NCBI RefSeq assembly: GCF_022815645.1
Contig: NZ_JALGRO010000007.1
Location: 1 to 64,000 of the forward strand
Direction of reading: 5' to 3'
DNA from: Curtobacterium sp. VKM Ac-2922
GTDB lineage: Bacteria > Actinomycetota > Actinomycetes > Actinomycetales > Microbacteriaceae
DNA length: 64,000 nt
This document shows, piece after piece, positions 1-64,000 of this stretch. The position numbers were made by a program, and so were the translations under genes. A model generated the notes under the pieces. The model made no database searches, was not told where the DNA came from, and was given only the letters and a program-made list of their open reading frames with translations. Position 1 is the stretch's first letter. The number at the start of each line of letters is the position of its first letter.

Positions 1-203
1 ACAAGTGGAACGCCACGGGGTCAATAAATTGGCATTGACAATGTGCACGCTGTTGAGTTCTCAAGGACCAGACGCACTCCCCACTCGACCCCACGAAGAG
101 GTTCCGCCAGAGAGGCATTCGTTCTTGGTTCGACCACCGGTGTTCGTCGACCCAGAGTCTGGGTCAGTGGCTCATCCCGAGGGAGAGAACCGGTGGAGTA
201 GTC
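1..203 (-). other. rRNA operon leader (16S gene lies left of the window)
   Basis: Read on the minus strand, this stretch runs from a promoter near 204-232 toward the left edge and holds a boxA-like antitermination element, as found in actinobacterial 16S leaders. A near-perfect palindrome (149-165, gacccaga/tctgggtc) may fold in the transcript. The 16S gene itself is not in the window, so the assignment rests on promoter, boxA and orientation only. Confidence 0.65.
51..65 (-). promoter_or_regulatory. boxA-like rRNA antitermination site
   Basis: The minus strand reads CTTGAGAACTCAACA. It closely matches the leader element (TTGAGAACTCAA) that mycobacterial and other actinobacterial rRNA operons carry upstream of 16S and that loads the Nus antitermination complex. 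It fixes the direction of the operon as leftward. Confidence 0.75.
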
Positions 204-232
204 ATCCTAGGCGTCGGAGCCGTCCAGCGCAA
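204..232 (-). promoter_or_regulatory. rRNA promoter, proximal
   Basis: On the minus strand a -35 TTGCGC (227-232) and a -10 TAGGAT (204-209) are separated by exactly 17 bp. The expected start is near 197, which leaves a leader of about 200 nt before the window edge. Position and direction fit the boxA at 51-65. Confidence 0.7.
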
Positions 233-335
233 GGCCGGAGCTGATCTCCTGTGGAGGATGGTCCCACTTGAGGGCCGACGTGCTCTGGGCTTTCGCTCCA
301 GCCGCTCCGCCGCACCTTTGGGGTGACGAGAGGAA

Positions 336-365
336 ACATTACGGGCGGGGGCCGGGTAGCGCCAA
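336..365 (-). promoter_or_regulatory. possible second, upstream rRNA promoter
   Basis: On the minus strand TTGGCG (360-365) and TAATGT (336-341) are 18 bp apart, about 130 bp upstream of the proximal promoter. Tandem promoters are common in front of rRNA operons. The hexamers are only fair matches, so this is tentative. Confidence 0.4.
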
Positions 366-520
366 CCCATGCCACATCCCGGGCGTGTCGCATCCTGCAA
401 CAGGTCCGAGCACGCAGGCATCAGGCCCGAGCGAGCAGGCACCAGGCCCGGGAACGCGACGACGCCCGGCGCCGCGGTGCGTGGGCACTGCGGGAACCGG
501 GCGTCGTGGACGGGGACGGG
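366..520. other. intergenic spacer between tyrS end and rRNA promoters
   Basis: I see no convincing gene. The only structure is a 16-bp direct repeat with one mismatch (414-429 and 435-450, gcaggca(t/c)caggcccg) set 21 bp apart. It lies just downstream of tyrS and just upstream of the rRNA promoters. Confidence 0.4.
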
Positions 521-1837
521 TCAGCTCGTGAGGGTCACACCGGCCAGGGTCTTCTTGCCTCGGCGCAACACGACCACTCCCCCGGGCAGGGCGATCTCCG
601 CCAGCACGGCGGTCGGGTCGTCGGCGCGGGTGTTGTTCACGTAGACCCCGCCCTGGTCGATCGCGCGACGGGCCTCGCCGAGGGACTTCACCAACGCGGT
701 GTCGACGAGCGCCTTCGCCAGGTCGGCGTCGGGCGTCAGGGTCACCGACCCGGGGAGTTCCGCGACGGCCGCTCGGAGCGTGGGACCGTCGAGCGCCGCC
801 AGGTCGCCGTTGCCGAACAGGGCCGCCGACGCATCGATCGCCGCCTGGGTCGCGTCGACGCCGTGCACGACGGACGTGACCTCGTACGCCAGCGTCCGCT
901 GCGCTTCGCGCCGGAACGGTTCGTCAGCCACCACCTGTTCGAGCCGTTCGATCTCGGCACGGCTCAGGAACGTGAACTGCCGCAACCGGGCGATCACGTC
1001 GGCATCGGTGGTGTTGAGCCAGAACTGGTACATGGCGTACGGCGAGGTCATGTCGGCATCGAGCCAGATGGCGTTGCCCTCGCTCTTGCCGAACTTCGTG
1101 CCGTCCGAGTTCGTGATGAGCGGCGTCCCCATCGCGTGCACGGTCGCACCCTCGGCACGCCGGATCAGCTCGGTGCCCGACGTCAGGTTGCCCCATTGGT
1201 CGGACCCACCCGTCTGGAGCGTGCACCCGTACTGCCGGTACAGCTCGCAGTAGTCCATCCCCTGCAGGATCTGGTAGCTGAACTCGGTGTAGCTGATGCC
1301 CGAGTCGGAGTTCAGTCGCGCTGCGACCGCGTCCTTCTTGAGCATCGAGTTCACGCGGAAGTACTTGCCGACGTCGCGCAGGAAGTCGATCGCGGACATC
1401 GGCGACGTCCAGTCGAGGTTGTTGACCAGCCGCACGCCGTTGTCACCGTCGGGACTGAGGAAGCGCGACACCTGTTCCTGCAGCCGACTCACCCACGTGG
1501 CAACGGTCTCGCGCGTGTTCAACGTGCGTTCGGCCGTGGGCCGGGGATCGCCGATCAGGCCGGTCGACCCCCCGACGAGCGCCAGGGGCTTGTGGCCAGC
1601 GAGCTGCAACCGACGCATGGTCAGCAGCTGCAGCAGGTTGCCGCAGTGCAACGACGGCGCCGTCGGGTCGAACCCGCAGTAGTACGTGATCGGCGCACCG
1701 TCGAGAACCTCTTGCAGCGCGGTCTCGTCGGTCGAGACCTGCACCAGACCACGCCAGCGCAGTTCGTCCCACACCGAGGCGAAGGTGGGGTCGTTCTGCT
1801 GACGCGTCAGGACATCGGGAGCGGTATCACTGGACAC
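521..1837 (-). CDS. tyrS: tyrosyl-tRNA synthetase
   Basis: Class I aminoacyl-tRNA synthetase that charges tRNA-Tyr with tyrosine in the cytoplasm. The 438-aa product has the HIGH-type signature HCGN (residues 64-67), the KMSKS-type loop KFGKS (248-252), the tyrosine-binding segment around TGGSDQWGN, and a C-terminal S4-like RNA-binding region. I chose the GTG at 1837 (SSDTAPDVL...) because the upstream extension in the same frame is unlike the family. It lies between mpg and the rRNA promoters, matching the mpg-tyrS neighbourhood of other actinobacteria. Identity is secure; only the start is uncertain. Confidence 0.95.
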   Translation of the reverse strand: MSSDTAPDVLTRQQNDPTFASVWDELRWRGLVQVSTDETALQEVLDGAPITYYCGFDPTAPSLHCGNLLQLLTMRRLQLAGHKPLALVGGSTGLIGDPRPTAERTLNTRETVATWVSRLQEQVSRFLSPDGDNGVRLVNNLDWTSPMSAIDFLRDVGKYFRVNSMLKKDAVAARLNSDSGISYTEFSYQILQGMDYCELYRQYGCTLQTGGSDQWGNLTSGTELIRRAEGATVHAMGTPLITNSDGTKFGKSEGNAIWLDADMTSPYAMYQFWLNTTDADVIARLRQFTFLSRAEIERLEQVVADEPFRREAQRTLAYEVTSVVHGVDATQAAIDASAALFGNGDLAALDGPTLRAAVAELPGSVTLTPDADLAKALVDTALVKSLGEARRAIDQGGVYVNNTRADDPTAVLAEIALPGGVVVLRRGKKTLAGVTLTS

Positions 1838-1946
1838 CCGCCAATCGTAGCGGGGACCCACCGGCCCGGAGGCTCCCTGCACGGTGGGCCCCCGCCGCCG
1901 GTTCCGGCGCGACGCGCCAGCGGCGGGCCGGCCGTGCCGGCGCGGA

Positions 1947-5408
<3,462 letters not shown>

Positions 5409-5434
5409 GGGTCTTCTCCTTGGGGTGGTGGTTG

Positions 5435-6361
5435 TCAGTTGTTGGCGGCGAGGAGCCAGGCGAGCAGTGCCTTCTGGGCGTGCAGACGGTTCTCTGCCTC
5501 GTCCCAGATGATGCTGCGCGGGCCGTCGATGACCTCGGCGGTGACCTCGAAGCCGCGGTCGGCCGGCAGGCAGTGCATGAACACGGCGTCGTCCGCGGCG
5601 TGCGCCATCATCGCGTCGTCCACGCGGTAGTCCTTGAACGTGTCGAGTCGCTGCTGCTTCTCGGCTTCCTTGCCCATGGACACCCACGTGTCGGTCACGA
5701 CGACGTCGGCGCCGGCGACCGCGGCCACCGGATCGGTCACGACCAGGACGGACCCGCCCGTCTCGGCCGCTCGGTGCTCGGCGTCCGTCACGACCTGGGG
5801 CGCAGGGCTGAACGCGACCGGGCTGCCGACCCGGACGTGCATGCCGGCCGTGGCCGCCGCCAGCAAGTAGGACTGCGCCATGTTGCTCGCGCCGTCGCCG
5901 ACGAAGGCGATGGTCTGGCCCGCCAGCGCGCCGCGGTGCTCGCGGATGGTGAGCAGGTCGGCCAACAGCTGGCACGGGTGGAAGTCGTCGGAGAGCGCGT
6001 TGACGACCGGGACCGTGGTGCCCTCGGCCATCTCCTCGAGCCCGGCCTGGCCGTAGGTGCGCCAGACGATCGCCGACACCATCCGCTCGAGCACGCGGGC
6101 CGTGTCGGAGGGGGTCTCCTTGCCGCCGAGCTGGCTGTTCGCCGTCGAGATGATGAGCGGGCTGCCGCCCAGGTCGCTGATGCCCACGTGGAAGGACACC
6201 CGCGTGCGGGTCGACGACTTGTCGAAGATCACCGCGACGCTCTGCGGGCCGGCCAGCGGCTTCGCGCCCCAGCGGTCGCGCTTCATCTCGACCGCCAGGT
6301 CGAGGACGGCGGACTGCTCCGCCTGGGTCAGGTCGTCGTCACGGAGGAAGTGGCGGGTCAT
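5435..6361 (-). CDS. argF: ornithine carbamoyltransferase
   Basis: Makes citrulline from ornithine and carbamoyl phosphate. The 308-aa product has the carbamoyl phosphate site [10 protein letters not shown] and the ornithine/carbamoyl motif FMHCLPA, both diagnostic of anabolic OTCases. Its ATG (6361) overlaps the argD stop as ATGA, so argD and argF are probably translationally coupled. It is the sixth enzyme of the pathway and is encoded in normal order after argD. Confidence 0.96.
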
Positions 6362-7584
6362 GCGGAGGTCTCCTGGTGGGCGTCCTGGACGGAGGCCATG
6401 CTCTGGGCGAGGATCGCGAGGAACTCGTCGATCTCGGCGTCGGTCACGATGAGCGGCGGCGCGATGCGCAGGCTCGACTCGTTCGGGGCGTTCACGATCA
6501 GGCCACGCTCGAGCGCGGCCGCGGCGATCGCGGCTGCGACCGGACGGTGCAGTCCCACGCCGATGAGCAGACCGCTGCCGCGCACCTCTTCGACCAGCGG
6601 CGAGCCGATCGCACCGATGCCGGCACGGATGCGCTCGCCCTTGGTGACAGCCGACTCGACGAGCCCGGCGCGCTCGATCTCCTCGAGCACGGCGTTCGCC
6701 ACGCGGGTGCCGAGCGGGTTGCCGCCGAACGTCGAGCCGTGCTGGCCGGCCGAGAACAGGTCGGAGGCCCAGCCGAACGTGACGAGCGCCGCGATCGGGA
6801 ACCCGCCGGCGATGCCCTTGGCCACCGTGATGGCGTCCGGGACGACCCCCTGCTGCTGGAACGCGAACCACGATCCGGTGCGTCCGACACCGGTCTGGAT
6901 CTCGTCGAGGATCAGCAGCGCGTGGTGCGCTTCGGTCAGACGCCGTGCGGCCGCCAGGAAGCCCTCGGGCAGGTCGACCACGCCGGCCTCGCCCTTGATC
7001 GGCTCGATGATGATCGCGGCCACGGTGTCGTCGATGGCGTGCTCGAGTGCTGCGATCGAGGTCTCGATGTGCTCGACACCCGGCAGCATCGGCAGGAAGT
7101 CCTCTTGCAGCGCGGGCTTGCCGGTGAGCGCGAGCGCACCCATCGTGCGGCCGTGGAACGCCTGCTGCAGCGCGAGGATCTTGGTCTTGCGGCCGTCCGG
7201 GCCCCGGTTCAGCCGGGCGAGCTTGAACGCCGCCTCGTTCGCTTCGGCGCCGGAGTTGCCGAAGTACACGCGGCCCGCGTCGCCCGCGCCCGAGATGCGC
7301 TTGAGGCGCTCGGCCAGTTCGAGCTGCGGGGGCGTCGCGAAGTAGTTCGAGACGTGCACGAGCTTGGCGGCCTGGTCGGCGATCGCGTCGACCAGGACCG
7401 GGTGGGCGTGCCCCAGCGAGTTGACGGCGATGCCCGCCAGGAAGTCGAGGTACTCGTTGCCGTCGACGTCCCAGACGCGGCAGCCCTGGCCGCGCTCGAG
7501 CATGATCTTCGGCGGTGTCAGGGATCGCATGAGCGACGCCCCGAACCGGTCGTTCCAGGTTGCGGTCTGCGTCTCGGTGGTCAC
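6358..7584 (-). CDS. argD: acetylornithine aminotransferase
   Basis: PLP-dependent class III aminotransferase that converts N-acetylglutamate semialdehyde to N-acetylornithine. The 408-aa product has the glycine-rich SGAEANEAA, the LDEIQTGVGRTG segment with the PLP-binding Asp, and the Schiff-base lysine in VAKGIAGGFP. Translation starts at a GTG (7584) that overlaps the argB stop (GTGA), and its stop overlaps argF. Confidence 0.96.
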   Translation of the reverse strand: MTTETQTATWNDRFGASLMRSLTPPKIMLERGQGCRVWDVDGNEYLDFLAGIAVNSLGHAHPVLVDAIADQAAKLVHVSNYFATPPQLELAERLKRISGAGDAGRVYFGNSGAEANEAAFKLARLNRGPDGRKTKILALQQAFHGRTMGALALTGKPALQEDFLPMLPGVEHIETSIAALEHAIDDTVAAIIIEPIKGEAGVVDLPEGFLAAARRLTEAHHALLILDEIQTGVGRTGSWFAFQQQGVVPDAITVAKGIAGGFPIAALVTFGWASDLFSAGQHGSTFGGNPLGTRVANAVLEEIERAGLVESAVTKGERIRAGIGAIGSPLVEEVRGSGLLIGVGLHRPVAAAIAAAALERGLIVNAPNESSLRIAPPLIVTDAEIDEFLAILAQSMASVQDAHQETSA

Positions 7585-8621
7585 CGTGCGGTCCCCTTCG
7601 TGTCGATGGTGTCAGCGTGCTGCGGGTCGTTCGGGTGCTGGATCGGGCTGGCTGGGCCGCGTCGGCCGATCTCGGCGTGGGTGTTCTGGTTCTCGGTCCG
7701 TCGGCTCGGGTCCGGGATCACCTCGGTGCCCGCGCCGCGGAGCGTGAAGACCTCGAGCAGGATCGAGTGCGGGATCCGGCCGTCGATGATCGTGGCGCCG
7801 CCGACACCGCCGACCACGGCGTCGAGGCAGGCGGTCATCTTCGGGATCATGCCCGACTCGAGCGAGGGCAGGAGTGCCCGGAGCTCCTCGACCGCGATCA
7901 GGTCGATGATCGAGTCGCGGTCGGGCCAGTTGCGGTACAGCCCGGGTACGTCGGTCAGCATCATGAGCTTCGACGCCCCGAGCGCGATCGCCAGGGCCGC
8001 GGCCGCCGCGTCGGCGTTCACGTTGAGCGCCTGGTCCGGGTGGGCGTCATCGACGGCGATGCTCGACACGACGGGGATCTGGTTCGCCCGGATCGCCGCC
8101 AGGACCCCGGACGGGTCGACATGGGTGATGTCGCCGACGTGGCCCAGGTCGAAGTGCTCGCCGTCCACGACGACGCCCTTCTTCTCGCCGGTGAACAGCG
8201 ACCCGCCGTCGCCGGACACCCCGACGCCGATGCCCGAGCCGTGCTCGTTCATCAGGTCGACGATCTCGCGGTTCACCTCGCCGGCCAGGACGTCACGCAC
8301 GACCGTGATCGCCTCGGTCGTGGTGACGCGGTACCCGCCGCGGAACTCGGACTGGATGCCCTGCTCCTTGAGCGCAGCGGAGATCTGCGGCCCGCCGCCG
8401 TGCACCACGACCGGGTGCAGGCCGGCGTAGCGCAGGTAGACCATGTCCTCGGCGAAGGCCCGCTTGAGGTCGTCGTTCACCATCGCGTTGCCGCCGAACT
8501 TGACGACGACGATCTTGCCCGAGAACCGCTTCAGCCACGGCAGGGACTCGATGAGGGTCGCGGCCTTGACGGCGGCGAACTCGTGTTCTTCCTGTTTCGA
8601 CAGGGCGTCTCCGGTGCTCAT
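7581..8621 (-). CDS. argB: acetylglutamate kinase
   Basis: Phosphorylates N-acetylglutamate. The amino-acid kinase fold is shown by KFGGNAMV at the start, VVVHGGGPQIS and FRGGYRVTT. At 346 aa it is about 40 residues longer than usual: after the family's normal end (VIPDPS region) there is a polar tail rich in Asn, His and Asp ending in TIDTKGTAR. The tail is probably dispensable. The ATG at 8621 overlaps the argJ stop by one base (TGATG) and the stop overlaps the argD GTG. Confidence 0.95.
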   Translation of the reverse strand: MSTGDALSKQEEHEFAAVKAATLIESLPWLKRFSGKIVVVKFGGNAMVNDDLKRAFAEDMVYLRYAGLHPVVVHGGGPQISAALKEQGIQSEFRGGYRVTTTEAITVVRDVLAGEVNREIVDLMNEHGSGIGVGVSGDGGSLFTGEKKGVVVDGEHFDLGHVGDITHVDPSGVLAAIRANQIPVVSSIAVDDAHPDQALNVNADAAAAALAIALGASKLMMLTDVPGLYRNWPDRDSIIDLIAVEELRALLPSLESGMIPKMTACLDAVVGGVGGATIIDGRIPHSILLEVFTLRGAGTEVIPDPSRRTENQNTHAEIGRRGPASPIQHPNDPQHADTIDTKGTAR

Positions 8622-9838
8622 CAGCTGGAGTACGCGCTGTTCTCGTGGACGTAGTCGTGCGTCAGGTCGTTCGTCAGGATGGTCGCCGCGTACGGCCCCA
8701 CCCCGAGGTCGATCAGCACGTCCGTGTCGCGCGGAGTCAGGTCGACCTGGTCGCTCGGACGGTCGGGGGCGCCGGCGTGGCAGACCCGCACGCCGTTCAT
8801 CGAGACGTCGACCGCATACGGGTCGAACTCCGCGTCGGTGGTGCCGATCGCGGCCAGGACCCGGCCCCAGTTGGGGTCGTTGCCGAAGACGGCTGCCTTG
8901 AACAGGTTGTTGCGCGCGACACTGCGGCCCACGGTGACCGCGTCGTCCTCAGACGCAGCACCGACCACGTGGATCGCGATGTCGTGGCTGGCACCCTCGG
9001 CGTCCTGCTGCAGCTGGCGGGCCAGGTCGGCGCACACGACGGTCAGGGCTTCTTGGAAGTCGCCGACCTCGGGGGTGGTGCCCGAGGCGCCGGACGACAT
9101 CAGCACGACGGTGTCGTTCGTCGACATGCAGCCGTCCGAGTCGACCCGGTCGAAGGTCACCCGGGTGGCCGCACGGAGTGCCTGGTCGAGTTCGTCGGAG
9201 CTGAGCAGCGCGTCGGTGGTGATCACGACGAGCATCGTGGCCAGACCCGGGGCGAGCATGCCCGCGCCCTTGGCCATGCCGCCGACGGTCCAGCCGTCCT
9301 CGGTGACCTCGGACTGCTTGGCCCGGGTGTCCGTCGTCATGATCGCGGTCGCAGCGTCCGGTCCGCCGGTGTCCGACAGGGCGTCCGTGGTCAGGGCGAC
9401 CCCGTGCAGCACGTGGTCGCGGAAGGTCTGGTCGCCGACGCCGATGAGTCCGGTGGAGCACACGACGACGTCGCCGGCCCCGATGCCGAGGGACTCGCCC
9501 ACGGCCTCGGCGGTCAGGTGCGTGGTCTGGAACCCGAACGGCCCGGTGAAGCAGTTGGCCCCGCCCGAGTTCAGGAAGACGGCTCGCGCGACACCGTCAC
9601 CGACGACCTGGCGCGACCAGATGACGGGATGGGCCTGCGCGCGGTTGCTGGTGAACACCGCAGCGACCGCCGCCTGCGGGCCGTCGTTCACGACGAGCGC
9701 CACGTCCGGGGTGCCGCTCGCCTTGAGCCCGGCGGTCGCGCCGGCAGCGCGGAAGCCCGCCGCTGCGGTCACGCCCTGTGTGCCGTTGACGGACTGGAGG
9801 CTCGTGGGCACGTCGGCCCCGTTCGTTGCGTCGGTCAC
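8621..9838 (-). CDS. argJ: bifunctional glutamate N-acetyltransferase / ornithine acetyltransferase
   Basis: Recycles the acetyl group from N-acetylornithine to glutamate, the cyclic version of the pathway. The 405-aa precursor contains [15 protein letters not shown], where the conserved Thr of ATML marks the self-cleavage site giving alpha and beta chains. The GTG at 9838 overlaps the argC stop (GTGA). No separate argA or argE is seen, which fits a cyclic pathway driven by ArgJ. Confidence 0.96.
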
Positions 9839-10932
9839 GGTGCGACTCCGTCCACGCTGAGGCCGAGGGTCTCGGGCAGGCCGAGTGCGATGTTGGCGGA
9901 CTGCACCGCAGCGCCGCCGGTTCCCTTGGCGAGGTTGTCGAGGGCCGTGATCGCCACGACCCGGCCCGCTGCTTCGTCGACGGCGATGCCGACGAGCGCG
10001 GTGTTCGCCCCGATGGTGTCCGCCACCCGGGGGAACTCGCCCTCGGGCAGCAGGTGGACGAAGGGCTCGTCGGCGTAGGCCTGTTCCCAGGCGAGCCGCA
10101 CGTCGCGCGCGCTGACCCCCGGCGCGAGCTTGGCCGTCGTCGTCGCCAGGATCCCCCGCGCCATCGGGACGAGCACCGGCGTGAACGAGATCGTCACGTC
10201 CGAGGCACCCGCGGCCCGCAGGTTCTGTTGGATCTCCGGGACGTGCCGGTGGGTGCCGCCGACCGCGTAGGCGCTGGCGGAGCCCATGATCTCGGCGGCC
10301 AGGTACGTCGGCGCGAGCTTCTTGCCGGCACCCGAGGGGCCCACGCTGAGCACGGCGACGATGTCGTCGGACTGCACCAGGCCGGACTGGATGCCCGGTT
10401 GGATGCCGAGTGTGACGGCGGTCACGTTGCACCCGGGCACCGCGATGCGCTTGGTCGTGGCGAGCTCGGCCCGCTGCCGGCTCTGGGCCACGATGTCGTC
10501 GACGTCGCGCCACTCGTCGGCGGAACCCGGAGTCGGTGCCGCGTGCAGGAGCTCGGGCAGGCCGTAGGTCCATGCGCCGAACCAGTCGCCCCCGTAGAAC
10601 GCTTCCCACGCAGCCGGGTCGGTCAGCCGGTGGTCGGCACCGCAGTCGACGACCAGGGTGTCCGCGTCGAGCTCGGCGGTGATCGCCCCGGACTGGCCGT
10701 GCGGCAGGGCGAGGAAGACCACGTCGTGCCCGCGCAGCGTGTCCGCCGTGGTCTCGACCAGCGTCAGGTGCGCCAACGAGCGGAGGTGGGGCTGCGTCGC
10801 GATGAGCGGCTGCCCGGCGTTCGAGAACGCGGTCGCCGTCCGGACGTCGAACTCGGGATGCGCCGACAGGATGCGCAGCAGCTCACCGCCTGCGTAGCCG
10901 CTGGCTCCCGCCACGGCGACGGATACGGACAT
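9835..10932 (-). CDS. argC: N-acetyl-gamma-glutamyl-phosphate reductase
   Basis: NADPH-dependent reduction of N-acetylglutamyl phosphate to the semialdehyde. The N-terminal Rossmann motif [14 protein letters not shown] and the catalytic-cysteine region [13 protein letters not shown] are present; length (365 aa) is normal. First gene of argCJBDFGH, 74 bp after pheT on the same strand. I looked for an ArgR-box dyad in that gap and found none, so either the gene is transcribed from pheST or its control site is unrecognised. Confidence 0.96.
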
Positions 10933-11006
10933 GGGATTCCACCTTTGGTCGGACGATTCGTCGAGGATCGGAGGCGGCGGCCCCGTGCGGTGCTGTCCCA
11001 GGGGGA

Positions 11007-13499
11007 TCAGTCGCGCAGGGTCGCCCCGAATCGCTCGCCGGCACGTCGGACGGCGCCGTCACGGGCCACGGAGGCCTCGGCAGCGGTCAGGGTGCGGTCC
11101 GTGGCACGGAAGCGCAGCGCGAACGTCAGGGACTTCTGTCCCTCGTCCACGCCGGAGCCCCGGTAGTCATCCACGAGGCGAGCATACTCCAACAGCTCTC
11201 CGGCGCCAGAGCGCACCTCGTGCAGCACGTCGCCGGCGGGGACGTCGACCCCGACCACCAGGGACAGGTCCTGCGTGGCCGCGGGGTAGGTGACGATCGG
11301 TGCGACGGAGACCGACTCGGGGACGGCGGCGATGACCGCGTCGAGGTCGATCTCGACGACGGCGACCACCCGCGGCAGGTCCGATGCGGCAGCCAGTTCG
11401 GGCAGCAGTTCGCCCGCGACACCGACCACCGTGCCGTCGACGAGCAACGCGGCAGCGCGGCCCGGGTGCAGCGACGGGTGCGACGTCTGCGCGACGGTCA
11501 GCTCGGTGCCTGCGGCCCACGCGATCGTGCGTGCCACGTCGAGGGCGTCCGCGATGCCGAAGGGCTCGGGCAGGACCCCCGGCTGCTTGACGAGACGGTG
11601 CCCGAGGAGCAGTGCCGACACGTGGAACGGCTGGGCGGGCAGGGCCGCGTCGAGGCCGGACAGCACCTCGGCGCCCGGGTGTGCGGCACCTGCGGGCACC
11701 TGCGCCGTGCCGAGTTCGGCATCGGCGACCGGCAGGAACACCCGCGAGGTCTCGTACACCGCCACGTCGACCAGCCCGCGCGAGGTGTTGCGTCGCGCGA
11801 CGTCGACCAGGGCCGGCAGGCCGCTGCGGCGGAGCAGGTTCTGCTCGCTGTCCAACGCGTTCGCGAGCACGACGGCCGGCCCGCCAGCCGGGTCGATGCC
11901 CGGGTAGGCGGCGGTCGTCGTCGCCGAGACGAACGGCGCCGTGACGACCTCGACCAGACCCGCGGCAGCCAGTGCGGCCGCGACACGACGGCGCGCCTGC
12001 TGGTGGGCGGTGAGGCCGCGCCCGGGAGGGGCGACCGGCAGCACGCTCGGGATGCGGTGGTACCCGACGATGCGCGCGACCTCTTCGACCAGGGTCGTGT
12101 CGTCCGTCAGGTCCGGGCGCCAGGTGGGCGGGGTCACCATGAGCTGCTGGCCGTCAGCGTCGACCGTGGCCCCGATGGCGCGCAGCGTGTCGACCACCTC
12201 GGACTCGGTGTACTCGACGCCGACCAGCTCGGCCGGACGCGACCGGCGCATCGACACCGGGGGGCGACCCGTGGTGTCGACGAGCGTGGAGCCGAGGGGG
12301 TCCGCCGTGCCGCCCGCGAGCTCGACGAGGAGCTGCACGGCCCGGTCGGCGGCGGCTTCCGCCACCAGCGGGTCGACCCCGCGCTCGAAGCGCTTGGATG
12401 CCTCGCTCGGCAGCTTGTGTCGCCGTGCGGTCCGGGCGATCGACACCTGGTCGAACCCGGCGGCCTCGATCAGGACGTCGGTGGTGCTGGCGGTGATCTC
12501 GGTGCGCGCACCACCCATCACGCCGGCCAGGCCGACGGGACCGTCGTCGTCGGTGATGACGAGGTCTTCCGGGTCGAGCGTGCGGGTGACGTCGTCGAGT
12601 GTGGTGAGGGTCTCGCCGGCGGCAGCGCGACGGACACCGAGTCCGCCGGAGACCGTGTCGAGGTCGTACCCGTGCAACGGCTGGCCGAGCTCGAACATGA
12701 CGTAGTTGGTGATGTCGACGGGGAGCGAGATCGAGCGGACGCCCACCAGTGACAGGCGCGACACCATCCACGCCGGTGTCGGACGCGCGGCGTCGATCCC
12801 GCGCACGACCCGCGTGACGAAGGTGCTGGAACCGACGCGGCCCCGGATCGGAGCGTCGTCCGTGATGGTCACGTCGAAGCCACTGGCGTCGTGACGAGGC
12901 ACGCGGTCGGCCGGGTCGTGGAACGAGGCACCGGTGGCGTGCGCGTACTCACGTGCGACACCGCGCAGGCTCATCGCGTAGCCGCGGTCCGGCGTCACGT
13001 TGATCTCGACCGCGGCGTCGTCGAGGCCCAGGAGCGCGATGGCGTCCTGTCCGACGTCGGGGTCCATGCCGAGGTCGGCGAACCGCAGGATGCCGTCGTG
13101 CTCGTCGCCGAGGCCGAGTTCGCGCGCGGAGGCGATCATGCCGTCGGACACGTGCCCGTACGTCGTGCGTGCGGCGATCGGGAACGGCCCGGGCAACACG
13201 GCACCGGGCAGCGTCACGACGACCTTGTCGCCGACGTCGAAGTTGTGCGCGCCGCAGACGATGCCGCGGGACTCGGCTTCGCCGACGTCCACCTGGCACC
13301 AGTTGATCGTCTTGCCGTTCTTCTGCGGCTCGGGGACGCGCTCGAGCACCCGGCCGACGACGACGGGGCCGGTCAGGTCGAACGTGTGCACCGCTTCTTC
13401 TTCGAACCCGACGGACACGAGCGCCGCGTGGACGTGCTCGAGCGTGACGTCGTCGGGCAGGTCGACGGATTCGCCGAGCCAGCGGAGTGGGACGCGCAT
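11007..13499 (-). CDS. pheT: phenylalanyl-tRNA synthetase beta subunit
   Basis: Large subunit of the alpha2-beta2 enzyme that charges tRNA-Phe. The 830-aa protein shows the family order: an N-terminal tRNA-binding/EMAP-like domain (near [14 protein letters not shown]), B3/B4 editing domain, B5 domain, a catalytic-like core and a C-terminal anticodon-binding FDX-ACB domain ending in FGATLRD. The ATG at 13499 overlaps the pheS stop by one base (TGATG), so synthesis of both subunits is coupled. Confidence 0.96.
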
Positions 13500-14539
13500 C
13501 AGACCACCGTTCCGAACTGCTGCGAGAAGCGGAGGTCGCCCTCGAGGAAGTCACGCATGTCGTTCAGGCCGTTGCGGAACTGCAGCGTCCGCTCGATGCC
13601 CATGCCGAAGGCGAAGCCCTGGTACTCGTCCGGGTCGATGCCAGCCGATCGCAGGACGTTCGGGTTGACCATGCCACAGCCACCCCACTCGACCCACCGT
13701 GCGCCGCCCTTGGCGTTCGGCTGCCAGACGTCCATCTCGGCGCTGGGCTCGGTGAAGGGGAAGTAGTTCGGGCGGAGCCGGATCTGCGCTTCGGCACCGA
13801 ACATCTGGCGCGCGAAGTGCTCGAGCGTGCCGCGCAGGTGCGCCATCGTCAGGCCCTTGTCGATCGCGATGCCCTCGACCTGGGTGAAGACCGGCAGGTG
13901 CGTGGCGTCGAGCTCGTCGGCGCGGTAGACCCGGCCCGGTGCGATGACGTAGAGCGGCAGCTCGCGCGACAACAGCGAGCGCACCTGCACCGGCGAGGTG
14001 TGCGTACGCATGACCAGGTGCCGGTCGACGGGCTCGACGAAGATCGTGTCGGCCATCGCCCGCGCCGGGTGGTCGGGGTCGAAGTTCAGCGCGTCGAAGT
14101 TGAACCACTCGTGCTCGAGCTCGGGGCCTTCTGCGACTTCCCACCCCATGCCGACGAAGATGTCGGCGACGGTCTCGTTGAGCAGCGACAGCGGGTGCCG
14201 CGAACCGGGCGTCCGGGTGGACGGCAGGGCGGTGACGTCGACGCGCTCGGCGTCGAGTCGGGCGCGTTCTTCGGCCTGGGCGAGCACGGACTCCTGCTCG
14301 GCGACCGCACCGTTGACCCGTCCGCGCGCCTGTCCGACGAGCTTGCCCGCCTGCGCCTTCTGCTCCGGCGGAACACTGCGCATCGAGGCGTTCATGCGCG
14401 CGAGCGTCGACTGCTCACCCGTGTGCTCGGCCCTGGCCTGCTTGAGCTCGGCGACCGTCGTGGCGGCACGGACTGCGGCGAGGGCCGCGTCGACCGCGTC
14501 GGCGACGGCCGATTCGCTGATCTCGAGAGGTTCTGACAC
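13499..14539 (-). CDS. pheS: phenylalanyl-tRNA synthetase alpha subunit
   Basis: Catalytic subunit of the tRNA-Phe synthetase. The 346-aa product has a helical N-terminal arm followed by class II motifs: motif 2 near YVIAPGRVYRADELDATH and motif 3 near FGMGIERTLQFR. The GTG at 14539 (SEPLEISES...) gives the family length. On the minus strand a TAGGCT hexamer ends 8 nt before the GTG and no Shine-Dalgarno precedes it, so the mRNA may be leaderless. It is coupled to pheT. Confidence 0.95.
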   Translation of the reverse strand: MSEPLEISESAVADAVDAALAAVRAATTVAELKQARAEHTGEQSTLARMNASMRSVPPEQKAQAGKLVGQARGRVNGAVAEQESVLAQAEERARLDAERVDVTALPSTRTPGSRHPLSLLNETVADIFVGMGWEVAEGPELEHEWFNFDALNFDPDHPARAMADTIFVEPVDRHLVMRTHTSPVQVRSLLSRELPLYVIAPGRVYRADELDATHLPVFTQVEGIAIDKGLTMAHLRGTLEHFARQMFGAEAQIRLRPNYFPFTEPSAEMDVWQPNAKGGARWVEWGGCGMVNPNVLRSAGIDPDEYQGFAFGMGIERTLQFRNGLNDMRDFLEGDLRFSQQFGTVV

Positions 14540-14547
14540 GGTACCCA

Positions 14548-14553
14548 AGCCTA
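14548..14553 (-). promoter_or_regulatory. -10 element of a probable leaderless pheS promoter
   Basis: The minus strand reads TAGGCT followed by 8 nt and the GTG start. Transcription should begin at or next to the start codon. The -35 region is weak (a GACA core about 19 bp upstream). Confidence 0.45.
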
Positions 14554-14629
14554 CCGGCCCCTGGGATACCGCTGTCCTGTACTGCACGGACGGTGGAGCG
14601 ACGGCGACCGCGCCCCTGCTGTGGAGGAG

Positions 14630-15478
14630 TCAGGCCGAGCGGAGCGCGAACGCCGACTCGTACAGACACACCGACGCCGCGGTCGCCAGGTTCATCGACT
14701 CGGCCGCGCCGTAGATCGGCACCTTGACCGCGCGGTCGACGGACGCCAGGTCCTCGTCCGTCAGCCCGCGGGCCTCGTTGCCGAACACCCACGCCGTCGG
14801 CCCGTCCAGCAGCCCCTCGGCCCGGACCGCCGGCAGGTCGTCGCCCGACACGTCGGCCGCCAGCACCGTGTAGCCCGCGGCCTTGGCCCGCGCGACGGCG
14901 TCCTGCAGCGAGACGCCGACGGACACCGGCACGTGGAACAGCGAACCCGTGGTCGACCGGACGACCTTGGGGTTGTAGGGGTCGACGCTCCGCCCGGTCA
15001 GGACGACCGCGTCGGCGCCGGCGGAGTCGGCGGCACGGATGATCGTGCCGGCGTTGCCCGGGTCGCGCACCTCTTCGAGGATCGCGACCAGTCCCGGCAA
15101 CGGACGGTTCGTTGCGGGGTCGACCCGGGCCTCCAGGCCGGTTGCGCCCGGGTCGGGGAAGACCTGCCGCACCGACGTCGGGAACTGCTGGCACACCGCG
15201 ACGACGCCCTGCGGCGTGACCGTGTCGGCCATCGCGGCGAGGACCTGCTCGGTCACGAACCAGGTGTCGACGGGCGCGTCCCCGAGGTCGTAGCGCTCGG
15301 CCGCGGTCGGCGTGACGTAGAGCTCGCGCAGCAGTTCGGGCGCGTACGCGATCGCCTCGCGCACGGCCTGGGGCCCTTCGAGCAGGAACAGCCCCGTCTC
15401 GGCGCGGACGTCCTTCTTGGACAGGGCAGCAACGGCCTTGACGCGTCCGGCACGGGGGTTCTCGAGGAGATCAGTCAC
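14630..15478 (-). CDS. SpoU/TrmH-family RNA 2'-O-methyltransferase
   Basis: SAM-dependent ribose methyltransferase, probably acting on 23S rRNA or tRNA. The 282-aa product has a substrate-binding N-terminal domain (FLLEGPQAVREAIA) and the SPOUT knot motifs LEEVRDPGNAGTIIRAADSAGAD, PYNPKVVRSTTGSLFHVPV and VFGNEARGLTDEDL. The GTG at 15478 is the first plausible start. It lies between the rplT terminator and pheS, as in many actinobacteria. The RNA target cannot be read from the sequence. Confidence 0.9.
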   Translation of the reverse strand: MTDLLENPRAGRVKAVAALSKKDVRAETGLFLLEGPQAVREAIAYAPELLRELYVTPTAAERYDLGDAPVDTWFVTEQVLAAMADTVTPQGVVAVCQQFPTSVRQVFPDPGATGLEARVDPATNRPLPGLVAILEEVRDPGNAGTIIRAADSAGADAVVLTGRSVDPYNPKVVRSTTGSLFHVPVSVGVSLQDAVARAKAAGYTVLAADVSGDDLPAVRAEGLLDGPTAWVFGNEARGLTDEDLASVDRAVKVPIYGAAESMNLATAASVCLYESAFALRSA

Positions 15479-15524
15479 GGCACCAGTGTCGCAGCACGTC
15501 GGGGGCTCCGCGCGCCCGCATGCA

Positions 15525-15560
15525 CGAAGCCCCCGTTCCGCGGACGGAACAGGGGCTTCG
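15525..15560 (-). terminator. terminator after rplT
   Basis: A long inverted repeat (cgaagcccc.../...ggggcttcg) 14 bp after the rplT stop. No U-tract follows, as is usual in GC-rich actinobacteria. Confidence 0.75.
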
Positions 15561-15573
15561 GTGGACGCGATGA

Positions 15574-15960
15574 CTACGCGGCGGCCTTGGGGGCCGAGGT
15601 GTCGGCCGGCAGGGCCTTCTTGGCGGTCTCGACGAGCGCGGCGAAGGTGTCGGCGTTGTTGACCGCGAGGTCGGCCAGGATGCGACGGTCGACCTCGACG
15701 CCGGCCAGGTTGAGACCCTGGATCAAGCGGTTGTAGGTCAGGCCGTTGGCACGGGACGCAGCGTTGATGCGCTGGATCCACAGGCGACGGAACTCGCCCT
15801 TCTTGGCGTGACGGTCACGGTACGCGTAGACGAGGGAGTGGGTGACCTGCTCCTTCGCCTTGCGGTACAGACGCGAACGCTGGCCGCGGTAGCCCTCGGC
15901 GCGCTCGAGGATGACGCGGCGCTTCTTGGCGGCGTTGACCGCTCTCTTCACTCTTGCCAT
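15574..15960 (-). CDS. rplT: 50S ribosomal protein L20
   Basis: Primary 23S-binding protein of the large subunit. The sequence [32 protein letters not shown] and [19 protein letters not shown] is typical L20. The 128-aa length includes a short Ala-rich tail. Last gene of infC-rpmI-rplT, 28 bp after rpmI, and followed by a hairpin terminator. Confidence 0.98.
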
Positions 15961-15988
15961 TGCAGTGTTCCTTTACGAATCCGGGGGC

Positions 15989-16183
15989 TCAGTGGCCGAG
16001 GAGCTTCTTGACGTTCTTCGCGTCGCCCTTGGAGAGGACCTGGTCCTCGTTGAGGCGGGCCTTGCGCTTGGACGACTTGACCTCGAGGTTGTGACGCATA
16101 CCGGCCTGCTGCTTCATGATCTTGCCGGTGCCGGTGACCTTGAAGCGCTTCTTCGACCCGGAGTGGGTCTTCTGCTTGGGCAT
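15989..16183 (-). CDS. rpmI: 50S ribosomal protein L35
   Basis: Small basic ribosomal protein, 64 aa, beginning MPKQKTHSGSKKRFKVTGTGK, the L35 signature. It sits between infC and rplT in the standard order. A GGAAAGG-type ribosome-binding site precedes the ATG on the minus strand. Confidence 0.98.
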   Translation of the reverse strand: MPKQKTHSGSKKRFKVTGTGKIMKQQAGMRHNLEVKSSKRKARLNEDQVLSKGDAKNVKKLLGH

Positions 16184-16244
16184 GGTGGTGCCTTTCCGTG
16201 GGATGGATGGGGAGCCGCGTCGTTGCGGTGGTGGTCGGGAGGAC

Positions 16245-16901
<657 letters not shown>

Positions 16902-16907
16902 GCGGAG

Positions 16908-16913
16908 CTCCTT
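16908..16913 (-). promoter_or_regulatory. infC: Shine-Dalgarno that selects the infC AUU start
   Basis: AAGGAG on the minus strand, with six bases (ctccgc) before ATT at 16899-16901. It overlaps the alternative TTG reading frame itself, so it cannot serve the TTG at 16916. Confidence 0.8.
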
Positions 16914-16919
16914 CAATCA

Positions 16920-17200
16920 GTGGTGGCCGTCCGGGGCGTTTGCCTGGACGACGGCACGAGAGGAGATCTGACGCACGGATCGAGACCCGTTCGGCAGCCG
17001 CCCGACTCCTGCTCGTGACTGCAGCAGGACTGTCGGACGCTGACGCCCGACGGAGCGGTGGTGACCCGGTAGCCTGGTGGTTCGCGGCCGCGGGTGGGAG
17101 TGACTCCTCTTCGTGATGCTGTCAGGAGTCCGGACCGATCCAGAGGAACGATCAGGGCGCACGGCAGCATCTGCCGCGTCGAGTCTAGCAGAGGAGCACC
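16920..17200. other. divergent spacer between infC and the DUF1844 gene
   Basis: About 280 bp without a gene; infC therefore has a long potential leader. A 7-bp hairpin (tcctgct 17007-17013 / agcagga 17023-17029) lies in it. On the minus strand TAGACT (17182-17187) could be a -10, but no good -35 is present. The plus-strand gene has a GAGGAG ribosome-binding site just before 17201. Confidence 0.4.
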
Positions 17201-17566
17201 GTGACCGACACCCCATCCACCGACCCCACGACCGCCGACGCCGTCGACGACGCCGCCCGGGACATCTCCGAGGTGCCCGCGGTCGAGCTGATCAACACCG
17301 TCGCGGTGCACCTGCTCAGCGCCGCGGCCGTCAAGGTCGGCCTGGCCGACGACCCCGAGCAGCAGACCGACCTGGACGAGGCGCGCAAGCTCATCACCGC
17401 CCTGGCCGGGTTGGTCACCGCTGCGGCGACCGAGATCGGCGACCAGCACGCCCGTCCGCTGCGCGACGGCCTGCGGTCCGTGCAGCTCGCCTTCCGCGAG
17501 GCCTCGGCCATCCCCGATGCGCCCGGCGCGGGTCCCGGCGAGAAGTACACCGGACCGGTCAACTGA
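17201..17566 (+). CDS. DUF1844 family protein
   Basis: A 121-aa acidic protein with the DUF1844 core VPAVELINTVAVHLLSAAAVKVGL...DLDEARKLITALAGLV. The family is widespread in actinobacteria next to infC-rpmI-rplT, in divergent orientation as here, but its function is unknown. The GTG at 17201 has a GAGGAG ribosome-binding site. No signal peptide or membrane span is visible. Confidence 0.9.
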   Translation: MTDTPSTDPTTADAVDDAARDISEVPAVELINTVAVHLLSAAAVKVGLADDPEQQTDLDEARKLITALAGLVTAAATEIGDQHARPLRDGLRSVQLAFREASAIPDAPGAGPGEKYTGPVN

Positions 17567-17585
17567 CCTGACCGACCGACCGACT

Positions 17586-17633
17586 GGCGCGGCCCGCTCA
17601 GCGGTGACGCGCCAGCGTCACGCGGGCCGCGCC
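17586..17633 (+). terminator. bipartite hairpin terminator after the DUF1844 gene
   Basis: A 12-bp perfect outer stem (17586-17597 / 17622-17633) encloses a second 6-bp stem (tgacgc/gcgtca, 17605-17610 / 17615-17620). It lies 20 bp after the plus-strand stop, in a convergent gap. Confidence 0.75.
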
Positions 17634-17645
17634 GACCGAGCATGC

Positions 17646-17681
17646 CGGGAGGCCCGTGGCGGAGTCGCCGCGGGCCTCCCG
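17646..17681 (-). terminator. terminator after the maltokinase gene
   Basis: A 16-bp near-perfect inverted repeat built on cgggaggcccg/cgggcctcccg, 18 bp downstream of the minus-strand stop. It belongs to the recurrent GGGAGGC hairpin family of this window. Confidence 0.7.
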
Positions 17682-17699
17682 TCCGTCAGGGGGTCGGGT

Positions 17700-19001
17700 C
17701 TACCGCGTCGCGAGCCGCTCGACGGCGGCCACCGGGATGCCGACCCAGGTCGGCCGGTTCCGGGCCTCGTAGACGACCTCGTACACGGCCTTGTCGAGCT
17801 CGAAGGCGTCGAGCACCGCGCGGTGCGACCGCACGTCCGCCCCGATGCCGCGGGCGTAGCCGTCCAGGAACGCCTCGCGGGCCTCGTGCGCCCAGGCCGC
17901 GGCGTCCACGGGGTCGGGGTCGTGGGCCAGCGCGCCGGCGACGTAGTCGAACGAGCGCAGCATGCCGGCGACGTCACGCAGGGGGACGTCGGGCAGCGAG
18001 CGCTCGTGCAGGGGGCGGAGCGGTTCGCCCTCGAAGTCGAGGAACACCCAGCCGCGGGGCTCCGGTGCGGAGAGCACCTGCCCGAGGTGCAGGTCGCCGT
18101 GGATGCGCTGCAGGTCGGGCCACCGGGCGTCGGCGGCACGTGCGTAGACGGCGCGGACGGCGTCGGCGTGCTCGGCGATCGCCGGGACCTCGGCCGCGGC
18201 CGTCTCGAGGCGCTGCAGCATCGTCGTGCGGGCCTGCTCGATCCGCTCGGCGGTGGCGGGTTCGGTCGGCATCGCGCCGGCCAGGGTGACGTGCACCTCG
18301 GCGAGCGCCGCACCGAGCCGGTCCGCTCCGGCGGCGAACGAGTCACCGCGGCGGGCGTCGTCGAGCGCGACGCGCCAGGCGTCGTCGAGCCCGGGCAGGA
18401 ACTCCTGGGCGAACGCCAGGTGGCCACTGGCGGTGCCGTCCGGGCGTCCGGTGTCGGGCCAGACACCGCGCAGGGCGCCGAAGACACGGGGCACACGGGC
18501 TGACCCGGCGGCCGAGAGCGCCTGCTGCGTCGTGACGTCGGGGTTGTCGCCGTGGTGCAGCACGCGGAAGACCTTGACGATGACGGTGCCGTTGTCCTCG
18601 GTGTCGCAGATGATCGAGGTGTTGGACTGCTCGCCACGCAGCACCCGGGCGCTGCGGACCGTCCCCATCGGCGCGAGGGACTCCGCACCGTGGTCGATCG
18701 CCCCGAGCAGCCACCGCGCGTACGCGGGGTCGTGCGGACCGTCGTACGAGGGCAGCACGTCGGCGTCGGCGTCGTCCGTGGTGATGCGGGCGTGCTCGAG
18801 CTCGGGGACGGGCTGCTCGTGCTCGGTGACGGGCACCTGGTACAGCACGGAGCCGGTCGACGCGTCGTCGATGACGAAGCGGGTCAGCACCCGGGCCTCG
18901 TCGGTGCGCTCGTCGAGTTCGGCGATCGTGCGGAGGGCGGGGACACCCCCCTTCGATGCGTACCAGCGTTGCCGGGACATCCACTGCGCGACGTCGGTCA
19001 T
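17700..19001 (-). CDS. mak: maltokinase
   Basis: Phosphorylates maltose to maltose 1-phosphate for GlgE-type glucan synthesis. The 433-aa product has the family N-terminus (MSRQRWYASKGG), the APH-like nucleotide fold, the catalytic loop HGDLHLGQVL and the metal-binding FLDFEGEP. Actinobacterial mak is often fused or adjacent to treS; here it stands alone, flanked by a DUF1844 gene and a divergent CYTH-like ORF. On the minus strand TAGCCT (19010-19015) lies 8 nt before the ATG with no Shine-Dalgarno, so it is probably leaderless. Confidence 0.88.
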   Translation of the reverse strand: MTDVAQWMSRQRWYASKGGVPALRTIAELDERTDEARVLTRFVIDDASTGSVLYQVPVTEHEQPVPELEHARITTDDADADVLPSYDGPHDPAYARWLLGAIDHGAESLAPMGTVRSARVLRGEQSNTSIICDTEDNGTVIVKVFRVLHHGDNPDVTTQQALSAAGSARVPRVFGALRGVWPDTGRPDGTASGHLAFAQEFLPGLDDAWRVALDDARRGDSFAAGADRLGAALAEVHVTLAGAMPTEPATAERIEQARTTMLQRLETAAAEVPAIAEHADAVRAVYARAADARWPDLQRIHGDLHLGQVLSAPEPRGWVFLDFEGEPLRPLHERSLPDVPLRDVAGMLRSFDYVAGALAHDPDPVDAAAWAHEAREAFLDGYARGIGADVRSHRAVLDAFELDKAVYEVVYEARNRPTWVGIPVAAVERLATR

Positions 19002-19137
19002 GGATCAGGAGGCTACGCGAGGGCGGAGCGCCGAGTCTCAGGCTCTCCCTCCTCCACAGTCAGTCGAGACCGTCGAGCGGTCCACAGTCCGGCCCGTGCC
19101 GCCGTCCCGCCGGATGCCCGAGACGACACTGATCCGC

Positions 19138-20226
19138 ATGGAGACCACCACCCTCGACCCCCTGGCCGACCCACGACGGACCTGGCGGATCCCGGACGAC
19201 CGGCGACTGCCCGTGCTCGAGCACCACGCCGACGACGTCCGTCGTCTGCCCGCTGTCACGGTCCGCGAGACCCTGTGGGACACACCCGACCGGGCCCTGG
19301 CGTTCGCGGGCATCGAGCTGCTGCGGGCGGAGCCGGACGACGACGCCCCCGCCGCCGACGGGTGGAGCGTCGATCGCGGCCGGGGCCCGACGCCGGTCGA
19401 CGGTCCGCGAGACCGGCCCCCGCGAGACCCGGTCGAGCGGGTGCTGCGCGGGCGGACGCTCGAGGTCGTCCGGATCCGCCAGACGACGACCACGCTCCTG
19501 CGGGCCCACGGACGCGACGGCCGGTTGCACGCGGAGCTGGCGGACGTCCGCGTGGACGAGGGCGATCCGGGGACGACCATGCTGCGCAGTGCCCGGTGGT
19601 GGGCGCTGACCGACGACGGCGCCCCGTCGTCGGTCCTCCGGGCGATCGAGCGTGCGGTCACCGAGGCGGCGGACGACGACGGCCGCGGTCCGGACGACCC
19701 GGTCCCGACCCTGGCCCCGGTCAGGCGCCCGGCGCCGACGGATGCATCGGGTCGGTGCGAGGATGAACGCGTGCCGCACTACCTCGAGGACCTCGCCGCC
19801 GGACAGACCTTCACGACCCCGGGTCGCACCATCACCGAAGCGGACGTGGTGTCCTTCGCCTCGTGGACGAACGACAACAACCAGGTGCACACCGATGTGG
19901 AGTTCGCGTCGCGCACACGCTACGGCCGGCGGATCGTGCACGGCATGCTCGGAGCGTCGCTCTGCGTGGGCCTCATCGCCCGCACCGGGGTGTTCGAGGG
20001 CTCGGCAGTGGCCCTGCTCGGCATCGACCAGTGGCGCTTCACGGCTCCGGTGTTCATCGGCGACACCGTGACGTGCCAGGTCGAGGTGCTGTCCACCCGC
20101 CTGACCAGCTCCGGCACGACCGGGATCGTCGAGCGGATGGTGACGCTGCGCAACCAGCACGACGAGGTCGTCCAGCACGGCCGGATGGACGTCATGGTGC
20201 TGACCCGCGCGGCCGCCATCGCCTGA
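19138..20226 (+). CDS. CYTH-like domain ORF, in frame with MaoC
   Basis: The ATG at 19138 opens a frame that runs without a stop through the whole MaoC gene (362 codons). Its first ~200 residues look like a CYTH/triphosphate-tunnel domain: TVRETLWDTPDRALAFAGIELLR, RIRQTTTTLLRAHGRDGRLHAELADVRVDE and a late RSARWWAL segment. Several charged residues expected in the tunnel (the N-terminal ExExK) are missing, so it may be degenerate. Either a CYTH-MaoC fusion is made, or the CYTH part is a read-through relic and MaoC starts at 19771. No CHAD domain follows. Confidence 0.45.
   Translation: METTTLDPLADPRRTWRIPDDRRLPVLEHHADDVRRLPAVTVRETLWDTPDRALAFAGIELLRAEPDDDAPAADGWSVDRGRGPTPVDGPRDRPPRDPVERVLRGRTLEVVRIRQTTTTLLRAHGRDGRLHAELADVRVDEGDPGTTMLRSARWWALTDDGAPSSVLRAIERAVTEAADDDGRGPDDPVPTLAPVRRPAPTDASGRCEDERVPHYLEDLAAGQTFTTPGRTITEADVVSFASWTNDNNQVHTDVEFASRTRYGRRIVHGMLGASLCVGLIARTGVFEGSAVALLGIDQWRFTAPVFIGDTVTCQVEVLSTRLTSSGTTGIVERMVTLRNQHDEVVQHGRMDVMVLTRAAAIA
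19771..20226 (+). CDS. MaoC-like (R)-specific enoyl-CoA hydratase/dehydratase
   Basis: Hot-dog-fold protein of 151 aa. It carries the MaoC features: an early ITEADVVSFASWTNDNNQVHTD, in which Asp/Asn-His are the catalytic hydratase residues, and the SRTRYGRRIVHGMLGASL helix. It probably acts on acyl-CoA thioesters. A GAGGA ribosome-binding site seven bases before the GTG (19771) supports independent initiation although the frame is open upstream. The substrate is not inferable; it stands next to a GH2 gene with no shared operon logic. Confidence 0.85.
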   Translation: MPHYLEDLAAGQTFTTPGRTITEADVVSFASWTNDNNQVHTDVEFASRTRYGRRIVHGMLGASLCVGLIARTGVFEGSAVALLGIDQWRFTAPVFIGDTVTCQVEVLSTRLTSSGTTGIVERMVTLRNQHDEVVQHGRMDVMVLTRAAAIA

Positions 20227-20277
20227 GGCACAGGTCGGGTCGGGTCGGGTCGACGACAATCGATGGCATCCTCTTTA

Positions 20278-20295
20278 CAACGATGTACACAGTTG
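20278..20295 (+). promoter_or_regulatory. candidate operator before the GH2 gene
   Basis: CAACGATGTACACAGTTG is an 18-bp dyad: outer CAAC/GTTG arms around a palindromic TGTACA. It lies 13 bp before the GH2 ATG in a locally AT-richer stretch, where a sugar-responsive repressor could block initiation. No cognate regulator gene is adjacent. Confidence 0.45.
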
Positions 20296-20308
20296 CCAGC
20301 ATGGAGGC

Positions 20309-22180
20309 ATGAGCATGCTCGACGGCATCGTCGCCGCCCCCACCAGCACCCCGGACCGGACCCTGCCGCGCGCGAGCCGCCAGGACGGCTCGTACCCCCG
20401 CCCCCAGATGCTCCGTCCGGACTGGGCCGACCTGGACGGCACGTGGTCGTTCCGGAACGACGGCGACGACCCGGCCTGGCGCTCGGGCTTCCCCGGCGCC
20501 CGCGACATCGTCGTGCCGTTCCCGCCCGAGTCGGTCGCGTCGGGCATCGACGAGCCCGGCTTCCACCCGGTGGTCTGGTACTCGCGCACCCTGTCGCGCG
20601 CTGACATCGACGCCGCCGGCTCCGGCCCCGCGGCGCCCAGGCTCGTGCTGCACTTCGGTGCGGTCGACTACCGCGCGACGGTCTGGATCGACGGTGTGCT
20701 GATCGGCACACACGAGGGCGGCCACACCCCCTTCTCGTTCGACGTGACCCAGGCGCTGACCCCGGGGGCGACCGAGGGGGACCTGCACACGCTGGTCGTC
20801 CGCGCCGAGGACGACCCGCACGACCTGACCCAGCCCCGCGGCAAGCAGGACTGGCACGAGGACGCCCACGCGATCTGGTACCGCCGCACGACCGGCATCT
20901 GGCAGACCGTCTGGCTCGAAGCCGTCCCGGCGGTGGCGGTCGAGTACCTGCGGTGGACGAACCTCGACCAGGCGACGCTGCGTCTCACCGTCCGTCTGCA
21001 CGGCGTCCGGACCGGAGGCGAGCGCCTGCGTGTCGAAGCCGTGTGGCACGACGACGACCGGGTCGAGCACCTGGCGACGGTGGAGTCGACGATCGGCGAC
21101 ACCGCGACCGAGTTCGACGTGCTCGTCCCCGTCGCGCGCCAGGCGAACGGGCAGGCGCAGGACGAACTCTTCTGGACGCCCGACACCCCGCGCCTGGTCG
21201 ATGCGACCGTCACCCTGCTCGGCCCGGGCGGCGCGGTCGTGGACACCGTCGCGACGTACTTCGGCGTCCGCACGGTCGGCATCGACGGTCCGCGGTTCCT
21301 GCTGAACGGCCACGCGCAGGACGTCCGGAGTGTGCTCAACCAGGGCTACTGGCCGGACTCGCACCTGGCGGCGCCCTCGCGACAGGCGCTCCGGCGCGAG
21401 GTCGAGCTCATCAAGGAACTCGGGTTCAACGCCGCGCGGAACCACCAGAAGATCGAGGACCCGCGGTTCCTGTACTGGGCCGACCGCCTGGGACTGATGG
21501 TGTGGGGCGAGACCGCGGGCGCGTACGAGTTCTCGCCCCGCGCGATGCACCGGCTGATGCGCGAGTGGATGGATGCCGTCGAGCGTGACGCCTCGCACCC
21601 GTCGATCATCACCTGGGTCCCGGTGAACGAGAGCTGGGGTGTGCAGGAGATCCGGACGAACGCGGCGCAGCAGGCCTACGCCCGCTCGCTCGCCGACGTC
21701 ACGCGGGCGCTCGACCCGACCCGACCGGTGGTGTCGAACGACGGGTGGGAGCACGTGTCCTCGGACATCATCACGATCCACGACTACGAGGGCGTCGGCG
21801 AACGACTGGCGCGCACGTACGCGGACGATGCCGCACGCTCCGCGCTCGTCGGCGGGATCGGTCCGGCCGACCGCCGGGTGCTGGTCGGCGGCGCCCAGGA
21901 CCACGGCCAACCGGTCATGCTGACGGAGTTCGGTGGCGTGGACTACCAGCCGGGTGGACGCCGCGAGGACGGTTGGGGCTACACCTCGGCGACCGACGGG
22001 GACGACTGGGTCGAGCGCATCACCGCGCTGTACGACGCGGTCCGCGCGAGTTCGTTCCTGGTCGGCTCGTGCTGGACGCAGCTGACCGACACCATGCAGG
22101 AGACGAACGGACTGCTGAACGCCGACCGCACCCCGAAGGTGCCGATCGAGCAGATCCGGCGCGCGGTCACGGGGCACTAG
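20309..22180 (+). CDS. glycoside hydrolase family 2 protein
   Basis: A 623-aa retaining glycosidase of the beta-galactosidase/glucuronidase superfamily. Order: sugar-binding jelly roll (about 30-190), Ig-like middle domain (about 200-330) and TIM barrel with the acid/base Glu441 in NESWG and the nucleophile Glu540 in LTEFGG. No signal peptide, so the substrate must be imported. GGAGG precedes the ATG. The conserved W and H residues do not let me choose between beta-galactosidase, glucuronidase and mannosidase activity. A dyad operator at 20278-20295 suggests sugar-dependent control. Confidence 0.88.
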   Translation: MSMLDGIVAAPTSTPDRTLPRASRQDGSYPRPQMLRPDWADLDGTWSFRNDGDDPAWRSGFPGARDIVVPFPPESVASGIDEPGFHPVVWYSRTLSRADIDAAGSGPAAPRLVLHFGAVDYRATVWIDGVLIGTHEGGHTPFSFDVTQALTPGATEGDLHTLVVRAEDDPHDLTQPRGKQDWHEDAHAIWYRRTTGIWQTVWLEAVPAVAVEYLRWTNLDQATLRLTVRLHGVRTGGERLRVEAVWHDDDRVEHLATVESTIGDTATEFDVLVPVARQANGQAQDELFWTPDTPRLVDATVTLLGPGGAVVDTVATYFGVRTVGIDGPRFLLNGHAQDVRSVLNQGYWPDSHLAAPSRQALRREVELIKELGFNAARNHQKIEDPRFLYWADRLGLMVWGETAGAYEFSPRAMHRLMREWMDAVERDASHPSIITWVPVNESWGVQEIRTNAAQQAYARSLADVTRALDPTRPVVSNDGWEHVSSDIITIHDYEGVGERLARTYADDAARSALVGGIGPADRRVLVGGAQDHGQPVMLTEFGGVDYQPGGRREDGWGYTSATDGDDWVERITALYDAVRASSFLVGSCWTQLTDTMQETNGLLNADRTPKVPIEQIRRAVTGH

Positions 22181-22244
22181 CAGCCACCAGGCCCGTGCCG
22201 GCACACACGCGAGGTCACGGTCGGTGGTCTGAGAGGATCAGGCC

Positions 22245-23462
22245 GTGACGAGCGTGTCGGAGTCGAGCCGGGCCTCCCGTGCGGACCGCACGCGACGGAC
22301 GCTCCTGCACGGCCTGCACAGCCGCTGGACGGCGCCGCTGGCGATCTGGGCGGCCTCGCGCGTCGTCAGCACCGTGCTGCTGGCGACGGTGTTCGTGCTG
22401 GCGACCGCGAACGGGTGGCCCTTCGCCTCGCACCGCCAGGATCCGTCGTTCTTCACGTTCTCGGGGTCGTGGGACGCGTCGTTCTACCGGACCATCGCCG
22501 AACACGGGTACCCGAGCTCGTTGCCGACCGATGCCGCCGGGCACGTGCAGCCGAACCCGTGGGCGTTCCTGCCGGTGTTCCCCGCGGTGGTGCGGGCGCT
22601 CATGACGGTCACGGGCGGGTCGTTCTGGGTCGTCGGCGTGGTCGTGTCGACGCTCGCGGGGGCCGCCGCGTGCATCGTGCTGTACCGGCTGGTGCTGGCG
22701 GTGGGGTGCTCGCACCGGGCGCGGTGGGCGACGGCGCTGTTCGCGTTCGCCCCGACGGGGTTCCTGCTGCAGGTCGCCTACGCCGAGTCGACACTGCTGC
22801 TGCTGGTGTTCGCGGGGCTGCTGGCGCTGGTCCGGCGTCGCTACTGGCTGGTCGGTGTGTTCGGCGTCGTCGCGGCCTTCACGAAACCCGGGGTGCTGGC
22901 GCTGGCCGTCGCGCTCGCGGTGCACCTGGTCGTGCGGTGGACGCGGGAACGTCGGGCGATGCCCGTGCGGGACGCGGTCACGATCGCCGTCGTCGGGGTG
23001 GTCGTCGCCGCTGCCGGGCTGGCGTGGCCGGTCGTCGCCTCGGTCGTGACGGGCCGACCGGATGCCTACCTGGACACGGAACTGTCCTGGTGGGTCGGTT
23101 ACATCGGACGGCAGCACTTCGCCCCGCTCACGCCGTGGTTCGTGATGGCGGGGACGTGGCTCGGACCGGTCGGCATCGGCCTGGTCGTCGTCGTGCTGCT
23201 CGGTGCGGTGTGGTTCTTCCGGCGACGGGACGTCCGCGCGCTCGGGCCGGAGGTGCTCGGGTTCACGGCCTCGTACGCGCTGTACCTGGTCGCGGTGTTC
23301 CTGCCGCAGCAGAGCCTGCCGCGACTGCTGATGCCGATGGCGCCGCTGCTCGGGTCGGACGTGTTCGTGCGGACGCGGCGGCGGGCGGTGACGTGGCTGC
23401 TCGTCGGGGTCGGGCTGCAGCCGGTGGCGATCGTGCTGCTCTGGTTCCTCGGGTACCCCTGA
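22245..23462 (+). CDS. PIG-V-like membrane mannosyltransferase
   Basis: A 405-aa polytopic protein with about eight to ten membrane spans. After the first span comes the loop SGSWDASFYRTIAEHGYP...NPWAFLPVFP, which resembles the acidic catalytic loop of GT-C enzymes in the PIG-V family (actinobacterial members use polyprenyl-phosphate sugars). It probably adds mannose to an envelope glycan or protein. The GTG at 22245 has a GAGAGGA ribosome-binding site. Not in an obvious operon. The substrate is inferred from the family only. Confidence 0.75.
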   Translation: MTSVSESSRASRADRTRRTLLHGLHSRWTAPLAIWAASRVVSTVLLATVFVLATANGWPFASHRQDPSFFTFSGSWDASFYRTIAEHGYPSSLPTDAAGHVQPNPWAFLPVFPAVVRALMTVTGGSFWVVGVVVSTLAGAAACIVLYRLVLAVGCSHRARWATALFAFAPTGFLLQVAYAESTLLLLVFAGLLALVRRRYWLVGVFGVVAAFTKPGVLALAVALAVHLVVRWTRERRAMPVRDAVTIAVVGVVVAAAGLAWPVVASVVTGRPDAYLDTELSWWVGYIGRQHFAPLTPWFVMAGTWLGPVGIGLVVVVLLGAVWFFRRRDVRALGPEVLGFTASYALYLVAVFLPQQSLPRLLMPMAPLLGSDVFVRTRRRAVTWLLVGVGLQPVAIVLLWFLGYP

Positions 23463-23507
23463 CGCGGGCGGCCGGTCAGTGCCGGTGCCAGTGCCGGTGC
23501 CGGCGCG

Positions 23508-23577
23508 GGTTCGCACCCCCTGGACGACATCGCGCCCCGGTGCGAGGGGGCGCAGTGTCCGCAGAGGGGTGCGAACC
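23508..23577. repeat. inverted repeat A of the convergent-junction family
   Basis: Twelve-bp perfect outer arms (ggttcgcacccc 23508-23519 / 23566-23577) enclose a second, imperfect stem beginning gacatcgcgcccc (23526-23538). It lies between convergent genes and probably terminates both. Two related copies are at 29975-30073 and 40476-40507. Confidence 0.75.
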
Positions 23578-23662
23578 GACCAAGGCGGCGGCCGACGAAC
23601 GCCCGCCGCCGCAGCCGGGCGCCGCCGCAGCCAACCGGCGCGGCCAACCGGCGCGGCAGCCG

Positions 23663-24715
23663 CTACGCGTCGAACGTGTGGAACCAGGCCGTGCCGCCGG
23701 GGTGCTGCACGGTGATCATCTCGTCGAGGTCGCGGTACGGGCCGTCCTGGTTGTGGCTCGCCGACTTGATGCGGATCGTGCCGTCCGGTTCGGTGAAGAC
23801 CTCGGACACGATCGTGGTGTGGTCCGGCGAGTCGTTGTGGTTCCAGTCGAAGAACACGATGTCGCCGACCTTCACCTTGTCGCGCTCGTCACTCGACCGG
23901 CGCGTCAGCCCGAACGTCGCCGCGTTGGCGTCGAGCCACGGGTCCATCGCCGGACAGTACGTCCACGTCGCGGAGTGCGCCGCCCCGCCGGAGCGGCTGT
24001 ACCAGTCGTCGCGCTGCTGCCACCCGCGGGCGATCAGCGTCTGGCTGACGTAGTTCGCGCAGTCGCCGCCGATCGGGTTCATGGTGCCGTACTCGGCGAG
24101 GTTGTAGTCCTTCCAGTGCTGCATCGCGTACGCCAGCTGCCGGTCGACGTCGGTCAGGGCGGCGTAGGCGAGCGAGGTCGTCGCCAGCGCGGTCGATGCC
24201 GTCGGGACAGCAGGAGCGGTCGGTGTCGGCGTGGACGACGCGGAGTCCTGCGTGGTGCCGCTCTGCCCGTCGTTGGCAGCACTGCCGTTGCCGTCCGAGC
24301 TCTGGTTCGCGGACGCGGTCGGCGTCAGCTCGGAGTCGAACAGCGCGACGTCGGCCGAGCCGGCGGTGTACATCGCCTGGTGCGGCGCGGTGAAGGTGAC
24401 CTTCGTCGCCGTCGACTTGACGTCGCGCGCGACGATGCCCCCGACAGTCACGCCGCGCACCGCACCGAGCGCCGTTCCGGTCACCGTGACGGTCACCCCG
24501 CCGGCGAGCGGCACCTGTGCCGGTGCGAGCGAGGCCGCACGAGCGGCTGCGGAGGACGCGGACGATCCCGTCGACGAACCGGCAGCGGTTCCGGACGACG
24601 ACGTGCCCGAGGCCGCCGGAGCGTCCGAGGCCTTCGAGCACGCGGCAGCCGCCAGCCCCACTCCGGCGACTCCGGCGAGGGACAGCAGGGAACGGCGCGT
24701 GAAGGAAGCAGTCAT
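23663..24715 (-). CDS. exported amidase-domain (Amidase_6) lipoprotein
   Basis: A 350-aa secreted protein. The N-terminus has a Tat-like TRRSLLSLAG motif, a hydrophobic run and AAAACS, so it may be a Tat-exported lipoprotein. A small TIG/IPT-like beta domain (about 60-130) and a Ser/Thr/Pro-rich linker follow. The C-terminal domain (about 190-350) has the amidase_6 signature YNLAEYGTMNPIGGDCANYVSQTLIARGW with the catalytic Cys and a later DHTTIVSEV His. It probably acts on cell-wall or secreted peptides. No partner genes nearby. Confidence 0.8.
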   Translation of the reverse strand: MTASFTRRSLLSLAGVAGVGLAAAACSKASDAPAASGTSSSGTAAGSSTGSSASSAAARAASLAPAQVPLAGGVTVTVTGTALGAVRGVTVGGIVARDVKSTATKVTFTAPHQAMYTAGSADVALFDSELTPTASANQSSDGNGSAANDGQSGTTQDSASSTPTPTAPAVPTASTALATTSLAYAALTDVDRQLAYAMQHWKDYNLAEYGTMNPIGGDCANYVSQTLIARGWQQRDDWYSRSGGAAHSATWTYCPAMDPWLDANAATFGLTRRSSDERDKVKVGDIVFFDWNHNDSPDHTTIVSEVFTEPDGTIRIKSASHNQDGPYRDLDEMITVQHPGGTAWFHTFDA

Positions 24716-24769
24716 GACCGACCCAGCGTACGTGACCCGGTCCGACAGACCGAGATCGCCGAGCCCGTG

Positions 24770-25180
24770 TCAGGCGCCCGCGACGTTCACCAACCAGGTC
24801 ACGCCGAACCGGTCGGTCAGCATGCCGAACTCGTCGCCCCACGGTGCCTTGGTGAGCGGCTCGAGGACGGTCCCGCCCTCGGACAGCCCGGCGAAGAACC
24901 GGCGCAGGTCGTCCGCGTCGTCGCCGGACAGCGACACCGAGATGTTGCTCGTCGACGAGTACTGCATGCTGCTCGGGGTGTCCGAGCCCATGATCAGGTA
25001 GCCGTTCGGCGTCTCGAGCTGCCCGTGCATGATCTTGTCGGCGTCGGCCGGGTCGTTCGACGCGTGCATCTCGGCGAAGGTGCCCAGGTGCAGGTCACCG
25101 CCGAACACCGACTGGTAGAACTCCATGGCCTGGCGGGCGTCGTCGCGGAAGCCGAGGTAGGGGTTGAGGCGCGAGGTCAT
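24770..25180 (-). CDS. VOC/PhnB-like glyoxalase-fold protein
   Basis: A 136-aa protein of the PhnB/DUF1428-like VOC group: MTSRLNPYLGFRDDARQAMEFYQSVFGG at the start, MHGQLETPNGYLIMGSDTP in the middle and WGDEFGMLTDRFGVTWLVN at the end. Such proteins are often annotated as 3-demethylubiquinone methyltransferase-like, which is misleading because they lack a SAM fold. Activity unknown. The ATG at 25180 has a GGAGTT-type ribosome-binding site on the minus strand. Confidence 0.85.
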   Translation of the reverse strand: MTSRLNPYLGFRDDARQAMEFYQSVFGGDLHLGTFAEMHASNDPADADKIMHGQLETPNGYLIMGSDTPSSMQYSSTSNISVSLSGDDADDLRRFFAGLSEGGTVLEPLTKAPWGDEFGMLTDRFGVTWLVNVAGA

Positions 25181-25283
25181 GGCGAACTCCTTCGTCCGGT
25201 CCGGGGCGGGTGGTCCCGGTGCTCGTCGCCATCGTGACAGTGCGCGACGACGGAAGCAACGGATCGCTGCGACGAACCCGTCA

Positions 25284-25319
25284 ACGACGAAGGCCACCCG
25301 AGCGGGTGGCCTTCGTCGT
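25284..25319 (-). terminator. terminator downstream of tRNA-Ala
   Basis: A perfect 16-bp stem (25284-25299 / 25304-25319, outer acgacgaaggcc) with a four-base loop gagc. It lies 28 bp after the 3' end of the tRNA gene on the minus strand. Confidence 0.85.
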
Positions 25320-25346
25320 CGTGCTTGGTGGAGCTGTGCTTCCTGG

Positions 25347-25419
25347 TGGAGCTAAGGGGATTCGAACCCCTGACCTTCTCATTGCGAACGAGACGCGCTA
25401 CCAACTGCGCCATAGCCCC
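25347..25419 (-). tRNA. tRNA-Ala (anticodon CGC)
   Basis: Folded by eye on the minus strand: acceptor GGGGCTA pairs with TAGCTCC (one G-U), D-arm GCGC/GCGC, anticodon stem TCTCG/TGAGA with loop TTCGCAA, and T-arm AGGGG-TTCGAAT-CCCCT. The anticodon CGC reads GCG alanine codons. The CCA end is not encoded (discriminator A is followed by CCAGG). A strong terminator follows. Confidence 0.95.
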
Positions 25420-25470
25420 AAGTGCTCGACCACAGTAGCACCAGCCTCAGGCCGATCCGAAATCGACGCC

Positions 25471-26583
25471 TCAGACCGCGCGGCGCCGACGCATGATCGC
25501 GTCGAGGTCCGCCTGCTGGTAGTCGTCGTCGCCGATGACCCCCATGCCGGCCCATCGGCTCGGGGCCGACGGGGCGTCCGAGTCGGCAGGAGCAGACGAC
25601 GATGCGGACGCCGCACGGGTCGCGGGAGCAGCCGGTCCGGACGCGCGCAGTCCGAGCCGCTCGGCCAGTCGACCCTGGTCGTGGGCGGACAGCGACGCGA
25701 CCGCCTCTTCGACGTCGGGGCGCATCCGCGACACCGTCGCCAGCGCCGGATCGGACTCCCCCGCGCGGATGGCGGCGGCCTCGGCGTCGGCCTCGGCCTT
25801 CGCCGCGGCGACGCGCTCCTTCAGCCGCGCCGCGAGTTGGGCGGACGACTCCGGCGACGCAGCGGGTGCGGTCGGCCGTTCGACGTACAGGGGCTTCGGC
25901 ACACGTGCCGGCGTCCAGGTCCGGTCCGCATCGGCGGTCGGTGTGGCCTGGTCACCGGAGAGCGGCGGGGCCGGGTCGGTCCACGCGGTGGCCGGACGGG
26001 AGGCCCGGGGCGCGCTCGGCGTCGATGCTGCGGCACGCGCCTTCCGCGCCTGGGCGACCTGGTGCAGCTGCGCCAGGACCGCTGCGGACGCACCCGCAGC
26101 GACGAGCCCGGCGACGGCGACCAGCCACGCGGCGGGTGCGACGACGACCACCACGAGCGCGACGACCAGCCCGGCGGCGCCGAGCATCGTCGCGCCGAGC
26201 CGCGAACGGCGCATGCGCATGGCGGTCAGCGCGGGCATCGACGACGCCCGCTCGAGCGCGGGGGCCTGCTCCGCGAGTCGGCGGGTGATCTCGCGCTGTC
26301 GGGCGGCTTCGTGCGCGCGGACGATGGCGGACCGCTTGGCCTCTTCGGACTTCGCCACACGTTGCGCCTCGGCGAGGGACCGGGCGTTCATCTCGATGCG
26401 GACCTCGTCCGGCAGTTCGGCGGTCTGCGCCAGGATCCGCAGGGTCTGCTGCAGGCGGATCGCGTTCCGTTCGGTCGCCAGGTACTGGCGTCGGGCTGCC
26501 CATGCGGGCATCAGGTACACGACCCAGAGCACCGCGGCCACGAGCAGCACGACGCCACCGCCCCACGACCCGATACCTGCCAT
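25471..26583 (-). CDS. uncharacterised membrane protein with long cytoplasmic tail
   Basis: A 370-aa protein I do not recognise beyond actinobacterial hypothetical proteins. An N-terminal membrane span (about 8-28) is followed by a charged helical, probably coiled-coil region (about 35-125), two close membrane spans (about 130-175) and an Ala/Pro-rich low-complexity tail. The conserved-looking C-terminus is DDDYQQADLDAIMRRRRAV. The CDS contains the GGACGGGAGGC repeat motif (near 25995), read as RASRP. Probable role in the envelope, but without evidence for function. Confidence 0.7.
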   Translation of the reverse strand: MAGIGSWGGGVVLLVAAVLWVVYLMPAWAARRQYLATERNAIRLQQTLRILAQTAELPDEVRIEMNARSLAEAQRVAKSEEAKRSAIVRAHEAARQREITRRLAEQAPALERASSMPALTAMRMRRSRLGATMLGAAGLVVALVVVVVAPAAWLVAVAGLVAAGASAAVLAQLHQVAQARKARAAASTPSAPRASRPATAWTDPAPPLSGDQATPTADADRTWTPARVPKPLYVERPTAPAASPESSAQLAARLKERVAAAKAEADAEAAAIRAGESDPALATVSRMRPDVEEAVASLSAHDQGRLAERLGLRASGPAAPATRAASASSSAPADSDAPSAPSRWAGMGVIGDDDYQQADLDAIMRRRRAV

Positions 26584-26647
26584 GGGGAGAGGCTAGGGGC
26601 GCGGCTTCCCGCGGCCCGTGATTGCGGGACGCGTGTTGCGCGAGTCG

Positions 26648-26693
26648 TGAGCGGATCGGCGGGGCCGAGCCGGGCCTCCAGGCCGACCGCTCA
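26648..26693 (-). terminator. hairpin at the end of the GNAT gene
   Basis: tgagcggatcggc (26648-26660) pairs with gccgaccgctca (26682-26693) with one bulged A, starting in the stop codon of the acetyltransferase gene. The loop contains the gggcctccagg motif of the recurrent hairpin family. Confidence 0.5.
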
Positions 26694-27350
26694 GGCGCGC
26701 GGACCCGTGATGATCGGCATCGCCGCTTCGTCGCGGGCGGCGAGCGGCACGCTCCCGACGCCCGGCGGGACGGCGCCACGCACCCAGCGCTCGAGGACGC
26801 CCTCGCGGACCTCTTCGGCGACCAGGCCGAAGCAGAAGTGGTCGCGCCAGTCGCCGTTGATGTGGATGTACCGGCGACGCAGGCCCTCGTACCGGAACCC
26901 GAGCTTCTCGACCACGCGCAGCGACGGGGCGTTCTCCGGGCGGATGCAGATCTCGATCCGGTGGATGCCGACGGACCGGAAGCAGTGGTCGGTGGCCAGG
27001 GCGACCGCGATCGGCGTGACGTTGTGACCCGCGGCGCTCTCGACCACCCAGTACCCGATCGAGGCGCTGGCCAGCGAGCCGTAGGTGACGCCGGAGACGT
27101 TGAGCTGCCCGACGAACCGGCCGTCGAGCTCCATCGCGAACGGCAGTCCGAGTCCCGCGCGGGCGTTGGCCTGCAGCGCCCGGATGCTGCCGCGGACGTC
27201 GGTGGAGACCGTGCCGGAGGGGTTCGTGGCCTCCCACGTGCGCAACCAGGACCGGTTGGTCGCGAGGGCAGCGTCGAGGTCGCGACCGTCGCGGAGCCGG
27301 AGGGGGCGGATGGTGACCCGTCCGTGGGACAGGGTCGGGATGGTCGTCAT
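26691..27350 (-). CDS. GNAT N-acetyltransferase (RimJ-like)
   Basis: A 219-aa GCN5-related acetyltransferase of the RimJ/RimL type: N-terminal VTIRPLRLRDG, acetyl-CoA region IGYWVVESAAGHNVTPIAVAL and the C-terminal NAPSLRVVEKLGFRYEGLRRRYIHINGDWRDH. The family acetylates protein N-termini or small amines; the target cannot be told. It follows galU by about 90 bp on the same strand, an order common in actinobacteria. A 20-bp perfect palindrome precedes its start. Confidence 0.88.
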   Translation of the reverse strand: MTTIPTLSHGRVTIRPLRLRDGRDLDAALATNRSWLRTWEATNPSGTVSTDVRGSIRALQANARAGLGLPFAMELDGRFVGQLNVSGVTYGSLASASIGYWVVESAAGHNVTPIAVALATDHCFRSVGIHRIEICIRPENAPSLRVVEKLGFRYEGLRRRYIHINGDWRDHFCFGLVAEEVREGVLERWVRGAVPPGVGSVPLAARDEAAMPIITGPRA

Positions 27351-27367
27351 CGGGCGGTTCCTCCGGT

Positions 27368-27387
27368 GTCCCGGTGATCACCGGGAC
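27368..27387. promoter_or_regulatory. 20-bp perfect palindrome before the GNAT gene
   Basis: GTCCCGGTGATCACCGGGAC reads the same on both strands with no loop, 17 bp before the GNAT start. Absence of a loop makes a dimeric repressor site at least as likely as a hairpin. Confidence 0.4.
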
Positions 27388-27393
27388 GGGTGT

Positions 27394-27427
27394 CCCGCAC
27401 GGGCCCGGTGGTCCGGTCCCGTGCGGG
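27394..27427 (-). terminator. terminator after galU
   Basis: Ten-bp arms cccgcacggg/cccgtgcggg (27394-27403 / 27418-27427) located 11 bp after the galU stop. Confidence 0.65.
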
Positions 27428-27438
27428 ATTGGGTCGAC

Positions 27439-28329
27439 TCATTCGCCCGCGTTGAACTCCTTGAGCCACGACTTCAGGTCGGGTCCGAGGTCCGCGCGGT
27501 CCGAGGCGAGCTGCACGATCGCCTTGATGTAGTCGAGTTTGTCACCGGTGTCGTACCGACGTCCACGGAACACGACGCCGTACACGCCGCCGGTCCACTC
27601 CTCGGCGCTCGCCATCTTCATGAGCGCGTCGGTGAGCTGGATCTCGCCGCCCTTGCCGGGCTCCTGCTTCTCGAGGACGTCGAAGACCTCGGGGCGGATG
27701 ACGTAGCGGCCGATGATCGCCAGGTTGGACGGCGCTTCACCCTGGGCCGGCTTCTCGACCAGGCCGGTGATCTTCACGACGTCGTCGGTGTCGGTCGGCT
27801 CGACCGTGGCGATGCCGTACAGGTGGGTCTGCGACTCGGGGACCTCGAGCAGGGCGACGACGGTGGCGTTCTTCTCGCCCTGGACCTCGATCATGCGCTT
27901 GAGCAGCGGGTCACGGGCGTCGATGATGTCGTCGCCGAGCAGGACCGCGAAGGGCTCACGACCGACGTGCATCTTGGCGCGGAGCACCGCGTGGCCGAGG
28001 CCCAGCGGGTCACCCTGGCGCACGTAGTGCATGTCGGCCAGGTCGGTGGACTGGTTGACCTTCTGCAGCTTCTCGTGGTCGCCCTTCTTGCGGAGGGTCT
28101 CCTCGAGCTCGGACACGTGGTCGAAGTGGTTCTCGAGCGCGTTCTTGTTGCGCCCGGTGATCATCAGCACGTCGGTGAGACCGGCGTCGACCGCTTCTTC
28201 CACCACGTACTGGATGGCTGGCTTGTCGACGACGGGGAGCATCTCCTTCGGCATCGCCTTGGTCGCGGGGAGGAAGCGCGTGCCCAGCCCTGCCGCTGGG
28301 ATCACCGCCTTGGAAATCTGGAAGCCCAT
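27439..28329 (-). CDS. galU: UTP-glucose-1-phosphate uridylyltransferase
   Basis: Forms UDP-glucose for envelope glycans. The 296-aa product has the nucleotidyltransferase motif AAGLGTRFLPATKAMPKEMLPVVDKPAIQ, in which Gly-rich loop, Arg and Lys bind UTP, and the metal Asp in VLLGDD. I chose the ATG at 28329 (MGFQISKAVIPAAG); an upstream in-frame ATG (28365) adds 12 residues not typical of the family. Divergent from the 5-formyl-THF cyclo-ligase gene, as in many actinobacteria. Confidence 0.94.
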   Translation of the reverse strand: MGFQISKAVIPAAGLGTRFLPATKAMPKEMLPVVDKPAIQYVVEEAVDAGLTDVLMITGRNKNALENHFDHVSELEETLRKKGDHEKLQKVNQSTDLADMHYVRQGDPLGLGHAVLRAKMHVGREPFAVLLGDDIIDARDPLLKRMIEVQGEKNATVVALLEVPESQTHLYGIATVEPTDTDDVVKITGLVEKPAQGEAPSNLAIIGRYVIRPEVFDVLEKQEPGKGGEIQLTDALMKMASAEEWTGGVYGVVFRGRRYDTGDKLDYIKAIVQLASDRADLGPDLKSWLKEFNAGE

Positions 28330-28438
28330 GCCCCAGACCGTATCCGATGGGCTCCGCCAGGTCATGTCGCCGGAACGGAGGACACCGAGTTGCGCGCGGG
28401 TCTGGCGGCTTCCCGCAGGGACCGGACCTGGCGCTCGT

Positions 28439-28444
28439 TAGACT
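28439..28444 (+). promoter_or_regulatory. -10 element of a leaderless promoter
   Basis: TAGACT is followed by seven bases and the ATG at 28452. No Shine-Dalgarno is present, so transcription probably starts at the start codon. No clear -35. Confidence 0.45.
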
Positions 28445-28451
28445 CCTGCGC

Positions 28452-29036
28452 ATGATCCCCGATCTCGGCAACGAGAAGCGAGCGCTGCGGGCCGAGCTCC
28501 GGCAGCGGCGACGAACCCGGACCACCACCGAACGCGACACCGACACCCAGGCCCTCACCCGGACGCTGCAGCGCTTCGCCGAGGAGCGCCAGGTCGAGTC
28601 GATCGCGCTGTACCTGTCGGCGTCGGACGAACCGAACGTGCGCCCCTTCCTGGACTGGGCGCACGAGCAGGGCATCCGCGTGCTGCTGCCCGTCACCCGC
28701 GAGGACGGCCTGCTCGACTGGGCGGTCGGCGACGGGTCGAGCGAGCACGAGGGACTGTTCGGGATGCCCGAGGTCGTCGGCGAGGTGCTGTCCCCGTTGG
28801 CGATCAACGACGTCGACGCGATCCTGACACCGGCGGCCGCCGTGGGGCACGACGGCGTCCGGATGGGCTGGGGCCGGGGCTACTACGACAAGACCCTCGG
28901 GTCCATGGCGAAGCGCCCGCCCGTCTATGCTGTGATCTTCGACGCGGAGTACCTGGACCAGGTCCCGCGCGAACCCCACGACGAACCCGTGGACGGCATC
29001 ATCACGCCGTCGCGCATCATCACGTTCCGGAGCTGA
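28452..29036 (+). CDS. 5-formyltetrahydrofolate cyclo-ligase
   Basis: Converts 5-formyl-THF to methenyl-THF with ATP. The 194-aa product has KRALRAELRQRRR at the N-terminus and the signature VGHDGVRMGWGRGYYDKTL. The ATG at 28452 is preceded by TAGACT and 7 nt, consistent with a leaderless mRNA. It is followed after 1 bp by the FmdB-like gene, so the two form an operon. Confidence 0.93.
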   Translation: MIPDLGNEKRALRAELRQRRRTRTTTERDTDTQALTRTLQRFAEERQVESIALYLSASDEPNVRPFLDWAHEQGIRVLLPVTREDGLLDWAVGDGSSEHEGLFGMPEVVGEVLSPLAINDVDAILTPAAAVGHDGVRMGWGRGYYDKTLGSMAKRPPVYAVIFDAEYLDQVPREPHDEPVDGIITPSRIITFRS

Positions 29037-29037
29037 C

Positions 29038-29388
29038 GTGCCCACCTACTCGTACCGCTGCACCGAGTGCGACACCGCGTTCGACATCAAGCAGTCGTTC
29101 TCCGACGCCACGCTCACCGAGTGCCCCACGTGCGGTGGTGTGCTGCGCAAGGTGTTCTCGCCGGTCGGGGTGACGTTCAACGGCGGTGGGTTCTACCGGA
29201 CGGACTCCCGCCCGAAGCCGGCGTCCGAGGGTTCCGGCTCGTCCGGCTCCGGCTCGTCAGGCTCCGGCGCCGGCTCCGGCTCGTCCGGCTCCGGCGCGTC
29301 CGGCTCCGGCTCGTCCGGCGGCCCGTCGTCGACACCCGCGAAGTCCGGCAGCAAGCCGAGCAAGCCCAGCACGCCCGCCGCATCCTGA
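29038..29388 (+). CDS. FmdB-type zinc-ribbon protein
   Basis: A 116-aa protein. MPTYSYRCTECDTAFDIKQSFSDATLTECPTCGG is the FmdB/CxxC zinc ribbon (two CxxC pairs at about residues 8-11 and 30-33). The second half is a Gly/Ser repeat tail (GSSGSGSS...) encoded by near-identical hexamers gctccggctcgtc. The GTG start follows the cyclo-ligase stop by one base. The ribbon probably binds Zn; the function in actinobacteria is unknown. Confidence 0.9.
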   Translation: MPTYSYRCTECDTAFDIKQSFSDATLTECPTCGGVLRKVFSPVGVTFNGGGFYRTDSRPKPASEGSGSSGSGSSGSGAGSGSSGSGASGSGSSGGPSSTPAKSGSKPSKPSTPAAS

Positions 29389-29414
29389 CCAGGACTCCGC
29401 TCCAGCGGTAGGTT
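29385..29414 (+). promoter_or_regulatory. probable mscL promoter
   Basis: CTGACC (29385-29390) and TAGGTT (29409-29414) with 18 bp between them; the mscL ATG lies about 47 bp downstream with a GGAAGGAG ribosome-binding site. Confidence 0.5.
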
Positions 29415-29461
29415 GAGGCCGTCGCCGACCGGCGGCCGTCCCGACCCGGAAGGAGACCCGC

Positions 29462-29962
29462 ATGAAGGGCTTCAAGGAGTTCCTGCTCCGCGGCAACGTG
29501 ATCGACCTGGCCGTCGCAGTCGTCATCGGTGCTGCGTTCACCGCGATCGTCACGGCCATCGTGAGCTCGCTCATCAACCCCTTGATCGGTGCGGTCTTCA
29601 ACGCGTCGAGCCTGGACAAGGCGCTGATCTGGGAGATCCCGACCGTGTCCGGCGGCAGCGCGAAGATCCTGTTCGGTGCGATCATCGGCGCGGTGATCAA
29701 CTTCGTCATCGTGGCGGCGGTCGTGTACTTCGCGCTCGTGGTCCCGGTGAACCACCTGAAGAAGGTCGCGTTCGAGCGGGTCAAGAACGACGAGGAGCAG
29801 ACGCCGCAGGACGTCCCGCCGACCGACGTCGAGGTGCTGCTCGAGATCCGCGACTTGCTCCGATCGCAGAACGGCGTGACCGCGAACGCCGGCGGTGGCG
29901 CGCACGTCGCTCCGTCGGACGCTCCCGAGGGTCCCGGGATCGCCGGCACGACCAAGCTCTAG
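29462..29962 (+). CDS. mscL: large-conductance mechanosensitive channel
   Basis: Pentameric channel that opens on hypo-osmotic shock. The 166-aa product starts MKGFKEFLLRGNVIDLAVAVVIGAAF, the S1/TM1 signature, has a second span (about 78-100) and a long cytoplasmic tail of about 60 residues, longer than in E. coli but usual in actinobacteria. Strong GGAAGGAG ribosome-binding site. Confidence 0.96.
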   Translation: MKGFKEFLLRGNVIDLAVAVVIGAAFTAIVTAIVSSLINPLIGAVFNASSLDKALIWEIPTVSGGSAKILFGAIIGAVINFVIVAAVVYFALVVPVNHLKKVAFERVKNDEEQTPQDVPPTDVEVLLEIRDLLRSQNGVTANAGGGAHVAPSDAPEGPGIAGTTKL

Positions 29963-29974
29963 GCCGCCGAGGTC

Positions 29975-30073
29975 GTTCGCACCCCGTCACCGACATCGCG
30001 CCCCGCCCTGGTGGGGCGCGATGTGCGTCAGGGGGCGCGATCGGCGGCAACCGACGCGACTAATTGTGCGAAC
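29975..30073. repeat. inverted repeat B of the convergent-junction family
   Basis: Eight-bp outer arms gttcgcac/gtgcgaac (29975-29982 / 30066-30073) surround a perfect 12-bp stem acatcgcgcccc/ggggcgcgatgt (29993-30004 / 30013-30024). It lies between mscL and the convergent CDP-alcohol transferase gene and probably terminates both. Confidence 0.78.
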
Positions 30074-30089
30074 GGCCGGGGCCGCGGCG

Positions 30090-30680
30090 CTACGCCAGCG
30101 CGGAACGCGCCGACCGGCGCTTGCGGACCATCGCGGCGACGTACTGCGCGCCGGCGAGCAAGTGTCCGGCCGTGCCGAGCCACACGAAGACCAGCGCGGT
30201 GATGCGGATCCAGGAGTGCTCCGACGCCCAAGCAGTGGACGAGAACAGCAGCACGGGCAGCCCCACGAACAGCAGCGCCGACCGGATCTTGCCCGTCCAC
30301 GACACGTCGAGGTCCGGGTCACCGCCGAACCACACGCTCGACAGCACCGCGAGCACGACGTCGACCGCGACGACCAGCACGACGACGATCCACGGCAGCA
30401 GGCCGACGAGCACGAGTGACAGCACGATCGCGATGATCGCCAGCCGGTCGGCGATCGGGTCGAGCACCTTGCCGAGCTTGGAGCCCTGGTCGAACCTGCG
30501 GGCGATGAAGCCGTCCGCCCAGTCGGAGACCCCCAGCACCACGAGCGACACGAGCGCCCACCCGGGGTGACCCTGCACGACCAGCACCACGTAGACCGGG
30601 ATGAGCAGGAACCGCACCATCGTGATGAGGTTCGGCCAGGTCTGCCAGTCGGGGCGCTGGCGCACTGCGGGGAGGGTCAT
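30090..30680 (-). CDS. CDP-alcohol phosphatidyltransferase (PgsA-like)
   Basis: Membrane enzyme that transfers a phosphatidyl group from CDP-diacylglycerol to an alcohol. The signature D-x2-DG-x2-AR-x8-G-x3-D-x3-D is intact in DWADGFIARRFDQGSKLGKVLDPIAD. The 196-aa product has five to six spans. It could be a phosphatidylglycerophosphate or cardiolipin synthase. ATG at 30680, with an alternative GTG one codon upstream. It is downstream of the helicase-like operon on the same strand. Confidence 0.9.
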   Translation of the reverse strand: MTLPAVRQRPDWQTWPNLITMVRFLLIPVYVVLVVQGHPGWALVSLVVLGVSDWADGFIARRFDQGSKLGKVLDPIADRLAIIAIVLSLVLVGLLPWIVVVLVVAVDVVLAVLSSVWFGGDPDLDVSWTGKIRSALLFVGLPVLLFSSTAWASEHSWIRITALVFVWLGTAGHLLAGAQYVAAMVRKRRSARSALA

Positions 30681-30715
30681 CACGTGCTTTCGTCGAGGTC
30701 GGACCTCCAGGGTAC

Positions 30716-30994
30716 CTACCCCCAGTGGGGAGGCCGGTCGCCCAGCAGCCGTGCGTCGTTCTCGCCGCGGTCGTGCCGCGGCGGTTCCGGGGCCGGGGCG
30801 GGGTCGGAACCCGGCACCGGCGCCGTGGTGACGCGCCTGTGGACGCGAGTGGGGCCTCCCGTCCGGTGGGTTGTTCCGGACACCCGCTCAGGAGGCTCGG
30901 GTGCGGCCGCGTCGTCGGCCCGCGTCCACGTGCCCACCAGGTGGTCCGTGTCCGGCGTGACCGGTCCGGCGGGCCGGGAGGCCCGCCGACTCAT
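30716..30994 (-). CDS. small uncharacterised protein coupled to the helicase-like gene
   Basis: A 92-aa reading frame whose ATG (30994) overlaps the helicase-like stop as ATGA, the same coupling used by real operons in this window. The product is Arg/Pro-rich and disordered, with no known domain; the most structured piece is the C-terminus DRGENDARLLGDRPPHWG. I have an impression of similar short ...RDVPPHWG tails in related genomes, not verified here. It fills an otherwise empty 310-bp gap. Confidence rests on the overlap alone. Confidence 0.5.
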   Translation of the reverse strand: MSRRASRPAGPVTPDTDHLVGTWTRADDAAAPEPPERVSGTTHRTGGPTRVHRRVTTAPVPGSDPAPAPEPPRHDRGENDARLLGDRPPHWG

Positions 30995-33900
30995 CGGCGC
31001 GCTGGGATCGGTGGTATCGAGATCTCTTGCGTCGCGCCGCGGTCGACGCCGAGCACGGCAGCGACCGTGTTCGCCACGCGGTCCGGGTCGGAGAACAGCT
31101 GGAAGGCGTGCACGCGCACGTAGTGCCAGCCGAGTCGGCGGAGCACCTCGGGACGCAGCCGCAGCGACTCGCGCAGGGACCCCTGCACGAGCGACGCGTC
31201 GGTCTCGATCGTGACGCAGACCCCGCCGTGTGCCGCGACCAGGCCGAGCTTGCCGCGGTGGCCCAGGGCGACCGGGATGCCGCGCATCTCGAGTCGGCGT
31301 GCCAGGTCCACCAGCAGCGGGTCGGAGTCGTCCGGCACGTACTCGGCCGTGGTGCGGGCGCGGACCTCGGCCAGGATCTCGGCCAGCGCGACGGTGCCGT
31401 GGCCCATGCGCTCGGCCTCGATGTCGGACGGCTGGAAGCACGTGACGATGACCATCGAGCGACGGGCGCGCGTCATCGCGACGGCCAGCAGTCGCACGCC
31501 GCCGGGTTTGCCGAGCGGACCGAAGTCGCGCAGGACACGGCCGTGCGGGGTGCGGCCGTAGCCGATCGAGAACACGACGCGGTCACGGCTCTGCGCCACG
31601 GACTGCTCGAGCGTGGCGACGATGAACGGTTCGGCACGGTCGCCGATGACGAACTCGGTCAGGTCCTTGTGGCCCTGGGCGGCGGTCAGCACGGCCTGTT
31701 CGACGCGCACGGCGTGCTTGGCCGACGCGGTGATCACCATGAGCGACTCGGTCGGGCGGGTGCGGGCGTGGTCGATGACCAGGCGGACGACGCGGTCCAC
31801 CTCGGCGTCGACGCTCTCGACCGCGCCGGACTCGGGATCGGGCACGGCCTTGCCGTCGCTGACGTAGTCGAGCGCGATCGAGCCGTGGCCGAGGAACGAG
31901 CCGGCCCACGGCAGGGACTCGATCCGTCCGCCGTAGAAGCGTCGGTTGACCAGCTCGGCCAGGTCCTCGCCGCCGGCGCGGTACGACGTGGTCAGGGACA
32001 GCGTCGGCAGGAGCGTCGACAGCTTCGCCAGGGCCGAGTCGGCGTGCAGGGCGTCGAGGGTCTCCTCGTCGACCTGCAGGGCGCGGTGCGCGGGGTCGAC
32101 GGCGATGCGGAACGGCGACGGCGTCTGCGTGACCGGGTCGCCGAACACGACGGTCTGCCGTGCGCGGCGGACGGCGTCGACGGTCTCGGCGATCGTGACC
32201 GCTCCGGCGTCCACCAGTATCACCGTGTCGAAGGGCATGGTGTCGGCGATCTGCGGGACCTCGTACGGGCTCGCGAGCCAGACGGGTGCGATCGCGCGCG
32301 ACAGGTGCGGGGCGGAGTCCTGCAGCAGGCGCGACGTGATGGCGCCGTCCTTCAGCTGGCTCTTCAGCGCCGCCGCTTCTTCCGGCCAGTCGACGAGACC
32401 GACCTTCCAGTTCTCGGCGAGCTGCCACGCCAGGCCCTGTGAGACGCCGGCCGCGTGCGCGTCGTCGACCAGGCGGAAGTCGGCCTCGACCCGGTCGAGC
32501 ATGTCGGTGTTCGCCCCGAGCAGTGCCCGGTCGGACTCGAGCATGGTCTCGAGCGCGGACTGCCACCACGCCAGCTCGAGCTCGGCGGGGACCTGCGTGT
32601 CCGGCACGTGCCGGTTCGCCAGGTCGGTGATCAGGGGCTGCAGCTGCAGGTCGCGCAGGGTCTGCATGAGCTCGGTGCGCTCCTGCAGGTTGTGCAGCAC
32701 GTCGGACTCGGCGGCCAGGGACCCGATGTAGGGCAGCAGGTCGTCGACGGGCATGTTCGCGAGCTGCTCGTCGCGGGCCGTGCGGCCGAGGGGCTCGTCG
32801 AGGCGTGCCAGGTCCTCGACCACGTTCGAGAACAGCACCTGCACGTCCGCGATGCCCGTGGGGACCTCGGGTGCGACGCCGGCGGCGACGTAGCGCTGCC
32901 AGAGCACGCGCTGCTGCTGCACGCGGGTCAGTGCCTCGTGCAGGTCGGACACGTGCACGCCGGGACGGACGTACTCGCGCGCCAGCTTCTTGAGCCGACG
33001 CCGGTTGGTCGAGGACATCGGGGCACCCTCGCCGCGCGGGGCGGTCGCCGCGACGAGCTCGGACACCGAACGGTCGAACACGACGGGCAGGAAGCGGTCG
33101 AGGGTGTCGCGGATCTCGGTGAGCAGGCGCAGGTAGATGCCGAGCTCGTTGATGGTCGTGAACTGGCGCATGCGCGTCGTCGCGATGAGCTCGTGCGCGC
33201 GCTGCAGCAGCGTCGGCAGCGCACCGCCGTGCAGCTCCTGCGCGATCGCGTGGGCGCGGTGGGCACCGTCGCTCGAGGCGAACTTCGCGCCGTACCAGGG
33301 CGAGTCGTCCGGGCCGTAGCGGAACTCGCCGAGGTTGGCGGCGCTGACCATCGTCTCGGCGACGCGGGAACGCCCGGTGACCATGGCGCTGACCGACTGC
33401 TTCGACAGGCGCGCGGTGGTCGACGGCGGGACCGGCAGCAGGGACAGGCGTGAGAGTTCGACCAGGCAGTCGAGCACGCTGACGCGGAAGTCGGGGTCCG
33501 TGCGGGTCAGACCGCCGCGGTAGTCGGTCAGGACCTTGCGCAGGCGCACCAGGGCGTCGTCGACCTCGCGCAGGTTCGGCCGCGAGGCCTTCTCGTTGCG
33601 GGCGATGGCGCGCACGACGTCGCGACGCAGGGTGGCGGGTGTCACGGCGACGCCGGGCAGCTGGACCTCGCCGAAGCGGGCGGCGATCCCGCGCAGCGTG
33701 GCACGACGGGGGCTGACGACCAGGACGCGCTTGTTCGCGGCGACCAGGCCACCGAGCGCGTTGACGATCGTCTGGGTGCCGCCGGTGCCGGGCAGGGTCT
33801 TCACGACGATCGAGTTGCCGGCCGTGATCTGCGCGATCACGTTCTCCTGCTCGTCGTCGGCGTCGAGCAGCAGCGTGTCGGTGTCCGGGCTGCGCTCGTC

Positions 33901-34857
33901 CGAGGGGGTCTGCTCGACCGGGTGGTAGGACTGCTCGACCTGCCACTTGGCGCTCGGGTTGCCGGCGAGTGCGTCGAGCACCGGGTGCGACAGGTCCTTC
34001 GTGTCCTCGACCAGGCCGGAGGCGACCTCGGCGAACGTCGACACGACCAGGCGGGCGTGCACCGAGAACCCGGGGATGTGCGCGGTCAGGGATCGCAGAC
34101 GGTCGATGACCGGGTTCGGTGTGAACGAGCCGTCCTGTCGCGCCAGCGCCACGAAGGCCTGGGCGTCGAGGGTCACGCCGAACTGCTCGCGCAGGGCATC
34201 GGCGAGCCCCGCGTTCAGCACGGGTTCGCCGAGCAGCCGGACCTCGAAGTCGCGGCCGTGGCGACGGATCGCGAGCGGGCGGAGCAGGACCGGGCCGCGG
34301 AACTGCTCGTCGCCGGCCCTCCAGTCTGCCATGCCGATGCCCAGGTGCACGGCGTCGATGCCGCGCACGGTGGCCAGTTCGGTGCCCTTGGCCTCGACGT
34401 GGCCGGCCGCGATCCGGGCGGCGCGCAGGGCGACCTCGTCGCGGATCAGGCTCGACAGCAGCGTGGTCTTGCCGGTGATGAACTGGGCCAGACCACCGGG
34501 ATGGGTCGTGGACAGCTCGATGCGGGCGCGAGGGTGGTCCGCGAAGTGCACGAGCGGGCTGGAGCCACCGACGCCGGAGAGCTGCGCGCGCCAGGCGTCC
34601 CAGACGGGCTCGGCGGCGTTGGTGGCGGTCAGCCGCGGGTCACCCAGGCTGATCGCGTGCGGGCTCGTCATCTGCAGCTCCGGGCGGAGCACGTCGGAGT
34701 CGTCCGGGCTGTCGGTCGTGGCGTCGGGAGTGCTCGTCGTCTCGTCCTGCTCGTCGCGGTGGTCATCGCGCGCACCGGCCTGGTGCGCATCGCCCCCAGG
34801 CGCGCGGTTCTGGTCGGCCGGGACGTCGTCGTTCACGTCGCCCTCGCCGTCCGTCAC
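30991..34857 (-). CDS. SF1 helicase-like protein with degenerate ATPase motifs and endonuclease-like C-terminus
   Basis: A 1288-aa protein. Residues 1-62 are acidic and disordered. The helicase core resembles UPF1-like SF1 enzymes, but motif I is LPGTGGTQT (355-363; Gly in place of the Walker A Lys), motif II is VDAG (882-885; no DE pair) and motif III is GDPVTQ (906-911). Later motifs stay close to family: TTSYRAGGEDLAELVNRRFYGG and VAMTRARR (about 1128-1133). The last ~95 residues (RLGWHYVRVHAFQLFSDP) look like the MTES_1575-type endonuclease fold. Start: GTG at 34857; an ATG at 34671 is possible. Probably a DNA-binding, ATPase-poor protein. Confidence 0.8.
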   Translation of the reverse strand: MTDGEGDVNDDVPADQNRAPGGDAHQAGARDDHRDEQDETTSTPDATTDSPDDSDVLRPELQMTSPHAISLGDPRLTATNAAEPVWDAWRAQLSGVGGSSPLVHFADHPRARIELSTTHPGGLAQFITGKTTLLSSLIRDEVALRAARIAAGHVEAKGTELATVRGIDAVHLGIGMADWRAGDEQFRGPVLLRPLAIRRHGRDFEVRLLGEPVLNAGLADALREQFGVTLDAQAFVALARQDGSFTPNPVIDRLRSLTAHIPGFSVHARLVVSTFAEVASGLVEDTKDLSHPVLDALAGNPSAKWQVEQSYHPVEQTPSDERSPDTDTLLLDADDEQENVIAQITAGNSIVVKTLPGTGGTQTIVNALGGLVAANKRVLVVSPRRATLRGIAARFGEVQLPGVAVTPATLRRDVVRAIARNEKASRPNLREVDDALVRLRKVLTDYRGGLTRTDPDFRVSVLDCLVELSRLSLLPVPPSTTARLSKQSVSAMVTGRSRVAETMVSAANLGEFRYGPDDSPWYGAKFASSDGAHRAHAIAQELHGGALPTLLQRAHELIATTRMRQFTTINELGIYLRLLTEIRDTLDRFLPVVFDRSVSELVAATAPRGEGAPMSSTNRRRLKKLAREYVRPGVHVSDLHEALTRVQQQRVLWQRYVAAGVAPEVPTGIADVQVLFSNVVEDLARLDEPLGRTARDEQLANMPVDDLLPYIGSLAAESDVLHNLQERTELMQTLRDLQLQPLITDLANRHVPDTQVPAELELAWWQSALETMLESDRALLGANTDMLDRVEADFRLVDDAHAAGVSQGLAWQLAENWKVGLVDWPEEAAALKSQLKDGAITSRLLQDSAPHLSRAIAPVWLASPYEVPQIADTMPFDTVILVDAGAVTIAETVDAVRRARQTVVFGDPVTQTPSPFRIAVDPAHRALQVDEETLDALHADSALAKLSTLLPTLSLTTSYRAGGEDLAELVNRRFYGGRIESLPWAGSFLGHGSIALDYVSDGKAVPDPESGAVESVDAEVDRVVRLVIDHARTRPTESLMVITASAKHAVRVEQAVLTAAQGHKDLTEFVIGDRAEPFIVATLEQSVAQSRDRVVFSIGYGRTPHGRVLRDFGPLGKPGGVRLLAVAMTRARRSMVIVTCFQPSDIEAERMGHGTVALAEILAEVRARTTAEYVPDDSDPLLVDLARRLEMRGIPVALGHRGKLGLVAAHGGVCVTIETDASLVQGSLRESLRLRPEVLRRLGWHYVRVHAFQLFSDPDRVANTVAAVLGVDRGATQEISIPPIPARR

Positions 34858-34987
34858 CCTGTCCGCACGCCACACAACGCCCACTGTAGGCGGAAGCGCC
34901 CCGGCACTCTGGCAATGACCCGAGGTTTCCGGCAATCCGGCCGCCCGGTGGTGCATCCGCCGACGCCGACTGTGGTACCAACGTGGC

Positions 34988-35860
34988 ATGGCCATCGACG
35001 ACCGCTCCGCCCCGCCCACCACCGCTGTGTCACGGCGTCGATCGGTCCCCGCCGAGATCTCACGCTCGTGGCTGCTGGTGTCCGGTACCGCGTCCGAACG
35101 CTTCGAACCGTCCACCCGGTCGCGCGCCGACCAGGTGATCCTGGACATCGAGGACGCGGTCGACCCGGCGATGAAGCCCTCCGCCCGCGCGACGGTGGCC
35201 GAGTGGCTGACCGGGGGCGGCGACGCCTGGGTGCGGATCAACGACGTCACGACCGACTTCTGGGCGGACGACGTCGAGGAACTGCGCGGTCTCCCCGGGC
35301 TGCAGGGCGTCATGCTTGCGAAGACCGAGAGCCCGGCCCAGGTCACCGACACGTGGCACCGGCTCGGTGGACAGACCCCCGTGATCGCCCTGGTCGAGTC
35401 GGCCGTGGGGATCGAGGAGGCGACGAGCATCGCCAAGGCGCAGGGTGCGTTCCGCCTGGCCTTCGGCAGCGGCGACTACCGCCGCGACACCGGCACCTCG
35501 GCCGACACGCTCGCGATGGCCTACCCCCGGTCGAAGCTCGTCGTCGCATCCCGCGTGGGCAACCTGCCCGGCCCGATCGACGGTCCGACCGTCGGCTCGT
35601 CGCACCCGATCCTGCGCGAGCAGTCGCAGGTCGCGGTGTCCCTCGGCCTGACCGGCAAGCTCTGCCTGGACACCGAGCAGCTGCCCGTCATCAACGAGGT
35701 CATCTCCCCCACGCCCACCGACGTCGCCTGGGCGCAGGACTTCCTCGACGACTTCGAGGCCCGGGGCCGCGTGATCCGCGACGGGTCCGACCTGCCGCGC
35801 CTGGGTCGCGCGCAGAAGATCCAGCGCCTCGCCGAGGCCTTCGGCGTCGAAGCACGATAA
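34988..35860 (+). CDS. CitE-like HpcH/HpaI-family lyase
   Basis: A 290-aa CitE-type TIM-barrel protein: SWLLVSGTASERFEPSTRSRADQVILDIEDAVDP holds the Arg and the acidic metal ligands, and ALVESAVGIEEA the second. Stand-alone CitE homologues act as malyl-CoA, citramalyl-CoA or beta-methylmalyl-CoA lyases/thioesterases; no citrate lyase subunits are nearby. Divergent from the helicase-like gene; a small membrane protein gene follows after 9 bp. Confidence 0.85.
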   Translation: MAIDDRSAPPTTAVSRRRSVPAEISRSWLLVSGTASERFEPSTRSRADQVILDIEDAVDPAMKPSARATVAEWLTGGGDAWVRINDVTTDFWADDVEELRGLPGLQGVMLAKTESPAQVTDTWHRLGGQTPVIALVESAVGIEEATSIAKAQGAFRLAFGSGDYRRDTGTSADTLAMAYPRSKLVVASRVGNLPGPIDGPTVGSSHPILREQSQVAVSLGLTGKLCLDTEQLPVINEVISPTPTDVAWAQDFLDDFEARGRVIRDGSDLPRLGRAQKIQRLAEAFGVEAR

Positions 35861-35869
35861 GGGACCCAC

Positions 35870-36316
35870 ATGACCTGGTCAGCTCCAGAGCCCAGCCCGC
35901 AGTCCTCGCCCTCGGCGTGGGAGCGCGGCGGCACGACGCTGTTCCCGCCCGGCAAGCTGGCGGACCGCATCTCCACGGTGCTGCTGCTGGTGTTCGGCGC
36001 GCTCCTGACGGTCGTCGCCGCGGTCGTCGCCGTCATCGCGACGATCTCCGCCACCGCGTCGTGTGACGCGGCCGCGGGGTGCTCCCCCGGCGGGTTCTTC
36101 GGCGGGGCGGCGATCGCCGTCGGCGGCGCGTTCGTGATCGGCGTCGCGACGGTCGTGCTGGCGGTCGGCGCGTGGATCCGCCGACGCCGTTCGTGGTGGA
36201 TCGCGGCGATCGGGTTCGTGCTCGCGGTGGCGTGCATCACGTGGGGCGGGGTCGTGTTCGCCGGGGCCGCCGACGGTGCCGCCTCGACGGGGTCGAGCAG
36301 CAGCACGACGGCCTGA
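35870..36316 (+). CDS. small membrane protein of unknown function
   Basis: A 148-aa protein with a short Pro/Ser-rich N-terminus and four membrane spans (about 31-60, 78-102, 108-130; the first long enough for two). Resembles actinobacterial DUF6264-type proteins, an impression only. It starts 9 bp after the CitE-like gene, so they share a transcript. A very strong hairpin follows. Confidence 0.7.
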   Translation: MTWSAPEPSPQSSPSAWERGGTTLFPPGKLADRISTVLLLVFGALLTVVAAVVAVIATISATASCDAAAGCSPGGFFGGAAIAVGGAFVIGVATVVLAVGAWIRRRRSWWIAAIGFVLAVACITWGGVVFAGAADGAASTGSSSSTTA

Positions 36317-36347
36317 CGCGGTCGGTGCGGCCCTGGGGCCGGTGCGC

Positions 36348-36395
36348 ACCGGACGGGAGGCCCGTGGCGGCACCGCCACGGGCCTCCCGTCCGGT
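36348..36395 (+). terminator. 23-bp perfect hairpin terminator
   Basis: Arms 36348-36370 and 36373-36395 are perfectly complementary (accggacgggagg...), leaving only a two-base loop. It lies 31 bp after the membrane-protein stop and is the longest member of the GGACGGGAGGC family. Confidence 0.85.
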
Positions 36396-36613
36396 GGCGG
36401 GTCGCGTTCTGTCGCTGCGCCCGCGCCGAGTGGGCGCAGTCTGTGGCTGCGCCCGCGCCGAGTGGTCACGTCCTGTCGCTCGGGCGGCGACCAAGCGACA
36501 GGACGTGACCGGTCGGCGGACGTGAGCGGGGTGTTGCGACCGGTCAGCCTTCGACGGAACGTGACCGGTGGACGGCCGGAGCACGGCTCGGGCTGCGGCG
36601 TACGCTCGGCGGC
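36396..36613. repeat. repeat-filled spacer before the FAD monooxygenase
   Basis: No gene. A 20-bp direct repeat gctgcgcccgcgccgagtgg occurs at 36414-36433 and 36446-36465 (32-bp period). It is followed by a perfect 15-bp stem (gtcacgtcctgtcgc 36465-36479 / 36495-36509). Both are GC-rich and probably structural. Confidence 0.75.
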
Positions 36614-37864
36614 ATGGTGCGGGTGAGCCGGACGGGCGTCGCGATCGTGGGTGGTGGGCCCGCCGGGGTCGTCCTCGGACTGCTGGTGGCCCGGGCCGGG
36701 ATCGCCGTCCGCGTGATCGAGAAGCACGACGACTTCAACCGGGACTTCCGCGGCGACACCGTGCACGCGTCCACGATCCGTCTGCTCGACGAACTCGGCC
36801 TGGGTGCGGCGTTCCGGGCGCTGCCGCAGTCGCGGCTCGACGACTTCTCGCTCCCTCGAACCGACGGCAGCACCGTGCTGCTCGGGGACTTCTCGCGGCT
36901 GCGACCCCCGTACGACCACGTCGCGATGGTGCCCCAGTGGGACCTGCTGGCGATGTTGGTCGACGCTGCGCGGCAGGAGCCGTCGTTCGACATCGTGATG
37001 GGATCTGCGGCGACGGACCTGATCGTCGAGAACGGCCTGGTCGTCGGCGTCCACCTGCACCCGTCCCGGGGCACGGGCGAGCCGGAAGAGCTGCGTGCGG
37101 ACGTCGTCATCGCGTGCGACGGCCGCGGGTCGGTGCTGCGGGCGGCGGCCGGCCTGCACCCGACGGCGTTCCCGGTGCCCTTCGACACGTGGTGGTTCCG
37201 GTTGCCGAAGCGTCCGGGCGACGCCGACAGCGCGCTCGTGCCCGCGTTCGACGACACCGACGTCGTCCTGAGCTTCCCGCGGCCGGACTACCACCAGGTC
37301 GCCTACTTCGCACCGAAGGGCTCGGATGCGCGGCTGCGTGCCGAGGGCCTGGCGGCGTTCCGCGACCGGATCGCGCGCATCCGACCGGACTTCGCGGACC
37401 GCGTCGACACGATCGCGTCGATGGACGACGTGCACGTGCTCGACGTCCGGATGGACCGACTGTCGCGGTGGTGGCGCCCGGGGCTGCTCTGCATCGGGGA
37501 CGCGGCGCACGCGATGTCGCCGGCGGGCGGTGTCGGGATCAACCTGGCGGTGCAGGACGCCGTGGCGACGGCCGCCGTCCTCGGGCCGGCGCTCGTCGGG
37601 GGTGTGCGGGGACGGGCACTCGACCACGCCCTCGCGGCGGTGCAACGGCGACGGAAGCCCCCGGCGATGGTCGTGCAGGCAGCGCAGCGGTTCCTGCACC
37701 GGGTGGTCTTCGAGCGGGCGTTCGCGGGGAACCTGCAGGACGGACCACCGCGCGTGCCCGTGTTCCTGGCCGAGCACGTGCCCCCGGTGCGTGGACTGTA
37801 CGCGCGGGGCATCGCCTTCGGCCCGCTGCCGGAGCACGCGCCGGCCTGGGCGCGCCGAGCCTGA
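36614..37864 (+). CDS. FAD-dependent aromatic-type monooxygenase
   Basis: A 416-aa group A flavoprotein monooxygenase (PF01494 type). Dinucleotide fold VAIVGGGPAGVVLGLLVARAG, the DG region VVIACDGRGSVLRAAAG and the FAD ribityl motif GLLCIGDAAHAMSPAGGVGINLAVQDA are all intact. Such enzymes hydroxylate or oxidise aromatic compounds and antibiotics; the substrate is unknown. It precedes an aldo/keto reductase gene by 33 bp, possibly an operon. Confidence 0.86.
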   Translation: MVRVSRTGVAIVGGGPAGVVLGLLVARAGIAVRVIEKHDDFNRDFRGDTVHASTIRLLDELGLGAAFRALPQSRLDDFSLPRTDGSTVLLGDFSRLRPPYDHVAMVPQWDLLAMLVDAARQEPSFDIVMGSAATDLIVENGLVVGVHLHPSRGTGEPEELRADVVIACDGRGSVLRAAAGLHPTAFPVPFDTWWFRLPKRPGDADSALVPAFDDTDVVLSFPRPDYHQVAYFAPKGSDARLRAEGLAAFRDRIARIRPDFADRVDTIASMDDVHVLDVRMDRLSRWWRPGLLCIGDAAHAMSPAGGVGINLAVQDAVATAAVLGPALVGGVRGRALDHALAAVQRRRKPPAMVVQAAQRFLHRVVFERAFAGNLQDGPPRVPVFLAEHVPPVRGLYARGIAFGPLPEHAPAWARRA

Positions 37865-37897
37865 ACGTCGCCGGACGGGCCAGCGCATGCTGGGCAC

Positions 37898-38776
37898 ATG
37901 AAGCAGCGAATGATCGGCGACACCGACGTCAGCGCGATCGGTCTCGGCGGGATGCCCATGTCCATCGAAGGTCGACCCGACGAACGGCGGTCGATCGCCA
38001 CGATCCACGCCGCCCTCGAAGCGGGCGTGACCCTCATCGACACCGCGGACGCGTACCACCTGGCCGCCCACGACGAGGTCGGACACAACGAGGAACTCAT
38101 CGGCCGCGCGGTGCGGGAGTACCACGGCGTCGCGGACGACGTCCTCATCGCGACCAAGGGCGGGCACCTGCGGCCCGAGGCCGGCGCGTGGGCCCAGAAC
38201 GGCGACCCGGCGTACCTGAAGCAGGCGGCCAAGGCGTCGGCGAAGCGCCTGGGCGTCGAGGCGATCGGGCTGTACCAGTTCCACCGTCCGGACCCCGCCG
38301 TGCCGTACGCCGACTCGATCGGGGCGCTCGCCGAGCTGCTCGACGAGGGCGTCATCCGGATGGCGGGCATCTCGAACGCCGACGTGGACCAGATCCGGCA
38401 GGCCAACGAGGTGCTGGACGGCCGCCTGGTGTCGGTGCAGAACCAGTACTCGCCGAAGTTCCGCTCGAGCGAGGCCGAGCTCGAGCTCTGCGACGAGATG
38501 AGCATCGCGTTCCTGCCGTGGAGCCCCCTGGGCGGCATCGCCGGCGCGTCGGACCTCGGCACGACCTACCAGGACTTCGCCACCGTGGCGCGGGCCCACG
38601 GGGTCACCCCGCAGGTGGTCGCCCTGGCATGGGAGCTGGCGAAGAGCGACGTGGTCATCCCGATCCCGGGTGCCTCGCGCCCGCAGTCGATCCTGGACTC
38701 GGTGACCGCGGCGACGGTCCGGCTGCGCCCCGAGGAGATCGACCGGCTCGACCGCTCGCTGGCCACGGCGGGCTGA
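37898..38776 (+). CDS. aldo/keto reductase
   Basis: A 292-aa NADPH-dependent AKR. Catalytic tetrad residues are visible: Asp and Tyr in IDTADAYHL, Lys in LIATKGG and His in YQFHRPD. The C-terminus IPGASRPQSILDSVTA matches cofactor binding. Substrate unknown. It is followed by a strong bidirectional terminator. Confidence 0.9.
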   Translation: MKQRMIGDTDVSAIGLGGMPMSIEGRPDERRSIATIHAALEAGVTLIDTADAYHLAAHDEVGHNEELIGRAVREYHGVADDVLIATKGGHLRPEAGAWAQNGDPAYLKQAAKASAKRLGVEAIGLYQFHRPDPAVPYADSIGALAELLDEGVIRMAGISNADVDQIRQANEVLDGRLVSVQNQYSPKFRSSEAELELCDEMSIAFLPWSPLGGIAGASDLGTTYQDFATVARAHGVTPQVVALAWELAKSDVVIPIPGASRPQSILDSVTAATVRLRPEEIDRLDRSLATAG

Positions 38777-38796
38777 GCAGCACACGGACCAGAGAC

Positions 38797-38830
38797 GGAC
38801 GGGCGCCGGGGATCTTCCCGGCGCCCGTCC
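38797..38830. terminator. bidirectional terminator between convergent genes
   Basis: A 14-bp perfect stem ggacgggcgccggg (38797-38810) / (38817-38830) with loop gatctt between the AKR stop and the convergent lipoprotein stop. Confidence 0.85.
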
Positions 38831-38849
38831 TGGTGCAGGACAGAACCGG

Positions 38850-39314
38850 TCAGCTGCAGAGCGACGAGTAGGCGTCGATGGCCGACTGCGCCCGAGCGCC
38901 GGCCTGCGCGAACGCCGGGTCGTCCAGCCCCGACACACCGCGCAGGGTCTCGGCTGCGGCCGTCCACTCGTCCTCGACGGTCTGCACGGCAGCATGGACC
39001 TGGTCGTTCGTGACGTCTGCGTTGGCCGAGCGCAGCTCGCCGACGAACGCGGTCAGCCGGTCGGCCATCGCACTCGGCTCGGTGGGTCGCCCACTCGCGG
39101 TCAGGGTGTCGGTCGCCTGTGCGATGTCCGACTCGACGCTCGCGCACGCCTCGGCGGTCGTCTGCGCCGGTGTGCTCGACTCCGCCGGCGCGGTCGCCCG
39201 GGTCGTGCCCGACGCGGACGGTGCATCCGCGGACGACGCTGCGTCGCCGCCGGAACACCCGGACAGCAGGGCGACGGCGAGCAGTGCGGTGGTGATGGTC
39301 AGGGTCTTCTGCAT
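38850..39314 (-). CDS. small secreted lipoprotein
   Basis: A 154-aa protein with a classical lipoprotein signal (MQKTLTITTALLAVALLSGC, Cys at 20) followed by a Ser/Thr/Ala-rich linker and a helical acidic domain (about 55-154) with one more Cys near the end. No known domain. A GGGGGAG ribosome-binding site precedes the ATG at 39314. Confidence 0.8.
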   Translation of the reverse strand: MQKTLTITTALLAVALLSGCSGGDAASSADAPSASGTTRATAPAESSTPAQTTAEACASVESDIAQATDTLTASGRPTEPSAMADRLTAFVGELRSANADVTNDQVHAAVQTVEDEWTAAAETLRGVSGLDDPAFAQAGARAQSAIDAYSSLCS

Positions 39315-39405
39315 GGTCTCCCCCAGGTTCGGTGCAGCAGTACCCCAGGAACGGTACACATGCACGGACGGACAGCGTGCGTCGCGGGTGACGAACGCAG
39401 GCGCG

Positions 39406-39411
39406 TAGCGT
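39406..39411 (+). promoter_or_regulatory. -10 element of a probable leaderless promoter
   Basis: TAGCGT followed by six bases and the ATG at 39418; transcription should begin at the start codon. Confidence 0.45.
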
Positions 39412-39417
39412 CGAGGG

Positions 39418-40395
39418 ATGCACGCCATCACCTTCGACGCCCCCGGCGACGAGCACGTCCTGACCCTCTCCGAGCTTCCCGACCCCACGCCCGCCGACGG
39501 CGAGGTCCTGGTCGAGGTCGCCGCCGCCGGCGTCAACAACGCCGACCTGCAGCAGCGCCAGGGGCACTACCCGCCGCCGCCCGGCGCGTCGGACGCCCTC
39601 GGCCTCGAGGTGTCCGGCACGATCCGGGCGCTCGGCCCGGGCGTCACGGGCTGGGCCGTCGGCGACCGGGTCTGCGCCCTGCTCGCCGGTGGCGGGTACG
39701 CCTCGATGGCCGTCGTCCCCGCGTCGCAGCTGCTGCCCGTGCCCGACGGGCTCGACCTGGTGCAGGTCGCGGCGCTGCCCGAAGCCGCCTGCACGGTGTA
39801 CTCGAACATCGGCATGATCGCCGGGCTGCGCCCCGGGCAGACGCTGCTGGTGCACGGCGGCACGGGCGGCATGGGCTCGCACGCCGTGCTGTGGGCGAAG
39901 GCCCTCGGCGCGCGCGTCATCGCGACGTCGGGTGGGGAGCGCAAGGTCGCCGCGTCCCGCGAGCTCGGCGCGGACCTGGTGATCGACCACCGCACCGAGG
40001 ACTTCGTCGCCCGCGCCCGGGAGTTCACCGACGGCGCCGGGGTCGACGTCGTGCTCGACGTGGTCGGGCCGGCGTACCTGCAGCGGAACCTCGAGGTGCT
40101 CGCGAAGAACGGGCACCTGGCCGTCATCGCAGCGGGCAGCGGCTCCGAGGCCACGCTGCCCTTCGGCCTGATGATGCAGCAGCGCGCGACCATCAGCGGT
40201 ACGACCCTGCGCGCGCGTCCCCTTGCGGAGAAGGCCGCGATCGTCGCTGCCGTCCGCCAGCACGTCTGGCCCTTCGTCGAGGACGGCAGCGTCCACCCGG
40301 TGGTCGACGCGGTGCTGCCGCTCGCCCAGGCGGGCGACGCGCACCGGCGGATCGCGAGTGGTGACGTGATCGGCAAGCTGCTGCTGACGCCGTAG
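39418..40395 (+). CDS. zinc-independent quinone oxidoreductase (QOR-type MDR)
   Basis: A 325-aa medium-chain dehydrogenase/reductase: AAAGVNNADLQQRQGHYPPPPGASDALGLEVSG and the NADPH fold LLVHGGTGGMGSHAVLWAKALGA. Zinc-binding Cys/His residues are missing, which is typical of NAD(P)H:quinone oxidoreductases and enoyl reductases. Probably a detoxifying one-electron-avoiding reductase. TAGCGT six bases before the ATG suggests a leaderless transcript. Confidence 0.9.
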   Translation: MHAITFDAPGDEHVLTLSELPDPTPADGEVLVEVAAAGVNNADLQQRQGHYPPPPGASDALGLEVSGTIRALGPGVTGWAVGDRVCALLAGGGYASMAVVPASQLLPVPDGLDLVQVAALPEAACTVYSNIGMIAGLRPGQTLLVHGGTGGMGSHAVLWAKALGARVIATSGGERKVAASRELGADLVIDHRTEDFVARAREFTDGAGVDVVLDVVGPAYLQRNLEVLAKNGHLAVIAAGSGSEATLPFGLMMQQRATISGTTLRARPLAEKAAIVAAVRQHVWPFVEDGSVHPVVDAVLPLAQAGDAHRRIASGDVIGKLLLTP

Positions 40396-40405
40396 TCCGC
40401 ACGGT

Positions 40406-40450
40406 CTGGAGGCCCGGGGCCGGTCCGTCGGGCCGGCACCAGGCCTCCAG
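40406..40450 (+). terminator. hairpin after the quinone oxidoreductase gene
   Basis: ctggaggcc (40406-40414) / ggcctccag (40442-40450) with further G/C pairing inside, 11 bp after the stop. Confidence 0.6.
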
Positions 40451-40475
40451 GCGGTCGCGTCGCGCCCCGGTGCGG

Positions 40476-40507
40476 ACATCGCGCCCCTGCCTGCGCGGGC
40501 GCGACGT
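40476..40507. repeat. inverted repeat C of the convergent-junction family
   Basis: acatcgcgccc (40476-40486) / gggcgcgacgt (40497-40507), one mismatch, between the convergent QOR and ABC ATPase genes. Read on the minus strand, the flank GCACCCC is also shared with copies A and B. Confidence 0.7.
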
Positions 40508-40520
40508 GCGCGCCGGGGTG

Positions 40521-41267
40521 CTACGCGCCGACGCGCGCCAGGAACTCGACCAGCGCCGGGTGCTGCGGGGCGTCGAGCACCGCGGACGGCGGTCCCTGCT
40601 CGACGACCTCGCCGCGGTGCAGGAAGACGATGCGGTCGGCGACGTTCCGCGCGAACTGCATCTCGTGCGTCGTCATCAGGATCGTCGAGCCCTGCTGCCG
40701 CAGCTCGCGCACCAGGTCGAGGACCTCGCCGACGAGCATCGGGTCGAGTGCACTCGTGACCTCGTCGAGCAGCAGCAGCTCGGGGTCGGACGCGATCGCC
40801 CGCACGATCGCCACGCGCTGCTGCTGCCCGCCGGACAGCCGGTCCGGGTACGCGCCCGCGAAGTCGCCCAGACCGATCCGGTCGAGCAGTCGTCGGGCGG
40901 TCGTCTCGGCGGCGGCGCGGCGGACGCCGTGCACCCGGCGCGACGCGAGCGTGACGTTGTCGAGCACGGTCATGTGCGGGAACAGGTTGAACTGCTGGAA
41001 CACGACGCCGATGCGGGCGCGGGTGGCGTCGACGTCGACCCGGGGGTCCGACACGTCGATGCCCTGCAGCAGGACCTGGCCGTCGTCGATGCCCTCGAGC
41101 AGGTTCACGGTCTTGAGCAGCGTCGACTTGCCCGAGCCCGAGGCGCCGATCACGCAGATCACCTGGTGGCGCTCGAGCGTCAGGTCGATGCCGCGCAGCA
41201 CCTGGTGCTCGCCGAACGCCTTGCGGAGTCCCCGGAGTTCGAGCACGGGGACGGTCCCGGTGGTCAT
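40521..41267 (-). CDS. polar amino acid ABC transporter ATP-binding protein
   Basis: A 248-aa ATPase of the GlnQ/HisP type: Walker A GASGSGKST, Q-loop QQFNLFPHMT, signature LSGGQQQR, Walker B LLLLDEVTSALD and H-loop TTHEM. Powers import with the permease encoded just upstream; its ATG overlaps the permease stop (ATGA). The substrate class is amino acids or amino-acid-like compounds; the exact ligand is unknown. Confidence 0.93.
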   Translation of the reverse strand: MTTGTVPVLELRGLRKAFGEHQVLRGIDLTLERHQVICVIGASGSGKSTLLKTVNLLEGIDDGQVLLQGIDVSDPRVDVDATRARIGVVFQQFNLFPHMTVLDNVTLASRRVHGVRRAAAETTARRLLDRIGLGDFAGAYPDRLSGGQQQRVAIVRAIASDPELLLLDEVTSALDPMLVGEVLDLVRELRQQGSTILMTTHEMQFARNVADRIVFLHRGEVVEQGPPSAVLDAPQHPALVEFLARVGA

Positions 41268-42124
41268 ACGGTGCCGCCGATCTGTTCGCGACGCTGCTGG
41301 CGCCGGGCGATGGCGTCCGTGACGCGGATGAGCGGCAGGCTGATCACGACGAACAGCAGGCCGGCCACCAGGTACGGGGTGAAGTTGTAGGTCTCGGCCT
41401 GGGCGATCTGCGCACTCCGGACCGCGTCGACCGCGCCGAGGATCGACACCAGACCGACGTCCTTCTGCATCGAGACGAAGTCGTTCATGAGCGCGGGCGT
41501 GACCTTGCGGACGGCCTGCGGCAGGACGACCAGCCGCAGCGTCTGGGTGTGGGACAGGCCGAGGGACCGGGCGGCCAGGCGCTGGGAGGGGTGGACGGCC
41601 TCCATGCCGGCGCGCAGCACCTCGGCCACGTACGACGAGTACGTCAGCACGATCGCGATCGTGCCCCAGAACTCCGGCGCCAGCCGGGGGAAGACCCCCA
41701 GGCCCGGCAGCCCGAAGCCGACCAGGTACAGCACGATGATCAGGGGCAGACCGCGGAACAGGTCGGTGTACCCGGTGGCGAGCATCCGCAGCGGGAAGAA
41801 CACCGGGCTCTGCAGACCGCGCACGACTGCCAGCAGCGTGCCGAACACCGCGACGCCGATGGCTGCGAAGAACAGGATCCGGACGTTCAGCCACAGCCCG
41901 AGCAGGATCTCCGGGAACGTCGAGGCGGCGACACCCGGGTCGAAGAACGACTGCTGGACTGCGGCCCAACCGGGGGTGTTCACGACGCCGAAGTACACGA
42001 CCGCCGCCACGACCAGTGTCGACGCGACCGAGGCCAGGACCGCCCGGCGGCCTCGCTGGCGACGGTAGATCCGGCGCTCGAGCTCTACCGGGCTGGGCGG
42101 GACCGGTGCCGACGCGTCGGTCAC
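41264..42124 (-). CDS. amino acid ABC transporter permease
   Basis: A 286-aa HisM-type permease with about five spans and the EAA loop EAVHPSQRLAARSLGLSHTQTLRLVVLPQAVRKVTPAL that docks the ATPase. The GTG at 42124 follows a tandem array of AGGAGC hexamers that could provide several ribosome-binding sites. It overlaps the ATPase gene by 4 nt. Confidence 0.92.
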   Translation of the reverse strand: MTDASAPVPPSPVELERRIYRRQRGRRAVLASVASTLVVAAVVYFGVVNTPGWAAVQQSFFDPGVAASTFPEILLGLWLNVRILFFAAIGVAVFGTLLAVVRGLQSPVFFPLRMLATGYTDLFRGLPLIIVLYLVGFGLPGLGVFPRLAPEFWGTIAIVLTYSSYVAEVLRAGMEAVHPSQRLAARSLGLSHTQTLRLVVLPQAVRKVTPALMNDFVSMQKDVGLVSILGAVDAVRSAQIAQAETYNFTPYLVAGLLFVVISLPLIRVTDAIARRQQRREQIGGTV

Positions 42125-42128
42125 GGGC

Positions 42129-42172
<44 letters not shown>

Positions 42173-42189
42173 GGGGACGGACACGCGCG

Positions 42190-43011
42190 CTACTTCAGGA
42201 CCGGGGTGTTCGTCGCGGACGACAGCCACTGCTTCTGCAGCGCCGCGAGCGTGCCGTCGTCGTCGAGCGCCTTCAGGGCCTTGTCGACCTTGGCGGTCAG
42301 GGCCGAGTCCTTCGGCAGCACGAAGCCGAACTGGTCGCCCTTTCCGTCGGCGGGGAACTGCGCCGAGACCGCGCCGTCGTCGAGCTGCGCGCCGGACATG
42401 GTGAAAGCGGTCGGTAGGTCGGTGACGATCGCGTCGATCTGGCCGGACTTGAGCGCCAGCACCGCGTCGTCGTTCGAGTTGAAGACCTGCGGGGTGACGC
42501 CGAGCACCTGCTTGACGCTGGCGATGCTCGTCGACCCGGCGGCCACCCCGATGGTGTCCTGCTTGAGCGCGGCGACGGTGGTGTCGTCCTTCGCCTTGGA
42601 CTTGGCGGTCGTCACGACGGCCTGCGTGGTCGTGTAGTACGGCGACGACATGTCCACGGCCTTCTTGCGCTGGGACGAGATCGAGAACTGCTGCAGGTTG
42701 AGGTCCCAGTCCTTCGGGCCCGGAGCCACCGCGCTGTCGAAGGTGCTGCGCTTCCACACCACGTCGGACTTCGCGTAGCCCATCTGCTTCGCGACGGCGT
42801 AGGCCACGGCGGACTCGAAGCCCTTGCCGGACTGCGGCTTGTTGTCCTCGACCCAGGGCGAGTACGCGGGCTGCCCGGTCGCGATCGTGAGCTTGCCGTC
42901 GGTGACGGTGCCGTCCGAGCCCGTGCTGCCGCCGGCCGAGCAGGCGGTGAGCGCGAGGGCAGCGACGACGGTGGTCGCGAGGGCGAGGGAGAGACGGAAC
43001 GATCGAGTCAC
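42190..43011 (-). CDS. amino acid ABC transporter substrate-binding lipoprotein
   Basis: A 273-aa SBP_bac_3 protein. Signal MTRSFRLSLALATTVVAALALTAC with lipobox LTAC, then GKLTIATGQPAYSPWVEDN and later DAIVTDLPTAF typical of cluster F amino-acid binding proteins. Ligand unknown. The GTG start at 43011 has a TACAAT -10 about 40 bp upstream. Its gene begins the transporter unit and follows the cupin gene by 152 bp. Confidence 0.91.
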   Translation of the reverse strand: MTRSFRLSLALATTVVAALALTACSAGGSTGSDGTVTDGKLTIATGQPAYSPWVEDNKPQSGKGFESAVAYAVAKQMGYAKSDVVWKRSTFDSAVAPGPKDWDLNLQQFSISSQRKKAVDMSSPYYTTTQAVVTTAKSKAKDDTTVAALKQDTIGVAAGSTSIASVKQVLGVTPQVFNSNDDAVLALKSGQIDAIVTDLPTAFTMSGAQLDDGAVSAQFPADGKGDQFGFVLPKDSALTAKVDKALKALDDDGTLAALQKQWLSSATNTPVLK

Positions 43012-43050
43012 GGTCGGGCCTTCGTGCTGGGGGCGTGGGGGCAAGGACGA

Positions 43051-43056
43051 ATTGTA
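43051..43056 (-). promoter_or_regulatory. -10 element upstream of the ABC transporter genes
   Basis: The minus strand reads TACAAT (extended by GG upstream), about 39 bp before the binding-protein GTG. No clear -35 at 17-18 bp. Confidence 0.45.
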
Positions 43057-43163
43057 CCGGCAGGTGGGATACCAGCACGTGTCGGGCGTCGCGCGACGTC
43101 GCACACGGGCGTGGTCGAGGGGCGGCGGGGGCTGCGGGGGCGGGCGCGAGGGCACCCGGGCGC

Positions 43164-43640
43164 TCAGGCCAGGGTGAAGTCCTCGAACGAGAAGCCGGGC
43201 GACACCAGGCAGCTCAGCAGCACCTCGCCGTCGCCGGGGAGCGTGCGCTGCCAGACCCCGCCGCGTACGAACGCCTGCGCGTCGTTCACCCGGTCGCGCC
43301 CGGCGTCCGGCCCGAGGGTGATCGTCGCGCCCGGCTCCGGGGACTCCCCCGACCCGCCGAGCTGCAGGTCGACGGTGTCCGGCCCGTGCCACATCCAGAC
43401 CTCGTCGCTCGTGACCCGGTGCCACGCCGATGCCTCGCCCGGGGGCAGCAGGAAGTGGATGAGTGTCGCCGCGGGCCGCTCGCCACCGCGCACCTGCACC
43501 GTCGCGGGCGAGGTCCAGGTGCGGACGTACCAGCCGCCCTCGGGGTGGGGTTCCATGCCGAGCGCTGCTGCCCGCTTCGGGACGTCGAGCCACTCGATGA
43601 GCTCGCCGTCGACCGTCCGTCGCGCCATCTGTCCGTTCAT
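43164..43640 (-). CDS. DUF985-type cupin protein
   Basis: A 158-aa cupin: LGMEPHPEGGWYVRTW is the family N-terminal signature, followed by cupin motifs FLLPPGEASAWHRVTSDEVWMWHGPD and a C-terminal VSPGFSFEDF. The family includes proteins of unknown activity. It lies 36 bp after the deaminase-like gene on the same strand and is probably the last gene of that operon. Confidence 0.85.
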   Translation of the reverse strand: MNGQMARRTVDGELIEWLDVPKRAAALGMEPHPEGGWYVRTWTSPATVQVRGGERPAATLIHFLLPPGEASAWHRVTSDEVWMWHGPDTVDLQLGGSGESPEPGATITLGPDAGRDRVNDAQAFVRGGVWQRTLPGDGEVLLSCLVSPGFSFEDFTLA

Positions 43641-43676
43641 CCGACCATCATCCCGCGCGGACGGCCTGGTCTGCGA

Positions 43677-44969
43677 TCACCGGGCGACCAGCACGCCGTC
43701 CTGGGCGCGGACCCGCCCGCGCACCACCGTCGCGACGGCCCGCCCGGCACCGTCCTCGACGAGTTCGGCGAGCGCGTCGGGCACGGTCCGCGCGTCGACG
43801 TCGAACACGGCCAGGTCTGCCCGGGCCCCGACGGCCAGGTGCCCGATCCGGTCCGGGCCCACCGCCAGCCCCATCGCGTGCGCTCCGCCGAGCGTCGCCG
43901 CCGCCAGCAGCCGCTCGTGCAGGTCGTGGTCGCCGTATCCCTGCGCGCGGGCGATCCGGTGCAGCGCGGTGACGTCGGCCATCAGGTCGAGCGACGGGGA
44001 CGAGGACAGTGAGTCCGTGCCGATCGCGACGGGGCTGCCTTCGCGCAGGTAGTCGGCGACGGGTGGCGGGTCGAGTCCGATGACGGCGTTCGAGCGTGGG
44101 CAGAGCGCGACCGCGGTCCCCCGGGCACGCAGCAGCGCGCGGTCGGCGGCCGTCATGTAGACGCCGTGCGCGATGTGGCAGTCCGGCCCGAGCACGCCGA
44201 GCCGGTCGACGAACGAGGTCGCGCTCGCGCCGAACCCGAGCGCGCGCATGGCCCGGAACGACGGCACGTTCGCCAGGTGCCAGTCGGTGCCGTGCTCGAG
44301 CGACGAAGCCAGTCGTTCGCCCTCGAAGGCGGCCTCGCCGAGGTGCAGGTGCAGCCGCAGGCCACGCTGGCGGACGATGTCCGGCAGCTCGAGCAGCGGG
44401 GCGACGTCGAGGGAGTACGGCGCGTGCGGGGACAGGCCGGCGCCGGGGCTGGTCGGGATGCGCGCGAGCTCGTCGAGCACCTGGTCGCGCCCGTGTTCCT
44501 GCCACGCCGCGTTCTCCCAGTCCATCACCTCCCAGTAGGCGATCCCGCCCAGACCGGCGTCCTGCAGGGCCGTCGCTGCCTCGATGTCGGTGACGATGTC
44601 CGCGATGCTCGTCACCCCGGCGGCGATCGACTGCGCGGCGCCGGCCGCCGCCTCGGCGCGCCAGTCGTGCTCGCCCGCGTAGACGTCGTTGAACGCGCTG
44701 GCCCAGTCTTCGAATCCCCCGTACTGGCCGCGCCCGACACTGGCCATGCCGGTGTACTGCAGGTGCGAGTGCGCGTTCACGAGCCCGGGCAGCAGCGCCC
44801 CACGCCAGCGTCGTTCGGTCCACGTCGAGCCGTCCAGCTGGTCGACGACCCAAGAGCGCTCGCCGACGTGCAGGATCCGGCCGTCGCGCACCGCCACGGC
44901 GCCGTCGGCAATCGGCGGCGCGGTCATCGGCACGACGATGCGCGCGGAGTGGACGGTCGTCTCGCTCAT
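43677..44969 (-). CDS. TRZ/ATZ-family amidohydrolase, probable nucleoside-type deaminase
   Basis: A 430-aa metal-dependent hydrolase. Metal ligands and catalytic residues are visible: HxH in NAHSHLQ (His67, His69), HLHLGEAAFEGE, AHGVYMT, CPRSNAVIG and the Asp of GTDSLSSSPS. This pattern belongs to S-adenosylhomocysteine/5'-methylthioadenosine/5'-deoxyadenosine deaminases, guanine deaminases and aminofutalosine deaminases. Its ATG overlaps the SAHH-like stop (ATGA), so both proteins are made together; a deaminase for an adenosyl compound is the natural reading, but unproved. Confidence 0.8.
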   Translation of the reverse strand: MSETTVHSARIVVPMTAPPIADGAVAVRDGRILHVGERSWVVDQLDGSTWTERRWRGALLPGLVNAHSHLQYTGMASVGRGQYGGFEDWASAFNDVYAGEHDWRAEAAAGAAQSIAAGVTSIADIVTDIEAATALQDAGLGGIAYWEVMDWENAAWQEHGRDQVLDELARIPTSPGAGLSPHAPYSLDVAPLLELPDIVRQRGLRLHLHLGEAAFEGERLASSLEHGTDWHLANVPSFRAMRALGFGASATSFVDRLGVLGPDCHIAHGVYMTAADRALLRARGTAVALCPRSNAVIGLDPPPVADYLREGSPVAIGTDSLSSSPSLDLMADVTALHRIARAQGYGDHDLHERLLAAATLGGAHAMGLAVGPDRIGHLAVGARADLAVFDVDARTVPDALAELVEDGAGRAVATVVRGRVRAQDGVLVAR

Positions 44970-46669
44970 GCGGGGGCTCCGAAGCGGGTCGTCCGGACGT
45001 CCGGCTGGCGGTCGGCCGGCTGCGCGGCGACCGGGACGGGAGGCTCGGCTCGGCTGCCGAACGCGGCCAGCGCCGCGCGGGCGGTCGCGTCGTCCACCGC
45101 GGGGTCGACGGGCACGACGGCCCGGTCGAGTTCGTCGCCGCGCTCGAGCAGCATCCGGACGGCGCCGAGCTGCACCGCGAACGACAGGTCCATGATCTCG
45201 ATCGGGTTGCCCTCGGCGGCGGTGATGTTGATGCACCCGCCGTCGTCGAGCACCAGGACGCCGTGCTCGGCGCCCGGGAAGGTGAAGCGTTCGGCCTTCC
45301 GTCCCACGACGACCCGCTCGGCGCCCGTCGCGAGCGCGGCGTCGATCGCGATCTCCTGGTCGACCCCGCCCGCGACCGCGACGACCGCATCGGCAGCGCA
45401 GGCGCGGAGCACCTCGACCGTGATGGTGTCCGCGACCCCCGTCGCACTCATCACCAGGTCGGCATCGCGGACGGCCTCGATCAGCGGCGCGACGGCGTGT
45501 CCGGCGAACCGGGCCTGCAGCGCACGCACCGGGTCGGTCTCGGCGACCGTCACATGGAAGCCGAGCGCGCGGAGCACCAGGGCGACCCCCTCGCCGACGT
45601 GCCCGTACCCGACGACGACCGCCGAGCCTCCAGGCCGGACCGTGTGCGTACCGGACGGCAGCGCGTCGACCAGGTCGAGCACCGCGAACACCGTCGACTG
45701 CCCGGTGCCGTACCGGTTGTCGAAGAAGGTCTTGGTGCGGGCGTCGTTCACGGCGACCACGGGGATGCCGAGCTGCCCTCGGTCGGCCAGCACGCGCAGG
45801 GCCGTCAGGCCGCTCGTGGTCTCCTCCGCAGCGCCGACCATCGTCGGCAGCAGGTCCGGGCGTTCCTGGTGGGCGAGTCGGATGACGTGCGCGCCGTCGT
45901 CGAGCAGGACGTGCGGCCGCGTGTCGAGCATCGCGAGCGCCAGGGCCTTCTGCTCGTCCAGCGTGGCGGAGCTGTCGGCGAAGACCGGCAGGCCGGTCCG
46001 GCGCAGCACCGCGGCGACGGCGTCGTCGGTCTCGTCGGCGTGCGCGTAGACGACGACCTCGGCGCCGGCCTCACGCAGCAGCAGGGACAGCACGGCGGTC
46101 TTCGGCTCGAGCACCATCGCGACGCCGATCCGGGTCCCGCGCAGCAGTCCCTGGTCGCGGAGCTCGGCGGCGACCGCACGCGAGACCGGCATCGCGCGGC
46201 GGGCCCAGCGCAGGCGGGCCTCGGCGGCGGGGTCGTCCTCGGGCTCGCGGCCTGTCGACACCAGGGACACGTCGTCCGAGGTCATCGGCACGCCGAGCAC
46301 ACCGGGACGGACGGGGGTGACGGGGCCGAAGGCGTCCTCGTCGACGGCGGGCTGGTGGCGTCCGGCGTCGATGACCACGAGCGTGTGGCCGCGAGGCTGG
46401 TCCGCCGCCGGCACCGCGATCGCGCTCTGCACCGCGGTCGCGCTCTGCTCCGGCGTGCCGAGACACCAGAGGTGGTCGATGCGCTCGTCTGCTGCTGCGG
46501 CACGGGCACCCAGGGCGGTCAGCAGTGCGTCGAGGGCTGCGGCGTCGCGCGGGTCGCCGCCGATGATGCGGAACCGGCGAGCCGCGATGAGCAGGTTGGT
46601 CGTGCGGGCGAGGTGCCGGACGGCCGCCGAGGCCCACGCCAGCGTGTCGGGGTCGGGGCGCATCGGCAT
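44966..46669 (-). CDS. S-adenosylhomocysteine hydrolase homologue with altered active site
   Basis: A 567-aa protein. Residues about 1-150 are an extra domain not found in AdoHcy hydrolase. The rest follows the AdoHcyase fold: EETTSG (282-287), VNDARTKTFFDN (307-318, with the catalytic Lys and Asp) and NAD site VVGYGHVGEG. But aligned on TAVL, the positions of human His55, Thr57 and Glu59 are Val186, Glu188 and Lys190; the GHP histidine is Asn (AEGNP, 485-489), GHFD is GGVD, and the KPDHYRY tail is missing. Substrate is therefore probably not plain AdoHcy. Confidence 0.8.
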   Translation of the reverse strand: MPMRPDPDTLAWASAAVRHLARTTNLLIAARRFRIIGGDPRDAAALDALLTALGARAAAADERIDHLWCLGTPEQSATAVQSAIAVPAADQPRGHTLVVIDAGRHQPAVDEDAFGPVTPVRPGVLGVPMTSDDVSLVSTGREPEDDPAAEARLRWARRAMPVSRAVAAELRDQGLLRGTRIGVAMVLEPKTAVLSLLLREAGAEVVVYAHADETDDAVAAVLRRTGLPVFADSSATLDEQKALALAMLDTRPHVLLDDGAHVIRLAHQERPDLLPTMVGAAEETTSGLTALRVLADRGQLGIPVVAVNDARTKTFFDNRYGTGQSTVFAVLDLVDALPSGTHTVRPGGSAVVVGYGHVGEGVALVLRALGFHVTVAETDPVRALQARFAGHAVAPLIEAVRDADLVMSATGVADTITVEVLRACAADAVVAVAGGVDQEIAIDAALATGAERVVVGRKAERFTFPGAEHGVLVLDDGGCINITAAEGNPIEIMDLSFAVQLGAVRMLLERGDELDRAVVPVDPAVDDATARAALAAFGSRAEPPVPVAAQPADRQPDVRTTRFGAPA

Positions 46670-46689
46670 GGGTCCAGCGTAGGGGCGCG

Positions 46690-47637
46690 TCAGCGCAGCG
46701 CGTGGGGCGGCGGTGCGTCGTACCAGCCCGGCACCCGGGGCTGCGGGGACGCGGCTCGGGCCCGTCGGCGGAAGTGCACCTGCACGCCGATGAGCACCGC
46801 GACGCCGATCGCCGACACGACGGCGAGTCCGACCAGGTAGAGCGTCGTGACCAGCCCGGCGACCGAGGACGGCACGACACCGTTCTGCGCGGCGGACAGC
46901 GGGGTGCCGGTCAGGACGAACGCCAGCACGGTCGAGATCGTGGAGTTCGAGTCGTACAGCGCGTGCAGCACCGACACCGCCACGTAGGTCACCGGCACGG
47001 CCCAGGTCCAGCGGAAGCGCGGTCGGCCGTGTGCGACGCCGAACAGCACCGCCCCCAGGATCGCGGTCCACAGCACGTGTCCCACGGGCGACAGGATCGC
47101 GCGGAGCACCTCGGTCTGCAGCAGCGACGCCAGGTCGATCCCGCGCGTGGTGATCGCGGCGTTGAAGGCGTAGCCCGCCGACTCGAACGCGGCGAACCCG
47201 GCCCCCACCGTCGCACCGAGCAGCGCACCCTGCCGCGCGGTCTTCGGCTGGACGCGCCACCCGACCACGACGAGCAGCACGCCCTTCACGAGTTCCTCGG
47301 CCAGACCCACCGCCAGGTACACCAGCGCGCCCTGCCGCAGGTTCGACTCGAGCAGCGACGCCCCGAGCACGCCGAGGATCCCGCCGACGAAGAACGCCGT
47401 GACGAGCTGCATCGTGCTCACGGTGCCGGTCACCCGCTCGATGACGAAGAGCACGACCGTGAACGGCACGAGGAAGCTGCCGAGCAGGATGATCGTCGGC
47501 ACGAGGTTGGTGTTGCTCGTGTACACGGTGACGACGATCGTGACGACCCACAGCGCGAACCCGACCAGCAGGGTCTTCCACCACCAGCCGTGGCGGTGGT
47601 GCGGGTGGTCCACGGGGACGTCGGCGATCGTGCTCAT
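46690..47637 (-). CDS. PrsW-family intramembrane metalloprotease
   Basis: A 315-aa polytopic protein with about eight spans. Family motifs: EExxK in GLAEELVKG, FExxxY in AAFESAGYAF, His in LSPVGHVLWT and LHALYDS. PrsW cleaves anti-sigma factors in Bacillus; the substrate here is unknown and no sigma/anti-sigma pair is nearby. Start ATG at 47637. It is the first gene of the SAHH-like operon (20-bp gap to the next). Confidence 0.88.
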   Translation of the reverse strand: MSTIADVPVDHPHHRHGWWWKTLLVGFALWVVTIVVTVYTSNTNLVPTIILLGSFLVPFTVVLFVIERVTGTVSTMQLVTAFFVGGILGVLGASLLESNLRQGALVYLAVGLAEELVKGVLLVVVGWRVQPKTARQGALLGATVGAGFAAFESAGYAFNAAITTRGIDLASLLQTEVLRAILSPVGHVLWTAILGAVLFGVAHGRPRFRWTWAVPVTYVAVSVLHALYDSNSTISTVLAFVLTGTPLSAAQNGVVPSSVAGLVTTLYLVGLAVVSAIGVAVLIGVQVHFRRRARAASPQPRVPGWYDAPPPHALR

Positions 47638-47707
47638 GCACCCAGGATGCTCGCCGGTGCGGCCGCTGTTCCGAGCCGGGACGGGAATGTCCTGGTGGTG
47701 TCCGACG

Positions 47708-47713
47708 TACTCT
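47708..47713 (+). promoter_or_regulatory. -10 element of a probable leaderless glutaredoxin promoter
   Basis: TACTCT, six bases before the ATG at 47720, with no Shine-Dalgarno between them. Confidence 0.4.
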
Positions 47714-47719
47714 CTCAGC

Positions 47720-47983
47720 ATGACCGACACGACGTTCGACCAGGTGACCATGTTCGGCGCTGACTGGTGCCGCGACTGCCGGCGCTCGAAGGCGCTGCTC
47801 GACGGGCTCGGGATCGACTACACGTACGTCGACGTCGAGCAGGACCTGTCGGCGGCCGAGCGTGCCGAGGCGATCAGCGGGCGCAAGAACATCCCCGTCG
47901 TGGTGCTGCCGAACGGCAAGCACTTCGTGGAGCCCTCGGACGCCGAGCTGCGTGCCGAGCTCGAGGCGTCCGGCATCGTCTGA
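47720..47983 (+). CDS. glutaredoxin-like protein (mycoredoxin type)
   Basis: An 87-aa thioredoxin-fold protein with the redox motif WCRDC (CxxC, residues about 17-20) and cis-Pro region NIPVVVLPNGKHFVEPS. The pattern WCxxCRRSKALLD is that of mycoredoxin, which reduces mycothiol-protein mixed disulfides in actinobacteria. TACTCT lies six bases before the ATG (47720) with no Shine-Dalgarno, suggesting a leaderless mRNA. Confidence 0.9.
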   Translation: MTDTTFDQVTMFGADWCRDCRRSKALLDGLGIDYTYVDVEQDLSAAERAEAISGRKNIPVVVLPNGKHFVEPSDAELRAELEASGIV

Positions 47984-48020
47984 GCCGGGCGCTGCGCGCG
48001 CTGATCGGCCCGCACCCGGG

Positions 48021-48037
48021 CAGACGTCGGATGGGTC
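48021..48037 (+). promoter_or_regulatory. candidate fucose operator, site 3 (half-conserved)
   Basis: CAGACGTCGGATGGGTC matches the left half and centre of the dyad at 48901-48919 but has a degenerate right half. It lies 15 bp upstream of the lactonase GTG. Confidence 0.4.
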
Positions 48038-48052
48038 CGGCATGATGGCGGC

Positions 48053-48910
48053 GTGATCCTCGACGCGCACCACCACCTCTGGGACCCCGCCGACCGCGAC
48101 TACGCCTGGTTGGACGACTCCGTCGCGCCCATCCGCCGCCGGTTCGACGTGGACGACCTGCGAGCAGCCGTCGACGGCACCGACGTGCAGGCCACGATCG
48201 CCGTGCAGGCCGTGCACGACCCCGCCGAGACCGCGTGGTTGCTGTCGCGGCCCGCCCCCGTGGCCGGCGTCGTCGGATGGGTCGACCTGACCGCGCCGGA
48301 CGTCGTCGAGCAGCTGGCGGCGCTGGTCGACCTGGAACGACCTGGTGGCCCGCGCCTGGTCGGCATCCGGCACCTGGCGCACGACGAGCCCGACCGCGAC
48401 TGGCTCGCCCGCGACGACGTGATCGCCGGGGTGCGGGTCCTCGCCGCTGCCGGCATGCCGTTCGACCTGCTGGTCCGCGACCGCGAACACGCCGCAGCGG
48501 TGACCCTGGTCGACGCGGTCCCCGACGGCGTCTTCGTCCTCGACCACGCCGGCAAGCCCGACATCGCGCACGACGACACCGACGTGCGCATCGCGTGGCG
48601 TGCCCGGATGGACGACCTGGCTGCGCGTCCCAACGTGCTGTGCAAGGTCTCCGGCCTGGTGACCGAAGCGGGTGCGGACTGGCGCGACCGGCCCGTCGCC
48701 CACTACGCCCGCCAGGTGGTCGAGGCCTTCGGCCCGGACCGCTCGCTGTTCGGGTCGGACTGGCCGGTCTCGACCCTGCAGGGCGAGTACGCCGAGGTGC
48801 TCCGCACGGCGTCCGACGCACTGGCGGACCTGTCGGACGACGAACGCGACGCCGTCTTCCACCGGACGGCCGAGCGGGTCTACCTTGCCGCGGTCCCACC
48901 GCAGACATAG
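48053..48910 (+). CDS. L-fuconolactonase-type amidohydrolase
   Basis: A 285-aa Amidohydro_2 TIM-barrel hydrolase: MILDAHHHLWDP (HxH), LVGIRHLAHDEPD, FVLDHAGKPDI and LFGSDWPVSTL. This COG3618 family contains L-fucono-1,5-lactonases and 2-pyrone-4,6-dicarboxylate hydrolases; the fucose context selects the former. The stop lies inside the palindromic operator of the next promoter. GTG start with a CATGAT -10-like hexamer six bases ahead, perhaps leaderless. Confidence 0.85.
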   Translation: MILDAHHHLWDPADRDYAWLDDSVAPIRRRFDVDDLRAAVDGTDVQATIAVQAVHDPAETAWLLSRPAPVAGVVGWVDLTAPDVVEQLAALVDLERPGGPRLVGIRHLAHDEPDRDWLARDDVIAGVRVLAAAGMPFDLLVRDREHAAAVTLVDAVPDGVFVLDHAGKPDIAHDDTDVRIAWRARMDDLAARPNVLCKVSGLVTEAGADWRDRPVAHYARQVVEAFGPDRSLFGSDWPVSTLQGEYAEVLRTASDALADLSDDERDAVFHRTAERVYLAAVPPQT

Positions 48911-48913
48911 GAT
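48885..48913 (+). promoter_or_regulatory. promoter of the FAH-SDR-regulator genes
   Basis: TTGCCG (48885-48890) and TAGGAT (48908-48913) separated by 17 bp; the -10 lies inside the operator dyad, so the bound regulator would block RNA polymerase. Confidence 0.65.
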
Positions 48914-48919
48914 GTCTGC
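48901..48919 (+). promoter_or_regulatory. fucose operator, site 1
   Basis: GCAGACATAGGATGTCTGC is a perfect 8-bp dyad around AGG. It overlaps the stop codon of the lactonase gene and the -10 of the promoter for the next genes. The same core lies in the dehydratase promoter. Confidence 0.75.
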
Positions 48920-48992
48920 GCGGTCACGGCGACCGCGCAGCGGCTGAACGGTCGCATGCGCTGCGACGCAGCAGCGCGGAGAGCGAGGAACG

Positions 48993-49841
48993 ATGCGGTT
49001 CGCACGACTCGGCCCGGCCGGTGGGGAGATCCCCGTGGCCATCGATGCCGACGGTCGGACACACGACCTCAGACCGGTCACCACCGACATCGACGGCGGT
49101 TTCCTGGCGGACGACCCGGTCGGCCGCGTGCAGCGGGCACTCGATGCCGGCGAGCTGTCCGTCCTGCCCGACGCCGACACCCTGCGCCGCGGCGCCCCCG
49201 TCGTCCGTCCCGGCAAAGTCGTCTGCATCGGCCTGAACTACCGCGACCACGCTGCCGAGACCGGCGCGGACATCCCGACCGAGCCGATCGTGTTCATGAA
49301 GGACCCGATGACGGTGATCGGCCCCGACGACCAGGTGCTGGTCCCCCGCAAGAGCACGAAGACCGACTGGGAGATCGAGCTCGCCATCGTGATCGGCTCG
49401 ACCGCCCGCTACTGCGAGTCCGAGGACGAGGCCGCCACGCACATCGCCGGCTACACCATCGCGAACGACGTCTCCGAGCGGGAGTTCCAGATCGAGCGCG
49501 GCGGGCAGTGGGACAAGGGCAAGTCCTGCGAGACGTTCAACCCCCTGGGTCCGTGGCTGGTCACCGCCGACGCCATCGAACCGGCAGCGCTCGCACTGCG
49601 TCTGACCGTCAACGGCGAGGTGCGCCAGGACGGCTCCACCGCCGACATGATCTTCCGCCCCGCCGAGATCGTGCACTACCTGTCGCAGTTCATGGTCCTG
49701 TACCCGGGCGACGTCATCAGCACCGGCACTCCCGCTGGTGTCGCGCTCGGCAGTGGCGCCCCGTACCTGCAGCCCGGCGACGTCGTCGAGCTCACCGCGG
49801 ACGGCCTGGGGTCCCAGCGCCAGACGATGGGTGCCGCCTGA
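48993..49841 (+). CDS. fumarylacetoacetate hydrolase family protein, probable 2,4-diketo-3-deoxy-L-fuconate hydrolase
   Basis: A 282-aa FAH-fold enzyme with CIGLNYRDHAAETG, the metal-binding E-x-E of WEIELAIVIG and Asp of ANDVSEREFQ, and the C-terminal YPGDVISTGTPAGV. In the non-phosphorylating L-fucose route this enzyme cleaves 2,4-diketo-3-deoxy-L-fuconate to pyruvate and lactate. Stop and next start overlap (TGATG). Controlled by the promoter/operator at 48885-48919. Confidence 0.9.
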   Translation: MRFARLGPAGGEIPVAIDADGRTHDLRPVTTDIDGGFLADDPVGRVQRALDAGELSVLPDADTLRRGAPVVRPGKVVCIGLNYRDHAAETGADIPTEPIVFMKDPMTVIGPDDQVLVPRKSTKTDWEIELAIVIGSTARYCESEDEAATHIAGYTIANDVSEREFQIERGGQWDKGKSCETFNPLGPWLVTADAIEPAALALRLTVNGEVRQDGSTADMIFRPAEIVHYLSQFMVLYPGDVISTGTPAGVALGSGAPYLQPGDVVELTADGLGSQRQTMGAA

Positions 49842-50632
49842 TGGCCGCCGCACCGTCCACGCCCACCACCGCGGCCACGCCCGCGGTGCCGGGTCAGTCC
49901 CACCACGGCCTGCGCGCCGTCGTCACCGGCGGCGCCTCCGGCATCGGCGCCGCGATCGCCGTCGCCCTGCGTGACCGTGGGGCGACCGTCGCCGTCCTCG
50001 ACCTGCGGCCCTCGGCCGACTTACCGTCCTTCACGTGCGACGTCAGCGACGACGCCTCGGTCCGTGCGGCCGTGGCAGCAGCCGCCGACGCCCTGGGCGG
50101 GATCGACGTCCTGGTGAACAACGCCGGCATCGGCGCCCAGGGCACCGTCGAGGACAACCCGGACGACGAGTGGCGCCGGGTCTACGAGGTCAACGTGCTC
50201 GGGGCGGTCCGGCTGTCCCGCGCCTGCCTGCCGTTCCTGCGGGAGTCGGGCGCAGCCTCCATCGTGAACACCTGCTCGATCGCCGCGACCGCCGGGCTGC
50301 CCCAGCGCGCGCTGTACTCCGCCACCAAGGGCGCGATCGCCGCGTTGACGCGCGCGATGGCCGCCGACCACCTGCGCGAGGGCATCCGTGTCAACGCGGT
50401 CAACCCGGGCACCGCGGACACCCCGTGGGTCGGCCGGCTGCTCGAGTCCGCCGACGACCCCGCGGCCGAGCGCGCAGCGCTCGAGGCACGGCAGCCGCAC
50501 GGCCGACTCGTCGCCCCGGAAGAGGTCGCCGAGGCCGTCGCATACCTGACGAGCCCCCTGGCCGCGTCGACCACGGGCGTCGACCTGGCCGTCGACGGGG
50601 GGATGCAGGCGCTGCGGCTCCGACCCGCCTGA
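49841..50632 (+). CDS. SDR dehydrogenase, probable 2-keto-3-deoxy-L-fuconate dehydrogenase
   Basis: A 263-aa classical short-chain dehydrogenase: cofactor motif TGGASGIG, NNAG, catalytic Ser and YxxxK in CSIAATAGLPQRALYSATKGA. An Asp-containing DLR after beta-2 suggests NAD. Within the pathway it would oxidise 2-keto-3-deoxy-L-fuconate at C4, feeding the FAH enzyme encoded one base upstream. An L-fucose dehydrogenase role is the alternative, but the AKR at 51884 fits that better. Confidence 0.86.
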   Translation: MAAAPSTPTTAATPAVPGQSHHGLRAVVTGGASGIGAAIAVALRDRGATVAVLDLRPSADLPSFTCDVSDDASVRAAVAAAADALGGIDVLVNNAGIGAQGTVEDNPDDEWRRVYEVNVLGAVRLSRACLPFLRESGAASIVNTCSIAATAGLPQRALYSATKGAIAALTRAMAADHLREGIRVNAVNPGTADTPWVGRLLESADDPAAERAALEARQPHGRLVAPEEVAEAVAYLTSPLAASTTGVDLAVDGGMQALRLRPA

Positions 50633-50714
50633 TGGCCGGCTGCCGCGTCCAGGAGGACCGGTGCGGATATCGTCGTCAGGTCCGGTACCAGCCGGCGCAG
50701 GAAGAGGGCATCGC

Positions 50715-51392
50715 ATGGCTTCGCTGACCGACGACGCGATCGCGCGCATCCAGCAGATGATCGTGTCCGGCGAACTGACGCCCGGGCAGCGGCTGCCGCC
50801 GGAGAAGGAACTGAGCGAGTCGCTCGGGCTGTCGCGGAACAGCCTGCGCGAAGCGGTGAAGGCGCTCGAGCTCATCCGCGTGCTCGACGTCCGGCGCGGC
50901 GACGGCACCTACGTCACGTCGCTCGAACCCTCGGTGCTGCTCGAGGCGGTGTCCTTCGTCGTGGACATGCACCACGACCGATCGCTGGTCGACCTGCTCG
51001 AGGTGCGGCGCATCCTGGAGCCGGCGTCCGCGGTGCTGGCCACGGCGAGGGCATCGGAGCAGCAGATCGACGAGCTCGCGACGCTGATGGCGAGCGTGGA
51101 CGACGCCACCGGGGTCGAGGAACTGGTCGCGCACGACCTGCTCTTCCACTCCACGATCGCGGGCATCGGGGGCAACCAGTACCTGTCCGGGCTGCTCGAC
51201 GCCCTGTCGAGCAAGACCGTGCGCGTGCGGGTGTGGCGCGGGCTGACGCAGAACGGCTCGGTGCAGCGCACGCTCGACGAGCACGCGGCCATCGTCGACG
51301 CGATCCGCCGCCGCGACCCGCAGCTCGTGCAGGCCCTGGTCGTGGCGCACGTCGAGGGTGTCGAGCGGTGGCTCCGGCGGTCGCTCGACTGA
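50715..51392 (+). CDS. FadR-subfamily GntR transcriptional regulator
   Basis: A 225-aa repressor. The N-terminal winged helix (IQQMIVSGELTPGQRLPPEKELSESLGLSRNSLREAVKALELI) is followed by an all-helical FCD ligand domain with the Asp/His metal pocket (HDLLFHSTIAGIGGN, DEHAAIVDAI). It probably binds the CAGACATNGGATGTCTG dyads and responds to a pathway acid such as fuconate or its keto-deoxy product. It lies 82 bp after the SDR gene on the same strand. Confidence 0.9.
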   Translation: MASLTDDAIARIQQMIVSGELTPGQRLPPEKELSESLGLSRNSLREAVKALELIRVLDVRRGDGTYVTSLEPSVLLEAVSFVVDMHHDRSLVDLLEVRRILEPASAVLATARASEQQIDELATLMASVDDATGVEELVAHDLLFHSTIAGIGGNQYLSGLLDALSSKTVRVRVWRGLTQNGSVQRTLDEHAAIVDAIRRRDPQLVQALVVAHVEGVERWLRRSLD

Positions 51393-51505
51393 CGATCGGG
51401 GTACACGCGGTGTGAGCGCGGTCAGCCGCCACCGGGTTCACTCAGGGACTGGCCCGGAGCCGACACCCGTCGGCAGCAATCCGGACGCATCACCAGGAGG
51501 ACACC

Positions 51506-51781
51506 GTGCTCGGTCTCATCGTCAGCTTGATCATCGTCGGACTGATCGCCGGTGCGCTCGCGCGCCTGATCGTCCCCGGGAAGCAGAGCATCTCGATCCT
51601 CATGACCATCGTCCTCGGCATCGTCGGGTCGTTCGTCGGCGGGTTCCTCGGGTTCCTGATCTTCCAGCACGACCCGATGGACGGCTTCTTCCAGCCGGCC
51701 GGCATCATCGGCTCGGTCATCGGCGCCATCATCGTGCTGCTGCTCTACACGCGCTTCGCCGGTCGCGGCGCGCGCAACTAG
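51506..51781 (+). CDS. GlsB/YeaQ/YmgE-family small membrane protein
   Basis: A 91-aa protein with three spans and the family glycine pattern IVGLIAGALARLIVPG...VLGIVGSFVGGFLG...GIIGSVIGAIIVLLLY. Transglycosylase-associated or general-stress membrane proteins of unknown function. GTG start (51506) with an AGGAGG ribosome-binding site. It is unlikely to belong to the fucose pathway. Confidence 0.9.
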   Translation: MLGLIVSLIIVGLIAGALARLIVPGKQSISILMTIVLGIVGSFVGGFLGFLIFQHDPMDGFFQPAGIIGSVIGAIIVLLLYTRFAGRGARN

Positions 51782-51813
51782 GGTTCGCCCCTCGGCGCGG
51801 ATCGCGCCCGCAC

Positions 51814-51853
51814 ACGAACAACGCGCCCCGTCTCGACGGGGCGCGTTGTTCGT
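51814..51853. terminator. 18-bp bidirectional terminator at the junction of the fucose operons
   Basis: A perfect 18-bp stem (51814-51831 / 51836-51853) with loop CTCG, between the GlsB gene and the end of the convergent AKR gene. Confidence 0.88.
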
Positions 51854-51883
51854 TGTGGGGTGCGACGCTCCCCGCGCTGGCGG

Positions 51884-52834
51884 TCAGCTCGCGAGCAGGC
51901 CCTCGGCGCGCAGGTCGTGCCACAGCGCCTCGGGGACCACCGCGGCGGCACGGGCGGCGTTCTCGCGCACCTGGTCCGCCGACTGCGCTCCGACCGCGAC
52001 GGCACGGACGGCCGCCGCACGTCGGGGGAAGGCCAGCGCGGCCTCGGGGAGCGTGACCCCGTGCCGCGCACACACCGCGGCGAGCGCACGGGCCCGGTCC
52101 AGCAGCTCTGCCGGCGCGGGGGCGTAGTCGTACGTGGTGTCCTCGGCGGGCAGCGGACGGCTCAGCAGCCCGGAGTTGTAGACCCCGACCGCGACGACGT
52201 CCACGCCGCGCTCGGCACAGGTGGCGACGAGCCCGGCCGCGGGCTGTTCGAGCAGCGTGTACCGGCCCGCGAGCATCACCACGTCGCACAGCCCCGTGTC
52301 GACCGCTGCCGTCAGTGCGGCGACCGAGTTCGACCCGACGCCGACCGCGCGCACGACGCCCTCGTCCCGCAGTGCGGCGAGCGCCGGCAGCGCCTGGGTC
52401 AGCCCGGCGTGCAGGTCGTACACGTCGGGGTCGTGCAGGTAGGCGACGTCGACGTGGTCGAGCCCGAGCCGCCCGAGGGACTCGTCGAGCGAGCGGCGCA
52501 CTCCGTCGGGGGTCGGGTCCCACCGCCGGACCAGGTCGTTCAGCACCGCGAACCCGTCGTCGTCCGTGCCGTCACCCGGTCCGGGCACCAGCCGACGTCC
52601 GACCTTCGTGGACAGCGCGTAGGCATTCCGGGGCCGGTCGGCGAGCGCCGCGCCGAGGCGCCGCTCGCTCAGCCCGAGGCCGTAGTGCGGGGCCGTGTCG
52701 AAGCCGCGCACGCCGACGTCCCACGCCGCATCGACCGTGGCGCGCGCGTCGTCGTCGGACACCTCGCGCAGCAGGTTCCCGATCCCCGCGCCGCCGAACC
52801 AGAACGGTCCGCGGTCGAACTCGACGTCGCTCAT
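51884..52834 (-). CDS. aldo/keto reductase, probable L-fucose dehydrogenase
   Basis: A 316-aa AKR of the D-threo-aldose 1-dehydrogenase group: FDTAPHYGLGLSERRLG with Asp/Tyr, STKVGR with Lys, YLHDPDVYDL with His. Members oxidise L-fucose, L-galactose and related sugars at C1 to the lactone. It is last in the minus-strand fucose operon; the ATG overlaps the mutarotase stop (ATGA). Lack of any other sugar C1 dehydrogenase in the cluster supports the role. Confidence 0.87.
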   Translation of the reverse strand: MSDVEFDRGPFWFGGAGIGNLLREVSDDDARATVDAAWDVGVRGFDTAPHYGLGLSERRLGAALADRPRNAYALSTKVGRRLVPGPGDGTDDDGFAVLNDLVRRWDPTPDGVRRSLDESLGRLGLDHVDVAYLHDPDVYDLHAGLTQALPALAALRDEGVVRAVGVGSNSVAALTAAVDTGLCDVVMLAGRYTLLEQPAAGLVATCAERGVDVVAVGVYNSGLLSRPLPAEDTTYDYAPAPAELLDRARALAAVCARHGVTLPEAALAFPRRAAAVRAVAVGAQSADQVRENAARAAAVVPEALWHDLRAEGLLAS

Positions 52835-53151
52835 GCCTGCCCTTCGAGCGTCCACACCAGCGGCACGCCGTCGTCGTTCCCCGAGTAGTCGTCGTCGGCC
52901 TCGAGCAGCGGGTTGATCACGGCCTGCCAGTCGGCGTTCACCGGGTCGTCCGCCAACGACCGACGCATGGCACGGTGGTCCTCGACCTCGATCAGGTGGA
53001 TCAGGTCCTGGCCGTCGCGCCAGATGCTCCAGTTCGCCACCCCGGCGGCACGCAGGCGTTCCACCAGGGCGTCCGGGATGGCAGCGTGTGCCTGCTCGTA
53101 GTCGTCCTCGCGCCCGGCCCGCAGGCGGGTGCGCGACAGGATCCGCTGCAT
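52831..53151 (-). CDS. L-rhamnose/L-fucose mutarotase (RhaM-like)
   Basis: A 106-aa ferredoxin-like-fold protein: RTRLRAGREDDYEQAHAAIPDALVERLRAAGVANWSIWRDG and NADWQAVINPLLE. RhaM-type mutarotases interconvert sugar anomers; next to an L-fucosidase and an L-fucose dehydrogenase it probably supplies the anomer the dehydrogenase uses. Start overlaps the fucosidase stop by one base. Confidence 0.9.
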   Translation of the reverse strand: MQRILSRTRLRAGREDDYEQAHAAIPDALVERLRAAGVANWSIWRDGQDLIHLIEVEDHRAMRRSLADDPVNADWQAVINPLLEADDDYSGNDDGVPLVWTLEGQA

Positions 53152-54476
53152 CAGTCGCGCAGGAAGAGCTCGACGACGGGCAGCGCGACGTCGGGTCGCT
53201 GGATCGGCAGCGTGAGCGTCAGCGTCCCCGCGGGCTGGCCGCCGAGTCCGGTGGTCAGTGCCCGGACCGAGGGGTCGATCGAGCGGAAGAACACCTCGGA
53301 CGCGTCGTTCAGCAGCTGGGCGTACTCGACGCGTCCCGCCAACCCCGCCAGGTGCACGTGCTCGAACGGCCAGGCGAACAGGTGCAGGTACAGCCGGTTG
53401 CCGTTCTGCGTGTAGACGGCGTTCGGCGGTGCCTGGAACTCCGAGGGGCCGGCGCCGTACACCGAGCGGCCGTGCTGGTGCATCCACGCCCCGAAGCCGT
53501 CGAGCGTCGCACGCGAGACCCCGTCGAACTCGCCCCGGCCGGTCGGGCCGATGTTGAGCAGCATGTTCCCGTTGTTCGACACCCCGTCGACGAGCATGCG
53601 GACCAGCAGGTCGACGCTCTTGACGTTCTGGTTGTCGCGGTCGTAGCCCCACGAGCCGTTGAGCGTCTGGCACGCCTCCCACGGCACCTGCACGCCGTCG
53701 ACCTCCATGGGCTTGTCCGGCTGGTACTGCTCGGGCGTGACGATGTCGCCGGGGATGTCGAGCCGGTCGTTGACGATGATGCCGGGCTGCAGGCGCCGGG
53801 TGAGCGCCATCAGCTCCGAGGAGCCCCAGTCCTCGCGGCCCTTGCCGCCCCAGACGTCGTGGTGGTCGTCCTCGCGGTACGAGAAGTCGTAGAACAGGTA
53901 GTCGACCTGGCCGTAGTCGGTCAGCAGCTCGGTGACCTGCCCGTGCAGGTACTCGCGGTAGCGAGCCATGTCGCGGCCCTCGTTGAGCGCGGCGATCGCC
54001 TGGTCGCCGTCGTTCCGCCGCGGGTGGTGCCCGTCGATCGTGAAGTCCGGGTGGTGCCAGTCGATCAGCGAGTGGTAGAAGCCGACCTTGAGCCCCTCGG
54101 CGCGGACGGCGTCGACGAACTCACGGACGATGTCGCGGCCGAAGGGCGTGTTCGTGGACTTGTAGTCGGTGAGCGCGGAGTCCCACAGGCAGAAGCCCTC
54201 GTGGTGCTTCGTGGTGAGCACGACGTACTTCATGCCCGCCAGTCGTGCCCGACGCGCCCAGTCGGCGGCGTCGAACAGGTCCGGGTCGAAGTGGTCGAAG
54301 TACCGCTGGTAGGCGTCCTCGGTGATGTACTCGCGGTTCTTGATCCACTCGTGCCGGGCCGGCAGCGCGTACAGGCCCCAGTGGATGAACATGCCGAAGC
54401 GGTCGTGGGTGAACCAGGCGGGCAGGCCGGACGGGTCGGTCGCGGTCTGCGGCTGGGCCGGTGCGGTGATGGTCAC
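53151..54476 (-). CDS. alpha-L-fucosidase (GH29)
   Basis: A 441-aa retaining alpha-L-fucosidase. Family motifs: WFTHDRFGMFIHWGLYALPA, GMKYVVLTTKHHEGFCLWDS and LTDYGQVDYLFYDFSYRED, whose Asp197 sits at the nucleophile position. No signal peptide, so it works in the cytoplasm on oligosaccharides imported by the adjacent ABC transporter. GTG start at 54476 with AAAGGAACACC in front. It lacks any obvious C-terminal carbohydrate-binding module. Confidence 0.92.
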   Translation of the reverse strand: MTITAPAQPQTATDPSGLPAWFTHDRFGMFIHWGLYALPARHEWIKNREYITEDAYQRYFDHFDPDLFDAADWARRARLAGMKYVVLTTKHHEGFCLWDSALTDYKSTNTPFGRDIVREFVDAVRAEGLKVGFYHSLIDWHHPDFTIDGHHPRRNDGDQAIAALNEGRDMARYREYLHGQVTELLTDYGQVDYLFYDFSYREDDHHDVWGGKGREDWGSSELMALTRRLQPGIIVNDRLDIPGDIVTPEQYQPDKPMEVDGVQVPWEACQTLNGSWGYDRDNQNVKSVDLLVRMLVDGVSNNGNMLLNIGPTGRGEFDGVSRATLDGFGAWMHQHGRSVYGAGPSEFQAPPNAVYTQNGNRLYLHLFAWPFEHVHLAGLAGRVEYAQLLNDASEVFFRSIDPSVRALTTGLGGQPAGTLTLTLPIQRPDVALPVVELFLRD

Positions 54477-54498
54477 GGTGTTCCTTTCACGGGGGCGA

Positions 54499-55416
54499 CT
54501 ACCGGCCACCGAGGCCGGAGGTGACGATGCCCTTGACGAGGTGCTTCTGCAGCAGGATCAGCAGGATGACGGTCGGCAGCATCGAGATCACCGACGCGGC
54601 CATGACGAGGTTCCACTCGCTGCCCTGCTGTCCGAAGAACTGCTGCAGACCGAGTGGGATGGTGCCGTGCGCCTCGACGTCGTTGACGACGACCAAGGGC
54701 CACAGGAACGAGTTCCAGTAGGAGATGAACGAGAAGACGGCCAGGACGGCGAGCGTCGGCCGGGCGAGCGGCAGCATCACCGAGAAGAAGGTCCGGACGG
54801 GGCCGGCGCCGTCGACCCGGGCCGCGTCGTCGAGCTCCTGCGGGATGGTGAGGAAGAACTGCCGGACCAGGAACGCGCCCAGCGCGGTGAACGCCCACGG
54901 GATGATGAGCGCCTTGAAGGTGTCGACCCACCCGAGGCCCTGCATCATCACGTACATCGGGATGACCAGGACGTCCTGCGGGATCATCAGCGTCGCCAGG
55001 AACAGGACGAACACGCCGTTCCGCCCGCGCCACCGGAGCCGCGAGAACGCGTACCCGGACAGCACCGCGACGGCGACGTTGATGGCGGTGCCGACGGCGG
55101 CGACGAACACACCGTTCAGGATGAACCGCGCGAAGGGCAGGTACGTGAACGCCTGCACGTAGTTGTCCCACTCGAGCGACCGCCCCCACAGCGTCGGCGG
55201 GGTGGTGAACACCTGGTCGGCGGGCTTCAGGCTCGTCGCCACCATGTACACCAGCGGCGAGACGAACAGCAGCGCCACAAGGCACAGCAGCACGTACCCG
55301 ATCGCACGTCGCACGCGACCAGGGCGGGGCGCCGACCGCGTCCGGGCGAGCGACCTGGGGTTGACCGTCCGGTTCGCCGTGGTGGCACCGAGGCCACTCC
55401 GCACCGCTTCACTCAT
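54499..55416 (-). CDS. sugar ABC transporter permease (MalG type)
   Basis: A 305-aa inner-membrane permease with six spans after a basic N-terminus and the EAA-type loop DDAARVDGAGPVRTFFSVMLPLARP. It pairs with the MalF-like subunit whose gene it overlaps by 8 nt. No ATPase gene is in the cluster, so a shared MsiK-like ATPase from elsewhere is expected, as in many actinobacteria. Confidence 0.93.
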   Translation of the reverse strand: MSEAVRSGLGATTANRTVNPRSLARTRSAPRPGRVRRAIGYVLLCLVALLFVSPLVYMVATSLKPADQVFTTPPTLWGRSLEWDNYVQAFTYLPFARFILNGVFVAAVGTAINVAVAVLSGYAFSRLRWRGRNGVFVLFLATLMIPQDVLVIPMYVMMQGLGWVDTFKALIIPWAFTALGAFLVRQFFLTIPQELDDAARVDGAGPVRTFFSVMLPLARPTLAVLAVFSFISYWNSFLWPLVVVNDVEAHGTIPLGLQQFFGQQGSEWNLVMAASVISMLPTVILLILLQKHLVKGIVTSGLGGR

Positions 55417-56383
55417 AGTGCACCCACCGCTTCTGCCCGAGGAACTGCACGGCCGTCACGCCGAGGATGATGACGAACAGCACCCAGGCACCGGCGGACG
55501 CCAGCCCGAGCTGCTGGTTCTGGAAGCCCGTGTTGTAGATGTACTGCACCAGGGTCTCGGTGGCGGTGCCGGGTCCGCCCTTGGTCAGGACGAAGGGCTG
55601 CACGAAGACCTGGAACGACGTGATGAGGGTCATCATCGCGGCGAAGAACACCGACGGCGAGATGAGCGGGAACTTGATCGCCCAGAACATCTGCCACGCG
55701 TTGGCCCCGTCGAGCTCGGCGGCCTCGAGCTGGTTCTCCGGCACCGAGTCGAGCGCGGCCGAGAAGATCAGCATGTTGTAGCCGAAGCCCTGCCACACGC
55801 TCATCGTGACGATGGCGAGCATCGCCCAGTGCTCGTCGGCCAGGAAGTTCGGGGCGTGCACGCCGAGGGTCGACTGCAGTGACGCGTCGATGGCACCACC
55901 GGGCTGGTACAGCATGCGCCAGACCACGACGTTGGCGACGATCGGCGTGATGGTCGGGATGAAGAACAGCACGCGGAACACGTGGCGTCCGCGGATCCGC
56001 GGGGTCAGCCACGCGGCGAGCCCGAGCGACACGACCAGGTTGAGCGGCACGTAGAGCACCACGAACAGCACGGTGTTCAGCGTGACGGTCCGGAAGACCG
56101 GGTCGCTGAAGAGCTTCGTGTAGTTCTGCAGGCCGGCGAACGATCGGTCCCCGAGCGTCGGCCAGTTCATGAAGCTCACGACGAGCGAGGCGAGGATCGG
56201 GAATGCCGTGAAGACGACGAGCCCGAGCGAGTGGGGTGCGGCGAACGCGGCGCCCCACCACGAGCGGCGCCCGACCTCGACGGCGGCGCCGTCCCGCTGC
56301 TTCGGCCCGGTGGTCCCGGCCGCGACCGCGGTCGCGACCGCGGGGACGGCCGATGCGGCCGGTGGGTCCTGGATGGTGGTCAT
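55409..56383 (-). CDS. sugar ABC transporter permease (MalF type)
   Basis: A 324-aa permease with six spans, LQNYTKLFSDPVFRTVTLNT after the first span and the coupling loop EAAELDGANAWQMFWAIKFPLISP. Strong AGGAGG ribosome-binding site before the ATG at 56383. A hairpin (56436-56467) between the binding-protein gene and this one could lower permease expression relative to the binding protein. Confidence 0.93.
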   Translation of the reverse strand: MTTIQDPPAASAVPAVATAVAAGTTGPKQRDGAAVEVGRRSWWGAAFAAPHSLGLVVFTAFPILASLVVSFMNWPTLGDRSFAGLQNYTKLFSDPVFRTVTLNTVLFVVLYVPLNLVVSLGLAAWLTPRIRGRHVFRVLFFIPTITPIVANVVVWRMLYQPGGAIDASLQSTLGVHAPNFLADEHWAMLAIVTMSVWQGFGYNMLIFSAALDSVPENQLEAAELDGANAWQMFWAIKFPLISPSVFFAAMMTLITSFQVFVQPFVLTKGGPGTATETLVQYIYNTGFQNQQLGLASAGAWVLFVIILGVTAVQFLGQKRWVHYE

Positions 56384-56435
56384 GCGACGACCTCCTGATC
56401 GTTCGCGCGGTCCTGGGGGTGGGTGGTGTCGGACT

Positions 56436-56467
56436 GGAGGCGCGGGGCGGGGTCGCCCCGAGCCTCC
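56436..56467 (-). terminator. intra-operon hairpin between binding protein and permease genes
   Basis: A 14-bp stem with one mismatch (56436-56449 / 56454-56467), built on ggaggc/gcctcc, 23 bp after the binding-protein stop. Probably a partial terminator or RNA-stabilising structure; it is a GGGAGGC-family hairpin. Confidence 0.6.
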
Positions 56468-56490
56468 CGTCCGTCACCGGGTCGGGTCGG

Positions 56491-57726
56491 TCACTGGGTG
56501 CCGAGCTGGCTGGCGATCGAGGACATGGTCTCCTTGCCCGTGGACTGCCCGTTCACCGCCTGCAGGGCGTACTGCGTGAACAGCTGGGACAGCTGGTCGC
56601 TCTGCTTGTTGCCGAGCAGCGGCGACGACTTGGCGAGCGCGGCCTTGAGCGCGTCCTCGGCTCCGGGGATCCCGGCGCTCGAGTACCACGACGCCTGGGC
56701 TGCAGTGCGACCGGGGAAGGCGCGACCCTGCTCGGCGAGCGACGTCAGGACCTTCTCGCTGGTCATCGTCTCGACGGCCTTGTACGCCTGCTCCGGGTAC
56801 TTGCACTGCTTCGACACCCCGAAGCCGGACCCGGCGGCGAACGTCGAGGGACCGGAGGTGCCCGCGGGGAGCGTCGTGACGCCGAGGTCGAACTTCACCT
56901 TGGCCTTCTGGCTGATGAGCGACCACGGACCGTCGGTGTACATCGCGACCTTGCCGGCGGCGAAGTCGTTGCCGGGCGTCGAGGTGTCCGACGACGCCTG
57001 CGTGGCGTAGCCCTTCTTGACCAGGCTGCCCATCCAGTCCAGGCCGTCCGCGAACTTGGTGTTCGTGGCGTCGATCTTGCCGCCGGAGGTGATCACCCGA
57101 CCACCGTTGTAGCCGTAGATCATCGACTCGAGGTTCAGGTCGCCGACGGTCGAACCGAACTCGGTGATGCCCTTCGCCTTGAGCGCCGCACCGGCCTTCT
57201 CGAAGTCGTCGACGGTCCAGCCGGGCGCGGGGTCGGCGACGCCGGCCTGCTTGAACAGGTCCTTGTTGTAGAACATCATGATGGGGCCGGTGTCGTACGG
57301 CAGACCGTAGAGCTTGCCGTCGACCTTCATGCCGTCGATCGCCGTGCTGTCGAAGGCGGACAGTTCGGTGCCCTCCTTCTTCGCCAGGTCATCGAGCGGC
57401 AGCAGCGACTCCGTGTAGTTGGCGGCACGCAGCGACTGCATGCTGACGATGCACTGCGCGCTGCCGCCGCTGAGCTGCGCGCTGAGCTTGGTGAAGTAGT
57501 TCTCGAACGGTGCGCCCTGGATCGTCAGGCTGATGCCGTCCTCGCTCTTCACGGTGTCGGCGACCTTCTGCCAGGCGGCCTTGTCCTCTTTCCCGGCGAT
57601 CCACATCGACCAGGTCAGGGCGTCCTTCGACTGGCTGCCGCCGGCACTGCTGCCGGAGGAACAGCCCGTGAGCACGAGTGCTGCGGCAGCGGCTGCCGCC
57701 AGCCCCGCCATGAAACGTCGTTGCAT
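56491..57726 (-). CDS. sugar ABC transporter substrate-binding lipoprotein
   Basis: A 411-aa extracellular-solute-binding protein family 1. Lipoprotein signal MQRRFMAGLAAAAAAALVLTGC with a clear lipobox LTGC, then LTWSMWIAGKEDKAAWQKVADT, YDTGPIMMFYNKDLFKQAG and DFAAGKVAMYTDGPWSL. It is the receptor for a fucosylated glycan (inferred from the neighbouring GH29 and fuconate genes). Confidence 0.92.
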   Translation of the reverse strand: MQRRFMAGLAAAAAAALVLTGCSSGSSAGGSQSKDALTWSMWIAGKEDKAAWQKVADTVKSEDGISLTIQGAPFENYFTKLSAQLSGGSAQCIVSMQSLRAANYTESLLPLDDLAKKEGTELSAFDSTAIDGMKVDGKLYGLPYDTGPIMMFYNKDLFKQAGVADPAPGWTVDDFEKAGAALKAKGITEFGSTVGDLNLESMIYGYNGGRVITSGGKIDATNTKFADGLDWMGSLVKKGYATQASSDTSTPGNDFAAGKVAMYTDGPWSLISQKAKVKFDLGVTTLPAGTSGPSTFAAGSGFGVSKQCKYPEQAYKAVETMTSEKVLTSLAEQGRAFPGRTAAQASWYSSAGIPGAEDALKAALAKSSPLLGNKQSDQLSQLFTQYALQAVNGQSTGKETMSSIASQLGTQ

Positions 57727-57824
57727 CGGTGTCTCCACTTCGTCGTGGTGCTGGGTGAGTCGGGTGTCGTGGTGCTGGGTGGTGTGGTGCTGTGTGCCTG
57801 GTGCTGCGTGCGTCCGGGCGCCGG

Positions 57825-59165
57825 TCAGGCGACGCGGATGGTGTCGCGGACCGGGTCGGTGGCCGAGGCCGCCGCCCAGACCGGTCCGTCGGGGTAGGTG
57901 TAGGTGTCGAGGGAGTCGGCGAGCATCTCGGTGCCCGCGCCGGGGGCGGTCGGGGCCCAGTAGCGGCCCCCGTGCACGTCGACCGGGGTCACGAAGTGCT
58001 CGTGCAGGTGGTCGACGAACTCGATGTAGCGACCCTCGAGCTCGCCGGTCAGCGCGACCGCGTCGAACATCGACAGGTGCTGCACCGCCTCGCACAGCCC
58101 GACACCACCCGCGTGCGGGCAGACCCGGACGCCGTGCTTGGCCGCCAGCAGCAGGATCGCGATGTTCTCGTTCACGCCCGCGACCCGGGTGGCATCGATC
58201 TGCAGCACCCGCATGGCCTCGGCCTGGATGAGCTGCTTCGCGATCACCCGGTTCGCCATGTGCTCGCCCGTCGCGACCGGGATCGGGGCGATCCGGCGGG
58301 CGATCTCCGCATGACCCAGGACGTCGTCCGGGCTGGTCGGCTCTTCCACCCACGCGATGTCGAACTCCCGCAACCGGTCGATCCACGCCACGGCGGCGTC
58401 GACGTCCCAGCGCTGGTTCGCGTCGATCGCGATCTTGACGTCCGGGCCGACGACCCGGCGGGCGATGCCCAGACGTCGGACGTCCTCGTCGACGTCGCCG
58501 CCGACCTTGAGCTTGATCTGGGTGAAGCCCTCGTCCACGGCCTCGCGGCACAGACGGGCGAGCTTGTCGTCGTCGTAGCCGAGCCAGCCGGGCGTGGTCG
58601 TGTACGCCGGGTACCCCTGCTGCTCGAGCCGGGCACGGCGTTCGGCCCGCAAGGGCTCGGCACGGCGGAACAGCTCGAGTGCGTCGTCGGGGGTGATCGC
58701 GTCGGTGAGGTACCGGAAGTCGACGAGTTCGACGAGCTCCTCGGGGCTCAGGTCCGCCAGCAGTGCCCACAGCGGCTGCCCGGCACGCTTGGCCCGCAGG
58801 TCCCACAGGGCGTTCACGACGGCGCCGATCGCCATGTGCATCACGCCCTTCTCCGGGCCCAACCACCGCAGCTGCGAGTCGTGCACCATGCTCCGCCACG
58901 TGCCACCCATGTCCGCCAGCAACGCCTCGGCATCCCGGCCGACGACGTGCCCGCGCAGGGCTGCGATCGCCGCTTCCTGCACCTCGTTGCCGCGGCCGAT
59001 CGTGAAGACGAAGGCGGATCCGGAGTGGCCGTCGAGGGCGTCGGTGGTGACTTCGACGTACGCGGCGGAGTAGTCGGGATCGGGGTTCATCGCGTCGGAC
59101 CCGTCGTGTTCCCGCGAGGTGGGGAACCGGATGTCGCGGACCCGCAGTCCGGTGATGCGGCTCAT
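57825..59165 (-). CDS. L-fuconate dehydratase (enolase superfamily)
   Basis: A 446-aa member of the mandelate-racemase subgroup. The active-site set is complete: Lys218 and Lys220 (KLK), Asp248 (DANQ), Glu274 (EEP), Glu301 (TGEH) and His351 (CPHAGG); as I recall, the biochemically studied Xanthomonas L-fuconate dehydratase has the same set. Dehydrates L-fuconate to 2-keto-3-deoxy-L-fuconate. First gene of the minus-strand fucose operon, with the promoter/operator at 59209-59237. Confidence 0.94.
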
Positions 59166-59208
59166 CGTCTACTCCTGCCCGTCCGGTCGCCGTCGACCGA
59201 ACGAGGAC

Positions 59209-59237
59209 ATCAAAACATCGGATGTCTGGCGCGTCAA
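59209..59237 (-). promoter_or_regulatory. promoter of the dehydratase-transporter-fucosidase operon
   Basis: On the minus strand TTGACG (59232-59237) and TTTGAT (59209-59214), 17 bp apart. The operator dyad lies in the spacer. Confidence 0.6.
59212..59229 (-). promoter_or_regulatory. fucose operator, site 2
   Basis: Plus strand AAAACATCGGATGTCTGG; its core ACATNGGATGTCTG is identical to site 1. It fills the -35/-10 spacer of the dehydratase promoter, ideal for repression. Confidence 0.7.
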
Positions 59238-59695
59238 GCACTTCTTTCATGACGAAAGCGCGGATTCCCGGAGTCATCGGTCCGATGACTGGCACGTGGC
59301 AGGTCGAAACGCTCGCGATCGGCCAGTCCGCGCGCCGGAGGCCGGTCCGCGCGTGGTCGGTCACATCGCGCGACGAGGGTCGATTCGCGCTGGTCAGGCG
59401 GAAGTCCCGACCGACCATGCGCGAATCGACCCACCGGGCGCGAGGTGGCGGGTCGGAACGCGCGTGGTCGCCGGACGGGAGGCTCGGTGCCGGACCGGTG
59501 CCGAGCCTCCCGTCCGGTGCCGGTGCCGGTCCCGGTGCCGCCCGCGCAGGGTGCCGCCGCCGAGTCTCGGCCATGCGGACATCCTGCGGCGTCCGGACGG
59601 CGCAATCTGTCCGCAGGGCGGAGACTCGGCGCAGCGGCGCCGCCGGCCGCACCACGGCGCGGCCGGGCCGCCGCGCGGCCGCGCAGCGGCCCGGC
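59238..59695. repeat. spacer with three long inverted repeats
   Basis: No gene. In order: a 14-bp perfect stem (59377-59390 / 59419-59432, ggtcgattcgcgc core), a 17-bp perfect stem of the GGACGGGAGGC family (59471-59487 / 59501-59517) and a 10-bp stem gccgagtctc (59559-59568 / 59621-59630) enclosing tgcggacat/tgtccgca. They lie between tetR and the dehydratase promoter. The segment 59640-59700 is extremely GC-rich. Confidence 0.75.
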
Positions 59696-60301
59696 TCAGG
59701 ACGCGGCGAGCGCGCCCATCTCGCGGACGACCGCGCGCACCCGCGACGCGAACGCGTCGGGCGCGTCGACTGCGTCGGCGTCCGAGCGGTGCGCGGTCTC
59801 GATGACCGCGGCCATGACCAGCGTGACCGCCGTGCTGGCGGTGGCGGCGTCGGTACGCTCGCACGCCACCCGGTGCACCGCGACCCGGGCGTCCGCCATC
59901 CACTGCAGCATGGTCGGGACCATCTCGGGCCGCTCCCGCACCAGCGCCTTCATGCCGAGGCGGTCGGTGGGCAGTTCGAGCGTGCTGGCGACCAGGTCGC
60001 ACAGGTCGGCGACGAGCGGGCCATCGGCGCCGGTGAAGGCGGCGCGGGCCCGGTCGGGGACGGCGGCGGACGGCAGCCCGAGTGCGGCGTTGCCCTTGGC
60101 CGGAAAGTAGTTGAAGAACGTGCGCGGCGAGACACCCGCGTCGTCGCAGATCTCCTCGACCGTGACGCCGGCGAGCCCACGCTCGGTGACCAGCCGCATG
60201 GCCGACTCGTGGATGGCCTGGCGGGTGCGCTGCTTCTTGCGCTCGCGCAGCCCGCAGGACTCGGCGTCGGGCTCGGTGACGGTGACAGGGACGGTGCTCA
60301 C
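59696..60301 (-). CDS. TetR-family transcriptional regulator
   Basis: A 201-aa repressor with the HTH RQAIHESAMRLVTERGLAGVTVEEICDDAGVSPRTFFNYFPAKG and a ligand domain of the actinobacterial type. GTG start at 60301 with AGGAGCACACC before it. It lies downstream of the MFS exporter gene on the same strand, separated by a strong hairpin; it probably controls that exporter through the palindrome at 62565-62581. Confidence 0.9.
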   Translation of the reverse strand: MSTVPVTVTEPDAESCGLRERKKQRTRQAIHESAMRLVTERGLAGVTVEEICDDAGVSPRTFFNYFPAKGNAALGLPSAAVPDRARAAFTGADGPLVADLCDLVASTLELPTDRLGMKALVRERPEMVPTMLQWMADARVAVHRVACERTDAATASTAVTLVMAAVIETAHRSDADAVDAPDAFASRVRAVVREMGALAAS

Positions 60302-60320
60302 GGTGTGCTCCTGGTGCGGG

Positions 60321-60353
60321 TCGGGGCCTCCCGCGTGGTGCGGGAGGCCCCGA
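60321..60353 (-). terminator. terminator between the MFS exporter and tetR
   Basis: A 13-bp perfect stem tcggggcctcccg (60321-60333) / (60341-60353) with loop cgtggtg, five bases after the MFS stop. It suggests that tetR is expressed partly by read-through or from its own start. Confidence 0.75.
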
Positions 60354-60358
60354 GGTGC

Positions 60359-62521
60359 CTAGTCCGCCCGGCCGGCGCGCTGGACGGGGATCGAACCGGT
60401 GGACGGCGCGGTGGGCGAGCCCATCGTGTTGGCCGCGGCGACCGCCTGGGCCTCGAGGTCGTCCGCCGTGCCGTCGGCGTCCGCCTGCTCCTGCAGGGCC
60501 GAGCTCTTGCGGAGCGGCGGCGCCTTGAAGAACCAGCTGAGGACGAAGGCCAGCAGGATCACGCCGAGACCGACCCAGTACACCGTGACGGCCGAGGTGT
60601 TGAACCCGGTCATGAACGGCCGGGTCAGTGCCGGTGCCGCGCCGTTCAGGAACGACGTGTCACTGGTGTCGGCGCTCGAGCCGGACGACGAGCCCGTGCC
60701 CTTGTCGAGCTGCTTGACGAGCGTCGGGACGACCTGGTCGACGTAGTACTGCCGGTCGGAGGCGTTCGACCAGTCGACCACGAGCGTGCCGTTCGACACC
60801 GTCGCGTGCGCCTTGTCCGCGGCTGCGGAGAGCGCGGTGGCCTCGGCGGCCGGCGTGGCGTCGGCGACCTGCTGGTCGATGACCGTCTGGGCTGCCGCGG
60901 CGGGGACGGTGCCCGCGGCGACCTGCGCCTGCACCGCTGCGGTGACCTGCTGCGTGACGGCCTGGTCGGCTGCCTGCTTGGCCGCTGCCGTGCCGGTTGC
61001 CAGACCCGATGCGACGTTCTGCTTGATCGGCGTGACGATCGGGTTCCAGATCTGGTCCATGACGCCCTGGTTCGCCTTCGCCGTGGCGACGGTCGGGTTG
61101 AGCGCCGCGTCGAGGCCGGCGGTCAGGTTCCCCTTGTCGGCGGTGGCGCTGACGATGTTCGCCGGCATCACCGAGAACAGGATCGACAGCAGCACGGCCG
61201 TGCCGAGCGTGCCACCGATCTGGCGGAAGAACGTGGCCGACGACGTGGCCACACCCATGTCACGCGGCTGGACCGAGTTCTGCGACGCGAGCGTGATGCT
61301 CTGCATGAGCTGGCCGAGGCCGAGCCCGATGAAGAACATGCCGATCATCAGGAACCAGAGCGGCTTGTCGATCGTCATGAACGTCAGGAACACGTACCCG
61401 ACGGCCGTGAACGCGGTGCCGATGACCGGGAAGATCCGGTACCGGCCCGTACGGGCGACGATCTGCCCGGACGCGATCGAGGCGATCATGAGCCCACCGA
61501 TCATCGGCAGGGTCGCGAAGCCCGACTGGGTCGGGGTCAGCCCGGTCACGATCTGCAGGTACAGCGGGATGGTCAGCATGGCGCCGAACATCGCGAAGCC
61601 GACCAGGAAGCCCAGCACCGTCGCCATCGAGAACACACCCGAGCGGAACAGCTTGAGCGGGATGATCGCGTCGTCCTTCATCAGGGTCTCGACGACCAGG
61701 AAGGTGACGAGTCCCAGGGCGCCGATGACGTAGCAGGCGATCGCGCCGGCGGAGCCCCAGCCCCACGTGCGGCCCTGCTCGGCGACGAGCAGCAGCGGCA
61801 CCAGCGTGGCGATGACGGCGGTCGCGCCCCACCAGTCGATGCGCGGCTTGGCCTTGGCGTCGCCGAACTTGGGCAGGTGCAGGAACGCGATGACCATGAG
61901 CAGCGCGCCCACGCCGATCGGGACGTTCACCAGGAAGACCCAGCGCCAGCCGGTGATCCACAGGATCTGGTCCGCACCGGCGAACAGGCCACCGATGAGC
62001 GGACCGATGACGCTCGAGATGCCGAACACGGCCAGGAAGTAGCCCTGGTACTTCGCGCGCTCACGAGGAGCCAGGATGTCGCCCATGATGGCCAGCGGCA
62101 GCGACATCAGCGCGCCGGCACCGATGCCCTGGAAAGCACGGAAGGCCGCGAGCATGATCATCGAGGTCGACAGGGTCGACAGCAGCGAGCCGAGGATGAA
62201 CACCGCGATGCCGAAGATGTACAGCGGGCGGCGGCCGAAGACGTCGGAGAGCTTGCCGTAGATCGGCGTCGTGATGGTGCTGGCGATGAGGTACGCGGTC
62301 GTCACCCAGGCCTGCTGGTCGAGGCCGTGCAGGTCGTCGCCGATGGTGCGGATGGCCGTACCGACGATCGTCTGGTCGAGGGACGACAGGAACATGCCGG
62401 CCATCAGGCCGTAGATGACGAGCAGGATCTGGCGGTGCGACATGATCGGCTTGCCCGGCGCGGCGGCCGGTGCCTGGGGTCGCCCGCCGGACACCTGGAC
62501 CGGTGCAGTGGCTGTTGACAT
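60359..62521 (-). CDS. DHA2-family MFS drug exporter with large late insertion
   Basis: A 720-aa, 14-span antiporter of the DHA2 type: motif D1 region MFLSSLDQTIVGTAIRTIG, motif A GKLSDVFGRRPLYI and motif C region IGPLIGGLF. Between the last two spans (about residues 480-640) lies an Ala/Gln/Thr-rich helical extracytoplasmic region with little similarity to the standard family, ending before TSAVTVYWVGLGVILL. It probably exports cationic or hydrophobic toxins. ATG at 62521 with GAAGGA upstream. Confidence 0.9.
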   Translation of the reverse strand: MSTATAPVQVSGGRPQAPAAAPGKPIMSHRQILLVIYGLMAGMFLSSLDQTIVGTAIRTIGDDLHGLDQQAWVTTAYLIASTITTPIYGKLSDVFGRRPLYIFGIAVFILGSLLSTLSTSMIMLAAFRAFQGIGAGALMSLPLAIMGDILAPRERAKYQGYFLAVFGISSVIGPLIGGLFAGADQILWITGWRWVFLVNVPIGVGALLMVIAFLHLPKFGDAKAKPRIDWWGATAVIATLVPLLLVAEQGRTWGWGSAGAIACYVIGALGLVTFLVVETLMKDDAIIPLKLFRSGVFSMATVLGFLVGFAMFGAMLTIPLYLQIVTGLTPTQSGFATLPMIGGLMIASIASGQIVARTGRYRIFPVIGTAFTAVGYVFLTFMTIDKPLWFLMIGMFFIGLGLGQLMQSITLASQNSVQPRDMGVATSSATFFRQIGGTLGTAVLLSILFSVMPANIVSATADKGNLTAGLDAALNPTVATAKANQGVMDQIWNPIVTPIKQNVASGLATGTAAAKQAADQAVTQQVTAAVQAQVAAGTVPAAAAQTVIDQQVADATPAAEATALSAAADKAHATVSNGTLVVDWSNASDRQYYVDQVVPTLVKQLDKGTGSSSGSSADTSDTSFLNGAAPALTRPFMTGFNTSAVTVYWVGLGVILLAFVLSWFFKAPPLRKSSALQEQADADGTADDLEAQAVAAANTMGSPTAPSTGSIPVQRAGRAD

Positions 62522-62564
62522 GGAGAGTCCTTCGGAGCGGTTCGTGTGGAGTGCGGTCCGCTTC

Positions 62565-62581
62565 GTTGCAGACGCTGCAAC
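62565..62581 (-). promoter_or_regulatory. TetR-type operator at the MFS start site
   Basis: GTTGCAGACGCTGCAAC, a perfect 7-bp dyad around ACG, placed at the expected transcription start of the exporter gene. A second, smaller dyad gttgcgggcaac lies at 62599-62610 on the -35. Confidence 0.7.
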
Positions 62582-62609
62582 TTTACACCACGAGCAGTGT
62601 TGCGGGCAA
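62580..62609 (-). promoter_or_regulatory. promoter of the MFS exporter gene
   Basis: On the minus strand -35 TTGCCC (62604-62609), 18-bp spacer and -10 TAAAGT (62580-62585). It is one of the least GC-rich patches in this region. Confidence 0.65.
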
Positions 62610-62668
62610 CGCAATCTTGCCGTCAGCGCACGTTCGTGAGTGCCCCTTCAGGAAGGTACGGTCGGAGC

Positions 62669-63604
62669 ATGGGGCGGACGACGTGGGCCGAGGTACCGGA
62701 GCAGCTGCGCGCGCAGGTCGAGGGGGTGCTCGGAGGCCGGGTGGTCACCGCCGACTCGCAGGCCGGCGGGTACTCCCCCGGTGGCGCCGACCGGGTCGTG
62801 ACCGACACCGGCACGCGGGCGTTCGTCAAGACGCTCTCACGGTCACGGAACGCGGACGGGTTCGCCCTGCACGGACAGGAGGCCCGGGTCATGTCCGCGC
62901 TGCCGTCCGGTGTGCAGGCACCCCGGCTCCGGGCCGCGCTCACCGCCGACGTCGGCGCTGACCGGTGGATCGCGGTGGTCCTCGAGGACGTCGAGGGCCG
63001 TCACCCGGGGCGCGCGCTCGACGGCGCCGAGGTCACCGCCGTGCTCGACGCGCTGCACACGCTCCCGCTCGCCACGGGCGCCCTCGCCGAGCTGCCGCGC
63101 GCCGCATCCGACCTGGCGTCGGACTTCGCGAGCTGGGACCGGATGCTCGCCGAGGGGCTGCCGGACGTGGTCCCCGCCGAGGTGGCAGCACACGCACCAC
63201 GGATGGCGGTCGCGGCTCGTGCGGGGGCGGCGGCCGTCGACGGCGAGCACCTCGTCCACCTCGACTGCCGCGCCGACAACCTGATCATCGACCGGGACGG
63301 CGTGGTGTGGATCGTCGACTGGCCCTGGGCCGGGATCGGCGCGCACTGGCTCGACCCGCTGACCTACCTGCTCGACGCGCTGGTCCGCGGCGAGGACGTC
63401 GACGTCGAACACCACCTGGCGTCGCACCCGGTGTTCGCCGGGGTGTCGCCCGTGTCCGTCGACGCGGTGCTGGCCGGACTCGCGGGCACGTTCTTCGAGA
63501 AGGCGTCCCGCCCCGCTCCACCGAACATGCCGACGCTGCGGGCGTTCCAGCACTCCGAGGCACTCGCTGCCGCGGCGTGGCTGCTGCGCCGCTGGGACGA
63601 CTGA
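62669..63604 (+). CDS. aminoglycoside phosphotransferase (APH)-fold kinase
   Basis: A 311-aa small-molecule kinase-like protein. Catalytic loop HLDCRADNLIID fits HxDxxxxN and the metal Asp follows in VVWIVDWPWAGIG. The N-lobe has VVTDTGTRAFVKTLS with the ATP-binding Lys. Homologues of this short type are common in actinobacteria and mostly not resistance enzymes; substrate unknown. ATG at 62669; divergent from the MFS exporter. Confidence 0.85.
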   Translation: MGRTTWAEVPEQLRAQVEGVLGGRVVTADSQAGGYSPGGADRVVTDTGTRAFVKTLSRSRNADGFALHGQEARVMSALPSGVQAPRLRAALTADVGADRWIAVVLEDVEGRHPGRALDGAEVTAVLDALHTLPLATGALAELPRAASDLASDFASWDRMLAEGLPDVVPAEVAAHAPRMAVAARAGAAAVDGEHLVHLDCRADNLIIDRDGVVWIVDWPWAGIGAHWLDPLTYLLDALVRGEDVDVEHHLASHPVFAGVSPVSVDAVLAGLAGTFFEKASRPAPPNMPTLRAFQHSEALAAAAWLLRRWDD

Positions 63605-63627
63605 GCAGCGGCAGCCCCGAGCCGCGG

Positions 63628-64000
63628 TCAGTCGCGGGGAGCGAGTTCGCGCCGGAGCGACCGGAGCACCCGCATCAGCACGTCCCGCTTCGTCTGGCTC
63701 GCCTCGGACGCCCGGGTCAGGGCTGCGCGCGGCCGGAGGACGAGGTGTCCGCGGTCCGTTTCGATCCAGATGCCGTACTCCTGCCGCTGGCCGCGCACCC
63801 ACGTCGTGGCCATGTCGATGGTGCGCACCCGGTCCCACGGGACCTCGACGACCGGGGCGTCGCGCCCGCGCGCCCAACCATGCAGCCCCGCGTGGTCCAC
63901 GGTCCAGATCGTCGGACGCGGCGCGGGGAGATCGTCCGGTCCCCGGACCGAGCGCGTCACGACGGGCAGGAAGAACGACGGTTCGGAACGGGACCGGATC
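63628..64000 (-). CDS. uncharacterised protein, 5' end cut by the window edge
   Basis: The frame stays open to the right edge (codons for RSEPSFFLPVVTRSVRG precede the GTG at 63960), so the start may lie outside. The visible ~120 residues contain IWTVDHAGLHGWARGRDAPVVEVPWDRVRTIDMATTWVRGQRQEYGIWIETDRGHLVLRP, which looks like a PH-like or bacterial-PH domain. The C-terminus is basic. Function not known; it is convergent with the APH-like gene. Confidence 0.65.
   Translation of the reverse strand, partial: IRSRSEPSFFLPVVTRSVRGPDDLPAPRPTIWTVDHAGLHGWARGRDAPVVEVPWDRVRTIDMATTWVRGQRQEYGIWIETDRGHLVLRPRAALTRASEASQTKRDVLMRVLRSLRRELAPRD

Follow-up and report, generated by a model that had tools for sequence, protein, structure and literature searches.

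The locus analysed here, in Curtobacterium sp. VKM Ac-2922, raises the question of what an S-adenosylhomocysteine hydrolase (SAHH)-like protein, hereafter SAHL, does when its gene overlaps that of a putative deaminase. In Methanocaldococcus jannaschii, the amidohydrolase-superfamily deaminase DadD is paired with a SAHH homologue, the S-inosylhomocysteine (SIH) hydrolase, and an earlier note read the Curtobacterium pair as a similar two-step route encoded in an operon with a cupin and a PrsW protease. Within the window, as we call the whole 64,000-nucleotide stretch analysed, all four genes lie on the minus strand where that note had placed them, the stop of SAHL and the start of the deaminase overlap as the ATGA that it had described (44969-44966), and the amino-acid ABC importer that it had noticed downstream on the same strand was located between 43011 and 40521:

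47637..46690, minus strand: PrsW-family membrane protein (PF13367, 75.5 bits, cut-off 23.5)
46669..44966, minus strand: SAHL, 567 aa (PF00670, 97.6, cut-off 27; PF05221, 74.4, cut-off 25)
44969..43677, minus strand: TRZ/ATZ-type amidohydrolase, predicted purine nucleoside deaminase, 430 aa (PF01979, 126.4, cut-off 25)
43640..43164, minus strand: Cupin_5/DUF985 protein, 158 aa (PF06172, 125.1, cut-off 25)
43011..42190, minus strand: amino-acid-type solute-binding protein (SBP_bac_3), GTG start (Pfam 77.9 bits, cut-off 26.4)
42127..41264, minus strand: amino-acid-type ABC permease, start probably GTG near 42124
41267..40521, minus strand: amino-acid-type ABC ATPase (nearest NCBIfam model GlnQ, score below the GlnQ cut-off)

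A neighbourhood survey found the pair of SAHL and deaminase conserved well beyond this strain: in each of the 79 named loci, which represent 15 named genera, the two genes share one stretch. Among 199 Microbacteriaceae genomes, 32 carry both genes, one carries SAHL alone, one the deaminase alone and 165 neither (Fisher p = 1e-34, uncorrected for kinship), and in 31 of the 32 genomes with both, the two lie on one contig within 6 kb. The linkage is not a product of chance and is conserved across genera, and the operon is spread over a range of actinobacteria. Because the only SAHL without a deaminase in the family sample (G704) has lost seven conserved residues, which the remaining 31 SAHLs found by profile retain, SAHL and the deaminase seem to cooperate. 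In the sole family genome with a deaminase and no SAHL (G770), the deaminase adjoins MetQ-, MetN- and MetI-like genes and an FMN monooxygenase of the NtaA/DmoA family (463 bits, cut-off 279.7); this neighbourhood, in one genome and with Met-type proteins scoring under the NCBIfam cut-offs, hints at a methionine-like, sulfur-containing substrate.

The larger operon first proposed stands for the cupin and falls for PrsW. A Cupin_5 gene follows the pair in 71 of the 79 named loci; it is absent from four full-length loci (three Mycobacteriaceae and one Rhizohabitans), and tblastn returned no cupin match in L174, L177-L179 and L181, gaps that count against the reading favoured below. PrsW matches occur in 34 of the 79 loci (32 of 42 Curtobacterium and two other Microbacteriaceae), and the PrsW protein scores 24.7 against the PrsW glutamic intramembrane protease model NF033739, under its cut-off of 225. 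Confined to Curtobacterium-like loci and lying upstream, PrsW was judged incidental and rejected as a member. Importers, on the other hand, are part of the module and exchangeable: an amino-acid ABC binding protein is present in 64 of the 79 loci, an ECF S-component in nine and both in none, while four of the six loci with neither type are on incomplete stretches.

SAHL consists of a degenerate extra SAHH NAD domain (residues 1 to ~140) and, at residues 146-554, a predicted full SAHH fold without the catalytic and gate histidines. Residues were counted in 81 SAHL rows, comprising the window's protein (P0001), 77 of the 79 named loci and L141, L142 and L144, under a filter that required EETT-, DDG- and GxP-like motifs; L059 and L078 fell outside because they offer no single complete frame, and L143 yielded no row. 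The same filter was passed by 46 of 65 comparison loci, including two same-place pairs (L110/L133 and L108/L135). At the position of the catalytic His in the HxT(E)xK(Q/E) motif, none of the 81 rows has His (V in 53, F in 21, T in 6, I in 1). The His-Phe pair of the molecular gate is replaced by Gly in all 81, followed by V (76), I (4) or G (1), and the third His, of the GHP motif, is Asn in all 81; two of the six peptides that seeded the named loci, EGNPIEIM and VDQEIAID, cover or adjoin this Asn and Gly. As a control for seed bias, the count was repeated on SAHL places found by profile, some of which seem to be the same records as named loci, with the window's own locus left out of the renewed retrieval: His occupies the catalytic position in 0 of these 32 rows, and Gly the gate position in 32 of 32.

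The remainder of the site is kept. Invariant in all 81 filtered rows are E188 and K190 of (H)xExK, the NAD glycine motif (G354, G356, G359) and residues D258, E282, E283, K313, D317 and N318. The last six cover the ribose 3'-oxidation residues, in human SAHH D131, E156, K186, D190 and N191. The idea that the hydrolase had lost its adenine contacts was therefore mistaken, since Glu and Lys remain and the losses are those of the catalytic, gate and GHP histidines. Close matches among solved structures, the archaeal/Thermotoga-type adenosylhomocysteinases 3x2e, 3x2f, 7r37 and 7r3a (Z 39.2 to 40.0, 33-34 percent identity; 3x2f, Z 40.0 over 398 residues), share with SAHL the fold, the NAD motif and the ribose-site residues, whereas SAHL has Val, Phe, Thr or Ile for the catalytic His, Gly for the gate His, Asn for the GHP His and an extra N-terminal domain. 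Judged from these His losses, SAHL probably carries out a different chemistry from textbook SAHH.

The loss of three histidines across the whole clade, with a degenerate SAHH domain fused or neighbouring, would also suit a non-catalytic sensor or partner with a regulatory role towards the importer or the deaminase, much as in AHCYL1/IRBIT, a SAHH homologue without the expected hydrolase activity. The 3'-oxidation-site residues checked and the NAD glycines, kept in 81 of 81 rows, nevertheless seem to exceed what a simple sensor would require, and comparison with one genome (G748), in which an intact HxExK SAHH lies immediately before SAHL, places the decay in the partner domain and not in SAHL. 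We regard such a sensor as highly improbable; SAHL further differs from AHCYL1/IRBIT in being bacterial, in belonging to an import and deamination operon and in forming a separate clade.

The partner enzyme is predicted to act on purine nucleosides. Nine of the 12 best fold matches to its model are adenosine deaminases, aminofutalosine deaminases or TM0936, the other three being amidohydrolases whose titles name no substrate, and an isocytosine deaminase (Z 41.3) ties with the last of the 12. Although it resembles adenosine/MTA deaminases, TM0936 and aminofutalosine deaminase in fold (4gbd, 4f0r, 1p1m and 7lkk; Z 44.6 to 41.4), it shares 19-26 percent identity with them, has its own motif NAH(S/T)HLQ and scores under the cut-offs of all NCBIfam families among the 25 matches listed, including MTA/SAH deaminase NF012037 (41.4, cut-off 779) and 5'-deoxyadenosine deaminase NF005557 (110.7, cut-off 522). 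Specificity for guanine, named at the outset as a possible objection, does not appear to be borne out by the model. According to excerpts of PMC12828455, the guanine/8-oxoguanine deaminase class carries a Gln after beta-strand 1; in the pairwise alignment with 7ww2 this Gln meets Tyr72 of the window's deaminase (P0002), Gln71 lying one place earlier, and against NF006055 the enzyme scores 118.4 (cut-off 532). Among the families in the fold listing, guanine deaminase was rejected on this missing Gln and on its lower structural rank (39.5 vs 44.6).

Excerpts of PMC10978960 tie the Lys of HxExK to a preference for hypoxanthine substrates and describe the SAHH histidines as catalytic or gating. 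Retention of the ExK Lys is thus as expected if deamination comes first, and in pairing an amidohydrolase-superfamily deaminase with a SAHH homologue whose ExK suits hypoxanthine, the module is like the M. jannaschii DadD/SIH hydrolase system. By that likeness, deamination of intracellular AdoHcy would be followed by hydrolysis by SAHL, working as an SIH hydrolase in the cell's own SAM cycle, a reading also favoured by the placing of P. furiosus SAHH with inosine among the closest solved structures (Z 39.8) and by the intact SAHH in the G748 cluster. However, as the catalytic His of known SAH and SIH hydrolases occurs in no SAHL row, cleavage of SIH is not assured; as AhcY or LuxS is present in 24 of the 26 SAHL genomes tested, SAHL is unlikely to be the normal route of SAH recycling; and the conserved importers argue for uptake from outside. 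Unlike the M. jannaschii route, the module has a hydrolase lacking both the catalytic and the gate His (0 of 81 rows each), an importer and usually a cupin, in genomes that usually have AhcY or LuxS. The two genomes without either (G685, G727) keep the idea alive there, but as a general account it is improbable. Of the two-step route of the earlier note, the conserved pair and the ExK motif thus stand, while a methanogen-like role in the SAM cycle is unlikely.

What is imported is indicated by the binding protein, in which Arg115 and Asp198 are present in 64 of 64 rows and align with the Arg and Asp of amino-acid binding proteins, presumably the ligands of the alpha-carboxylate and alpha-amino groups. 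We tentatively read the operon as a module that takes up and dismantles a purine nucleoside bearing an amino acid, with S-adenosylhomocysteine (SAH) or one of its close analogues as the likeliest substrate. Several observations count against this reading: G748 and G770 have sugar-type ABC genes, which give no indication of an amino acid; the ECF S-component is assigned to a riboflavin-transporter Pfam family; and the deaminase scores under the cut-offs and has the isocytosine deaminase among its fold matches. Two S-components compared with solved structures gave no match at E up to 1.

A module for a different purine nucleoside, methylthioadenosine, 5'-deoxyadenosine or a modified tRNA nucleoside for example, would accommodate the ECF and sugar-type ABC genes that occupy the same position, as well as the LacI-type regulators in L073 and L174, whose best matches, though under cut-off, are ribose repressor models. 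In five of eight loci of the f34 genomes, a SAHH paralogue lacking the His likewise adjoins an ECF importer whose S-component belongs to the QueT family; most other f34 paralogues dropped out of the comparison rows at the filter. Yet the amino-acid-type Arg and Asp of the binding protein speak against it, and it is on balance unlikely. TGT, present in six of the 10 genomes searched, was not found in the window's genome, and queuosine salvage for tRNA was rejected as the purpose there, the f34 genomes apart. Riboswitch control was also rejected: no SAM, SAH or preQ1 family reached gathering score in 10 loci, and RNA-family matches in window positions 39000-49500 were microRNA alone, far under gathering score. 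One TPP riboswitch lies in L082, outside the module.

For the import of an SAH-like nucleoside we infer a scheme in which substrate, reactions, their order, product and cupin role are all proposals. Other cells would release SAH or a closely similar compound, which the ABC importer, or an ECF importer in some relatives, would take up, and the amidohydrolase would deaminate its base to give a hypoxanthine nucleoside, for example S-inosylhomocysteine. SAHL may bind this product through the ExK motif and use its bound NAD+ to oxidise the 3'-OH of the ribose. As it lacks the catalytic and gate histidines, it would probably not perform normal reversible hydrolysis, and either elimination of the 5' thiol without normal His catalysis or further breakage of the sugar could follow, the cupin acting on the unusual sugar product. 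In favour of this scheme, PMC11594714 lists a Cupin_5 structure, 3LZZ, with GDP. A more specific proposal, possible though rather doubtful, is that SAHL is a new NAD+-dependent nucleoside-cleaving enzyme derived from SAHH within an SAH-like import operon, forming a 3'-keto nucleoside and then eliminating the C5' thiol, the C1' base or both in place of adding water, and that the one-time twin of SAHL, which one genome retains as a complete HxExK hydrolase, decayed to a bound NAD-domain subunit.

A search of the open-access literature found no description of this module, and a search of the open PMC library for SAH uptake or transport returned one paper, on Chlamydia. The module would be a sign that bacteria take up an SAH-like compound. 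SAHL stays under the cut-off of TIGR00936 (302.4, cut-off 497.6) but passes one NCBIfam equivalog cut-off (NF004005, 340.4, cut-off 275), so automatic annotation may name it adenosylhomocysteinase and mislead models of methyl metabolism in LuxS-using genomes. SAHH is highly conserved as an enzyme. The SAHL clade keeps the redox half of the SAHH site and drops the hydrolytic half; with importer and deaminase genes in the same operon, this clade offers a natural experiment on which part of the mechanism works by itself.

An earlier note on this DNA described an S-adenosylhomocysteine hydrolase (SAHH)-like gene grouped with deaminase, cupin and PrsW genes, and all four lie at the positions that it gave and match the Pfam families that it named, with the PrsW membrane-protein gene upstream of the SAHH-like gene.

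43164-43640, minus strand, cupin (Cupin_5/DUF985)
43677-44969, minus strand, predicted TRZ/ATZ-type amidohydrolase (the deaminase)
44966-46669, minus strand, SAHH-like protein of 567 residues (SAHL)
47720-47983, plus strand, short ORF running divergently from PrsW, whose translation looks by eye like a glutaredoxin or mycoredoxin
48053-52855, both strands, neighbours resembling by eye a non-phosphorylative pathway for L-fucose or a similar sugar acid (amidohydrolase, FAH-family hydrolase, SDR, GntR-type regulator, aldo/keto reductase)

The SAHL and deaminase genes share an ATGA overlap. Thirty-six bases separate the deaminase stop from the cupin start, and 152 bases lie between the cupin stop and the start of an amino-acid ABC importer, which the earlier note also placed here. 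The 3.73-Mb host genome, assigned to Curtobacterium from the closest named relatives, also encodes canonical AhcY, a usual enzyme of S-adenosylhomocysteine (SAH) recycling, on a different contig (245.4 bits).

In a single GTDB genome scan, the best 80 of 180 stretches yielded 79 named loci spanning 15 named genera and seven families, 42 of them in Curtobacterium, in which gene presence was scored by tblastn. The co-occurrence that the earlier note proposed to check holds for the deaminase, which in 79/79 loci follows SAHL on its strand, and for Cupin_5 (71/79); it does not extend to PrsW, present in only 34/79. In one locus, L078 (CP121450.1), the SAHL and deaminase matches each consist of two overlapping pieces, and the genes look broken or misassembled. 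Same-genus genomes gave an SAHL match of at least 546 bits in 35/35 cases, and one further genome of the genus (G837) lacks both SAHL and the deaminase. Independently of that scan, 199 Microbacteriaceae genomes were sampled, of which 33 have the deaminase, 33 SAHL and 32 both; in 31 of these 32 the two lie on the same contig less than 6 kb apart, and in 23 less than 500 bases apart. A class-wide draw of 394 genomes gave three matches of at least 500 bits, all from the window's family, while the other 27 among the matches listed scored 355-374 bits and retain the gate and GHP-motif histidines (27/27) and the catalytic histidine (25, the other two being gaps). SAHL is rare across the class, and weaker SAHLs could fall under the search threshold.

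The earlier note described SAHL as having lost its adenine contacts, but the base contacts are retained in a hypoxanthine form and it is the catalytic and gate histidines that are gone. In archaeal SAHHs the nucleobase motif is HxT(E)xK, in which His is catalytic, Glu contacts N1 and Lys contacts O6, Lys occurring in hypoxanthine-preferring enzymes (PMC10978960). The motif Glu and Lys are kept in 81/81 SAHL rows, and the catalytic His in 0/81 (V in 53, F in 21, T in 6, I in 1). The gate His is Gly and the GHP-motif His is Asn in 81/81; D258, E282, E283, K313, D317, N318 and N481 are unchanged in 81/81. All 46 comparison rows carry the GHP His and 40 carry the gate His; the six rows that lack the gate His equal in number the six from a second SAHH paralogue (in genomes termed f34) with catalytic His replaced by Pro. 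Overall, this paralogue has Pro or Ala at that position, retains the GHP His, and in 5 of the 8 loci retrieved (L133, L136, L138, L139, L140) adjoins an ECF importer whose S-component belongs to the QueT family.

Because the peptides that seeded the named loci cover or adjoin the Asn and Gly sites, residues were recounted on 32 SAHL rows from a family-wide profile search, which also returned the first SAHH copy of genome G748, not an SAHL. Here the catalytic His was present in 0/32, the gate Gly in 32/32, Asn in 31/32 and Lys190 in 32/32. The Asn exception, G704 (L209), is the sole SAHL without a deaminase, and seven conserved site residues (E188, D258, E282, E283, N318, N481, N488) have all changed; the other 31 are identical at 13 checked positions except for one P489A. 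The G704 gene looks like a decaying copy whose partner is gone, which supports a joint role of SAHL and deaminase. SAHL rows formed one clade (SH-aLRT 100) in a quick tree of 24 rows with three long branches.

The SAHL structure, predicted with confidence (pLDDT 89.9), matches Thermotoga and Pyrococcus SAHH over residues 146-554 (Z about 40). Its first ~140 residues align by profile to the SAHH NAD domain over 56 columns (probability 96.3) and, with shallow profiles, to that of the G748 first copy over 132 columns (95.6). In G748, this complete HxExK SAHH with all three histidines lies immediately upstream of SAHL; in Rhizohabitans this slot is filled by a degenerate 368-residue copy, and Rathayibacter, Cryobacterium and some mycobacteria have a short NAD-domain protein there. 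In the amino-acid-importer type the NAD domain is fused to SAHL. We read these sequences as an SAHH pair of which one member decayed, and infer the direction.

Of the 27 NCBIfam families that the deaminase matched, 25 were listed, and it scores beneath the cut-off of each. Residues H67, H69, H207, H209, E212, H268 and D319 are each conserved in at least 78 of the 79 rows, with Tyr at the first in L075. The 12 best fold matches of its model (pLDDT 90.9), at Z 44.6 to 41.4, comprise adenosine deaminase entries (5), TM0936 (2), aminofutalosine deaminase (2) and amidohydrolases without a named substrate (3), followed by isocytosine deaminase (41.3), triazine hydrolases (about 40) and guanine deaminases (at most 39.5). 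The Gln after strand 1 that marks the guanine deaminase class (PMC12828455) is absent from the aligned position in the window's enzyme.

Among the 79 loci, 64 have the importer's binding protein, 63 its permease and 9 the S and T components of an ECF importer; binding protein and ECF S-component never occur together (0/79). Six loci have neither type, four on stretches cut short (L052, L053, L054, L059) and two on stretches not cut short (L071, L083). The ECF-type order is SAHL, ECF ATPases, S (of PF07155), T and deaminase, then cupin in 5/9; upstream, 7/9 have a match to the short N-domain protein. R115 and D198 of the binding protein, present in 64/64 rows, align with the ligand-binding Arg and Asp known from amino-acid binding proteins; this suggests an alpha-amino acid ligand. 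A TPP riboswitch (L082 937-1043, plus strand, Microbacterium gorillae) lies upstream of transporter genes outside the module. A sugar-type ABC set sits between SAHL and deaminase in G748. Genome G770 lacks SAHL but encodes the deaminase, which belongs to a minus-strand gene run together with MetI-like (153.8 bits, cut-off 212), MetN-like (295.9, 499.7) and MetQ-like (165.4, 228.85) proteins, all below these cut-offs, although the PF03180 threshold is passed; an NtaA/DmoA-family monooxygenase above its cut-off and a sugar-type ABC set are also present.

Gene adjacency and the residues kept and lost are the observed part of a mechanism in which a compound would be imported and deaminated to a 6-oxopurine nucleoside, SAHL would oxidise the 3' position, and the reaction would end other than by normal hydration, because the 5'-side His is gone. 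We favour SAH as substrate, since it is at once amino acid and adenine nucleoside and would suit the Met-type importer seen in G770; some other nucleoside is a serious rival. The cupin may act on an unusual sugar product. A Cupin_5 structure is listed with GDP (PMC11594714), and a further member of the family is described as one that may act as an isomerase in the metabolism of nucleotides (PMC8704077).

Among 26 SAHL genomes, chosen rather than random, 9 have only canonical AhcY (PF00670, at least 240 bits), 15 only LuxS (PF02664), the other usual recycling enzyme, 0 both and 2 neither; G770, without SAHL, has both. The two with neither match, G685 (L177) and G727 (L181), of 1.4 and 2.9 Mb, carry SAHL and deaminase. 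SAHL thus tracks no single route of recycling and is probably not the main one for SAH, except perhaps in these two genomes.
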